Source: Candidatus Aenigmatarchaeota archaeon (lineage in GTDB: Archaea; Aenigmatarchaeota; Aenigmatarchaeia; QMZS01). Taken from it: DNA of 46,926 bases. Made by a program: the position numbers and the translations under genes. The DNA is taken from NCBI GenBank assembly GCA_030600555.1, contig JAUVLW010000005.1, positions 1-46,926 of the forward strand. The letters run 5' to 3'. Of this stretch, positions 1-46,926 are shown one piece after another. Below the pieces are notes generated by a model. It made no database searches and was not told where the DNA came from. It was given only the letters and a program-made list of their open reading frames with translations. Position 1 is the first letter of the stretch. Every line of letters starts with the position of its first letter.

Positions 1-275
1 TTTCATTTCTTCTAATTTTTGATTATCCATATCATCAGATAGTAGAAATCTTTATATATTTGATTATTTCATTACTTTGACTTAATATTGATTACACCTT
101 AACTCAAATTTTTCGGATTTTGCCTTAAGATTCAGATAGAATTTAAAAGAGAGAAATGTCTCCTTATAGGTTCGCAAAAACCAGAAGAATTTTATAGGGG
201 GATTGAGCGGGGGTTGAAAGGTATTGGGATATAGTTTGATTTTTTAAACAATAGATAGAAAAAACTTTTAGTATA

Positions 276-2870
276 TTAAAATCCACTATTTTTTAGATGC
301 CGTTTAAAAATATTTGGTAGTGTAATAGAATTCTTTTGGAGCCAATTTGATACAGTACCTTCAATTTTAGATGGCAACTTTCCGAGGATAATACTTGCTA
401 TTGATCTATTTAATCCACCATTCATTAATTCTAATGCTCTAGGATCACAAGCACCCATTTCAAGCATTTGAGGTATATTTAAATAATATTTATTTTTCTC
501 TTTCTCTTTATCATCCATCATATAAGATAAAATATCAGCCCAAAGTTTATAATATTTTACGATTTCGAATCGCACATATTGATTAATATTATGAGTAACT
601 TTTCGGATTGCTGTATCTACGCTTTTATGAGACTCTTTATCTATTGTTATATCCCGCTCAATTATTTTCTTATAAGGTTTACCTTGTAACCAAGGTACAG
701 CATATCTAACTATTTGACGTATAGATATTCTTTTAAATTTTTTACCTGCTATCTCTTCTTCTTTAATTATTTGAAATATCTCCTCGAGCCTTTCTGTTAA
801 ATCTTCAAACTGAAAATAAAAATTCTTATTATAAAATGGCATTAATCTTTGTTCCTCAGAAGAATCATCTTTACTCCCTGTGTTAAATGGATGTTTAGAG
901 ATTAACCATTTTTCAATCTTTTCTTCCATTATCTGAAGATATAAAGCATTTTGTAATAAAGGATCTATTGTAGGATTAATATATAATATCTCCTTAGGGA
1001 TTTCTAATTCCTTTAAAGAATCATGAAGTTTACCTAAAATATATCTAATTTCATCTTCAGGAAGACCTTTGTATTTAAGGTAATTATAAATTCCTCCAGT
1101 GTGCTTAATATATTTATGTCGCAATAAAATGATAGTATAAGCAACAGCTTTTTTTTCGATTTTCGTCACCGGTTTTAATATATCATCCATCAAATTATCT
1201 TTATATTCTTGAAATGCTTTTGTTGTTACCGGAATAATTTCTTTAGTAAAATCAGACTCAAATTTTTCATTCCCCCACATATCATCTTCGGTTTCAATAC
1301 AATAAACGGATCCTGATAAATGAGACCTAATCCTTCCCGCCCTACCTATCAAATTACCAAATTCAAAGTTTGCTAATTCCTGTTTATCTTTTTTCTTAGT
1401 TATCATGAATAATTTTTGAACTGGAAGATTTACTCCCTCTATAAGTGTGGGCGTACATACAATATGCCTAATCGCCCCACTCCTATATAATTCCTCAATT
1501 TCCATCCTAGCAAACTCTGGTACACAACTATGATGAAAAGCGACTCTTTTTTTTAAACACTTAATAAGTGCATAATTTGGATGGATTTCCTCAGAAAGAT
1601 ATTCTATGAGTTCAGTAATTGAATTATCGACCTCACCTATATTCTCTAATTTATTAGATAAATGTATTGCCCAAATTTCTGCACTGAATTTCGTATTTGC
1701 ATATATAACATTCTGACTATTAGGAGAATATTTTGCAACAAGACTGGATATTGCTTCTGGTTTATTTCTAATAATCTTACTATATAAAGTTAGATCAAAT
1801 GGAATATCTATTCTTATTGAATTTCCAGAAGGACTTTTTATAAACACCTCTACAGTATTCCTATATTGTTTTCTGAATCTCAATACAGCCTTAGTTTGAT
1901 ATACGGATAAAAACATTGAAGACAGTGATTCTGAAGGTTTACCTGTAATTGTCTCAAAAGTTCTCGTCAAGTTTTTTAGAAATGGTCCTGCAATAACGAT
2001 TTTAGTTCCTTTGCAACTTAAAGCCAATTCATAAAGAACAAATTCAAATAAAACACCTCTCTCAGCTTGTTCCATATTCTGAACTTCATCAAAGAAAATT
2101 ATATCTGGTTCAAACCCTTGTTCTCGGTTAAGTTCAATAATTTTTAAAGCTCTTTCAGGAGTTAATACAAAAATTTCTTTATTTTTAAATTCTTCTTTTC
2201 CTTGGGAAAAACTAGTTTTAATAGTTACATTATAATCTTTCAATCTATTTCTAAAAATTGAACTAACCTCATAAATTAAAGCACGAGATGGAACTATGTA
2301 TACCGAGTAAAATCTATCTTTTTTAATCATATTATCTACAATATAATTTTGTACCATAAATGATTTACCCGATGAAGTTGGAGCAGATATTGCAATATGT
2401 TTTTTATTGTTAAGATGGTCCCATAATCGTTTTTGAAATGAAGAACCATAAAAGGTTCTATCTGCAACTTCAATTCTTAATAAAGCTCTTTTTAGACCTA
2501 TTTCAAGATTCAAGGCATCATCAAAATAAACATTAAATTTATCTATATTTTCATCAATAACTTTTTTTAGATGCACACTTAATGGAAGATTCCCGGTTCT
2601 AGAAATAATAATATAGCTATAGTTTAGAAATAAAGAATCATCTTCTTTTTCGAGTAGTGTTAGAATGGCAAAAGATAGTGCTTTTGTTTGCATAGTCTCA
2701 TCATTACTCATTGCCAATATAGATGCAAACCATGCGGCTTTCCTCAATTTACCTTCATCGATAGGTTTATGTTCATCGATATTAAATTCACGATAAAATT
2801 GATTCTCCGCTAATAAATCTAGAATCTCATTCAACACCTTATTATCATTACAAGCTTGAAATGTTTTCAT
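276..2870 (-). CDS. hamB: HamB-like superfamily 2 helicase (Hachiman defence system)
   Basis: 864 aa; Walker A-like APTSSGKS, DEVQ-type motif II (FFDEVQN), motif VI-like LIGRAGRIRS; overlaps the upstream DUF1837 (HamA-like) gene by 4 nt (ATGA). Confidence 0.85.
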   Translation of the reverse strand: MKTFQACNDNKVLNEILDLLAENQFYREFNIDEHKPIDEGKLRKAAWFASILAMSNDETMQTKALSFAILTLLEKEDDSLFLNYSYIIISRTGNLPLSVHLKKVIDENIDKFNVYFDDALNLEIGLKRALLRIEVADRTFYGSSFQKRLWDHLNNKKHIAISAPTSSGKSFMVQNYIVDNMIKKDRFYSVYIVPSRALIYEVSSIFRNRLKDYNVTIKTSFSQGKEEFKNKEIFVLTPERALKIIELNREQGFEPDIIFFDEVQNMEQAERGVLFEFVLYELALSCKGTKIVIAGPFLKNLTRTFETITGKPSESLSSMFLSVYQTKAVLRFRKQYRNTVEVFIKSPSGNSIRIDIPFDLTLYSKIIRNKPEAISSLVAKYSPNSQNVIYANTKFSAEIWAIHLSNKLENIGEVDNSITELIEYLSEEIHPNYALIKCLKKRVAFHHSCVPEFARMEIEELYRSGAIRHIVCTPTLIEGVNLPVQKLFMITKKKDKQELANFEFGNLIGRAGRIRSHLSGSVYCIETEDDMWGNEKFESDFTKEIIPVTTKAFQEYKDNLMDDILKPVTKIEKKAVAYTIILLRHKYIKHTGGIYNYLKYKGLPEDEIRYILGKLHDSLKELEIPKEILYINPTIDPLLQNALYLQIMEEKIEKWLISKHPFNTGSKDDSSEEQRLMPFYNKNFYFQFEDLTERLEEIFQIIKEEEIAGKKFKRISIRQIVRYAVPWLQGKPYKKIIERDITIDKESHKSVDTAIRKVTHNINQYVRFEIVKYYKLWADILSYMMDDKEKEKNKYYLNIPQMLEMGACDPRALELMNGGLNRSIASIILGKLPSKIEGTVSNWLQKNSITLPNIFKRHLKNSGF

Positions 2871-3808
2871 TTTTTCTCTTGGTATTTTACACCATGAATG
2901 GCTTCAAATAGAGTATGTCTAAAATTGGATACATTCTTTACTGGAATAAAGAAAAAATCCAAATACACTTTCTCAAACTCAGCATATTTACCTTGTAATT
3001 TTTCTACTATCTGTTTTTCAAATTCTGGAACCTTATCTACGATATATTTAGCCAATAATTCTTCGGCAGATTTATTATCTTTGGCTTTTTTCTCACAACG
3101 GTCAATTTCCTTCTCGTTATAAATTATTAACACTGGATGAACTAAGATATTATTAATAAATTCGGTGGTGGTAGGATCCAAACTATTATAAATGAAATTT
3201 AATTCTGAACTAGATAAATCTTTTGAAATTGTATTTTTTGCAATTAATAGATCATGATTCAGATTTTTTGCACTTGATTCATGACCATGAAATCTATCTA
3301 AAGAAATTAAAGATTCAGTAATACCTCTCGGATAGTTCTGTATAATTTTGCTTTCTCCCAAGAATAATGCACTAAAATTATTATAAAACCCAATAAATAT
3401 TCCATCAGAACCTTTTACTTGATCATTTGGATATATGCCTCTAATCTTATGAGCTATCATAGGTGCCTTAAGAATTGATTCCACCAATAAGAATAAAATT
3501 AACTCTCCAAATTTTCCGTCTTTATCTGGATTAATTCCACCAAAATACTGGAGTGCTTCTCTATAGGGATTTTTGCCGGTCTTTTCAAATTCTTTCTTTT
3601 CAGTTTCACTAAAAACAAATTTATCTAATTGTGAAGCTATATGGGTAATTAAACCATCATATCTTTGTTGAGTTCCTGAAAATTTAATATTAAAGCATCT
3701 TATCATTATCTTTTCTTTCTTTCGCACATGTGGGTTTAAAAATTTTTTTACCCAATCACTCTCAATTCTTACAAATTTGCCCCAATTATAATTTCCATGA
3801 TTTGCCAT
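2867..3808 (-). CDS. hamA: HamA-like DUF1837 protein (Hachiman nuclease/effector)
   Basis: 313 aa; GKFGELILFLLVES, KGSDGIFIG and LGESK (E-x-K) motifs typical of DUF1837/HamA; translationally coupled to the helicase. Confidence 0.85.
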   Translation of the reverse strand: MANHGNYNWGKFVRIESDWVKKFLNPHVRKKEKIMIRCFNIKFSGTQQRYDGLITHIASQLDKFVFSETEKKEFEKTGKNPYREALQYFGGINPDKDGKFGELILFLLVESILKAPMIAHKIRGIYPNDQVKGSDGIFIGFYNNFSALFLGESKIIQNYPRGITESLISLDRFHGHESSAKNLNHDLLIAKNTISKDLSSSELNFIYNSLDPTTTEFINNILVHPVLIIYNEKEIDRCEKKAKDNKSAEELLAKYIVDKVPEFEKQIVEKLQGKYAEFEKVYLDFFFIPVKNVSNFRHTLFEAIHGVKYQEKK

Positions 3809-3961
3809 TTTACCATACTTTGTATTGAATTAAAATATTATATTAACCAAAATCAATATTTGAATATATACTTTTCATTTTGACTTGAATTAGACCTAAA
3901 AAACATCAGTTTTAAATCTTGATGAATATAATTATGAAAATAGAATCAAGAGGTGCAAAAA

Positions 3962-5416
3962 ATGTTTGAACAAATTTTTAAAAATGTGGATGATGTTCTT
4001 TGGAAAGATGCAGGTTGCAGCAGTGAATTGGATTATGTGGAACAGACCTCATGGATTCTTTTCTTGAAATATATCGATGACCTTGAAAAAGAAAAACAGA
4101 TTTCCGCAGAATTAGCTGGTAAAAGTTATACTAATATAATTAGCCCAGAATTTCAATGGAATGTCTGGGCAATGCCAAAAGGCAAGGATGGAAAATTAGA
4201 CCATCATAAAGCTCCTATGGGGGATGATTTGACCGAATTTGTTAATCAAAAATTATTCCCTTATTTCAAGAAATTTAAACTAAATGCGGAAAACGCAGAT
4301 ACAATTCAATATAAAATTGGTGAGATTTTTAGTGAATTAAAAAATAAGATTCAAAGCGGTTATAACTTGCGGGAAGTGATTAATCTAATTGATAAATTGC
4401 GTTTTGGTTCTCATGCTGAAAAACACGAAATGTCGCATTTATATGAAGCAAAAATCCAAAATATGGGAAATGCTGGCAGGAATGGTGGAGAATACTATAC
4501 CCCGCGTCCACTCATCAAAACAATTGTAAAAGTCGTGAAACCCACCATAGGAAATAAAATTTATGATGGTGCAGTTGGCTCAGCAGGTTTTTTATGCGAA
4601 TCTTTTGAATATCTGAAAAACAGTAAAAAATTGACCACTAAAGATATGGAAACACTTCAAAAAAAAACATTTTGCGGTAAAGAGAAAAAATCACTCGCTT
4701 ATATTATTGGTATTATGAATATGATTTTTCATGGCATTAATTCGCCAAATATAATCCACACCAACACACTTACAGAAAATATTACGGATATACAGGAAAA
4801 AGACCGTTACGAGATTGTTATGTAAAATCCTCATTGTGGTGGGTAAGAAAGGGCTGAAGTTCAGCAGAACTTTACATTTAAAACCGGAGAAACCGCTTTC
4901 TTATTCTTACAGCATTTTATTAAAATACTAAAGGCGAGCGGTAAAGCGGGCATTGTCATAAAAAATACATTTTTGTCAAACACTGATAATGCCTCGATTT
5001 CATTAAGAAAACACTTACTGGAAACCTGCAATTTGCATACTGTTTTGGATTTGCCCGGAGGCACATTTTTAGGCGCGGGTGTAAATACAATTGTGTTGTT
5101 TTTTGAGAAAGGAGTTCCAACACGAAAAATCTGGTATTATCAATTAAATTTAGACAGAAACTTGGGCAAGACTAATCCCTTAAATGAAAACGATTTGGCT
5201 GAATTTGTAGAACTTCAGAAAACAAAAGCAGATTCAGCAAACTCCTGGACTGTAAAAATTGCGGATATTAATGAAGAAACTTTTGATTTATCTGTAAAAA
5301 ATCCCAATGCAAAAAAAGAGGCTCCGCTTAGGGAACCAAAAGAAATTTTGGATGAGATGAAAAATTTAGATAAAGAAAGCGCAGACATCTTAAAATCAAT
5401 AAAGGGGTTAATTTAA
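3962..5416 (+). pseudogene. hsdM: Type I restriction-modification DNA methyltransferase subunit (HsdM), interrupted by two in-frame TAA codons
   Basis: ORFs 3953-4825 and 4973-5416 are in the same frame. The N-terminal part has the HsdM_N and YYTPRPL motifs. Reading through gives DRYEIVM*NPHCGG*ERAEVQQNF, where DRYEIVMxNPPFGGKERAEVQQNF is expected. Start taken at ATG 3962 after AGGTG. Confidence 0.85.
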
Positions 5417-5417
5417 T

Positions 5418-5867
5418 ATGGTTGGGATTTCGGCGGGTAAGCAACTAATTCTGGAGGGTTCTAAAGGCAGTTCTAATTCTCTATTTATTGTAAAAACCTC
5501 TAGCAAAATTAAACCTGAAACAATAAAAAAGATTAAACTTGATTTGGAAAATTGGTTGGAAAATAAAAATTTTGATGAATTTCGCAATAAAAAAATCGAT
5601 TTATCCCTTGTTATTTATACCTCAGAATTAAATATGAAAATCCAAGATGTGGATAATATTGCAAAAATAATATTGGATGCAATCTGCTTTAGTAAGCATC
5701 ATGGAAAGCCATTTTTATTTGAGAATGATAATCAAATTTTAAGATTATTGGTTTATAAAATAAAACAAGAAGAAATGAAAGAAAGTAATACTGACGAATT
5801 TGTTATTTCATTTCGAGAGCATAATGCTGAACTGCAAATGAATTTGATTGAAAGGGGTGAAATATGA
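5418..5867 (+). CDS. RusA-like Holliday-junction endonuclease family protein embedded in the R-M operon
   Basis: 149 aa; QDVDNIAKIILDA....ENDNQI matches the RusA D-x-D-N-x2-K-x3-D-A ... D-x-Q-I pattern; overlaps hsdS by 4 nt (ATGA). Confidence 0.7.
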   Translation: MVGISAGKQLILEGSKGSSNSLFIVKTSSKIKPETIKKIKLDLENWLENKNFDEFRNKKIDLSLVIYTSELNMKIQDVDNIAKIILDAICFSKHHGKPFLFENDNQILRLLVYKIKQEEMKESNTDEFVISFREHNAELQMNLIERGEI

Positions 5868-7081
5868 GTAAACAATGGGAAGAAAAGAAATTGGGGGATG
5901 TTTGTGATATCTTTAATGGGCTTTGGAAAGGAAAAAACCCACCTTACATTGAAGTGGGTGTTATCAGAAATACCAATTTTACAAAAGAAGGTTTTTTAGA
6001 TGATTCTAACATTGCCTATTTACTTGTAGAAATAGAACAATATAAAAAAAGGAAATTGTATGTTGGAGATATTATTTTAGAAAAATCTGGAGGGGGTCCG
6101 AAACAGCCTGTTGGTCGTGTCGCTCTTTTTGACAAAAAAGAAGGAGATTTTTCATTTAGTAATTTTACTTCTACAATTAGAGTTTTAGATGACAAAATCG
6201 TGGACTTTAATTTTTTGCATAGATTTTTATACTTTGAGTATATATCTGGAAAAACCAAGACTATGCAAAGACAATCCACGGGAATTAGAAATTTACAACT
6301 AAAAGAATATAAACAGATTTTAATTCCAATCCCACCACTCCCAGAACAAAAACGTATCGTTGCCATTTTAGATAAAACTTTTGAAAACATTGCAAAAGCA
6401 AAAGAAAACGCGGAAAAGAATTTAAAAAATGCAAAAGAAACTTTTGAAAGTTATTTGCAAAGTGTTTTTGAAAATAAAGGTGAAGGGTGGGAAGAAAAAA
6501 AGTTAGAACAAATATCTAAAACATTTAGCAGAGGTAAATCTAAACACCGTCCAAGAAATGATAAAAAACTGTATGGGGGTAAATATCCATTCATACAAAC
6601 GGGACAAATCAGGAATTGTAAACATTTCATCACGGATTATACACAAACTTATAATGAAACTGGTTTGGCACAAAGTAAATTATGGCCTAAAGGAACAATT
6701 TGCATTACAATTGCAGCAAACATTGCAGAAACAGGGATATTGGCTTTTGATGCTTGCTTTCCAGATAGTGTAATAGGAATTGTTGTAAATGAAAAAGTAG
6801 CTAATAATAATTTTGTCGAATATTTATTACAATCATTTAAGGTTGAGATTCAATCATTAGGTAAAGGAAGTGCGCAAGCAAATATAAACTTGGGAACTTT
6901 TGAAAACAGGCTTTTCCCATTTCCAAAATCTCTTTTTGAACAAAAATCCATCGTCGCCAAACTCGACTCACTCTCAGCCGAAACCAAAAAACTCGAACAA
7001 ATCTACAACCAAAAACTCACAGACCTAGAAGAACTAAAACAATCAATTCTCCAAAAAGCCTTTAAAGGAAAACTTACCTAA
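5864..7081 (+). CDS. hsdS: Type I restriction-modification specificity subunit (HsdS), two target recognition domains
   Basis: 405 aa; two repeats of WEEKKLGD/WEEKKLEQ start and (P)PLPEQKRIVAILDKTF / LFEQKSIVAKLDSLS helices. Confidence 0.93.
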   Translation: MSKQWEEKKLGDVCDIFNGLWKGKNPPYIEVGVIRNTNFTKEGFLDDSNIAYLLVEIEQYKKRKLYVGDIILEKSGGGPKQPVGRVALFDKKEGDFSFSNFTSTIRVLDDKIVDFNFLHRFLYFEYISGKTKTMQRQSTGIRNLQLKEYKQILIPIPPLPEQKRIVAILDKTFENIAKAKENAEKNLKNAKETFESYLQSVFENKGEGWEEKKLEQISKTFSRGKSKHRPRNDKKLYGGKYPFIQTGQIRNCKHFITDYTQTYNETGLAQSKLWPKGTICITIAANIAETGILAFDACFPDSVIGIVVNEKVANNNFVEYLLQSFKVEIQSLGKGSAQANINLGTFENRLFPFPKSLFEQKSIVAKLDSLSAETKKLEQIYNQKLTDLEELKQSILQKAFKGKLT

Positions 7082-7089
7082 GTATCATT

Positions 7090-9384
7090 ATGAATGAAGC
7101 GGAAACCAGAGCAGAACTAATTGACCCAAAATTAAGAGAAAGCGGTTGGGGAGTTGTAGAAGGGTCTAAAGTATTGAGAGAATACCAATTTACGGATGGA
7201 AAACTGCGAACCGCTTTAGGAAGGGCAAAACCCTCAATTGCGGACTATATCTTAGTTTACAAAGGAAGAAAACTTGCGGCAATGGAGGCTAAAAGCGATG
7301 AAAAAGAAGTTGGGGAAGGAGTCGGACAGGCAAAAGATTACGCTGAAAAACTCCATTTAGAAACCACTTTCGCAACAAATGGCAAAGAAATTTATCAGAT
7401 TTGCATGGAAACCGCTAAAGAAGGATTAATTGACAATTTTCCAACACCTGAGGAACTATGGAATAAAACCTTTAACATTCAAAACAACTGGAAAGAAAAA
7501 TTCAATGAGACTCCAAATGGGGGCATTTACACACCAAGATTTTATCAGGAAATTGCAACAAATAAGGTTTTGGATACTATTGCCGAAGGTGAAAAGGACA
7601 GATTATTATTAACTCTTGCAACAGGAACCGGAAAAACCAAAATTGCTTTTCAAATTGCATGGAAACTATTCCAGGCTCGTTGGAATTTAAAACGAGACGG
7701 GGCAAGAAGACCGAGAATTTTATTTCTCACAGACAGAAATATTCTTGCAAATCAGGCATTTAATGAATTTTCTCCTTTCCCCGAAGATGCTTTGGTGAGA
7801 ATTAAACCAAGTGAAATAAGAAAAAAAGGTTCTGTTCCAACAAATGGGAGCATATTTTTCACAATATTTCAAACCTTTATGAGCGGTCCGAATGATACTC
7901 CTTATTTTGGAGAATATCCAAAAGACTATTTTGACCTAATAATTATTGATGAATGTCACAGAGGGGGAGCAAATGATGAAGGAAATTGGCGGGGAATAAT
8001 GGAATATTTTTCTCCCGCAGTTCAATTAGGTTTAACCGCCACCCCAAAACGAAAAGACAATATGGACACTTACAGATACTTTGGAGAACCTCTTTATGTT
8101 TATTCATTAAAGGAAGGAATCAATGATGGTTTCTTAACTCCGTTTAAAGTTAAAAGAATTGAAACAACACTGGACGATTATGTTTATACTTCCGATGATA
8201 AAATAATTGAAGGAGAAATAGAAGTTGGAAAAATTTACGAAGGAGCTGACTGGAATAAAATAATCGAAATTAAAGAAAAAGAAGCGTACAATGTAAAACT
8301 GCTTTTACGGGAAATTAATCAAAATGAAAAAACCATTGTTTTTTGCGCAACCCAAAACCATGCGCTCGCAATTAGGGACTTAATTAATCAATTCAAGAAA
8401 AGCAAAGAACCAAATTACTGCGTGCGTGTTACTGCCAACGACGGGGAACTGGGCGAACAATATTTGGAAAAATTCAAAGACAATGAAAACACAATCCCAA
8501 CAATACTCACCACTTCGCAAAAACTTTCAACAGGCGTTGATGCAAGAAATATTCGCAACATTGTTTTAATGCGTCAAATTAAAACCATAATTGAATTTAA
8601 ACAGATTGTTGGACGAGGCACCAGATTATTTGAGGGAAAAGAATTTTTCACAATTTATGATTTTGTTAAAATATCCCATCACTTTAACGATCCTGAATGG
8701 GATGGCGAACCATTGGAACCTGAACCTCTGACAAAACTAAAGTCAGTAGAAGTAACAGAAGAACGGACTCCATTTGAAGGAACCGCAGAAGGAAAACCAA
8801 AAAAGAAGATAATAAGAATAAAATTAGGGGCTGGAAAAGAAAGAGAAATTCAATGCATGATTCAAACCTCATTTTGGAGCGCAGAAGGAAAACCAATTTC
8901 CGCAGAAGAATTTTTACAAAATATATTTGGAAAACTGCCTGACTTTTTTAAAGATGAAAATGAACTTCGCAAAATGTGGTCAAATCCCATAACCCGAAGG
9001 GCTTTGTTAGATAGATTAGCAGAAGCTGGTTATGGGCTTAATGAACTAAAAACATTGCAACAGTTAATAGATGCTGAAAACAGCGATTTATTTGATGTTT
9101 TGGAATATATTTCCTATGCAATAAAACCAATAACAAGAGAAGAAAGAGTTGCCAAAGCGCAATCAAATATATTTAAATCATTGGACAATAACCAAAAAGA
9201 ATTCTTGGAATTTGTTTTATCCAATTATATTGAAACTGGCATTGAGGAACTTGATCAAGAAAAAATTCCAAATCTCCTTAAAATCAAATATAATGAGATT
9301 GAAGATGCCACTCAAAAATTAGGAAATGTTGAGAGAATTAGAGAAACCTTTATTGATTTCCAACAATATCTGTTTGCTAAATAG
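7090..9384 (+). CDS. hsdR: Type I restriction enzyme R subunit (HsdR)
   Basis: 764 aa; N-terminal nuclease region (PSIADYILVYKGRKLAAMEAKS), ATGTGKT Walker A, DECHRGG, GLTATPKR, QIVGRGTRL motor motifs. Confidence 0.95.
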   Translation: MNEAETRAELIDPKLRESGWGVVEGSKVLREYQFTDGKLRTALGRAKPSIADYILVYKGRKLAAMEAKSDEKEVGEGVGQAKDYAEKLHLETTFATNGKEIYQICMETAKEGLIDNFPTPEELWNKTFNIQNNWKEKFNETPNGGIYTPRFYQEIATNKVLDTIAEGEKDRLLLTLATGTGKTKIAFQIAWKLFQARWNLKRDGARRPRILFLTDRNILANQAFNEFSPFPEDALVRIKPSEIRKKGSVPTNGSIFFTIFQTFMSGPNDTPYFGEYPKDYFDLIIIDECHRGGANDEGNWRGIMEYFSPAVQLGLTATPKRKDNMDTYRYFGEPLYVYSLKEGINDGFLTPFKVKRIETTLDDYVYTSDDKIIEGEIEVGKIYEGADWNKIIEIKEKEAYNVKLLLREINQNEKTIVFCATQNHALAIRDLINQFKKSKEPNYCVRVTANDGELGEQYLEKFKDNENTIPTILTTSQKLSTGVDARNIRNIVLMRQIKTIIEFKQIVGRGTRLFEGKEFFTIYDFVKISHHFNDPEWDGEPLEPEPLTKLKSVEVTEERTPFEGTAEGKPKKKIIRIKLGAGKEREIQCMIQTSFWSAEGKPISAEEFLQNIFGKLPDFFKDENELRKMWSNPITRRALLDRLAEAGYGLNELKTLQQLIDAENSDLFDVLEYISYAIKPITREERVAKAQSNIFKSLDNNQKEFLEFVLSNYIETGIEELDQEKIPNLLKIKYNEIEDATQKLGNVERIRETFIDFQQYLFAK

Positions 9385-9419
9385 TGAGATTAATAAAATT
9401 TTGATTAATCTAAGATAAA

Positions 9420-9704
9420 CTAACTTTCCTGCATATATTCTGTAACTATTGTTACTATCTTTTGTATTGTTAGATTGCAATTTTTGAATAACAACCTATC
9501 AAGAATTTCTCCTCCAAATTTCCTTAAGACATCGCTTATTAAAGCATGCACAAAAGACTGTGTTGCGGAATCAACTTTTTGAAAATTCAATATTACCTTC
9601 TCGCCTTTTTTTAATGCAGGAATTATTTTATTGATGCGAATTTCTTGAGCTGCATCTTTATCCTCCGCAAAAAAGCCCGTGAATTTAAATATTTTTATTT
9701 CCAT
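9420..9704 (-). CDS. STAS-like (DUF4325-type) domain protein
   Basis: 94 aa; VILNFQKVDSATQSFVHALISDVLRKFG resembles the STAS-like DUF4325 core; directly downstream of a GHKL ATPase gene (ends meet at 9704). Confidence 0.7.
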   Translation of the reverse strand: MEIKIFKFTGFFAEDKDAAQEIRINKIIPALKKGEKVILNFQKVDSATQSFVHALISDVLRKFGGEILDRLLFKNCNLTIQKIVTIVTEYMQES

Positions 9705-10669
9705 TATATAAATTTCGGTTTTTTATATTTAGCTTTTTTTCTTATTCTAACACTTTTAGTATAGGTCTCCCTTATCAAATCCAATAATGTAGAGAACAAT
9801 TGGTTGCTATCCAACGAAATATCAATACCAACCACAGTCCCTTGCCAATAAGGATAATTTTCACCTTTTGAATGTCTATCCAAAAATGGATCAGAAGATA
9901 AACGGATTCTCTTTGTATTGGCGTTTCTTTTTAACAACTTATACATCGCTTCACCGCTATAAATCATAAAAAAATCCCGATTCACTTTAGCTATGGATTT
10001 AATAAAAAATAGTCCCCCTCCTGCATTATAATCAGTGCCTCCTTCTCTGCTGGTTGTTCCTGTTATTCCCGGTGTGCAAGCAAGCTGTAAAGCTTGCATA
10101 TCCGAGTTTACTGAATGAGATTTACCAATAGTTCTTTTAACTCCCACTCCAATATCAACAATTCCAATTCTTATAATATTGCTTTTTTTGTAATACTGAG
10201 CACAGACGAATGCACCCCGTTCTGATAAAGAATGTTCAAGAACATTTCTTACTAATTCACTCACAATATACCTAAAAGGTTCTGCTTCTTCTGGATTTAA
10301 ATGCAATAAAGGAATCATGTCTTTAATAAAATTATTTAATTCCTCTGATGTTTTTATATTTGTTATTGGTATAAATCTCCCCGCAGATTCATGTTCCTGA
10401 ATTGTTATTCCAGAATCTAAATTCAAAAATTTAAATAAACCCATTCTTTCAAAATAATACTTTGATTTTGCTTCTAAAGTTTCGCATTTAATTTCTTTAA
10501 TTTTTTTTAATTTTGCTAATCCTGCAATCATTGTTAGTATAACGGGATGCACTGAAATCCATTTCTTATTTGCTGTTATTTCCAATATAGTTCCATTAGA
10601 AGGATCATATGATTTAATAAAAGAATCAATATTCCCTAGAAACGCACTATTGGGTAAATGAATTTTCAT
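9704..10669 (-). CDS. GHKL (histidine-kinase/anti-sigma-like) ATP-binding protein
   Basis: ORF open to 10771 but probable start at MKIHLPNSAFLG (10669). Bergerat-fold motifs: FRYIVSELVRNVLEHS (N box), GIVDIGVGV (G1), GGGLFFIKSIA (G2). Confidence 0.8.
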   Translation of the reverse strand: MKIHLPNSAFLGNIDSFIKSYDPSNGTILEITANKKWISVHPVILTMIAGLAKLKKIKEIKCETLEAKSKYYFERMGLFKFLNLDSGITIQEHESAGRFIPITNIKTSEELNNFIKDMIPLLHLNPEEAEPFRYIVSELVRNVLEHSLSERGAFVCAQYYKKSNIIRIGIVDIGVGVKRTIGKSHSVNSDMQALQLACTPGITGTTSREGGTDYNAGGGLFFIKSIAKVNRDFFMIYSGEAMYKLLKRNANTKRIRLSSDPFLDRHSKGENYPYWQGTVVGIDISLDSNQLFSTLLDLIRETYTKSVRIRKKAKYKKPKFI

Positions 10670-10703
10670 AATAATAAATATATAATCATATATAATACTT
10701 GAT

Positions 10704-10747
10704 TTACCCGGCATTCCCGGTATATATTTTTTACCCGGCATTCCCGG
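10704..10747. repeat. Two 17-bp direct repeats TTACCCGGCATTCCCGG just upstream of the GHKL gene
   Basis: Identical copies at 10704-10720 and 10731-10747 on the + strand, separated by TATATATTTT. Confidence 0.85.
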
Positions 10748-10918
10748 GGATTTCTCCTGTTTTTTGTCCAAATTTACTGGATTTCATCAAAAATCCTTAA
10801 GACAACCTAAGTTACTCGCTAATTGAGCTATTAAAGTCAAATTAACCCAAAATATAAAATTACGGGATATTACACCCAAATTATCTGCAAATTAAAGAGA
10901 GCCCCATGAGAAATATTA

Positions 10919-11233
10919 TCAACCAAAAAACCGGCTAAAGAAAGACTTCTTCAACCCAAGAACTTTCTCAATATTTTTCTTCAAATTATCTTCGCTCGGA
11001 GCCCCAACCATTCGTTTTATTTCATTCTCGCCATCATCCAAAAACAACAGGGTGGGGAGGCCCATTACATTGTATTCTGAAGATAACTTTTTGCCTTCCT
11101 CAGTTTTTATTCTTATTTTTCTGTAAGACAAACCAAATTCCTTATAACTTGGGGCAATTTTTTCAACCACTTTCTCTGCTCCCGGACAATGGGAACAATG
11201 CGATGAAACAAACAGCAAAAGATGGGCTTCCAT
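10919..11233 (-). CDS. Thioredoxin/glutaredoxin-fold protein
   Basis: 104 aa; LLLFVSSHCSHCPGAEKVV active-site-like CSHC and YNVMGLPTLLFLDDG (cis-Pro). Confidence 0.8.
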   Translation of the reverse strand: MEAHLLLFVSSHCSHCPGAEKVVEKIAPSYKEFGLSYRKIRIKTEEGKKLSSEYNVMGLPTLLFLDDGENEIKRMVGAPSEDNLKKNIEKVLGLKKSFFSRFFG

Positions 11234-11313
11234 ATATATCTATCAAATCTAATTACTTCTCAAAAAATCCCCGCGCTTAACCCAATTCATAACTATTTTT
11301 AACCCACCATTTC

Positions 11314-11598
11314 TTACGTTTTTTTTGGATTGAATTCATTTACCTTGTTATTGATTTCCAACATCAATTCTCTTTTATCATAACCGATTTCTTCTCCCTT
11401 TCTCTCTGTAGCGCTTGCGCCGCAGGTTAGACAAAGAAAATCCATTCCCTCCATATAAAATACCCTATTCTCACCATTCACAAATTTTTCGGGATATTTC
11501 ACAAGCACAATTTCATTGTCGCACTCCGGACAAACCCCATAATCATACGGAGTATAGCTGACTCCAAAAGGATCATATTTTCCTATCTGTTCCAACAT
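11314..11598 (-). CDS. Small zinc-ribbon protein, function unknown
   Basis: CPEC...CLTC ligand pairs; start taken at MLEQIG (11598), just after the BRO stop codon. Confidence 0.55.
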   Translation of the reverse strand: MLEQIGKYDPFGVSYTPYDYGVCPECDNEIVLVKYPEKFVNGENRVFYMEGMDFLCLTCGASATERKGEEIGYDKRELMLEINNKVNEFNPKKT

Positions 11599-11602
11599 AA
11601 AT

Positions 11603-12451
11603 TTACTTATTTTTCTTTTCAAGTCTCTTAACACTTTCTGGTTTTTCCAGATAATTTTCATCTGAAGTCACATTTTTTCCAGATTCTATCTCAAGGTTTT
11701 TTCTTGCATCACCCGCAATTTTACCGCCTTTCTTTGCGGCAGTTTTATTTTCCACAAAACCTTCAGCATCTTTATTTTTTGCAATTTCTGTTGTGGACGC
11801 TTCGCCAAGCATTGTAAAAATTAATTCCAAGTCAGTCATATGATCTCTCAAATTTTCTCGATTTAATTTCTTGAATTGTTTGTATTCTTCGACCGTCTTT
11901 CCGAATGTTGCCTTGCTAATTTCATTTGTAAGAATTGCGTATTCTATGTTTTTGTTTACTCCGCGATTCTTCCATTCATCGGTTAATTCATCCCTTATTG
12001 CGATTCCTCTTACTCTCTTTTCAATCCAATCCTCAGAATAACCTTTTGCTTTATAAATTTCTTTCATCCTTTTTTGCGCTAATTCCGGGTTCTCTATTTC
12101 CTGAATTCTTTCATAACCAACTTTTGCCAACCATCTTTTGAATGGCTCGGCTTTTTTGGAAGGGATTGATTGGACTATTCTAAACAAAGATTCTGTGTTT
12201 GCGCAGTCTGTTTCCCTCAGTTTTCCATCCTCTGCTCGTAATTTCAACTGGTGACAATTTGTCACCGCTTCACTCCCTTCGTCTCTTAACCTTTGACCTA
12301 ATTTATTCCAATATTTTCTTGATTTCTGATAATCTGGCTGTTCGGTCAAAGCTCCAACAACATCAACAACAGAAAAATACCATTTACCATTATGCCAAAT
12401 TCTCCTAATCTTTTTATCTTCAAAAACCACAAGCGCTTTATCAGATTCCAT
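11603..12451 (-). CDS. BRO-N family phage antirepressor-like protein
   Basis: 282 aa; RRIWHNGKWYFSVVDVVGALTEQ ... VTNCHQLKLRAEDGKLRETDCANTESLFRIVQSIPSKKAEPFKRWLAKVGYERIQE is characteristic of Bro-N antirepressors. Confidence 0.88.
   Translation of the reverse strand: MESDKALVVFEDKKIRRIWHNGKWYFSVVDVVGALTEQPDYQKSRKYWNKLGQRLRDEGSEAVTNCHQLKLRAEDGKLRETDCANTESLFRIVQSIPSKKAEPFKRWLAKVGYERIQEIENPELAQKRMKEIYKAKGYSEDWIEKRVRGIAIRDELTDEWKNRGVNKNIEYAILTNEISKATFGKTVEEYKQFKKLNRENLRDHMTDLELIFTMLGEASTTEIAKNKDAEGFVENKTAAKKGGKIAGDARKNLEIESGKNVTSDENYLEKPESVKRLEKKNK
12241..12266. repeat. Intragenic copy of a 26-bp palindrome-containing repeat (ATTTCAACTGGTGACAATTTGTCACC)
   Basis: Matches 12476-12501 at 24 of 26 positions; contains GGTGACAA-T-TTGTCACC; encodes VTNCHQ of the BRO protein. 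Confidence 0.85.
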
Positions 12452-12475
12452 AATTTACTTTTAAATCCTATAAAC

Positions 12476-12501
12476 ATTTCAACCGGTGACAAATTGTCAC
12501 C
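12476..12501. promoter_or_regulatory. Operator-like palindrome upstream of the BRO gene (ATTTCAACCGGTGACAAATTGTCACC)
   Basis: Perfect 8-bp arms GGTGACAA/TTGTCACC at 12484-12500, about 33-49 bp upstream of the BRO start codon (12451, - strand). Confidence 0.55.
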
Positions 12502-12524
12502 ATCTCAATTCTTTCTACTTCGGT

Positions 12525-12543
12525 TGTACACAAAATGTGTACA
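12525..12543. promoter_or_regulatory. Second inverted repeat TGTACACA-AAA-TGTGTACA between the BRO and GGR genes
   Basis: Perfect 8-bp arms with a 3-nt centre; followed by AGCTCAATT, compare ATCTCAATT after the first palindrome. Confidence 0.55.
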
Positions 12544-12549
12544 GCTCAA

Positions 12550-13596
12550 TTACATCCCAAAAAAACTCTTCAAAATCCTCATCTTTTTATCCTTAAGAAT
12601 ATCGGTCATTGGGAAATCCATATCAATGTTAAACCTCTCTTTCTTAATTGAAGATATCAGTTTCTCTTTTCTCCTGTCGCTCAGTTTTGAATAAACTCTT
12701 CTCGCCAACAATTGTTTTTTTATTTCCTTCCCTAAAACTTCAAAGCATTTTTTCTCATAATTTCTGAAATCAGGTTCATCTTTATTTAATTCCCTTGCCG
12801 CAATCTTGCCGGCTATCAAAGAATAAATTACTCCGCCTCCGGTCAGGGGTTTTGTCATTCCCGCGGCATTCCCAACCAAAATTCCCTTTGGAAAAGAACA
12901 CTTGCAAAAACCTGTTGGGATTACTCCGAAATAATCTTCGGACGTATCTTTCGGATTTTTATCTCTTATAAAATTCTCATAATTGCTGTTAAGATTTTTC
13001 TCGCAAATCATCCCGTACTCAACTTTGTTTCTTCTCGGGGCAGTCCACGCAAATAAATCAGAATATTTTGAATCAAAGAACACGCGGTATTCATCAGAAG
13101 GTTTTTCATTTGAATAGCAGAATTTTCCGAAAAAGAATTTCTTCGGTTCTTCATCAAGAAAAGTTTTTCTTACAAGAGAATTTGCCCCGTCGCACCCAAT
13201 AACATATTTTGTTCTGTAAACACCCTGGGATGTGGTGACAACAACCCCATGATAATCATCAGATACTTTAATCATCCTTTCATATTTAACCTCAACATTT
13301 TTCTCAGCTTGTCTCAACAAATAAGTTTCAAATTTCTCTTTATCAAGAACAACTGAATTTAAATTAATCTGGGCTGAAACTTCTCCGCAACAAAGGTATG
13401 CCTTGTAAATTTCCCTTTCAATAATGGATTTCGGCAAATCAAAAAACTTGTTTATCCTATCTGAAATAAGACCGCTGCATCTTCGCGGACCAAGATTTTT
13501 GTGTTCTTCAAGCAACAAAACCTGTTTATTCTTAAGCCTTGTTGCCAAATATAATCCTGCAACGCCTCCGCCAACTATCACATAGTCGTACATCAT
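12550..13596 (-). CDS. Geranylgeranyl reductase family FAD-dependent oxidoreductase
   Basis: YDYVIVGGGVAGLYLATRL Rossmann motif; GLISDRI; VIGCDGANSLVRK; GILVGNAAGMTKPLTGGGVIYSLIAGKIAARE. Start taken at the second of two Met codons (13596). Confidence 0.88.
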   Translation of the reverse strand: MMYDYVIVGGGVAGLYLATRLKNKQVLLLEEHKNLGPRRCSGLISDRINKFFDLPKSIIEREIYKAYLCCGEVSAQINLNSVVLDKEKFETYLLRQAEKNVEVKYERMIKVSDDYHGVVVTTSQGVYRTKYVIGCDGANSLVRKTFLDEEPKKFFFGKFCYSNEKPSDEYRVFFDSKYSDLFAWTAPRRNKVEYGMICEKNLNSNYENFIRDKNPKDTSEDYFGVIPTGFCKCSFPKGILVGNAAGMTKPLTGGGVIYSLIAGKIAARELNKDEPDFRNYEKKCFEVLGKEIKKQLLARRVYSKLSDRRKEKLISSIKKERFNIDMDFPMTDILKDKKMRILKSFFGM

Positions 13597-13660
13597 AGTA
13601 TTACTGAAATAACTTATTAGAAGGATTCCTATATTCAACACTGAATTATTTAATTATATT

Positions 13661-15175
13661 ATGGTATTTGATCCTGAAAAAATAAAAAATAACGCGAAAA
13701 ATGACTGGGAAGGAGAATGGAAAAAAACCGCAGAATTAGTAACCGGAAAGGGAGATTTCCAGCCTAACCAGAAAACAGGCTCAGAACATTTATTATGGAA
13801 ATATGCGCTTAATATTAGGAAAGCCTTGTTGGAATTGGGTTTTGACGAAATTATACTTAATCCAATTCAGTCAGACGAAGAAATAAAAAAACAATATGGT
13901 CCTGAAGCCGGGGCAATAATGGACAGGGTATATTACATCTCCACAATCCCAAGACCTGACATCGGACTGTCAAATGAAAAAAAGGAATTAATCTTAAAAA
14001 AAATCCCAGACTTTAAAAAATTCACAGAATTGCAGGATATCCTTAAAAGATACAAAAGAGAGGAAATCGAAGGGGGTGAGGATTTCACAGAAATACTTGT
14101 CTCAGAACTAAATATTTCCACCTCAGACTCAGTTTATTTGATTAATGAAGTTTTCAAAGAATTAACAGAACTAAAACCAGAAGCCTCAAACCAGACATTA
14201 ATTTCGCACGCAACAACCGCATGGTTCCCGATACTGGCAAAATTACAGGACAAAAAAAAGCACCCAATTATGCTTTTCTCTCTTGTGTGGAGATATAGGA
14301 GGGAGCAAAAAGAGGATTCAAGACATCTGAAAGCCCACCTAAATTTATCCCTTACCATCATGGACGAGAACTTCAGGATAGAAAACGGGAAGAAACTCAC
14401 AGAAGCATTCTTTAAGAAACTTGGGTTTAAGGAAGTGAAATTTGAAGTAAAACCAAACCAGCCAACCTATTACGCCCCGGGAACCAATTTTGAAGTATTT
14501 GTGAAACACCCAAAAACCGGATGGCTTGAAGTTTCTGAAATTGGTATGTACTCACCGGTCTCACTCGCAAACTACAAGATAAAATATCCTGTATTTAACT
14601 CAGGACCTGGACTTGGAAGAATTGTGATGGCTCTTGAAAATATAGAGGATATCAGGGATTTATATTATAACCCAACCTCAGAACTTTCAGATGAGCAGAT
14701 TGCCGCGGGTATAGAAATAGACAAAAAACCCGAAAATAAAGAGATTACAGAAGCAATTAAAAAAGGAATCATTGAGCACAAAGATTCTCTGGGAATTGTC
14801 AAAGAAAAAATATATGATAGGTCTTCAAAAGTTTATGTTCTTGAACCCGAAGAAGGCAAGAAACTGCTCGGACCCGGAGGAATGAATGAAATTTATGTTT
14901 ATCAGGGAAATATTCTTGGAGTAAAACCAGGAGATAAAAAATATGAGGAAATCATTGAGAAAGGGGTTAAAGTCTGCTCCTTCCTTGACGCAATCTCAAA
15001 CTATTTTGCCTATAATGCGGAAAAAGGCAAGAAAGGAATATCAACCGTAAAATACGCGGATACACTTCCTTCAATTAACCTTAAAGTAGATAAATCCATT
15101 TCCAGATATATGACAGACCAGAAAAAAGAAATAAAAATAGCCGCTCCGATTTTTGTTGATGTTGAGATTTGTTAA
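13661..15175 (+). CDS. sepS: O-phosphoserine--tRNA(Cys) ligase (SepRS)
   Basis: 504 aa; class II aaRS; KQYGPEAGAIMDRVYYISTIPRPDIGLS, GIYSPVSLANYKIKYPVFNSGPGLGRIVMAL, KKLLGPGGMNEIYVYQGNILGV and a C-terminal SINLKVDKSISRYM segment match the SepRS family as I know it. Confidence 0.9.
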   Translation: MVFDPEKIKNNAKNDWEGEWKKTAELVTGKGDFQPNQKTGSEHLLWKYALNIRKALLELGFDEIILNPIQSDEEIKKQYGPEAGAIMDRVYYISTIPRPDIGLSNEKKELILKKIPDFKKFTELQDILKRYKREEIEGGEDFTEILVSELNISTSDSVYLINEVFKELTELKPEASNQTLISHATTAWFPILAKLQDKKKHPIMLFSLVWRYRREQKEDSRHLKAHLNLSLTIMDENFRIENGKKLTEAFFKKLGFKEVKFEVKPNQPTYYAPGTNFEVFVKHPKTGWLEVSEIGMYSPVSLANYKIKYPVFNSGPGLGRIVMALENIEDIRDLYYNPTSELSDEQIAAGIEIDKKPENKEITEAIKKGIIEHKDSLGIVKEKIYDRSSKVYVLEPEEGKKLLGPGGMNEIYVYQGNILGVKPGDKKYEEIIEKGVKVCSFLDAISNYFAYNAEKGKKGISTVKYADTLPSINLKVDKSISRYMTDQKKEIKIAAPIFVDVEIC

Positions 15176-15275
15176 TTAAATCTCTTCTTTAGAGTAAAAT
15201 ATCCGCATAATTCGGGGATTACCTCAGTATATTCTACAAGATAGTTAAAACTAAAATATAATTTATAATATACTA

Positions 15276-18200
15276 ATGAGGGCAAAGATATTTTTAAGCT
15301 TATTCTTAATAACTCTTTTAATTATCCCTGGTTTTGCTGCAAATTGCGGCGGAGTTATTCCCTGTTCATGCGGGGATTTTCTTAATGACAGCAGAACTTT
15401 AAATGCAAATGATAATTTAACAAATTGCAATGGAACAGCTCTTATTATTAATGCTTCGGAGCTTATATTAAATTGCAATGGCACCACCATTTCAGGTAAC
15501 ACCACAGGATATGGTATTAATGTTACAAATTACAATAACCTTACTATAAAGAATTGTATTGTGATGAACTTCTCAGATGGAATGTATTTAGATAATTCTT
15601 CAAACAATACTTTAACCAATAACACAATTACAATAAACACAAATGGGGGGATTTATATAGATTCAAGCGCTAATAATACAATTTACAACAACTTTTTCAA
15701 CAACACAAATAATTTTAATATTACTGGATCTAATATAAATTACTGGAACACAACAAAACAATCGGGAACGAGAATTTACTCTAATGGAACTCAGATAGGA
15801 GGGAACTATTGGACAAACCCTTCCGGAAACGGTTACTCAGATACCTGCAATGATTATGATAATGATGATTTCTGCGATGAGCCTTACAATTTATCAACAG
15901 GGAATTGGGATTACCTTGTATTAACCAACAAAATTGCAACTCTGAATTTAATCCCTTCATGGAATAATACTTATAATTATACTGGAAATCAAACCATATC
16001 CACAGGAACAACAGAAGATGAAAACACAACAAGAAATTTGTTTATAAATTTAAACCAAACCAAAACTTTTAGTTTTACAATCAATAATTCAGGGGACTCA
16101 CTTTTATACAACTTAACGCAAATCAACTCAACAAATCTTACAAACACAGCAAACAGTTCAATTGCATTAAATTTCACCAACATCGTATTATCCAATAATG
16201 TTTCGGCAGGGAGAATTGGTTATCTAAATATCACAATTGAAACCCCAGTAAATTCTTATTATCTTGGAAATTATTCGGGATGGATTTATTTAAACTCTCC
16301 AAATGGGGAACCTTATAATTACCTGAACTTTACTCTAAATATTACGGTTACCAACCAGACCCTGCCAAGATTAAATTTGGTAAACAGTATTTATTATATT
16401 AATGATTCAACAAATCTAACATCAGTAACTTTTGAAGTTTATTCCCATGATAACCAAACCTTAATTGAGAATTCATGGAACATTTCCAAAGAATACAATT
16501 TCACACTAAAAAATTCAACGGGAACTATAATCCAGAATATTTCTTTTTCAGTTGCCAATGGAATATTCTCTGGAGATATAAATGCAACAAATCTGGATGA
16601 AAAAAATTATACTCTCTTTGGAAACGCAACTGATGAAGCAGGGAATATTGTAGAAATTAATTCAAGTTTTGAACTATTGTATTATCTCAATTCAGATATC
16701 ACAACCAACCCAATCACAATTGTAAAAGGATTTCCTTTTGATTTCACCGTAAATGTTTCAAAACCTGGAGATTTCATGGCGGAGAATGTAACTGTTTGTT
16801 TGGACTGGACAGGAACAGGACTCAACCATTCAAATTCAAGCAACTGCACTTCTGTTGGGGATATTAATGGCACAAATTCAGGTCTGGCTCTTTGGAATTT
16901 TACCGGAACTGAAAACACGAATTATACAATTAATGTAAGTGTTTATTCAGAAGATGGGAAATTTAATTATACAAAACAACAGGAAGTTGTTGTAAGGTGG
17001 GGGTATCTGGTGGTAACCTGGAAAACAGAACCCCCAACAGATGTGGATATAGGAAATGGTTTTTATGTAAAAGTTTATGTAAATAATACAGGAAATCTAG
17101 ATGTTACCGATGTTCTCGTTGATATCACTTATTCAAGTTCATACTTTACAAAAACATCCGGAGATGATCTTTCATGCAATGACTGCGACACAATTGCTGC
17201 GGGTGAGATGAAAGATTCTTGTTACTGGTACCTAAACCCAACAACCGCCGGAGATGATAATAATATAATAGTAGAAGCGACAGGAAATAACGCAACCACA
17301 GGTGACGAAGATAAAAATGTTGATATTAATACTCCAAGCACCAGCGATGATAGTGATGATGGAGATGACAGTAGTTATGATGATTTTGGGACAAATACCT
17401 ATTATGGAATTTCATTCCTAAAACCAACTTCTTCATACCTCTACATTGCTCAGGGTGGAACTTATGATTTAAAAGTGGAACTAAAAAACACAGGAAACAC
17501 AGAACTAAGTGATTTGTATTTAACTTTATCCGGACTGGATTCAGATTATTATTCAATCACTCCTTCAGTGGAAGATGATTTAAGTTCAGGAAACACAGAA
17601 GATTACACAATTCATTTCTCAATCCCGAAAGATTTTGAAGCAAAAGATTATGAAATAAATTTAAAGGCAATTTCCGATGAAAAAGAAGTCTCAAATTTAA
17701 TCACTTTAAAAGTCAAACAAACTAACCTCCAGGTTTACAATACAACCAACCTCAGCATCATCCAGGGAGAAACAAAAACAATGGTTTTTTATATTAAAAA
17801 TACTGGTGAAGCAACATTGCATAATGTGTACCCTGCTTTAACAGGGGCTTCAAATGGATCATTTGAACTTGATTCATCCAAAATAGCAGTATACAGCAAA
17901 GAAACAAAATATTATACTATAAAATTCACAATACCTGAAACAGAGACTCTTGGAACAAAAGAAATTAATCTAACTATTGCCTCGGATGAAATAAATATCT
18001 CAGAACAACTAACACTTACAATACTTCCTTCTGAAGAAGAAAAATCAACAATAAATGATAACTACGACGAATTAGTGGCTCAATTAAAAATCATCCTTAA
18101 CAAACTTGAAAAAGCTAAAAATGAAAACAAAAACACCACTTCAATTGCTTCAGATATTGAAAGCGCAAATCTCACCTTAGCTCAAATAGAAGCATATATC

Positions 18201-18569
18201 TCAAGCAGCAATTATGCGGAAGCAAAAAATCTGATAACCAATCTGGACACAGAACTTAATTCAATGTCTCTGGAATTTGAAAACCTTGAAACAATGAACA
18301 CAAGCTCAACTCTGCTCATAATGTCGGTTATTGCTTTTTCAATAATACTTGTGGGAATTGTTGTTGCTTACACATTCATGCCAAAAAAAGGATATGTTCC
18401 TGGCAGAGGATATAACCTAATCAGCAAAAAAAGTGAAATAGAACAATCAATAAAAAATATTTTCAAAAAATTAGGCGCAAGCAAAAACGTAGAAGAAAAG
18501 TTGAGAAAGAAAAAATTAACTGAATGGAAAAAATGGTATAAAAAGGAAACAAAAAAAAGAAAATACTAG
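15276..18569 (+). CDS. Large secreted/membrane-anchored glycoprotein candidate (NosD-like beta-helix, CARDB-like repeats, C-terminal TM)
   Basis: 1097 aa; N-terminal signal peptide (KIFLSLFLITLLIIPGFAANC), NNTLTNNTITINTNGGIYIDSSANNTIYNN parallel beta-helix repeats, many N-x-S/T sequons, C-terminal TM (LLIMSVIAFSIILVGIVVAYTF) and basic tail. Confidence 0.8.
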   Translation: MRAKIFLSLFLITLLIIPGFAANCGGVIPCSCGDFLNDSRTLNANDNLTNCNGTALIINASELILNCNGTTISGNTTGYGINVTNYNNLTIKNCIVMNFSDGMYLDNSSNNTLTNNTITINTNGGIYIDSSANNTIYNNFFNNTNNFNITGSNINYWNTTKQSGTRIYSNGTQIGGNYWTNPSGNGYSDTCNDYDNDDFCDEPYNLSTGNWDYLVLTNKIATLNLIPSWNNTYNYTGNQTISTGTTEDENTTRNLFINLNQTKTFSFTINNSGDSLLYNLTQINSTNLTNTANSSIALNFTNIVLSNNVSAGRIGYLNITIETPVNSYYLGNYSGWIYLNSPNGEPYNYLNFTLNITVTNQTLPRLNLVNSIYYINDSTNLTSVTFEVYSHDNQTLIENSWNISKEYNFTLKNSTGTIIQNISFSVANGIFSGDINATNLDEKNYTLFGNATDEAGNIVEINSSFELLYYLNSDITTNPITIVKGFPFDFTVNVSKPGDFMAENVTVCLDWTGTGLNHSNSSNCTSVGDINGTNSGLALWNFTGTENTNYTINVSVYSEDGKFNYTKQQEVVVRWGYLVVTWKTEPPTDVDIGNGFYVKVYVNNTGNLDVTDVLVDITYSSSYFTKTSGDDLSCNDCDTIAAGEMKDSCYWYLNPTTAGDDNNIIVEATGNNATTGDEDKNVDINTPSTSDDSDDGDDSSYDDFGTNTYYGISFLKPTSSYLYIAQGGTYDLKVELKNTGNTELSDLYLTLSGLDSDYYSITPSVEDDLSSGNTEDYTIHFSIPKDFEAKDYEINLKAISDEKEVSNLITLKVKQTNLQVYNTTNLSIIQGETKTMVFYIKNTGEATLHNVYPALTGASNGSFELDSSKIAVYSKETKYYTIKFTIPETETLGTKEINLTIASDEINISEQLTLTILPSEEEKSTINDNYDELVAQLKIILNKLEKAKNENKNTTSIASDIESANLTLAQIEAYISSSNYAEAKNLITNLDTELNSMSLEFENLETMNTSSTLLIMSVIAFSIILVGIVVAYTFMPKKGYVPGRGYNLISKKSEIEQSIKNIFKKLGASKNVEEKLRKKKLTEWKKWYKKETKKRKY

Positions 18570-18570
18570 C

Positions 18571-19596
18571 ATGGTGAATAAACCAGAAAATCCAGAAGAA
18601 CTTGGCGAACTTCTTAATTTTTTATTTGTTTCAATTTTATTTTTCATGGGATTTTGCGTTTTATTTCTTAGTGGGATTACCTTAAGTTCACTAACAATAT
18701 TGCAAGCGAGGTTCCTTGAAATATTTGCTTTAGGGGTGCTTGAGAATTCCATATTTGAAGTTATAATGAACACATTCTCAGGAATTTTTATAGCTCTGCT
18801 CGGTTTCACAATATTTTGCATGGGACTCTCCTTTCTTGCAGTAAAAAAACCGGGTAAAATGAAATACTTTCTAATTGCACCAATTATCTGCTCAGGAATA
18901 TTATTTAATTTCTCAACCATGTTCCTGTTTCTCGCCATGGGTTTGTTTCTTGCATCCCTTTATGTAATTCCGCTCGGAGAAACTTATGAACAGGAATTAA
19001 AAAAATGGAAGAAATTTCGAATAGGGAGCAATGCTGTATCCCACGCACTTCTGGTTATGTTCATATTCGTATTCATTGGCTCACTTGTTTCTTTTTACAC
19101 AAATGATTCTTATTCCCAAATTTATATGGAAACAACCGCAGAAAGCCTGTCAAATATTATTGGGGGTGAAATATCAAATTTTGCTACGGGAGGAGATTCC
19201 AAATTATCCGAAGGTATGATTAACAAAACTGTTGAAGACCAGATGCAAAAAATCCGGGATGAATACCCGGACCTCACTGAAGAACAATATTCCCAGATTG
19301 AAGTAGAACTTAGAATCAATATTGCTGAAAAAGCAAACTCCTTTGAAACCAGCGACCTTGGAATTAATATTACTGAAACAGTATCCAATGAACTTGAAAA
19401 TTCAGCGCTGATAAAATCCCTTTTAATCTGGTTCCCAATAATGATGAGCATTACAATCTGGGTTTCTCTTGAATTCTTCAAAAGTTTCCTGTTTGCCCCG
19501 AGTTCAGGAATTTTCTCTTATATTCTGCTGAGCATTTCTGAAGTAAAATTAAACAAAGAACAGGAAATAAAAACCCTGAAAAGATTAAGTCAATAA
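18571..19596 (+). CDS. Multi-pass membrane protein, function unknown
   Basis: 341 aa; several hydrophobic segments; starts 2 nt after the 1097-aa gene (probable operon). Confidence 0.75.
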   Translation: MVNKPENPEELGELLNFLFVSILFFMGFCVLFLSGITLSSLTILQARFLEIFALGVLENSIFEVIMNTFSGIFIALLGFTIFCMGLSFLAVKKPGKMKYFLIAPIICSGILFNFSTMFLFLAMGLFLASLYVIPLGETYEQELKKWKKFRIGSNAVSHALLVMFIFVFIGSLVSFYTNDSYSQIYMETTAESLSNIIGGEISNFATGGDSKLSEGMINKTVEDQMQKIRDEYPDLTEEQYSQIEVELRINIAEKANSFETSDLGINITETVSNELENSALIKSLLIWFPIMMSITIWVSLEFFKSFLFAPSSGIFSYILLSISEVKLNKEQEIKTLKRLSQ

Positions 19597-19639
19597 ATTC
19601 TTTACTGAAAAGTATTTAAAATTTGATTTAATTAAAGTT

Positions 19640-20083
19640 ATGTCCAAAAACGAAATACAAATTTGGTTTAAAGAAAAAGATAGAGAACTTTTTGATGAAT
19701 CTATCCCTGAAGCATTTGAAAGAAGTATTATTACTGAACCCTTACCTTATGGGTATCCAGAAAAATATTCTCTAAATTGCACTATGGAAGAACCCGGGTA
19801 TATGGCTGAATTATGGAAAAATTTTGTTTTTGGTAGAATCAACCCTAATGTAAGCATACACATTAAAAATAACTCCAATTACCCTGATGGATTAAGATTT
19901 ATAAATTATTCTAAACCGCCAGGAGGATATAAAGGAACCTATCTAAAACTTTCAGATACATGTCCGCATGATTTCATTCTTCGAGGTTTTAAAACTTATG
20001 AACGGGGTGGTGATGACTCAGTTAAAGAAACTATTGAAAGAGACCATCATTTTCTATTGTATAAAATTAAAAATAATTGGTAA
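19640..20083 (+). CDS. Hypothetical protein
   Basis: 147-aa ORF with coding-like composition in a gap otherwise lacking genes. Confidence 0.55.
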
Positions 20084-20121
20084 TAAATCAAGTGTTTCTT
20101 TTATTAATTATTAATAAAATT

Positions 20122-21057
20122 ATGGTGGATAAATTAAAAAACCTTGCCGGAGTTGGCGAGAAAACCGCTGAAAAACTTAGAGAAGCGGGTTATGAAGATT
20201 TAATGGCTATTGCTGCCGCATCCAAAGGAGAAATCTGCGATGCAATTGAAGTTGGAGAAGGAACAGCCGAGAAAATTATTGAAAGCGCAAGAAATGGAAT
20301 AAATATGGGTTTTGAAACCGCAGAATCGGTTTATGAAAAAAGAAAATTGATAGGTAAAATTACCACCGGATCAACAGCATTGGATGACCTTCTTGGCGGT
20401 GGATTTGAAACAGGGTGCATTACAGAAGCTCATGGGGCTTTTGGTTCATCAAAATCGCAATTAGCATTTCAATTAGCTGTTAATGTGCAGTTGCCTATAG
20501 AACAAGGAGGTTTAGACGGAGCTGCTATATTTATAGACACAGAAAATACATTTAGACCAGAAAGAGTTGAGCAGATGGCAAAAGCCGCGGGTCTTGATCC
20601 TGAAGAAGCATTAAAAAATATATTTGTTGCAAGAGCTTACAATTCTGACCATCAGATGTTGCTTGTTGATAAAGCAAAAGAGATAATCAAAGAGAAAAAT
20701 GTAAAAATCCTTATTGTTGATTCCTTAACCTCTATGTTTAGGACTGATTATTCAGGAAGAGGTGAATTAGCTCCAAGACAACAAAAACTAAACAGGCACC
20801 TTCATGAACTGCAAAAATTATCAGAAGTTTCCAATCTTGCTGTTTATGTAACTAATCAGGTAATGTCAAATCCCGCAGTAATGTTTGGGGATCCAACCAC
20901 AGCAATCGGCGGTCACATTCTTGGACACGCCGCAACATTCAGGATGTACTTAAGAAAGAGCAGAGATCAGAAAAGAATTGTTAAATTAATTGACTCTCCT
21001 TCACTGCCGGATTCAGAAGCAATTTTCAAGGTTACTGAAGAAGGGATTCGTGATTAA
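20122..21057 (+). CDS. radA: DNA repair and recombination protein RadA
   Basis: [20 protein letters not shown] Hh[10 protein letters not shown] Walker [53 protein letters not shown]. Start taken at MVDKLKN (20122). Confidence 0.97.
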
Positions 21058-21088
21058 CGCAACCCTTTAAAAAATAGTTCTATTAATT

Positions 21089-21634
21089 TTATAAATATTT
21101 AACCATCAAAATTCTGTCAGAGTATTTTCCATTTTTCTTCGAACCTTTTTTAACAATACCCACTTTCTTAAATCCGGATTTTTTGTATAAATTTAAAGCA
21201 ACTTTATTTTCAGCATAAACATCCAGCTCAACAATCTCAGTTTTTAGGTTTTTCTTTGCTTCATTTATTGCAAGTTTTATTAACTTTTTCCCTATTCCCT
21301 TGCCCCTAATTCCTTTTTCTAAACCAATTCCTAAATTTCCAATATGATTTTCTGCGTGGACTCCTTTATTGATATTCACTAAACCTCCAACCTTCCCATT
21401 AACTTCAGCAACAAGAGATACAGCTTCTCTATTTTCAATATTTCTCAGCAGAAGGGTCAAGAATTTAAGTTCTCCCTTTTTACTCATTTTCTTATGCATA
21501 TCTATATAAACTCTTTCTTCAACAAGAGAATTTATGTATTTTAATGTGTCTTCAAAATCTTCAAATTTAGGATACCTGAATATTACAGAATAATTTCCAA
21601 TCTTTGATTCCTCAATAACTTTTCCTGTTAGCAT
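21089..21634 (-). CDS. GNAT family N-acetyltransferase
   Basis: 181 aa; IGNLGIGLEKGIRGKGIGKKLIKLAINEAKKN acetyl-CoA binding motif; ENKVALNLYKKSGFKKVG. Confidence 0.88.
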   Translation of the reverse strand: MLTGKVIEESKIGNYSVIFRYPKFEDFEDTLKYINSLVEERVYIDMHKKMSKKGELKFLTLLLRNIENREAVSLVAEVNGKVGGLVNINKGVHAENHIGNLGIGLEKGIRGKGIGKKLIKLAINEAKKNLKTEIVELDVYAENKVALNLYKKSGFKKVGIVKKGSKKNGKYSDRILMVKYL

Positions 21635-21637
21635 AAT

Positions 21638-21955
21638 TTAAATATTATTAACATAATTCTCTTCTCCGCAATCACAACACACATAAACATCCTTTCCCCT
21701 GAGTTCATTAAGTTTATCCAAGTCCAATAAGTTCCAGACTTCTTCTGCCATATCCATTGCTGCTTTTGCATCACTCCACCTCAATATTTTAACCAGTAAT
21801 TTTCCCCCAATATCTTCTTCTTCAATTTCATTTAAAGCTGTCTCATTTACTTCCTTTTCTTCCTGAATATCCATGATGTAATACTTAAACTGGTGTCTTG
21901 TATTGACTCCGCATTTATTGCAATAAATTTCTTTTATAACTTCTATCTCAACCAC
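21638..21955 (-). CDS. Small protein with split zinc-ribbon Cys pairs
   Basis: 105 aa; CNKCG near the N terminus and CCDCG near the C terminus. Confidence 0.6.
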   Translation of the reverse strand: MVEIEVIKEIYCNKCGVNTRHQFKYYIMDIQEEKEVNETALNEIEEEDIGGKLLVKILRWSDAKAAMDMAEEVWNLLDLDKLNELRGKDVYVCCDCGEENYVNNI

Positions 21956-22003
21956 AATAAGTTTATCTATTTAATTTATACCAATAACAAATTTGATTAT
22001 TAT

Positions 22004-22645
22004 CTAAAAACTCTGCGTAAAATCAACTTTCTCAACTTTCAGATGTTTTTTCATCAACTCGGCAATTTTCATTTTTGCTTCTTCAGGAATTGCTTTTTTC
22101 TCTTCAACAATAACTTTTTTCTCTTCAACCTTTGCTTCAAGTTCTTCGCCAGTAAGAAATTTAACAATTGCTTTTGCCTTTTCCCCATTGTCTTCAATTT
22201 TCTTATTTACCTTAACTTTGTATTCTAAGTCCCTTCCAGCAAGAGGGTGGTTAAAATCAATCCTAACCCTCCCTGAATTTACAGACTGGATTCTTGCTTT
22301 TACATTTCCAAGGTCAAGAATCATCCCCGGGATTGGGTTTATTTTCTGCTTTCTTAACTCTGATTCTGAAACGGTCTTAATCATTTTTGCGTCCCTGATT
22401 CCAAAACCATCTTCTGGGGTTATTGTTGCGGTCTTTTCTTCCCCAACATTCATCTGTTTAATTATTTCCTCAAGACCTTTAACAACAAATTTCTCTCCAA
22501 GTATAATATTTACTGGTTTATAATCTGATTTCTCATTGAATATTCCTTTCTCTTTTGCCAGTTTCTCGTCTGTGAGGTCAAATATCTCATCTGTATCCTT
22601 TATTTTCCCCACATACTCTATTTCAACGAAATCTCCTTCTTGCAT
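22004..22645 (-). CDS. FKBP-type peptidyl-prolyl cis-trans isomerase (SlyD-like)
   Basis: 213 aa; GDFVEIEYVGKIKDTDEIFDLT, GEKTATITPEDGFGIRD, IDFNHPLAGRDLEYKVKV. Confidence 0.9.
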   Translation of the reverse strand: MQEGDFVEIEYVGKIKDTDEIFDLTDEKLAKEKGIFNEKSDYKPVNIILGEKFVVKGLEEIIKQMNVGEEKTATITPEDGFGIRDAKMIKTVSESELRKQKINPIPGMILDLGNVKARIQSVNSGRVRIDFNHPLAGRDLEYKVKVNKKIEDNGEKAKAIVKFLTGEELEAKVEEKKVIVEEKKAIPEEAKMKIAELMKKHLKVEKVDFTQSF

Positions 22646-22677
22646 AAAGTTATATGAAAATTTTAAATTTAAGCCTA

Positions 22678-23208
22678 TTATTTTAGGATTTTATAACAAT
22701 ACAAAGTCTCAAAGAATAGTTCCATTTCGCCGAGTTTTACAATATTGAACCTCTTCTCCAACTCAGAAATATTATTAAATGAACTTAACAATATTACCCC
22801 TATCCCCCCATCATTTAAATAAGTCCTAACCTCAAACAGGAATCTCTCGATGAGTTCCTGTCCCCTCTCACCACCCTCGCAACTTAAGTCATCATTCCCG
22901 GGAAGATATGGGGGATTAAAAAAGATTAAATCAAACTTTTCTGTCACATTCTCAAAAAGATTGCTAAGTTTAAACTCAATATTCTCTATCTTCCGCTCTT
23001 TCCTGCGATTCTCAGCAAATTCCACAGACTTTGGGTTTATATCTACCCCAATAATTTTATTTATTTTATCCGCAATACTCAAAGATATATATCCGGAGCC
23101 AGTTCCCATCTCCAGAACACTCTCAAATTTTCTGCTCTTAATTAATTTTTTTATCTGCTCTGTCAGGAAATAAGTGTCCTCATCAGGCTCATAAACCTCT
23201 GTGTTCAT
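22678..23208 (-). CDS. HemK/PrmC-like class I SAM-dependent methyltransferase
   Basis: 176 aa; YEPDEDTYFL, VLEMGTGSGYISL, FFNPPYLPG (NPPY catalytic motif). Confidence 0.88.
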   Translation of the reverse strand: MNTEVYEPDEDTYFLTEQIKKLIKSRKFESVLEMGTGSGYISLSIADKINKIIGVDINPKSVEFAENRRKERKIENIEFKLSNLFENVTEKFDLIFFNPPYLPGNDDLSCEGGERGQELIERFLFEVRTYLNDGGIGVILLSSFNNISELEKRFNIVKLGEMELFFETLYCYKILK

Positions 23209-23229
23209 TAATTAATTTATTATTGATTT

Positions 23230-23847
23230 ATGGATTGTTTATTCTGCAAGATTGTAAAGGGTGAAATACCAACACTTAAAGTCTATGAAAATTCCTCTGT
23301 ATTATCATTCCTTGATGTTAATCCCTGCTCTCTTGGGCATACAATCATAATTCCAAAGAAACATTACCAGAATATTGAAGATATTCCTGAAGAAGAATTA
23401 AATGAATTATTCTCAACAATAACCAAACTTGTAAAAGTAATTCCCGGGGTTGTTGGAACAACAGACTGCAATATTGGGTTAAATAATGGCAAACTTGCGG
23501 GACAGGAAGTTCCTCATGTTCATTTCCACATAATCCCAAGATTTGAAGGAGATAAAGGATCATCAATTCAGGGGCTAGTGAGAATGGAAGTTGACAAGCA
23601 AAAACTCCCTGAACTCGCGGAAAAAATCAAAAATGAAATTGAGAACAATCCTGATGGAAAGAAAACAACTGAAACAAAGAAAGAAACAACTGAAAATAAA
23701 CCGCAGGAAGAAAAAGACTCCGACTCTTCAAACAAGGAAAAAGAAGAACAACCAACAAAAAGCCCTGAAAGAGAATGGCAGGAATTTGATATGGAACTGC
23801 AAAATACACCGCCTGATTATTCTGAAGCAAGAAAAGAGAATTATTAA
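23230..23847 (+). CDS. HIT family protein with a charged low-complexity C-terminal tail
   Basis: CLFCKIVKGEIP; HVHFHIIPRF histidine triad; tail rich in K/E/T/P/S. Confidence 0.92.
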   Translation: MDCLFCKIVKGEIPTLKVYENSSVLSFLDVNPCSLGHTIIIPKKHYQNIEDIPEEELNELFSTITKLVKVIPGVVGTTDCNIGLNNGKLAGQEVPHVHFHIIPRFEGDKGSSIQGLVRMEVDKQKLPELAEKIKNEIENNPDGKKTTETKKETTENKPQEEKDSDSSNKEKEEQPTKSPEREWQEFDMELQNTPPDYSEARKENY

Positions 23848-23917
23848 GAAATTTGTAAATTTTAATTAAATTATCAATAATCAACAATTAGTTAAAAATA
23901 TTATTCTATAAAATTAT

Positions 23918-24072
23918 GTCGGGGTGGCTTAGTGGCTAAAGCGCTGCGCTCATAATTGATGAGCTAAGAGAGAAATCGATGATTTAGTGCTGGGAAACGC
24001 AGAGATCGAGGGTACATAAGTCCTTCAAAAATAAACTTGGGACAATGCCTCAATCAAATCCCTCCCCCGACA
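23918..24072 (+). tRNA. tRNA-Met(CAU), elongator-like, with two introns (23955-23996 and 24014-24053)
   Basis: Acceptor GTCGGGG/CCCCGAC perfect; D-arm GCTT/AAGC; anticodon stem CTGCG/CGCAG with CAT at 23951-23953; T-stem GAGGG/CCCTC. Removing the two segments gives a 73-nt cloverleaf with loop CTCATAA and T-loop TTCAAAT. No encoded CCA. Confidence 0.85.
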
Positions 24073-24105
24073 CTAAACTTAATGCATTTAAAAAGTGTCT
24101 ATATT

Positions 24106-24531
24106 ATGACAAACGGGAAGCAAAATTTTTCAAAAATTGACAACATAATTAAAAAGGACAGCCACTTGCTCCGTAAACGAAAATTAACTTTTGGTCAGAA
24201 AGCATCTGACAGATTAACAAGATTCTGCGGTTCCTGGACTTTTATAATCTTCTTATTTATTTTTATTGGTATCTGGATGAGTATTAACTTATATGGAATA
24301 TTTGCTAAATGGGACCCTTATCCATTTATTTTGCTTAACTTCGTTCTTTCATGTCTCGCGGCTATAGAAGCGCCAATCATACTTATGAGTCAAAACAGGG
24401 AAGAAGAAAAATCAAAACTAAAAATTGAACGAGATTATCTAATAGATAAAAAATCAGAGAGAGAAATTGAAGATATTCAAAAAGATTTGGATGAAATAAA
24501 GAAACTTCTGAAAAACATAAAAAAACAATGA
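24106..24531 (+). CDS. DUF1003 family membrane protein
   Basis: Start taken at MTNGKQNF (24106), because the annotated ORF start (24037) lies inside the tRNA gene. LTFGQKASDRLTRFCGSWTFIIFLFIFIGIWMSIN...DPYPFILLNFVLSCLAAIEAPIILMSQNR matches DUF1003. Confidence 0.88.
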   Translation: MTNGKQNFSKIDNIIKKDSHLLRKRKLTFGQKASDRLTRFCGSWTFIIFLFIFIGIWMSINLYGIFAKWDPYPFILLNFVLSCLAAIEAPIILMSQNREEEKSKLKIERDYLIDKKSEREIEDIQKDLDEIKKLLKNIKKQ

Positions 24532-25139
24532 AGCTAGTTGAAAAATTAATCAAACAAAAATATTTAAAAACTCCTGAAATAATTTCCGCTTTCAGGAAAA
24601 TAAAGAGAATTGATTTTCTGCCTGAAGAATTAAAAGAATTTGCAGAATTAAATGGACCTCTTCCTATTGGATATGAACAAACAATATCCCAGCCACTAAC
24701 TGTTGCTATTATGTTTGAACTCCTGCAACCAAAAAAAGGAGATAATATTCTTGATATTGGTGCCGGGTCAGGATGGACAACTGCTTTATTATCTGAAATT
24801 GTCGGAAAATCAGGGAAAGTTTACGGAATTGAATTAATCAAGGAATTAAAAGAATTTGGAGAGAAAAACACTGAAAACTACAATTTTGTTAAGAACGGTA
24901 TTGTAAAATTTATTTATGGGGATGGGTCAAAAGGACTTCCTGAAAAAGCCCCGTTTGATAAAATTCTGGTTTCAGCATCAGCAGACAAAATTTCATCTGA
25001 ATTAAAAGAACAACTGAAAATAAACGGCAGGCTTGTAATTCCTGTAAAAAATTCTGTTTTTTTGATTATAAAAAAATCTGATAGATTTGAAGAAGAAGAA
25101 TTCCCGGGTTTCAGTTTTGTCCCTCTCATTAAAGAATAA
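24528..25139 (+). CDS. pcm: Protein-L-isoaspartate O-methyltransferase
   Basis: GYEQTISQPLTVAIMFELL, ILDIGAGSGWTTALLSEIVG, RLVIPVKN; 4-nt overlap with the DUF1003 gene. Confidence 0.93.
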   Translation: MKLVEKLIKQKYLKTPEIISAFRKIKRIDFLPEELKEFAELNGPLPIGYEQTISQPLTVAIMFELLQPKKGDNILDIGAGSGWTTALLSEIVGKSGKVYGIELIKELKEFGEKNTENYNFVKNGIVKFIYGDGSKGLPEKAPFDKILVSASADKISSELKEQLKINGRLVIPVKNSVFLIIKKSDRFEEEEFPGFSFVPLIKE

Positions 25140-25171
25140 TAGGGTCTTATTTATTTTTAACAAGAAATATA

Positions 25172-25336
25172 ATGGAAAACCTATATTGCATAAGTTGCGG
25201 GAGAGGAGTAACAGGAGATAAATTTATAAGATTCCTGTGCCCTGAATGCGGCAAAGAAGATATCATAAGATGTCAAGTTTGCAGAAAAAACGCAAAAATC
25301 TATGTTTGCAAGAAATGCGGTTTTACAGGACCTTAA
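25172..25336 (+). CDS. Small zinc-ribbon protein (archaeal aEF1B-linked family)
   Basis: Not in the supplied ORF list. ATG 25172 to TAA 25336: MENLYCISCGRGVTGDKFIRFLCPECGKEDIIRCQVCRKNAKIYVCKKCGFTGP; four C-x2-C pairs. Confidence 0.88.
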   Translation: MENLYCISCGRGVTGDKFIRFLCPECGKEDIIRCQVCRKNAKIYVCKKCGFTGP

Positions 25337-25337
25337 T

Positions 25338-25583
25338 ATGGGAGAAGTTGCTGTTGTTTATAAGATAAACCCGGAATTAGACAAAAAAGATGAGATTAAA
25401 ATTAAACTTACTGAAATCGGAGCAAAAGAAATTAAAGAAGAAGATGTTGGTTTTGGGATAACTGTGCTAAATGTAGTTTTTGTCATGGAAGATAAACCAA
25501 ACTGCATGGAAGACCTTGAAAAGAAAATAGAAGTTGTAAAAGGCATCAATTCGATTCAAGTAGAAGGAACAACTCTTTTATAA
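25338..25583 (+). CDS. Elongation factor 1-beta (aEF1B)
   Basis: Start at MGEVAVVYKI (25338); GFGITVLNVVFVMEDKP and GINSIQVEGTTLL typical of the archaeal EF1B GEF domain. Confidence 0.9.
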   Translation: MGEVAVVYKINPELDKKDEIKIKLTEIGAKEIKEEDVGFGITVLNVVFVMEDKPNCMEDLEKKIEVVKGINSIQVEGTTLL

Positions 25584-25652
25584 TTATCTTAATAAATTTA
25601 AATAATTATTATTGATTTAATAGAAATTTTTTACAATTATCTGATTTTTATA

Positions 25653-27881
25653 TTATACTGCGATAGGTCCTGATTTTTTCCCAATCAATAAATGCGCTGC
25701 TCCCACCCCTAAACCTACTGCCGCTAAACCTGCGCCAATTTCCAAAGCGCCTATTCCTTCCGGAAGTATTCCAGCTAAAGGAAATTTATCCTTATCTTTT
25801 GGTTGCATATCCACATAACCTGGAATTAATTTAGAATAATCTTTATTCAGATCAAATTCATCCAAAGGTTTTTTCAACACAACAGAGTCCACACTATTAT
25901 CTTCTGTTAGCCCCAAGTCTCTGGGGGTTTTAAATTGTTTCCCCTCTTCATCATACAAATCTTCAAAACCTATGGGTGGATATTTACTTTCAGGTCCAAA
26001 AATAACTATATCTTCAGGATTATCTATATATAAATGAGGGGCATATTGCGCAGACTCTGATGCTTCGGTCTGAACTTCTCTTTTTAATTTTTCAAATTCC
26101 GGTTGCGTATTATATAAATCCACTAAATAATTTGCAAATGGACCTTTTTCTTTGCCCTCAAAACCAGTTGCTTTGCAAAAATAAACTAATTTAACATGCT
26201 CACCCAAAGCCTCAGTTAAAGGATTTTCTTTTGATGTGTGTATTGTTCTTTTTACTGAAATTAAATGTTCGGGCTCAGGATCATCATCAACACTTACATA
26301 AACCAATTCCGGAAGTATTGACTGATAGGTATATACACCTGAAAGCCCCCACACAGCAAGATAAGTTTCAGGTAGATAAATTTTTCCTTTTTCCAGCACT
26401 CCATCATCCTGATAATCTTTTATTAAACAAGTTCGGTTTTTATACATATTGTTCATTATTATTAAATTGGTCTTATCCGGGAAGGGTATTGGCTTATCCA
26501 AATCCAACGGAACTTCTTCAAAACCATTAACCTTCTGCAGAATCCCCGTCAAAGTATTCAGGTATAATAAATTATAAGTATTATCATAATCTTTATCAGA
26601 TTCTGTCCCCTTAAACCAATCCGGATAACCAAAATTATCCGCTTCTCCATGCACCTGAAAATCATCTTTATAATACACATCATTCGGATTATCAAATGGA
26701 TCTAATCCCAACATCCTTCGATTCTTCCCTATGATATCGCTATAATAAATAACTTTATCTGTCACTCTAATCCCTTTGGTGTTTTCCCAAAAAACCGCTT
26801 TTTCAGCTGCGGTATAATCTTCAGGATTTTCAGGCACATTAAAAAGATTTCCAACATAAGTGGGACGCGAATCAGTAAATTCAAGTTTATTCCCATAATT
26901 ATCATAAAGCACTTCTGGAACTTTCAATGCATGATTTTTTATTGTGGAGGTCTCTTTTAACCCTTTACCCTGATTATACATAAGACCTAAGGTTTCTATC
27001 TTGCCATCCCCGTCTGTATCCAAACCTATTAAATAAGGGGATATCTCCGGATGCTCAAATGATGAAGCTGCTGACCACACCCCAAGGTCTAAATCCGAGA
27101 CAGATATCCGGTCAAAATAAGTTAATTGATTATCCATAATAATTTTTCCAAAATTACTCTCATCAATATTGGTCTGTTTTATACCCATTTTTAAGTTCTC
27201 TGTAACTTCATCGGGTGGTTTTATTAATTCCTCCTGAAGTTTGTATTCTCGGTCAAATCCGCGACAATTATCCAATATTTCAGAAGGAGTAACCATATTA
27301 AAAAAATGATTGGTATCATCAAAAGGGTCAGCTTCGTCCCCCGGGAAACCTAAATTTATGGCTTCATAACTATTTTCAGCAACAACAGGTGCTGCCACTA
27401 AAGATGCTGCAAGAGCAACCGGGAGTGCTTTCTTTCCAAAGTTTTTAAGTTTACTAAGATAACTGACTTTTTCTTCTGTTTGAAATTCAAAGAATTTTTT
27501 TAGGTTAATATTTTGGTAAGGATTTTGGTTTTCCTGCATTACTCCACCCATATTATTGAAAAAATATCCTGTTCTCTTCAAAGCATCCTCATAATTTTCA
27601 GGCATTGTATCTAAATCCACATTATCTTTTATCGGGTTTTTATAAAAATTTATTAAATCTTCTTCTGAAACCCCTTTTGCAAATAATTTTGTTAATTGAT
27701 TTGTATCATAATCTGAATGAACATAATCTGAAACGGGCATTCCTCTATTCTTTGCGTACTGTCCTGTTTCTTTCACCATTTCGATTGCTCTTGGGTCTGA
27801 CACTTCCTTTCCAGATTGCATTAAATATCTGTTTGTTTCTGCTATTTGGGTGTCAACTCCTTCCAATAAGCTAGGTTTCAT
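25653..27881 (-). CDS. Large hypothetical protein with internal TM and C-terminal hydrophobic segment
   Basis: 742 aa; ALPVALAASLVAAPVVAENS after ~150 N-terminal residues; DTDGDGKIE Ca-binding-like loop; C-terminal GALEIGAGLAAVGLGVGAAHLLIGKK. Confidence 0.75.
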   Translation of the reverse strand: MKPSLLEGVDTQIAETNRYLMQSGKEVSDPRAIEMVKETGQYAKNRGMPVSDYVHSDYDTNQLTKLFAKGVSEEDLINFYKNPIKDNVDLDTMPENYEDALKRTGYFFNNMGGVMQENQNPYQNINLKKFFEFQTEEKVSYLSKLKNFGKKALPVALAASLVAAPVVAENSYEAINLGFPGDEADPFDDTNHFFNMVTPSEILDNCRGFDREYKLQEELIKPPDEVTENLKMGIKQTNIDESNFGKIIMDNQLTYFDRISVSDLDLGVWSAASSFEHPEISPYLIGLDTDGDGKIETLGLMYNQGKGLKETSTIKNHALKVPEVLYDNYGNKLEFTDSRPTYVGNLFNVPENPEDYTAAEKAVFWENTKGIRVTDKVIYYSDIIGKNRRMLGLDPFDNPNDVYYKDDFQVHGEADNFGYPDWFKGTESDKDYDNTYNLLYLNTLTGILQKVNGFEEVPLDLDKPIPFPDKTNLIIMNNMYKNRTCLIKDYQDDGVLEKGKIYLPETYLAVWGLSGVYTYQSILPELVYVSVDDDPEPEHLISVKRTIHTSKENPLTEALGEHVKLVYFCKATGFEGKEKGPFANYLVDLYNTQPEFEKLKREVQTEASESAQYAPHLYIDNPEDIVIFGPESKYPPIGFEDLYDEEGKQFKTPRDLGLTEDNSVDSVVLKKPLDEFDLNKDYSKLIPGYVDMQPKDKDKFPLAGILPEGIGALEIGAGLAAVGLGVGAAHLLIGKKSGPIAV

Positions 27882-27933
27882 AACTACTTTTTAGTGAAAG
27901 ACTAAATACCTTTATTTCATAAAGTTAGACAAT

Positions 27934-27960
27934 CGACGAATTATACTTAGTCATTCGTCG
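27934..27960. promoter_or_regulatory. Inverted repeat CGACGAAT-n11-ATTCGTCG upstream of the 742-aa gene
   Basis: Perfect 8-bp arms at 27934-27941 and 27953-27960, ~53 bp upstream of the - strand start at 27881. Confidence 0.5.
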
Positions 27961-28115
27961 TTAATTTTTAAGTTTTCATCAAAAAGATTGGTTTTCCATA
28001 AATTACCCGCAACAAATTCCGCAAAATAAGACCTCATTTAAACCGGAAAATGATAATCAAGTCACCTCATTCCTTAATAAATAATTTAAAGACTAATTAA
28101 TTTAGTGATATACAC

Positions 28116-28346
28116 ATGGTAGAATTTGAAACACTGAAAAGTGAAGAAATGAAATTCGGAACAAATAACTTCATAGAGATATCAAAGAAGATGGCAAAAG
28201 GTGAAGATGGAGAAAATGAATTCTTGCAGATTTCAAGAGGCTATTCTCTTCCAGACGGAACCAAAAGATACAAGAAATCAATAGCGATTCCAGTGGACAA
28301 CGAAGAACTAATAAATTTCATAGCAACAAAACTAAAAGAAATGTAA
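28116..28346 (+). CDS. Small conserved-looking hypothetical protein
   Basis: 76 aa; MVEFETLKSEEMKFGTNNFIEISKKMAKGEDGENEFLQISRGY; AT-rich region upstream. Confidence 0.65.
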   Translation: MVEFETLKSEEMKFGTNNFIEISKKMAKGEDGENEFLQISRGYSLPDGTKRYKKSIAIPVDNEELINFIATKLKEM

Positions 28347-28394
28347 TTACCAGTTTTAATTTTTATTTTTTATTATATATAATCTTAATATATA

Positions 28395-30311
28395 ATGGGC
28401 AAGATACTTAATAAAAAAAATATTTTTTTCCCAGACCAAGAATTCAAAAAAAAAGCTTTGCTCAATAAAAATTCAATTTATAAAGAATCACTTAAAAATC
28501 CCACAAAATTCTGGGCAAATATTGCCAAAGACTTGCATTGGTTTAACAAACCAAAAAAAACTTTTGTTCACAAACCCCCATACTTCCAATGGTTCGCAGG
28601 AGGAAAAATTAATATCAGTTACAATTGCCTTGATAAAAATCTTGAAGAAAGAAGGAACAAAGTTGCTCTGATTTGGGAACCTGAACCTCTGGAAGAAAGA
28701 GAAAGGATACTTACTTATTATGAATTATACAGGCAGGTAAACAAATTTTCAAATGCTCTTAAACAACTCGGTGTTAAAAAAGGCGATGTTGTTGGAATTT
28801 ATATGCCTATGCTTCCTGAAACAATAATTGCAATGCTTGCCTGCGCAAGAATCGGAGCAGTCCATGCAGTTGTATTCTCCGCATTCTCGGCCAACGCATT
28901 AAAAGTCAGGCTTGAAGGCACAAAAGCAAAAATACTTATAACAGCGGATGGTTATTACAGAAGAGGGAAAATTGTAAATTTAAAAGACAACGCGGATGAA
29001 GGAATTAAAGGCACAAATGTAAAAAAGGTTGTGGTTGTAAAAAGAGCCGGCAACCAAATCAAATTTAAAAAAGGAAATGATTACTACTGGAGTGAATTAA
29101 CTGAAAACCAAAAAGATTATTGCGAAGCCGCAAAGATGAATTCCGAAGATACTTTATTCATATTATTCACCAGCGGTTCAACAGGAAAACCAAAAGGAAT
29201 AATCCACACCTGCGGAGGTTATACTGTGCAGGCATATGCAACCTCAAAGTTTATTTTTGATTTAAAAGACGATGATATATTTTGGAGCACCGCTGATTTA
29301 GGCTGGATAACAGGTCACACTTATTCCTGTTACGGTCCTTTATTAAATGGAACCACCTTTGTGCTTTATGAAGGTGTGCCAGGTTACCCTGAACCAAACC
29401 AATGGTGCAAAACAATTGAAAAATATGGTGTTACTACATTTTACACAGCCCCAACAGCAATAAGGATGTTTGAAAAAGAAATGAAAACAATAAAAGAGAA
29501 AATGAGCACTTTGCAATTAATAGCCTCAGTTGGAGAACCAATAAATGAAGAAGCATGGAAATGGTATTTTAATCAGGTTGGAAAAGGAAACTGCCCTGTT
29601 TTAGATACCTGGTGGCAGACTGAAACCGGAGGTATTTTAATAACAAGTCTTCCTGGAATAGGTCCATTTAAACCAACATTCACAGGCATGCCTTTCCCTG
29701 GAATCAGAATAGATATACTCAATAAAGAAGGAAAACCAGTAAAAGCAAATGAAAAAGGTAACCTTGTGATTCTTCCTCCTTTTAGTCCAGGAATGTTGAG
29801 AGGAGTTTACAAAAATCCAAAAAAATATCAGGATACTTATTTCGGAACCTATGGAAATAAAATATATTTCACAAGCGATGTCGCTTATAGAGATGAAAAG
29901 GGTTTGATAAGAATTGTTGGGAGAGCCGATGATGTGATTAAAGTTGCGGGTCACAGGATTTCCACAGGGGAACTTGAAAATATAATTGATTCTTATAACA
30001 AAGTAAGCGAATGCGCAGTCATAGGAATTCCTCATGAGATTAAAGGCGAGGTCCCTCTTGCTTTTGTTGTTCTAAAAACTGGAAAACCCGGTGATGGGAT
30101 GAAAAAAGAAATAGTGCAACAGGTTGAAAAAGGAATTGGGAAAATCGCAAGACCTGCGGAAATTTATTTTGTAAACGAACTTCCAAAAACCAGAAGCGGG
30201 AAAATAATGAGGAGGATTTTGAGGAAATTATTCTCCAAAGAAGATATGGGAGACTTAAGCACTCTTGCAAACCCTGAGAGCGTTGAAGAACTTAAGAAAA
30301 TCATTCAATGA
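28395..30311 (+). CDS. acs: Acetyl-CoA synthetase (AMP-forming acetate--CoA ligase)
   Basis: 638 aa; LFTSGSTGKPKGIIHT, DTWWQTETGGILI, YFTSDVAYRDEKGLIRIVGRADDVIKVAGHRISTGELE, LPKTRSGKIMRRILRK. Confidence 0.95.
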   Translation: MGKILNKKNIFFPDQEFKKKALLNKNSIYKESLKNPTKFWANIAKDLHWFNKPKKTFVHKPPYFQWFAGGKINISYNCLDKNLEERRNKVALIWEPEPLEERERILTYYELYRQVNKFSNALKQLGVKKGDVVGIYMPMLPETIIAMLACARIGAVHAVVFSAFSANALKVRLEGTKAKILITADGYYRRGKIVNLKDNADEGIKGTNVKKVVVVKRAGNQIKFKKGNDYYWSELTENQKDYCEAAKMNSEDTLFILFTSGSTGKPKGIIHTCGGYTVQAYATSKFIFDLKDDDIFWSTADLGWITGHTYSCYGPLLNGTTFVLYEGVPGYPEPNQWCKTIEKYGVTTFYTAPTAIRMFEKEMKTIKEKMSTLQLIASVGEPINEEAWKWYFNQVGKGNCPVLDTWWQTETGGILITSLPGIGPFKPTFTGMPFPGIRIDILNKEGKPVKANEKGNLVILPPFSPGMLRGVYKNPKKYQDTYFGTYGNKIYFTSDVAYRDEKGLIRIVGRADDVIKVAGHRISTGELENIIDSYNKVSECAVIGIPHEIKGEVPLAFVVLKTGKPGDGMKKEIVQQVEKGIGKIARPAEIYFVNELPKTRSGKIMRRILRKLFSKEDMGDLSTLANPESVEELKKIIQ

Positions 30312-30458
30312 TTTATAATTCTGCTAGTAATTTATTATTTATTTAGCTTATTTAATAATATATCCTTCCACTGGGAGAAAATTTTAAAAATTAAATTATA
30401 TGCTCATATAAATTTAACTAGCTAAATTTAAAACAAAAGATTACTTTGTTTCTAAAAT

Positions 30459-30863
30459 CTAATTTGTCAAAATAATCTTGTTTCCAATATCCTCAAACCT
30501 TATTATCAATATTCCTTTGGTATTATCAAAACTGGATTCCACCACATAACCGTCGTAAGTGCCTGCAAGAGTTGCGGGGTTTACCGCAGAAATATCCCCA
30601 TCTAGAGTATAACATATAAAATCTTTTGCAAATCTTTCTCCAGTTTTTGACCAGCAGATTTCTATATAAGTCTTCACCTGAGATTCTGAAAAAGAAGCGC
30701 TTGTCATATACTCAGTTTCGTGAGATTTTTCCCCATTCTCAAGATTCAACATTTCCTTTATCTGATCAGAAAATCCAAAAATAAGCCCAATCACAACTCC
30801 CGCTGCAACCAACAAAATAATCCAGCCAACTAATGTATCCAACGCCAAATCTCCTTTTTTCAT
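30459..30863 (-). CDS. Pilin-like small membrane protein
   Basis: Start taken at MKKGDLALDTLVGWIILLVAAGVVIGLIFGF, a class III-like signal/TM; overlaps the upstream gene stop (30860) by 4 nt. Confidence 0.7.
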   Translation of the reverse strand: MKKGDLALDTLVGWIILLVAAGVVIGLIFGFSDQIKEMLNLENGEKSHETEYMTSASFSESQVKTYIEICWSKTGERFAKDFICYTLDGDISAVNPATLAGTYDGYVVESSFDNTKGILIIRFEDIGNKIILTN

Positions 30864-31402
30864 CCTTTCACCATAATACAATCATTTGTATAATCATAAT
30901 ATATTAATAATACTTTTTGAGTATTTATAATCCCTCCATCCACAGACCAGATTATCTGGTCCTTTGCTCCGCACCCATAATCAGAATTCTCTATGGAACT
31001 ACAATGGTCTTCTTTCACCAGAATATTGCTCACATTTCCTTCATCAACATTGGCCACAGTTTCAGTAAGCACTAATTCATAACAGGCATAATCTTTTTCC
31101 AAACGCAAATTTTCAACTTTATCCCAACAGGAAATTATATAAGATAATAGAATTCTGGACACTATCTTATTATCGCTTTCCTCTATTCTAAAAGTCTCCA
31201 AAGGTTTTCCATAAATGCAGATATCAGGAATTGAAGGATTCTCTGAAGAAGGCATTAAATTGGCTATCCTAATATAAGAACCGCAATATAACATGGTAAG
31301 ACTCTCCTGCAGAGTTCCTGTAATAAGACCAATAAATAATAACACGCCAGTAAGAGCAATTACCATCGCAACAACAACATCAATCCCAAGTCCCTTACCC
31401 AT
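30860..31402 (-). CDS. Pilin-like membrane protein
   Basis: 180 aa; MGKGLGIDVVVAMVIALTGVLLFIGLITG N-terminal TM; overlaps neighbours on both sides. Confidence 0.65.
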   Translation of the reverse strand: MGKGLGIDVVVAMVIALTGVLLFIGLITGTLQESLTMLYCGSYIRIANLMPSSENPSIPDICIYGKPLETFRIEESDNKIVSRILLSYIISCWDKVENLRLEKDYACYELVLTETVANVDEGNVSNILVKEDHCSSIENSDYGCGAKDQIIWSVDGGIINTQKVLLIYYDYTNDCIMVKG

Positions 31403-31790
31403 AATATCTATTTTCTATAATTACCTTATCTAATGTATAACTCACTATAATATAAACAGGTCCTGTTAAATCATCCATCTCAAGGTCATTAGAAGTAATC
31501 CTAAGAGGGTCGAGACGTTGCATTAATTCGGCTTTAGTCAATGTGCCCGTAAAATTCGCAAATATTTTAAAACAAAGAACGGTGTCATGACTTCCTTCAT
31601 TTTGTTCAGCGCAATCATAAATATATTTCTTTAAATCCAAAATAATATCATCTTTATCCCCCTTAAGTTCAATCTCATTTCCATTATCTACATGAATAAA
31701 AGAAGTTGCTATAGAGATAAGCACCAGCACAGCAAAAACACTTGCAACTAAGAACATTATTGTTTGCACTGAATATTCTTCTCCTTTCAT
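31395..31790 (-). CDS. Pilin-like membrane protein
   Basis: Start taken at MKGEEYSVQTIMFLVASVFAVLVLISIATSF (31790), overlapping the T2SF gene stop (31787) as ATGA. Confidence 0.65.
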   Translation of the reverse strand: MKGEEYSVQTIMFLVASVFAVLVLISIATSFIHVDNGNEIELKGDKDDIILDLKKYIYDCAEQNEGSHDTVLCFKIFANFTGTLTKAELMQRLDPLRITSNDLEMDDLTGPVYIIVSYTLDKVIIENRYYG

Positions 31791-33865
31791 ACTGAACCCG
31801 AAATCTGCAAGACAATTGGCTGGAAGATCATAACCATAATTATCATTATTACTGAAAAGAATATAAGTGCAATTGTAAGGTTCCTTGATATTGTATAATC
31901 CCTGCAAACTTCATCAAATCCCCTATCAATCCCTACAATAAAAATGCACATTATCACAACAACTTCTATAAGATAGATTCCTATAGTCAACTCCAGAATA
32001 GTCGGAGGCATCACCTCTTCCAGTTTTATTAAATCCAGACCCTGAAACACAGTACTTCCCGACCCGCTGGAATACATTTTTTCCACCTTTGAAAGGGCAA
32101 AAGCAATACTCTGTAAAAGTTGAACAATTAAAACACCCGTGGCCGCAGAAATGCCTCCCATTAAAGGAGCGATGAATGTTGTCTGTGTTTTTAGATTGGT
32201 AACAACATCTTCAAGCAAATATTTTATCCTTGCCTCTATCTTTTCTGTTTTCTTCATGCTGCGAATAATACTTTTAATCGCTCCCGCAACAATCAGAGGT
32301 CCTTTTGTTAAAGAATCAGAAATAATACCCATTATATTTTTTATTGTTGAAGAAGGATAATCTTTCATTATCCCATATTTTTCATCAAATAAAGAACTCT
32401 TGAAAGTCATTGAAAGACGGGAAATACTGTTAAATACTCTGCTAAAAAATTCATAGACCGGTGTTTTTTTCCGGTTCATCCGGTCATATTTATTAAGAAC
32501 TTTTGGCAACGCAACTTCAATTGGGACATTTTGAGCCAGAGGATTCTGCAACTCAAACAAACCATCTATCATATTTGCCTCTGTCTTTTTTATATATTCC
32601 TCAAGTTGATAGCGATCCTTACTTGTAAAATAAGTATAAACAATTATCGCGCTTCCAATACCCCATATAATAAACATAGCGCTTAAAAGGTCCCACAAAA
32701 TATACTCTGACCCATATCTTGCCAGACAATATTCTTTCCATTGATCATCAGCAAAATCCCCTTCATAATTAGCATATATAAAATGCTGGTCAAACACAAC
32801 CTGACCTATATATAAAAGACCTGGAATGATTAAAATAGTCCCAATTAAAATCGCAGTCATCTTTATTGGCAGTTTTATGTTATATTTTCTTATCTCGATA
32901 AACTTGGCGGGTTTTATGCCTCCGGTTTTTGAAGAATGCGAAAATGCGCTTGGACGCCTTGAAACCAACCTATAAAGATACCACCATAGCAAAAAAGGCA
33001 ATATTATCGTATACCCGACTATAATATATATTGGATTCACCGAATCTGTTAAAAAAACGCTTATGATAGGGAACATTATCAAACCCATCAAAGGCAAAAT
33101 AATCCCAAAAGACATCAACATCATAGAAGGCATCTTTAAATCAACAGCATACTGTTCCATCCTTGTATAAGTATTCTTTAATGTCCTATCCAACGCCTCT
33201 TCCAGCAACTCGTGCTTTCTTTTCTCTGAAGAAGTCATTCCAACCATCTGCAGAGTAATTAAAGAAGTCACAAACTCTTCGTTCCATATCGTCCACTTCC
33301 GAGTATGCACTCCAATAGCTTCTCTGATACTAATATATTTACCCATATCCACATCCCAAATAATCTTTTTGTAATCTTCTCCTATAGGTCCATAACAATT
33401 CATTGCAGCAAACTCAACAGCTTTCTCAAAAACGGGATTCAAAGACAGATAAATAACCATATACAAAATTATATCAACCATCTCATTTCCAGCCCTTATA
33501 CGCACAACATCAGAATTAAATTTTGGATAAGAAAAAACATTGTAACCAATAAATAAAGGTATACCCATCACCACAAGCAGGTTAGTTGGAGATTCCAACA
33601 ACATAGCGAATGGAAACAGAAGCAAAAATGAAACAAGCATTGAGAAAATTAAAGCAGAAAAAACTTCATCAGAATTCACCTTGAGCCCGGACATAAAAAT
33701 TGCGTCATCCCATACTTTTCTCAAAAACTTCGGGGTTCTTAACTTTATATAAGTATGGGTAAACTTGCAAAAAGATTCGTATTTACCCAAAGTAAAAAAT
33801 TCAATTTCAACTTTTTCAAACCTTTTATAATATTCAGATTTTGGCAATGGGGTCTGGTCAACCAT
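31787..33865 (-). CDS. Archaeal type IV pilus/type II secretion (T2SF/TadC-like) platform membrane protein
   Basis: 692 aa; two halves each with soluble helical segments and TM clusters; MVDIILYMVIYLSLNPVFEKAVEFA, TSLITLQMVGMTSSEKRKHELLEEALDRTL. Confidence 0.75.
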   Translation of the reverse strand: MVDQTPLPKSEYYKRFEKVEIEFFTLGKYESFCKFTHTYIKLRTPKFLRKVWDDAIFMSGLKVNSDEVFSALIFSMLVSFLLLFPFAMLLESPTNLLVVMGIPLFIGYNVFSYPKFNSDVVRIRAGNEMVDIILYMVIYLSLNPVFEKAVEFAAMNCYGPIGEDYKKIIWDVDMGKYISIREAIGVHTRKWTIWNEEFVTSLITLQMVGMTSSEKRKHELLEEALDRTLKNTYTRMEQYAVDLKMPSMMLMSFGIILPLMGLIMFPIISVFLTDSVNPIYIIVGYTIILPFLLWWYLYRLVSRRPSAFSHSSKTGGIKPAKFIEIRKYNIKLPIKMTAILIGTILIIPGLLYIGQVVFDQHFIYANYEGDFADDQWKEYCLARYGSEYILWDLLSAMFIIWGIGSAIIVYTYFTSKDRYQLEEYIKKTEANMIDGLFELQNPLAQNVPIEVALPKVLNKYDRMNRKKTPVYEFFSRVFNSISRLSMTFKSSLFDEKYGIMKDYPSSTIKNIMGIISDSLTKGPLIVAGAIKSIIRSMKKTEKIEARIKYLLEDVVTNLKTQTTFIAPLMGGISAATGVLIVQLLQSIAFALSKVEKMYSSGSGSTVFQGLDLIKLEEVMPPTILELTIGIYLIEVVVIMCIFIVGIDRGFDEVCRDYTISRNLTIALIFFSVIMIIMVMIFQPIVLQISGSV

Positions 33866-33917
33866 AATTAACTAGTTTTTACAAAGTACCATATTATTTA
33901 TAAATAAGAGTTATATT

Positions 33918-34514
33918 ATGAAAAAGGGTCAAATGAGTTTAGAAATGGTTATTGGACTCGTAATTCTGCTGGTAGTCGCAGGTGTTATAATAAGTTTATT
34001 ACTGTACTACATAAGTCCTGACAGGATGCCAAGCGCTGCGGGAGAATTAGAAATGAGAGAATTCCTTGATAAATGCGAGGGATACTGTAAAGAAAGTTCG
34101 AGTCTCAACTACTGCACCCATTATTTTGGGCAGGACATACCTGTTACCAGAGTTGATTGGGACGGGGACGGAGAAGAAAACGAATTGATAACTATAGGCA
34201 AAAAAGTGCAATGGGATGTATGCGAAGACAGGATTTATTGTTTCCTTGTTGCGCCATGCGCAAGATTCGGCGATGTTCCAATGAAAGGTTGCGCAAATCA
34301 ACTATGCCAAGCAGGATACACAAAATATGAGAACTTTACTCTTGCCACAAGATATGTAACCCAGGAATTAGATGTAGTGCCAACAAAAGATATAGAATGC
34401 GGAGAATCTTTAGAAGAACTTCCTCTAGAGTCTAATTGGTTCACAAGATACTTCAATGCAACTATTAATAATGGCACACACCAGATACCTCTTTGTGATT
34501 ACTACAGAAATTAA
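33918..34514 (+). CDS. Class III signal peptide-containing pilin with Cys-rich ectodomain
   Basis: MKKGQMSLEMVIGLVILLVVAGVIISLLL; ectodomain CEGYCKESSSLNYC...WDVCEDRIYCF...C...C paralogous to the 39773-40741 protein. Confidence 0.8.
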   Translation: MKKGQMSLEMVIGLVILLVVAGVIISLLLYYISPDRMPSAAGELEMREFLDKCEGYCKESSSLNYCTHYFGQDIPVTRVDWDGDGEENELITIGKKVQWDVCEDRIYCFLVAPCARFGDVPMKGCANQLCQAGYTKYENFTLATRYVTQELDVVPTKDIECGESLEELPLESNWFTRYFNATINNGTHQIPLCDYYRN

Positions 34515-34544
34515 TTTTTATTTTCTATTTATTTAAACTATATT

Positions 34545-35030
34545 ATGAAAGGTATCTCTGAAGAATTCATATATCTGGTTGTAATTGTTCTTGCCATTTT
34601 CACCTTACTTGCATTTCTAACAACACAAAGCTTATTGAAAGAGACCGAAACAGAACAAACTGTTGGTCTCAGGTTCCTAAGAGAAGAAGGAAACCTCGCA
34701 ATATTTTCTTTATTCAATAACAAAGTTGACTTCGTGGAGAAACCTTATATAGAAACAGTTATAGATGCAGTTCTTTCAAAACACCAGAGAAATGATCCAA
34801 CAGAACAATATAAAGCATTCTATGGAATTGGTGTAGGCACACTAAACAACACAGAAATAATTCCTTCTTTATTTGAAAATTATATGCCTGGTAAATGGAA
34901 ACTTGAAGTAATTACCCCAAATAGAACTGTTGAATATGGGTTTCTTTCAGGAGAACCCAGATATGTCTATAAGCAATTGATACCTGTGCCTGAACAGAGG
35001 ATTGGATTGGTAATTTTGTATTTTGGATAA
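34545..35030 (+). CDS. Pilin-like/minor pilin candidate membrane protein
   Basis: 161 aa; N-terminal TM ISEEFIYLVVIVLAIFTLLAFLTTQSL; follows the pilin gene. Confidence 0.65.
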   Translation: MKGISEEFIYLVVIVLAIFTLLAFLTTQSLLKETETEQTVGLRFLREEGNLAIFSLFNNKVDFVEKPYIETVIDAVLSKHQRNDPTEQYKAFYGIGVGTLNNTEIIPSLFENYMPGKWKLEVITPNRTVEYGFLSGEPRYVYKQLIPVPEQRIGLVILYFG

Positions 35031-35126
35031 ATTTTTGAATGTAATTTATAAATTAATACCTTTATATTTAGTGACTGGTGAAATTTAAACCAAAATATCA
35101 AATATATTTATTAAAACAATATAATT

Positions 35127-35285
35127 ATGAATAAAAAAAATAAGACCTTATTAACAATATCTTTAATCACTATTTTAACAAGCATTGTGTTAATTCAATT
35201 TTTAAATTTTAACCCTTATGCTGTTTTTTTAATAACCGCTATTTTATTGGGATTAATTCTAACCAGAGCATTATCATTGCCTTAA
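35127..35285 (+). CDS. Small two-TM hypothetical protein
   Basis: Not in the supplied ORF list; 52 aa MNKKNKTLLTISLITILTSIVLIQFLNFNPYAVFLITAILLGLILTRALSLP. Confidence 0.5.
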   Translation: MNKKNKTLLTISLITILTSIVLIQFLNFNPYAVFLITAILLGLILTRALSLP

Positions 35286-35443
35286 TTTTAAACAATTCAA
35301 ATAAGTTTTATTTCTTAGATAATTTAATACCAAGATGATATCTTTATTAACCTAAGTTTTACATTTACTAATTTTTGATAAATGTTGATTACCTAAAATT
35401 ATTCAAAATATCCAGTGCATCAAAAAAATCTAACTGTAAGGTA

Positions 35444-38400
35444 TTAGCCACGCACGCAACGAACAAAGACTTCAATGCTCTTACTACCAGTACGTTGGTT
35501 ACAGGTATAGAATAACAAAGAGTTGGCGTCGTCACTATTAGACTCAATGGAAGACCAATAGTCACTAGAATAACCCTCTTTACCAAAACAGGTACCAAAA
35601 CAGGAACTGCATAGATTCTCTAAAGTGGTTAAATCCGGTAAAACCCAATCAGTAAACCCTCCATAATCAAGATTGTAGCAGTAATTATACGCCCCCTCCC
35701 AGTTATATAATAAATCTGGTGTAGATGTCCAGCACTTATCTGTGTTGCAGTCTACATAAACGGTGTCACTGCCGATAGTATGTGTTTCATAACCAGTACC
35801 TGAACAAGAACATAATGGCTGGGTTATATTAATTGTTTCTATTCTTTCATTATTATTTTCATTAGATTCTTCAATACTCTTAAAAGGATCAGCAACCACT
35901 TTGATTTGGTATTGTCCTGAAGTTGAAAATATAATATTAGGTGTCCCAACAACACCAAATACCCTATTTTTTGTTTGGTCGGGATTCAATCCACCGTTTG
36001 TACCCGCACCTACATCCTGACCTAAAATAGGTATCTCAAATCTCATCCAGACATGATTCCCTTCTGTAGTGCCAGCATATGCAGTACCTATGTTTTTGAC
36101 ATAAACAGTGACTTCTATTTTTTCGTTTATTTTTGGATTTATTGGCGTCCAAGAAATGTCTGAAATCACAAGGTCTGGTTTAGCGTCGCATGCCCCATCA
36201 ACACAGGCACCGAAACCATTTGCAAGACATCCAACAGTAGTATCGCTTCCAAGACAACTACGATCTTCTGGAGAAGCAGAAGTTGGACCACAATACCACT
36301 CACGCACCATACCAGAACTATCAGGACAACTATCAGTATAGGTTCCAGTGCTGTCTTTACAGACACCCTTTACAGCAAGCCAATCCGGAAAACCAAGATG
36401 GCTATCAGAATCTGTGCAAATAGTTTTACCCGCAAATTCAAACATTCCAGAAATTGTGCTTCCAGCAACCCAAACCGCACCATTATCACCAGGGCGACCG
36501 TTTTTCCAAAGAGCTATATTGGTTGCGCTCATTATCTTACCTTTGCATTGCGCGGGTATTGTTGGTATTCTCCAAATTTTTCCAGTTGTGCCCTTGTTTA
36601 ATGGATACATACCTGACATATCTCCGCCAGTATATTGTATATCACACAGACCATCTGTACTATTTGCATCTACCTGAATATACATCTCATTATCATAAGG
36701 ACAATCACCGGCATAAGTTACTGTAAATTCAATACCTTCACCTTCTTCACAAACAGATGAATCTCCAGGACTGCACCAAGTGGTTATTGATGCTGAAAGG
36801 ATCGTACAAACAGCAGGTTTTTTAGTTAAAATGACTGTTATGATTGTATCTTTATTAATATTAAGAGAACCAATACCACTCGTATAACCTGTTTTGTCAA
36901 CCTGATATTGATGAGTTCTGTCTTTTTTAATGCCTGAGATAATACATTTGCCTGTACTGGCGGTAGTGCATTGACCTAACCAATCTGAGGTATCCGGGTC
37001 AACCACACCCACTTCAGCACCGCTTAAAGGGTTACCTGAATTGTCACGGACATAAAATGTTGCTTTTATTATATCAGAAATAGGTTTACAAATATTTTTA
37101 TTGGTAGCACTATCATCGCAACCATCAGGGCATACATATTCATTGATTTTCGCTCTAGTTCCATCACAATATCGTTCATGCATTATCGAAGTGCCACAGT
37201 CATCATAATAAGTATAAGTCGCACCATTGTAAGTCCCAGTTACAAATCCCTCAGTATAATAATCATTTCCACCATCTGAATCTGTGCAGGTAGGGCAAGT
37301 TCCGCAATCACCTGAGCAGGTTGAACAGTCTTCGCCAATAGCTGTGTTGCATTGTTCTATTCCACAACAGTCTGTTATTGAACAATCCTGAGTGCATCCG
37401 GAAGAGCATTCTCCTGAATCACAGTTATTGTCTCCGCAAAAGGGATTGACTTGACAACCAGATAAACTTGTGCAACACTCAATACAATCAGAAGCTCCTG
37501 ATATTTTACCAGTAACGCAAATACTTGGGTCACAGCAAACCCCATTCAACTGAGCACATGTTTGTGGTGAGGCTTGGCATTGAGGGTCTGTTTTGCTGAG
37601 TACATTCAACGTATGTATTTTACTGGCTGAACAACCGCCAATAGTTGCCGTTATTTTATAAGTTCTTGTACCTGGTGCACCCCATCTATGATTCTCATCA
37701 TAATAAATTCCCGTTCCTGCCGTTTCATTATAATATGAGGTCAGATCCCAATTAGTCATCCAGGGATTGTCTAGTAAAACTTTGAATACAGAAGGATCTG
37801 TTAAAATATTATTTTTCCTGAATTCTAAAGTCATATTTAATGAATCTCCCTCGCAATAAATCTGTTTATCAAAATTCATTACTATTGAACAATCATTAGA
37901 ACCACCACAATCATTGTCATTAGGATATGTGCAACCTGAAGGACAGCATCCATCATTGCTAACACAGGTAGTTATTGGTATATAATTACATTGTCCAGCA
38001 GAGCAAAGATTTTGTGTGCATGGGTTTGCATCATCGCAATCCTGATTTACTTTGCATGGTAATGCCTGACATAAACCTAAAGTTGGACAGCATTCAGAGC
38101 AATCAGAAGCCCCGGATATTTTACCTTGAATGCATATGCTAGGATCACAACAAAAACCACCTAAATCACCGCAAGTAGCAGCAGAACATTCAGGACAAGC
38201 TATTTCATTTTGCAGATATCTTATAACATAAGCATTACAATTATTTGTATATTTCATTATATAGGATTCATAGCATTTACCTATAACAGGTTGGTTTTGA
38301 GTCCTAGTATTATCAAGCCACAACCATAATTGCTTTCCGCAATTGGTACTATCTCTGATTTCAACCAAATATTCTGTTGACGGGGTAGCTCCTTCCGAAC

Positions 38401-39379
38401 AACCATTATTTGCTGTGCAACCTTTTTGAATAATTTTTAGTTTATGATTATCAGCTATCCACGTAGGGTCTTCATGAGTATGACAATTATCACATTCAGG
38501 ACAGGTTACCTCACCGGATAATTTATTGGCTATGGTATGACCACAACCTCCCCCTGTATTAATCTTCACTAAATAACATTTCCCAATATCCAATGAAACA
38601 CTATCACCAAGATCAGACCAAACCCATAATTGCTTTCCGCAATTAGTTCCTCTTCTAATTTCAATTTTATATTCTGTACCGCAACTATCTGTGCATCCTT
38701 TTTCCAAAACTTTCACTTCATAGTCATTTTGGGGTAACCAGGAAGGATCTTCATGAGGAATATGGCACTTTGAATCTTCTCCCCCAATAATTATATTCGC
38801 AGTTGCGGATTTTGGTGGCAACGGGCTGAAGCAGACAGCAACAATCCCAATTGTTCCGTTTTCTTTTGCTTTGAAAGTGTTTGTATAAGGGTCTGTTTTA
38901 ATATTGCTTACCGGAGAATAAACTGAGTAATCCACAGGATTGTTTATTTTATTAATCATCACATACAAGCCATCAGTGCAATTAGTTACTGTACAAGTAC
39001 AGGAAGCTCCAATTTTACATGTTGTTGGACACTGGAGAAACGAATTTGTGATCTCAATTTCCTTTTTTAGAATAACCGGGATTGAGGTGCTGAAACAGAA
39101 ACCCATCACTTTTATTTTTCCTGTGCCTGTTGGTGTGAAGCTTACTTTTGCAGGGGGGATACCCGCAATCACAGGAATCTGCAATGGATTTCCTTCGCTT
39201 TTTAAAACCACCCATAAACCACTGGTACAAACACCTCCATCCAACTTTAGTTCACAGAAACATTGTTGGTTTATAGAACATTTGGAACAGTCAAGACTGT
39301 CCGCGAATGTTGGTGTTGACAATAATACAAATAATAAAATTAAGAAAAATAAGTTACTAAACAAAATATTTAGTTTCAT
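35444..39379 (-). CDS. Giant Cys-rich secreted protein with CARDB-like and C-terminal DUF1566/Lcl-like domain
   Basis: 1311 aa; signal peptide (LFSNLFFLILLFVLLSTPTFADS), many paired-Cys modules, CARDB-like PDLVISDISWTPINPKINEKIEVTVYVKNIGTA, C-terminal GGFTDWVLPDLTTLENL...YWSSIESNS...VFVRCVRG (DUF1566-like). Confidence 0.8.
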   Translation of the reverse strand: MKLNILFSNLFFLILLFVLLSTPTFADSLDCSKCSINQQCFCELKLDGGVCTSGLWVVLKSEGNPLQIPVIAGIPPAKVSFTPTGTGKIKVMGFCFSTSIPVILKKEIEITNSFLQCPTTCKIGASCTCTVTNCTDGLYVMINKINNPVDYSVYSPVSNIKTDPYTNTFKAKENGTIGIVAVCFSPLPPKSATANIIIGGEDSKCHIPHEDPSWLPQNDYEVKVLEKGCTDSCGTEYKIEIRRGTNCGKQLWVWSDLGDSVSLDIGKCYLVKINTGGGCGHTIANKLSGEVTCPECDNCHTHEDPTWIADNHKLKIIQKGCTANNGCSEGATPSTEYLVEIRDSTNCGKQLWLWLDNTRTQNQPVIGKCYESYIMKYTNNCNAYVIRYLQNEIACPECSAATCGDLGGFCCDPSICIQGKISGASDCSECCPTLGLCQALPCKVNQDCDDANPCTQNLCSAGQCNYIPITTCVSNDGCCPSGCTYPNDNDCGGSNDCSIVMNFDKQIYCEGDSLNMTLEFRKNNILTDPSVFKVLLDNPWMTNWDLTSYYNETAGTGIYYDENHRWGAPGTRTYKITATIGGCSASKIHTLNVLSKTDPQCQASPQTCAQLNGVCCDPSICVTGKISGASDCIECCTSLSGCQVNPFCGDNNCDSGECSSGCTQDCSITDCCGIEQCNTAIGEDCSTCSGDCGTCPTCTDSDGGNDYYTEGFVTGTYNGATYTYYDDCGTSIMHERYCDGTRAKINEYVCPDGCDDSATNKNICKPISDIIKATFYVRDNSGNPLSGAEVGVVDPDTSDWLGQCTTASTGKCIISGIKKDRTHQYQVDKTGYTSGIGSLNINKDTIITVILTKKPAVCTILSASITTWCSPGDSSVCEEGEGIEFTVTYAGDCPYDNEMYIQVDANSTDGLCDIQYTGGDMSGMYPLNKGTTGKIWRIPTIPAQCKGKIMSATNIALWKNGRPGDNGAVWVAGSTISGMFEFAGKTICTDSDSHLGFPDWLAVKGVCKDSTGTYTDSCPDSSGMVREWYCGPTSASPEDRSCLGSDTTVGCLANGFGACVDGACDAKPDLVISDISWTPINPKINEKIEVTVYVKNIGTAYAGTTEGNHVWMRFEIPILGQDVGAGTNGGLNPDQTKNRVFGVVGTPNIIFSTSGQYQIKVVADPFKSIEESNENNNERIETINITQPLCSCSGTGYETHTIGSDTVYVDCNTDKCWTSTPDLLYNWEGAYNYCYNLDYGGFTDWVLPDLTTLENLCSSCFGTCFGKEGYSSDYWSSIESNSDDANSLLFYTCNQRTGSKSIEVFVRCVRG

Positions 39380-39771
39380 AATTTTAATTCATTTTTTATA
39401 TATATAGTTTCTAATATCCTCGTTTGATTGCCGCAGACAAAAATAATCATATAATTACCAACGTCCAAATTATTAAAATCATGTTTCCCAGAAGGATTTT
39501 CCAATATCCATGAATAAGTTGACTCCCCTTTTTGCAATACAACTGCAGAATCGCCATAACATCCAAACCATTCACAGGTAACTTTATTATTACCTGATTT
39601 TTCACAACTGTATTCTATAGTTGTTTTTTCCAGCTCTGATAGAACAGAAGAATCAACTGAGGGGTTTGCTCCAGATTGCATTAAAAAATAAACTAAAAAT
39701 ATAGCCACAACCATTAAAATTCCATAAACCAAATAATTCCCTTTACCTATATTTTTATTTTTAGCTTTCAT
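39376..39771 (-). CDS. Membrane-anchored small surface protein
   Basis: 131 aa; TM YLVYGILMVVAIFLVYFLMQSG; 4-nt overlap with the 1311-aa gene start; ends 2 nt from the pilin gene. Confidence 0.65.
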   Translation of the reverse strand: MKAKNKNIGKGNYLVYGILMVVAIFLVYFLMQSGANPSVDSSVLSELEKTTIEYSCEKSGNNKVTCEWFGCYGDSAVVLQKGESTYSWILENPSGKHDFNNLDVGNYMIIFVCGNQTRILETIYIKNELKL

Positions 39772-39772
39772 A

Positions 39773-40741
39773 TTAAGGACAACCAGTCATAACAAATGGT
39801 GTTCCTGCTGGATTTGTACAACTCAAAGAAATAATCCAAGTAGTTGATGGACCACAAGCAAAAGTATTATCAAAACCACCTGGTTGAGAAACTAAAGTCA
39901 CCCCATTAACTATTGATGCACCATCAGTCCTCAGAGAACCGCTATCCATATCAGCTACACTTACCAGAGTTGCAGTATTACAATTAGTATTGCAAGTTAT
40001 TGTATAAGGCGTTGTGGTTTTATCAATAACACAACCACTTAAAGTTGCTGCTCCGCCTCCGCCGCAATCCACAGCACAACTTGCTGCGGTTTCTCCAATT
40101 GCCGCATTACAACCTTCAATTCCACAACAGTCTGTTACAGTGCAATCTGCAGTACATCCACCAGAACACTCGCCTGCCTCGCAAACCCCATTTCCACAAT
40201 TAGCCGACACTCCGCAAACATCAGCAGGGAAATATTGCTCAAACCAATTATCTTCTATATTTGCTGGTAATCTGCAATTTCCGGGTTTTACTTTATCATG
40301 AACAGCCGCATTTGCTTTGGTAACATCACCTTTGTATTTATCTAAATAAGCCTGACATAAAGCACTGGCACAACCTTTCGCAGGGACTGAACCAAATCTC
40401 CTGTCGCATGGAACCATTGAAAAACAATAAATTCTTTCCTCGCACACATCCCAAGTAACATATTCTCCAATTGAAATAAGTTCATTCTTACCTCCATTTC
40501 CATCCCAGTCAGTGCCATCTGCTCCACCTTCAAAATAATACCTGCAATAATCTAATGAAGAACTCTCTGTACATAAAGCATCGCATTTATTTTTAAACTC
40601 CATCTGCTGCATTTCAATTTCCTTATAAGGTAAACTATCCGTACCTATGCGTGTAAGAATCATACTAATAATTACTCCGGCAACAACAAGTAAAATTATA
40701 AAACCAACGATCGTTTCTAAACTCATTTGACCTTTATTCAT
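39773..40741 (-). CDS. Class III signal peptide pilin with appended Cys-rich module
   Basis: 322 aa; MNKGQMSLETIVGFIILLVVAGVIISMIL; paralogous ectodomain to 33918-34514, then CGNGVCEAGECSGGCTADCTVTDCCGIEGCNAAIGETAASCAVDCG. Confidence 0.78.
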   Translation of the reverse strand: MNKGQMSLETIVGFIILLVVAGVIISMILTRIGTDSLPYKEIEMQQMEFKNKCDALCTESSSLDYCRYYFEGGADGTDWDGNGGKNELISIGEYVTWDVCEERIYCFSMVPCDRRFGSVPAKGCASALCQAYLDKYKGDVTKANAAVHDKVKPGNCRLPANIEDNWFEQYFPADVCGVSANCGNGVCEAGECSGGCTADCTVTDCCGIEGCNAAIGETAASCAVDCGGGGAATLSGCVIDKTTTPYTITCNTNCNTATLVSVADMDSGSLRTDGASIVNGVTLVSQPGGFDNTFACGPSTTWIISLSCTNPAGTPFVMTGCP

Positions 40742-40839
40742 AATATATTACACTACCTTATATATAAGAACGTCCAAAAAATATTTATCAACCTTGGATA
40801 GAAATAATCAAGTAAGACAATATTAAAACATCCATCAAC

Positions 40840-41688
40840 TCAAGGTAATATAAATTCAGTTATATCTTCATCTTCCGTGATTCCAACATACCTTTCCCAT
40901 TCTTCCCCTTCAATTTCAACCACAACTTCTTTAATCAATTTGTAGTTATAATAATTCACACCAGAAATTTTTGTGGAAACTACATCCAAATTTTGGTTTT
41001 CAAAATATTCAATCGCTAATTCAATTGCTCTCGAATCTGTAAGAAGCATTCCCTGAGTCTCACACTTTTTAGTTAGTTCATTGCATATTTCTTCAGGTGA
41101 GTAACAAGCGCAATCAATACAACAATTATTAGGATTCTCATAAGGTTCGCAATTCCCGTCTCCGCAAACCGGTTTTACGCATTTCTTTTTTGTTGAAGAA
41201 CAATATTCTTCATTCCCGCACTTGCAATCTTTTGGGCAATCAAAACAGTTTTCTCCCGGTTCACAAATATTATTCCCGCAAACATACGTTGGCTGACAGA
41301 TACCGCAATCTTTTGGGCATGTAGAACATAATTCGCCTGCATCGCATTTATTATCCCCGCAAAATGAAATAATCTCACAAACACCGCAATCAACAGGACA
41401 ATTAGAACAATTTTCCATTCTTTCGCAATTACCGTTTCCGCAGGTTGGTTTTACACAGGTTTTTTCTTTGGAAAAACAATATTCTCCTTCATTGCATTCA
41501 CAGTCCTCAGGGCAATCAAAACAGTTTTCTCCCGGTTCACAAACCATATTCCCGCAAGATTCCTTTGTAAAATTATATATTATAAAAATACTTGTTAATA
41601 TACCTATGACAAGAAAAACTGCAACAAATTGATTCTTGTTTACCACCTTCATATTTTTTTCTTCCCCAATATCATATTGCATAATCAT
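40840..41688 (-). CDS. Membrane-anchored protein with tandem CGNxxCEPGENCxxCPxDC repeats
   Basis: 282 aa; N-terminal TM FVAVFLVIGILTSIFIIYNF; five Cys-rich repeat units; a 34-bp identical DNA repeat at 41234-41267 and 41510-41543. Confidence 0.75.
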   Translation of the reverse strand: MIMQYDIGEEKNMKVVNKNQFVAVFLVIGILTSIFIIYNFTKESCGNMVCEPGENCFDCPEDCECNEGEYCFSKEKTCVKPTCGNGNCERMENCSNCPVDCGVCEIISFCGDNKCDAGELCSTCPKDCGICQPTYVCGNNICEPGENCFDCPKDCKCGNEEYCSSTKKKCVKPVCGDGNCEPYENPNNCCIDCACYSPEEICNELTKKCETQGMLLTDSRAIELAIEYFENQNLDVVSTKISGVNYYNYKLIKEVVVEIEGEEWERYVGITEDEDITEFILP

Positions 41689-41689
41689 A

Positions 41690-43534
41690 TTACCACATAT
41701 TCTTAATTTTCAAAGTTGGGTCTCCATAAAGACAGTTAATTATATACTCACGGTTGCCATATACGCTCCAATAACTATTTTTGCCCGCCATATAATAATC
41801 ACCAACCCTATTCCCAACACCCGTTCCAGTGTTTACCTGAAAATTGTTTGCCACTAGGGCATATAAAGTCCCTATAAGTCGGTCTCCGCCAGGGACTGGA
41901 CAACCAGCACCCAGGGTTCCTCTATTATTGGCAGTACTCCCAAAATAAATTGCACCATTATTCTTTAAAAAAGTCATTGGAATTGAACCTAAAGTTGATG
42001 ACTTTAATCTTAAGTGGCCGCCGCCGCAAGACATAGACATCCAGACAGCATTTGAAGTGTCAATACCCCCAACTCCAAAAGGATTTGTATTTAAACATCC
42101 TCCATGCAATAAATCTGAACTTGAAGGACCGGGTCCATGCGCAAGGATAGTAACAAAATCTTTTCCTGAAAGAGGCGCTAAAGAAATACAACCGCAACAA
42201 GTTCCGCAAGCAGAACAAGAACCCCCCCAGACCGCTGAGCAAAAACACCTGCCGCTAGTCCATGCGCGATTATCATAGCCTCCACAACTCATTATCGGGG
42301 CAATATAATCTGATAAATCCAACCCGCCTGAATTATGCAAAGAAATGCTTGTATCCAAAGCATTCAAAATCACATCCAAATCACCATTATTAGGGTCAGG
42401 AAATCTTCCAACAGGAATATCTAACACATTATCTTTTGGATTAAAATCTCCATAATAATTATCTGTCTCATATGGCTTCCCATAAGCATAGCCCACATGA
42501 GGTTGTATAAACCTATCATAACCCCCAATGATTACAAGATAAGATGAATTTAATTTTGGAATCAACTGATCAAGAATGCCATCAATATTAGTGCTGCTGC
42601 TTGGATTAGTTACTTTACTCCCTATTATATCTGAAGTTTCATCTTCGTCAAGATAAAGAAATATTGACCCAAGACCGTCGCTACCCAGTGCTGACTGATA
42701 AGCCTTTATCTTATTTTCAAGTTGTGTTATTTGAGCGGGAGAATATACAGTTTGCATATTAGATTTTAAAGCAACTATTAAAACTTCACCTCCAAATACA
42801 CAATCTGTTCCATTCCAACTCTTTCCCGGTTCGCAGCAGGCTTTATTATAACCATAAAAAGTTGTATCTGTTGGATTGCAGGTAAGAGTTGTATTGCATT
42901 CATTGTCGCAAAAACATTCTTCTCCTTTTGACATGTTAAGTCTGGTATCATCAACGCAACCGGATTCATCTGAGTAAGGGTCCTCAGGGCAACAAGTGGG
43001 GCTAGAACCGCTTGCATTGCAGATACAATCAACTGAATTTAAACAATTTTCACCTATATCTGGGTTGCAAAATCCATCTCCTATACAAATTAGGTTTGGT
43101 CCATAACAATCAGGGCAATTTTCCAGACATTCGTCCGCAGTGCAAATAGTATTCATATCGCAATCAGGAAGTTCTTCAGAGATATAGATTTCTCCATTGG
43201 CTAAATGCACAAAACAAACACTTGCTATCTCTTTTAAATCAACATTATTAGCTTCCTTTGGTATTGGATAAAAAGATTCCTTTCCACCCTGTCTGAAAGT
43301 TAAATAACCCTGCTCTATTTTTAAATCAGAAAGCGAAATGTTGAAACAATAACTTACATATGAAGGCTCGCTTGTTAATTTTTCAAGCACAGACACAATT
43401 CTTTCAGCAGTTCCTTTTGCAATATAACCTTCGGTTTCATCAACACTGCCAGTAAGATAAACCTGAGCAGCAAAGAAAAGTATTAGACCAACTAAGATGG
43501 AACCTATCATTAAAATATAATTGTCTATCCCCAT
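41690..43534 (-). CDS. Pilin-like-anchored clan CD (C25 gingipain-like) cysteine peptidase
   Basis: 614 aa; N-terminal TM DNYILMIGSILVGLILFFAAQVYL; Cys-rich linker; VIIGGYDRFIQPHVGYAYG, LDIPVGRFP, FVTILAHGPG (His), VWMSMSCGGG (Cys), CLYGDPTLKIKN. Confidence 0.75.
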   Translation of the reverse strand: MGIDNYILMIGSILVGLILFFAAQVYLTGSVDETEGYIAKGTAERIVSVLEKLTSEPSYVSYCFNISLSDLKIEQGYLTFRQGGKESFYPIPKEANNVDLKEIASVCFVHLANGEIYISEELPDCDMNTICTADECLENCPDCYGPNLICIGDGFCNPDIGENCLNSVDCICNASGSSPTCCPEDPYSDESGCVDDTRLNMSKGEECFCDNECNTTLTCNPTDTTFYGYNKACCEPGKSWNGTDCVFGGEVLIVALKSNMQTVYSPAQITQLENKIKAYQSALGSDGLGSIFLYLDEDETSDIIGSKVTNPSSSTNIDGILDQLIPKLNSSYLVIIGGYDRFIQPHVGYAYGKPYETDNYYGDFNPKDNVLDIPVGRFPDPNNGDLDVILNALDTSISLHNSGGLDLSDYIAPIMSCGGYDNRAWTSGRCFCSAVWGGSCSACGTCCGCISLAPLSGKDFVTILAHGPGPSSSDLLHGGCLNTNPFGVGGIDTSNAVWMSMSCGGGHLRLKSSTLGSIPMTFLKNNGAIYFGSTANNRGTLGAGCPVPGGDRLIGTLYALVANNFQVNTGTGVGNRVGDYYMAGKNSYWSVYGNREYIINCLYGDPTLKIKNMW

Positions 43535-43559
43535 ATATAAATTAAGATATTATACTAAT

Positions 43560-44135
43560 TTAGACTTTTAAATATTTACCTTCTTTTGCTCTTGTTGTCC
43601 TTCTATAATAAATAACTCCGATTATTCCTAAAACAATCAAGATAATTAAACCAGCCGCTAAAAAAAGATAATCTTTCGTTTTTTGGAAATCCTGTGTTGT
43701 TTCTTTTGATTTATTCAATTCTTCTTTTTCCAGTTCCATCAATTCAGTAACTTCTATCTCCGAACCATTTTCCAAAACACAAACAGCGCATTCTTCACCA
43801 TAAGTACATCCTTCAGAAACAGTTTTTATTTTATATCCTTTTTGTTTGCAGTAAGTATATTCTTTTCCTTCTTTTCCTTCAAGAAATTTCCACTCTTCAG
43901 CTTCCGAACCGTCTGGAAAATGGCAGATTCCATAATCACCTTCAGGAGCACTTTTAATTGTATAATTATAACCTAATTCTTCGCAATAAACCGCTGCAGG
44001 ATTTGGCATTGGATTAACTATCATGGAAGCAGAACTGATAGAAACAATTCCAATAAAAATTATTATCGTCATAACAAAAACTCTTGCCTGATTTTTTCTA
44101 AAAAAACTTACCGCTTTTTCTTCTTTATTTTTCAT
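43560..44135 (-). CDS. DUF333-like domain membrane protein
   Basis: 191 aa; NPAAVYCEELGYNYTIKSAPEGDYGICHFPDGSEAEEWKFLEGKEG (DUF333-like) and a second, partial repeat; N- and C-terminal TMs. Confidence 0.72.
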   Translation of the reverse strand: MKNKEEKAVSFFRKNQARVFVMTIIIFIGIVSISSASMIVNPMPNPAAVYCEELGYNYTIKSAPEGDYGICHFPDGSEAEEWKFLEGKEGKEYTYCKQKGYKIKTVSEGCTYGEECAVCVLENGSEIEVTELMELEKEELNKSKETTQDFQKTKDYLFLAAGLIILIVLGIIGVIYYRRTTRAKEGKYLKV

Positions 44136-44196
44136 AATAATATTTTTGTTATATTAAAGTAAACCTTATAAACAAATCCTGATTCTCTTTTTATTT

Positions 44197-45933
44197 TTAT
44201 GGTGGTGTCACTCCAACTACATAATGAACCCCCCAGGATTCTATTAACATTTGTCCATAACCTACCTTAAAATATCCATTACCACTATATCCAGCACCCC
44301 AACTATTCCTGACAATCCATTGGCTTCTGGCATCATCATATCCAACTATCACTATTGCATGGTTTGGACTTTTTCCTCTACCACCCATTTTTATATATGC
44401 TGATACAGGACCATGATTAACTATTATTTTTTTTATTTCGTCCCGTCCTCCAACCCATCCTTTATCCACATAATTTCCTATTTTCCACAAATTTGTGCTC
44501 CATGCAGCGCACCTTGAACTACAAGCAACATTACTTGCTTTATAAGGAAAACAGGATTCCTCAGTAATTCCACTATCTCTCATATATATCAGCGCTGACT
44601 TAGGCCAACCGCCGCTACAAGTTCCTGCACTACAACAAGTAGAAACCAAATATCTCTCAGCAAGGTTTATATCTAAAGTAGGATTATTTTGTTCAATATT
44701 ATATTGCCCTTCTACTGCCCCTATTGCTGAAAACGCCCAACAGGATCCACAAGACCCTTGATTTCTGACTGGACTCATCCAATCAGCTCCTCCCGCCGGC
44801 AAAGCACCTGGCAATTCCTTATGGCTCCAGTCAAATGAAGTAGGAAGAGCAATGCAATCATTATCAGTAGTGCTATCGCAACTCAACGGACAACACCCAT
44901 CACCATTTATACAAGCAACAGATGGGTTGGAACAAGAAGCTATACAAGTGCCCGAGTTACTACAACTATCAGGACCTGTGCAACTGTCGCTGTCATCGCA
45001 ATCAGCATTATTATTACAAACTGGATTCCGACAAGTTCCTGCACAACAGATTTGAGGGGCAATACAAGCACCTGAACAATCAAGAGAATTAGAACAACCA
45101 TCCCAAAGATTAGTTCCGCATTGTCCTGAATAATCAACAGCGCAAGTAAGAGTTGGAACGCAACAATCATTATCCGTAGTGCTATCGCAACCCGCTGGAC
45201 AACAATTGTCATTATCCATACAAACAATGATAGCAATATTGGAACAAGAAGCTGTACATGTACCTGCGTTACTGCAAATATCAGCAGTGCAATCATTACC
45301 ATCTTTGCAATCATTGGGACCATTACATATTAAAGTTTGGCAAACATCAGAGCAACATATCTCAGAAGGAACGCAAGCACCTGAACAATCAAGAGAATTA
45401 GAACAACCATCCCAAAGATTAGTTCCGCATTGTCCTGAATAATCAAGGCAAGTTAAAGAAGGAACACAAACCATTATATTAAAGGTTGCTCCATTTTCAT
45501 CTTCTGAAAAATATCCTAAATTATCATTGGCAATTATATCAACAAAATAGGTTCCTATAAGTCTCCCTGTTGAATCCCAAGTATTTCCATAAATATTATC
45601 ATTAGCTGCTCCATCAGAATGCAAACCATCATCATAAAGAGTAACTAAAGCAACATCAGTTTCGTCCGGGTTTTGAATATGCGCTATTGCAGAACCAATG
45701 CCTGAAACATCAGAAACTTGAGATGTAATAATAAATAGAGTGTTTAAAGAACCTGAAGTGGGAAGTACGGCGGTATTTTGAATGAGTGGATTTGGAGAAG
45801 GAGCTACCTCAAAACTAGGATCGCTGGATAAAATAATATTTATTTCAATAACGGATAAAAGTAAAAATATAAATAATATATATATAATTTTTCTCATAAA
45901 TATATTTTTAATTTTAAAACTATATATTCTCAT
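44197..45933 (-). CDS. Secreted papain-like (C1A) cysteine peptidase with duplicated Cys-rich modules
   Basis: 578 aa; PVRNQGSCGSCWAFSAIGAVEGQ (Cys), NHAIVIVGYDD (His), VRNSWGAGYSGNGYFKV (Asn); N-terminal TPTSG/YDDGLHSDGAANDNIYGNTWDSTG module. Confidence 0.9.
   Translation of the reverse strand: MRIYSFKIKNIFMRKIIYILFIFLLLSVIEINIILSSDPSFEVAPSPNPLIQNTAVLPTSGSLNTLFIITSQVSDVSGIGSAIAHIQNPDETDVALVTLYDDGLHSDGAANDNIYGNTWDSTGRLIGTYFVDIIANDNLGYFSEDENGATFNIMVCVPSLTCLDYSGQCGTNLWDGCSNSLDCSGACVPSEICCSDVCQTLICNGPNDCKDGNDCTADICSNAGTCTASCSNIAIIVCMDNDNCCPAGCDSTTDNDCCVPTLTCAVDYSGQCGTNLWDGCSNSLDCSGACIAPQICCAGTCRNPVCNNNADCDDSDSCTGPDSCSNSGTCIASCSNPSVACINGDGCCPLSCDSTTDNDCIALPTSFDWSHKELPGALPAGGADWMSPVRNQGSCGSCWAFSAIGAVEGQYNIEQNNPTLDINLAERYLVSTCCSAGTCSGGWPKSALIYMRDSGITEESCFPYKASNVACSSRCAAWSTNLWKIGNYVDKGWVGGRDEIKKIIVNHGPVSAYIKMGGRGKSPNHAIVIVGYDDARSQWIVRNSWGAGYSGNGYFKVGYGQMLIESWGVHYVVGVTPP
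45065..45137. repeat. 73-bp direct repeat, copy 1 (inside papain-like gene)
   Basis: CAAGCACCTGAACAATCAAGAGAATTAGAACAACCATCCCAAAGATTAGTTCCGCATTGTCCTGAATAATCAA; identical to 45374-45446 (309-bp period). Confidence 0.88.
45374..45446. repeat. 73-bp direct repeat, copy 2
   Basis: Identical to 45065-45137. Confidence 0.88.
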
Positions 45934-46783
45934 TTTCTCTACAATTACCTAATATATCACAGGCTGTTATATCTACATAATATGGTGCTAATGGAAATCC
46001 TGTTGAATCCCAAGTATTTCCATAAATATTATCATTAACGGCACCATCAGAATGCAAACCATCATCATAAAGAGTGATTAAAGCAATATCTGTTTCGTCC
46101 GGGTTTTGAATATGCGCTATTGTTGTGGTTGCATTTACACCTGATGAATCTGTTATCTCAGCAGTAATAATAAACACAGTGTCCATTGGTCCTGAAGTTG
46201 GATTAATTTGAGCATTTTGAATAATTGGTGAAATAAAATCTTCATTTGTTGTTTTAATATTTATTTTAGTTATATTTACACCCACATTATCTCTTTTAAG
46301 TATTAAATTATATTCAAAAGACTCTGGGTTTCCTTTTATCTGATTAATTAGGGAAGTTAATGAAAATTCTATTGGTACTGCACCTAAGAAAGGTATCCTT
46401 GCATTGCAGTCAAGTTGTTTACATATAGTTTTTTTATTTTTTATTTTGATGCATAAGAAATCACCTGATGAAACATTTTCTTTTATGATGGAATCTATTA
46501 AATCTGTATTATTGTATTCCCCATATTGATCTGAGGTTAAATAAATTCCAATAATGTTTTTGTTTAAAATCAGGTTTGCTTCTTTTTGGTTTCCTAAATA
46601 ACTCCAGCAGAGTTCGTTTGTTTGTGTATATAGTTCATCGTATTGCTCTAGAACACTTTGTTCAGTTACTGTGTTTATCATTTGGAGTGAATAAGAATAA
46701 CCCAAAGTTAAGATTAATAAACCTGCGATGATGCCTGCAACAATCCATATCCAGACCTCCACGGTACCCTTCATAATTAACAC
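45920..46783 (-). CDS. Pilin-like protein with ectodomain module shared with the papain-like peptidase
   Basis: 287 aa; MKGTVEVWIWIVAGIIAGLLILTLGYSYSLQ N-terminal TM; AHIQNPDETDIALITLYDDGLHSDGAVNDNIYGNTWDSTG nearly identical to the neighbour. Confidence 0.72.
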   Translation of the reverse strand: MLIMKGTVEVWIWIVAGIIAGLLILTLGYSYSLQMINTVTEQSVLEQYDELYTQTNELCWSYLGNQKEANLILNKNIIGIYLTSDQYGEYNNTDLIDSIIKENVSSGDFLCIKIKNKKTICKQLDCNARIPFLGAVPIEFSLTSLINQIKGNPESFEYNLILKRDNVGVNITKINIKTTNEDFISPIIQNAQINPTSGPMDTVFIITAEITDSSGVNATTTIAHIQNPDETDIALITLYDDGLHSDGAVNDNIYGNTWDSTGFPLAPYYVDITACDILGNCRENENI

Positions 46784-46807
46784 TCGAAGGTATAAAAGTA
46801 TTTGTTT

Positions 46808-46926
46808 TTAATTACAACAAACTGCTGTATAAGTTGCTCTCCAAAAGGCACCACCAACTTCATAATGAGTGTATTGGGTATTGCAAAAATATAGAGGAAA
46901 ATAATTATTTACGCCAGAAGGCATCC
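46808..46926 (-). CDS. C-terminal fragment of a protein running off the window edge
   Basis: Minus-strand frame reads ...MPSGVNNYFPLYFCNTQYTHYEVGGAFWRATYTAVCCN* with stop at 46808-46810; no start inside the window can be assigned. Confidence 0.5.
   Translation of the reverse strand, partial: MPSGVNNYFPLYFCNTQYTHYEVGGAFWRATYTAVCCN

Follow-up and report, generated by a model that had tools for sequence, protein, structure and literature searches.

T-arm introns, tRNA genes with several introns, intron transposition and very intron-rich tRNA sets are already known in Crenarchaeota (PMC4090602, PMC4033280, PMC8450103). Thermoproteales carry a mean of 0.84 introns per tRNA gene, with the highest load in P. 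calidifontis (71 introns in 46 genes; PMC8450103), and the T-loop site 54/55 is absent from the site list of PMC4090602, a list that closes in "etc." For the Asgard Atabeyarchaeia and Freyarchaeia, those portions of PMC11291895 on which we draw give introns in 92-95% of tRNA genes, many of them non-canonical, with over half multi-intron. As for the enzymes, the alpha4 and alpha'2 types of splicing endonuclease (EndA) are considered strict and the (alpha-beta)2 and epsilon2 types broad (PMC4090602, PMC6379350), and PMC6379350 places the M. jannaschii enzyme among those of narrow specificity. Our search of the open literature for tRNA introns in Aenigmarchaeota/Aenigmatarchaeota or DPANN, with subscription papers outside its scope, returned no report of T-arm introns in Aenigmatarchaeota.

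The window (the whole stretch of DNA analyzed, 46,926 nt) is contig C10 of an 815-kb metagenome-assembled genome (MAG) comprising 34 contigs and 82% complete. Its elongator tRNA-Met(CAU) gene and the flanking genes are laid out as follows.

23230-23847: HIT-family gene, upstream neighbor of the tRNA-Met gene
23918-24072, plus strand: elongator tRNA-Met(CAU) gene with two introns
23918-23954, plus strand: exon 1, positions 1-37 (5' side of the acceptor, D-arm, 5' half of the anticodon arm)
23955-23996, plus strand: intron 1, 42 nt, at the canonical site 37/38, with a CTCA/TGGG central helix and bulges TA^A and AA^A (^ marks the predicted cut)
23997-24013, plus strand: exon 2, positions 38-54 (3' half of the anticodon arm, variable loop, 5' strand of the T-stem, T54)
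24008-24011, plus strand: 5' strand of the central helix of intron 2, exon GAGG, positions 49-52
24014-24053, plus strand: intron 2, 40 nt, in the T-loop at 54/55, with inner helices CAT/ATG and GTCC/GGAC
24048-24051, plus strand: 3' strand of the central helix of intron 2, intron CCTC, followed by the bulge AA^T
24054-24072, plus strand: exon 3, positions 55-73 (rest of the T-loop, 3' strand of the T-stem, 3' side of the acceptor, A73)
about 24100-24531: DUF1003 gene, downstream neighbor of the tRNA-Met gene

Joining exons 23918-23954, 23997-24013 and 24054-24072 yields a 73-nt sequence, GTCGGGGTGGCTTAGTGGCTAAAGCGCTGCGCTCATAACGCAGAGATCGAGGGTTCAAATCCCTCCCCCGACA, in which all stems are paired (acceptor 7/7, D 4/4, anticodon 5/5, T-stem 5/5), the T-loop reads TTCAAAT and the last base is A73, no CCA being encoded. 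ARAGORN calls the spliced form as tRNA-Met(cat) and makes no call on the genomic form or on a form that keeps only the T-loop intron. A preliminary description made from the DNA alone had given the coordinates of both introns and the 73-nt cloverleaf, and these turned out to be exact. Both introns meet the bulge-helix-bulge (BHB) criterion, namely a 4-bp helix and two 3-nt bulges, each cut after its second base, with a standard tRNA restored. At 37/38, exon bases 32-35 pair with the intron; the CTCA/TGGG helix that had been suggested there is present at 23949-23952 and 23991-23994, with one G.U pair. At 54/55, where the 5' bulge is GT^A, the anticipated pairing of GAGG with CCTC and of CAT (24015-24017) with ATG (24045-24047) arises unprompted in minimum-free-energy folds, the central helix appearing both in the whole precursor (z = -2.1) and in the T-arm piece alone (z = -2.3). 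In the mature tRNA the same GAGG has an alternative partner, exon CCCTC. The outer helix of a strict BHB is missing at 54/55 because the 5' strand of the T-stem is already occupied in the central helix, and the BHB at this site is therefore of the relaxed type. A 53/54 register for this intron was considered and ruled out, since it would give A54 and a helix with only 1/4 pairs.

Neither default ARAGORN nor Rfam at its cut-off finds any tRNA across the window. With a parser tolerant of introns at 37/38 and in the D- and T-loops, the tRNA-Met locus scores 30.7; nothing reaches 24 in the remainder of the window on either strand or in 20 Markov-shuffled windows. The failure of Rfam to reach its cut-off at the locus is what would be expected of a decayed or silent pseudogene, with another intact elongator tRNA-Met serving the cell, and a truncated tRNA-Val copy elsewhere in the genome demonstrates that pseudogenes do occur. 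The exon stems of the tRNA-Met gene are nevertheless perfect and conserved in relatives, while compensatory changes are found within its introns. A second intact elongator tRNA-Met, which the preliminary description had named as a refuting observation, was not found in this 82%-complete genome, whose other CAU gene is the initiator (L047); the incompleteness of the MAG limits what this absence can say and leaves the pseudogene explanation some room. Furthermore, the same kind of insert is present in 30 of the 31 recovered tRNA genes, so that the whole set cannot be pseudogenes. We regard decay of this locus as very improbable and conclude, with a probability of roughly 0.9, that it is a working elongator gene of Aenigmatarchaeota (DPANN) in which both introns form BHBs, EndA cuts and RtcB joins; cutting, ligation and expression are inferred here without RNA data.

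The assignment to Aenigmatarchaeota, a phylum placed in the kingdom Nanobdellati (DPANN), is consistent with the DUF1003 protein, whose closest named relatives lie in Candidatus Aenigmatarchaeota, with 85-95% identity in the MAGs B56_G9, CSMAG_2581 and RS_11_5. A T-loop intron was found in the elongator tRNA-Met of nine other genomes of the phylum, and in the closest relatives of the window's genome it lies at 54/55. Five of these (G001, G004, G006, LH_S4, and LH_S6) carry it at 54/55 with the same helix, two (G002 and G003) have an intron at 53/54, the register being ambiguous in G002, and the remaining two (G007 and G010) have T-loop introns as well. In two genomes of another family (G012 and G037) the T-loop is uninterrupted and the sole intron lies at 37/38, which independently demonstrates that the T-loop segment is an insertion. 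In G007 the central helix is GTGG/CCAC in place of GAGG/CCTC. Across nine Met and Phe precursors and seven proposed pairs, pairing was standard in 92% of cells, compared with 38-59% when the 3' partners were slid by 1-3 columns and 74% in shuffles; both-sided changes occupied 10 cells vs. 2.9 in shuffles. Taken together, orthologue presence and absence and this covariation support the two-intron tRNA-Met(CAU) with a 54/55 T-loop intron and BHB junctions, as originally proposed. Gain or loss is also apparent for tRNA-Ile(GAU), which is intact in G002, G003 and G004 and carries an insert of 100 nt in the window's genome and of 49 nt in G006; such close species pairs with and without the intron provide material for studying intron gain.

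In the absence of splicing data it could still be argued that the T-loop insert is retained, the functional tRNA having a T-arm that is expanded or fragmented; some organellar tRNAs lack arms (PMC4033280). This we consider the least probable of the alternatives: exon joining repeatedly restores a consensus T-loop across the genes, covariation links exon and intron bases where the cuts are predicted, and the inserts range from 12 to over 150 nt in length within one gene set. Splicing at the BHBs remains the preferred reading of the T-loop inserts.

All genomes used were MAGs, and the tRNA sets of the relatives were sampled and are incomplete. For the window's genome, the Rfam tRNA model reported 8 loci over its cut-off, while at least 31 tRNA genes exist. 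Seventeen of these were recovered with R1 (a tRNA-body model in which the T-arm is not required) together with the intron-tolerant parser, nine by explicit exon matching and five via a conserved intron block, for a total of 31. All but one, tRNA-Arg(CCU), contain a T-loop intron. The 31 genes hold 59 introns (1.9 per gene), distributed among T-loops (31), D-arms (15), and 37/38 (13); when the five genes found through the intron motif are excluded, 45 introns remain in 26 genes (1.7 per gene). The value of 1.9 is approximate because the sample is incomplete and those last five genes were found by the motif itself. Since nearly every gene recovered from this genome and its relatives has a T-loop insert, standard finders miss most tRNAs of these archaea, and the tRNA counts used for judging such MAGs are far too low. 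RNase P, tRNase Z and the enzymes that modify the T-loop all recognize the part of the tRNA that is interrupted here, so that splicing probably has to precede the remaining maturation.

Several further observations concern this gene set. The genome's own copy of tRNA-Ile(UAU) (L049) apparently has two introns in one T-loop, separated by the six-base exon TTCAAA; AUA is apparently read by tRNA-Ile(UAU) (L049, L083, and L067), making an agmatidine-type tRNA-Ile(CAU) unnecessary. Two near-identical tRNA-Leu genes, L017 (G000:C12:12618) and L009 (G000:C9:5277), differ in their anticodon (UAG in one, AAG in the other), and the A34 of the AAG copy, odd for an archaeal tRNA-Leu, raises the question of a mutated copy or an assembly error. 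The truncated tRNA-Val(CAC) (L011, G000:C22:3703-3797) lies about 0.7 kb from the intact copy and looks as if the stretch separating its 37/38 intron from its T-loop intron had been lost. Directly before position 1, TTAT or TTTAT is found in nearly all parsed tRNA genes having upstream sequence (L001-L019, L053, L237, L243, and L010), with tRNA-Arg(UCU), preceded by AAT, as an exception; this element is possibly a start-site signal. In G002 and G003, several contigs stop no more than about 150 bases from a tRNA gene (e.g., L074, L078, and L079), and repeated intron sequences perhaps break assemblies near these genes.

Across families of the class, T-loop introns occupy three sites, 53/54, 54/55, and 59/60, each in BHB register. 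Register statistics were compiled from 61 introns at 59/60 (several families), 42 other T-loop introns and 41 introns at 37/38. At 59/60, 75% of the introns pair fully with exon bases 54-57 at the canonical offset, vs. 0-3% at neighboring offsets and 1.4% in the rest of the introns, and position 57 covaries with its intron partner as purine with pyrimidine (A57 with T, 29; G57 with C, 14, or T, 6; Fisher p = 2.6e-6). Of the 20 introns at 53/54, 16 form all four pairs with bases 48-51 (3.0 with introns permuted). Of the 22 at 54/55, 11 do so with bases 49-52 (3.7 permuted) and 18 reach three pairs or more, the Asp and Gly introns making merely 2-3 of the 4. In the alternative register, no full helix was formed in either the 53/54 or the 54/55 group. 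The 37/38 introns of the same genomes show full helices in 46% at offset 2 and in 0-2% elsewhere, and in every class most introns end in AA (3' bulge AA^). These p-values are indicative only, because orthologues are not independent and inflate the counts. In terms of geometry, the 59/60 site mirrors 37/38: in each case a 5-bp stem closes a 7-base loop that is split between its sixth and seventh bases, with the first four loop bases supplying one strand of the central helix and the stem supplying the outer helix. The T-stem provides the outer helix at 59/60; 54/55 and 53/54 lack one. Inner helices are enriched yet incomplete. The shared geometry would explain how T-arm introns might be handled by an ordinary EndA and how introns could pass from one of the sites to the other.

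Eleven introns of the window's genome form one sequence family, ten of them at 59/60 and one at 37/38 of tRNA-Arg(UCU), and G010 has a 59/60 family of its own that starts with GGGAAC. On sequence similarity alone, introns appear to have moved between 37/38 and 59/60. The tRNA-His(GUG) gene (L240, G000:C17:23116-23209) has three introns; a block of 29 identical bases is common to the ones at 37/38 and 59/60, one of which may have been copied from the other within the gene. A further copy of the 59/60 family, GCAACCCTTT...GGTCTGCACCCC (L245, G000:C3:18885-18901), immediately follows a protein gene's stop codon and is not part of a tRNA.

Such a family, spread over many tRNA genes, present also at 37/38 and once outside a tRNA, might be taken for group I or II introns (ribozymes) or for mobile DNA of another kind, not spliced by EndA, and archaeal group I introns exist, including one in Aenigmarchaeota rRNA (PMC6125680). 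No group I or II match was obtained, however, with Rfam returning only tRNA (14 loci); inserts are as short as 12-16 nt, and the junctions lie in BHB register with exon-intron covariation. We therefore give this explanation very little credence. The T-loop inserts may be mobile as DNA or RNA, without bearing on the route of their removal. Integrases that target tRNA genes commonly use the tRNA 3' half. T-loop introns are located in that 3' half, and they could be spliced as described and yet be kept mainly for the protection gained by breaking the attachment site of integrating elements; a comparable function has been suggested in Sulfolobus, where tRNA introns interrupt viral attB sites (reviewed in PMC4090602). 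However, short inserts are found as well as long ones, and the same pattern would follow if mobile introns spread neutrally; this protective role, which is conjectural, seems to us unlikely, though it cannot be dismissed.

The genome encodes both the splicing endonuclease and the RtcB ligase, the latter being present in 11 of 11 genomes searched.

G000:C30:30794-31066: EndA
G000:C30:22302-23606: RtcB

EndA combines PF02778 and PF01974 (the N-terminal and catalytic domains) in a single 290-aa protein, which meets the alpha4 gene criterion, and is nearest to the M. jannaschii alpha4 enzyme and the catalytic subunit of Nanoarchaeum. No second subunit was found: each of seven genomes of the genus gave one PF01974 match at E values up to 10, with the caveat that MAGs are incomplete and that a divergent subunit is possible. 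The preliminary description had pointed to the endonuclease type as a check for relaxed BHB specificity. Judged by sequence, the only EndA found is single-gene and alpha4-like, a type considered strict rather than relaxed, and enzyme data are lacking. The stretch from the aligned Tyr to the aligned His contains a basic insertion, RGVKLKRGPKS, which is shared with Nanoarchaeum and absent in M. jannaschii. It occurs across the class, including G017, where Rfam finds 40 tRNAs, and the insertion alone thus cannot explain the T-loop introns. The N-terminal extension of EndA (L032:928-1272) has roughly 115 residues, of which 38 are Lys and 21 Glu; its length varies in the genus, and the G002 protein has 197 aa. 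An RNase P RNA candidate (G000:C30:14265-14528) scores 53.7 bits against an Rfam cut-off of 84, and scores are low in most relatives of the family, in which this RNA may be unusual. Loss of RNase P as in Nanoarchaeum, which TTAT right before the tRNAs had suggested, is unlikely given this candidate.

Intron 1 of tRNA-Met has a feature of a different kind. It contains a conserved ATGAGC, the complement of exon GCTCAT (positions 31-36), followed by TTGA and a GATGA/AATGA box, and the fifth base upstream of TTGA faces C34. Guide, D' and C' boxes with this placement of C34 are found in L058, L059, L060, L062, L063, and L066, with a degenerate D' in the window's copy; a box C/D-like element thus occupies this intron in relatives. 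Judged by these motifs, the intron resembles a putative box C/D guide for Cm34; the Nanoarchaeum tRNA-Met intron has been proposed as a box C/D RNA, without a target (PMC3491384). In relatives, intron 1 carries at its 3' end a CTGA that was dropped as a D box: it overlaps the BHB strand (TGAG with CTCA) and is thus not independent evidence for box C/D.

In the model that we propose, each intron of the precursor would fold into a BHB with the exons. The end of intron 1 would find its partner in anticodon-loop bases 32-35, that of intron 2 in T-stem bases 49-52. Cleavage by EndA would fall between the second and third bases of each 3-nt bulge, leaving the exons for RtcB to ligate. Gene structure, geometry, covariation, gain and loss, shared intron sequences and the presence of EndA and RtcB genes are established, while cutting, ligation, expression and the mechanism of intron spread are inferred without RNA or enzyme data. 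Beyond the single locus, one intron family would spread between 59/60 and 37/38 via the shared geometry; D-arm and 37/38 introns often accompany a T-loop intron in the same tRNA gene. A broader hypothesis, for which we see the odds as even, holds that the T-arm is a second standard splice site in Aenigmatarchaeota, 59/60 resembling 37/38 so closely that a single-gene, alpha4-type EndA handles both, which led to one mobile intron family in nearly all tRNA genes and to further sites at 53/54 and 54/55. If true, this would go against the rule by which only (alpha-beta)2 or epsilon2 enzymes can deal with non-canonical introns. The proposed link between EndA type and intron position becomes directly testable in Aenigmatarchaeota.

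Among known systems, the M. jannaschii alpha4 EndA (PDB 1A79) is the best sequence match and likewise consists of one gene with N-terminal and catalytic domains, from which the enzyme of the window's genome differs by a 6-residue basic insertion (Tyr-His) and a Lys-rich N-terminal extension. Nanoarchaeum equitans is also a member of DPANN with disrupted tRNAs and an elongator tRNA-Met intron (PMC3491384), and its EndA catalytic subunit shares the basic insertion. However, its tRNAs are split, its EndA has two subunits and RNase P is absent (PMC3491384), whereas the Aenigmatarchaeota genome has cis-encoded tRNAs, one EndA gene as far as found and an RNase P RNA candidate. Atabeyarchaeia and Freyarchaeia are similarly intron-rich but belong to another phylum, and no preference for the T-loop or T-arm is named in the portions of PMC11291895 used here. 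What is new, inasmuch as the open literature yielded no earlier report, is that T-loop introns are nearly universal in a phylum of DPANN whose EndA is alpha4-like. The Thermoproteales share with this genome several introns per tRNA gene (at most three), D- and T-arm sites including 53/54 and 59/60, and similar introns across different tRNAs (PMC4090602, PMC4033280, PMC8450103). The Aenigmatarchaeota genome, in contrast, belongs to an unrelated phylum with a single-gene EndA, has 1.9 introns per recovered gene vs. the Thermoproteales mean given above (PMC8450103), and uses the T-loop as its dominant intron site.

Follow-up and report, generated by a model that had tools for sequence, protein, structure and literature searches.

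We consider it rather probable that this stretch of DNA encodes part of a dedicated archaeal type-IV-pilus-like machine, whose modular minor (probably tip) pilins display exchangeable hydrolases, each with a cognate partner protein. The window, as we call the whole stretch of 46,926 bp, is the entire contig C10 of an 815-kb MAG of Ca. Aenigmatarchaeota (DPANN), which is 82% complete. The cluster spans position 30,459 to the contig end, which cuts it on the right side. Its genes specify a TadC/FlaJ-like platform, seven or more pilin-like proteins, a C25 peptidase carried by a pilin stem, a papain (C1A) and partner proteins rich in Cys. A first-pass annotation had described eight minus-strand genes here, and all eight were found where it had placed them, as near-contiguous ORFs with gaps of -14 to +98 bp; the cluster it drew was nevertheless too small, because the left part (30,459-35,030) adds the platform gene and five pilin-like genes. 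Pfam/NCBIfam returned the domains it had named, Lcl_C (DUF1566), Peptidase_C25, DUF333 and Peptidase_C1, and identified as choice_anch_X the module common to the papain and the last pilin-like protein; the five CGNxxCxxxENC-type repeats are present in the 282-aa protein. The features of the cluster are as follows.

30459..30881, minus strand: pilin-like protein KG30459, leader KKG/DLALDTLVGW; orthologues in the cluster of G006, G007, G093 and others
30860..31402, minus strand: pilin-like protein KG30860, leader GKG/LGIDVV
31395..31787, minus strand: pilin-like protein KG31395; start probably the internal MKG/EEYSVQ, the listed ORF running to 31907
31787..33865, minus strand: TadC/FlaJ-like assembly platform, a 692-aa membrane protein with a weak T2SSF match; orthologues share a contig with stemB
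33918..34514, plus strand: class III pilin, leader KKG/QMSLE
34545..35030, plus strand: pilin-like protein KG34545, leader MKG/ISEEFIYLV
35444..39379, minus strand: 1311-aa secreted surface protein with CARDB and Lcl_C (DUF1566); N-terminal Cys domain common to relatives
39376..39771, minus strand: short TM protein, 131 aa
39773..40741, minus strand: class III pilin, 322 aa, with a Cys-rich C-terminal part and a textbook archaeal class III leader, NKG/QMSLE
40840..41688, minus strand: CGN-repeat membrane-anchored partner of C25, 282 aa, with a conserved 60-aa alpha+beta C-terminal domain
41690..43534, minus strand: modular pilin-like protein, 614 aa (stemA 1-122, Cys module 123-246, C25 peptidase 249-614)
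43560..44135, minus strand: DUF333 membrane protein, partner of the C1A papain (DUF333 match, E 2e-24)
44197..45933, minus strand: secreted papain (C1A) with choice_anch_X and Cys repeats (Peptidase_C1, E 4e-35)
45920..46783, minus strand: pilin stemB with a choice_anch_X C-terminal module, leader MKG/TVEVWIWIVAG

Comparison with other genomes of the phylum (designated G plus a number) revealed that, at one and the same position, three pilin stems, A, B and C, bear hydrolases that are not homologous to one another: C25, C1A, M64, metzincin-like, transglutaminase-like, SLT and SLT+M23, the classes outside Pfam cut-offs being assigned by motifs and models built here. The C25 protein of the window and a papain protein of G007 share stem and Cys module with 58% identity over 245 residues and are unrelated thereafter; stemA with the Cys module ends in papain also in G093 and G041. 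Within a single genus, the G041 papain protein and the G040 metallopeptidase protein are 62% identical up to residue 298, where a different enzyme begins, the class of the latter being given by a HELGHTFGL motif and a model built here, with no Pfam match. Other payloads are SLT+M23 in G042 (Pfam 1e-10 and 2e-19), SLT with a reprolysin-like domain in G035, SLT in G036, G037 and G039 (Pfam SLT 2e-5 for G036) and transglutaminase-like domains on stemA-type proteins of G134, G055, G097 and G001, these last calls being weak Pfam matches (4e-4 to 5e-4) combined with a model built here. StemC carries either C25 (G001, G005, G097) or metallopeptidases (G030, G031, G032, G055), while stemB occurs with no payload, with choice_anch_X (window), papain (G009), a transglutaminase-like domain (G006, G001) or a metallopeptidase (G030, G032, G042); the stem of KG31395 bears an M64 peptidase in G001. 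By parsimony, the catalytic class changed at least eight times on stemA (quick tree, 27 sequences), three times on stemB and twice on stemC, in trees of short domains whose deep branches are weak. The first-pass annotation had proposed two unrelated peptidase folds sharing Cys modules and pilin anchors. This is true in relatives, and understated there, with at least six catalytic classes used, but not in the window, where only the C25 peptidase is carried by a pilin-like stem; the papain there starts with an ordinary signal/TM segment and has another kind of Cys repeat.

The partner genes change together with the enzymes. The nearest partner type matches the peptidase class in 33/33 loci (CGN with C25 in 9, DUF333 with C1A in 8 and the MP family with metallopeptidases in 16). 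A CGN protein is encoded directly downstream of C25 in 9/9 loci, DUF333 directly downstream of C1A in 8 and MP directly downstream of the metallopeptidase in 15/16; DUF333 is moreover fused to papain in 5/15, N-terminal to the enzyme in four of the five fusions. Random pairing would produce such perfect agreement with a probability of 4e-14, a figure which is descriptive because the loci are related and because the proteins behind the MP model were in part chosen for their position beside metallopeptidases. MP members left out of model building also adjoin metallopeptidases, in G032 (two genes), G030, G055 and G063. Two close relatives, G009 and G006, whose flanking proteins are 80-88% identical, illustrate how the exchange may proceed. 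Their stemB fusion genes align with 79% DNA identity until the Cys module ends, the alignment resumes with 86% DNA identity in the following gene, in its C-terminal Cys/TM part, and nothing is alike between; the block that does not align encodes papain and DUF333 in G009, and a transglutaminase-like and an Ig-like domain in G006. A single replacement, spanning the C-terminus of the enzyme and the N-terminus of its partner, explains both junctions. As to the partners themselves, the AF2 model of the CGN protein is confident for the C-terminal domain only, which is alpha+beta with pLDDT above 90 in parts. A PepSY-like fold for this domain was considered and dropped, Foldseek giving no significant PDB match (best E 0.05), and comparison of the DUF333 protein with the PDB gave no significant match. 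The idea that DUF333 is a known papain partner was also abandoned: the lone 'DUF333' text match among the searched papers on papain-like peptidases was to DUF3335.

The system is widespread in the phylum, all genomes compared being MAGs. StemA was found in 32/160 genomes and 19/105 genera, stemB in 29/160 genomes and 17/105 genera; C25 relatives occur in 8/11 genomes of the family, yet in just 9/160 of the phylum. Gene maps place the platform, two further genes (P13, P14) and a constant set of pilin-like families around the stems, and the cluster recurs in several families with the same fusions and adjoining partners. A lack of co-conservation had been named in advance as one ground for refuting the first-pass proposal; the proposal was not refuted on this ground, as the set of pilin, platform and peptidase does recur in several families. 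In G006, G007 and G009 the enzyme genes have an ABC importer as neighbour, made up of a double BPD permease, an ATPase and a binding protein. The cluster of G007 lies between two copies of a 67-bp direct repeat (98.5%), one at the radA 5' end, the other following the last pilin gene. Compared with G007, G002 lacks about 14.8 kb between stemA and the last pilin gene, with a fused remnant left; identity between the two is 99% for stemB, 93% for stemA and 78% for radA, a pattern suggestive of an accessory island that was exchanged and later lost.

In archaeal pilins, cleavage of the class III leader leaves the hydrophobic helix in place, and polymerisation takes place on a platform, as described in the relevant passages of PMC4858521. 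A [KR]G leader precedes a hydrophobic helix in seven pilins of the window (30459, 30860, 31395, 33918, 34545, 39773 and 45920), and class III-like leaders are present in most stems, including a KG or KA leader in 23/31 proteins matched by the stemA model. The C25 protein (41690-43534) has a degenerate leader of its own, MG/IDNYILMIG, and no clear KG leader was seen in it or in any of the seven founding stemC members. Its AF2 model, from a seven-row alignment, shows with low confidence (pLDDT 49) an N-terminal helix followed by beta strands. The T2SSF match of the platform is below cut-off (E 0.053; 0.0029 for an orthologue), the platform family being clear in 152/160 genomes; stemB and the platform of the system stand on one contig in G000, G006, G007, G031, G032, G035, G041, G055, G063, G093 and G154. 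The cluster contains no VirB11-type ATPase gene; at least three T2SSE secretion-type ATPases are encoded on other contigs of the same genome, as is one A24 prepilin peptidase (C9:22705-23040, 259 aa, E 1e-7).

The C25 domain of the window matches PF01364 (E 4e-9), and its His (xHG) and Cys (xC[SGQ]) are invariant across six divergent members, while the C25 profile found no significant match among PDB sequences. The papain of the window has all four active-site residues, Gln-Cys-His-Asn (QGSCGSCWAF, NHAIVIVGY, RNSWG). The catalytic residues of the C25, C1A and metallopeptidase payloads are conserved in sequence, with motifs intact in most members, and this conservation suggests that the enzymes are active. 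In one papain outside the pilins (G111, L076), Ser replaces the active-site Cys.

From these sequences we infer display of the enzymes on filaments, together with their target and function, in the following way. The stems would be cleaved by the A24 prepilin peptidase, whose gene is on another contig, and assembled by the local platform, with an ATPase supplied in trans, so that minor or tip pilins would hold the enzyme out beyond the S-layer. The membrane-anchored partner may be a chaperone, latch or inhibitor of its own enzyme before or during assembly, and would protect the producer. The enzyme would then work either on the surface of another cell, be it host, prey or neighbour, or on polymers that yield products for import, and payload exchange would track changing targets. 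The surface fibre or tip complex suggested by the first-pass annotation is a sound inference, and its overall interpretation is partly supported.

How such a machine would be used, for predation, attachment or nutrient uptake, can be read in several ways from sequence. It is possible, though we hold it only tentatively, that the cluster is a polymorphic DPANN enzyme weapon displayed on pili: contact would bring a pilin-borne enzyme, whether protease, transglutaminase-like or peptidoglycan hydrolase, onto the envelope of a host or prey, the partner (DUF333, MP or CGN) would confer immunity on the producer, payload and immunity would be swapped together in an arms race, and the lineages with SLT or SLT+M23 would attack bacteria. 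For some lineages these last payloads do speak for an attack on bacterial walls; archaea lacking peptidoglycan hold no substrate for such enzymes, which makes bacteria their likely target. The importer adjoining the cluster in three relatives favours nutrient uptake, and the pilin-like anchors might simply hold feeding exo-enzymes on the cell surface with no filament involved, as in the Sulfolobus bindosome, with the importer taking up the products; C25 and M64 peptidases bearing signal peptides have been read as nutrient enzymes in Nanohaloarchaeota (PMC9563170). We regard this explanation as unlikely, as a dedicated platform and at least six pilin-like proteins exceed the needs of an anchor, and block exchange with partner domains suggests self-protection over simple feeding.

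More doubtful still is that the enzymes are housekeeping proteases of the pilus, which process, cross-link or degrade pilins. They always lie within the pilus cluster, and there is a precedent in the transglutaminase-family surface peptidases linked to archaeal type IV pili, for which the passages of PMC4858521 on these loci suggest pilin processing or degradation. A pilin processor should nevertheless be conserved, whereas here unrelated classes interchange while the pilins stay constant; SLT and M23 act on glycan/peptidoglycan rather than on pilins, and the enzymes are themselves fused to pilins. Surface genes often cluster and Cys-rich repeats are found in many proteins, but it is very improbable that unrelated surface genes of a small genome came to lie together here by chance, an idea contradicted by the recurrence of gene set, fusions and adjoining partners across families. 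Both a random neighbourhood and an assembly chimera as the source of the fusions were rejected because the same junctions recur in independent MAGs. Modular pilins displaying exchangeable enzymes with cognate partners remain our preferred explanation, and together the results suggest a modular surface weapon or feeding tool without description in the open-access literature searched. For the question of how DPANN archaea breach or feed on other cells, the cluster offers a widespread and genetically coherent candidate with named enzymes and partners, which can be expressed and assayed without culturing the archaeon; it would also give DUF333 a testable role, as a cysteine-peptidase partner.

Several known systems resemble parts of this one. 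In bacterial modular type IV pilins (Raynaud et al. 2021, PilB and PilC of S. sanguinis; PMC8179133), a functional C-terminal domain is likewise grafted onto a pilin module and presented, probably at the tip. Predicted S74 and M26 peptidases are among the 264 architectures of that survey, and its text does not mention archaea, to which the present cluster would bring modular pilins; one pilin of the G093 cluster carries a vWA domain and resembles PilB. The archaeal cluster differs in that one stem at one locus underwent repeated swaps of unrelated hydrolases, each with a cognate partner gene. In the archaeal type IV pilus loci of Makarova et al. 2016 (PMC4858521), the transglutaminase-family surface peptidases are linked genes of unknown role, and the relevant passages report no pilin fusions, enzyme exchange or partner genes; the words 'C25', 'DPANN' and 'papain' are absent from the text. 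Archaeal peptidoglycan hydrolases that kill bacteria (PMC12352652) are likewise SLT/M23-type enzymes, and the murein transglycosylases of DPANN 'vampirism' (PMC9723730) are a further parallel; no word starting with 'pili' occurs in the main text of either article, and the cluster would add a filament-borne way for archaea to attack the walls of bacteria. Polymorphic toxin systems, including predicted archaeal ones, as far as they are described where PMC8416519 cites them, also combine a constant carrier, an exchangeable C-terminal effector and an adjoining cognate partner with block replacement, and effector and partner swapped as a block is what we found in G009 versus G006 and in the partner concordance. 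Relative to those descriptions, the carrier here is a pilin, the effectors are predicted exo-hydrolases of surface polymers and the partners are membrane-anchored outside. The modular-pilin type is known, and what this archaeal cluster adds to it is an exchange logic like that of polymorphic toxins.

The pilus cluster extends to the contig end, where a 38-residue open frame (46790-46926) runs off the sequence; it may represent the last part of a further cluster gene. In one relative, G007, the whole cluster is bounded by a 67-bp direct repeat (98.5% identity; L021:10301-10367 and L046:7100-7166) that overlaps the 5' end of radA and resembles the attachment-site duplication of an island. Another relative, G002, is without about 14.8 kb of the cluster that G007 has, and carries an in-frame fusion of a stem with the tail of another pilin (L022:11477-12241). 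In-frame stops split the C25 gene of G003 (L023:6468-7600) into several pieces, and G111 encodes a papain with Ser in place of the catalytic Cys (QGACGSSWAF; L076:6000-7148), which adjoins DUF333.

The left end of the window carries genes of another kind. A HamA-family protein (PF08878, 7e-27) adjoins a DEAD helicase (276-3808), and the two would make up a defence pair of the Hachiman-like HamA/HamB type, here encoded by the MAG of an archaeon. A Type I restriction-modification locus (3953-9384) has its methyltransferase gene split into two ORFs, and one RusA-like ORF lies between hsdM and hsdS.

SLT lysozyme-like domains occur phylum-wide, in 43 of the 160 Aenigmatarchaeota genomes, although archaea are not known to have peptidoglycan. 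Four proteins with the pilin-like stem stemB (L020:12334-13512, L154:7878-9116, L159:302-1453 and L150:9475-10626) have a C-terminal domain that may resemble glutamine-amidotransferase-like folds. Finally, in G093 (L074:4200-5708) the conserved pilin-like protein P14 contains a von Willebrand A domain (1e-13), a feature it shares with bacterial PilB adhesin pilins.
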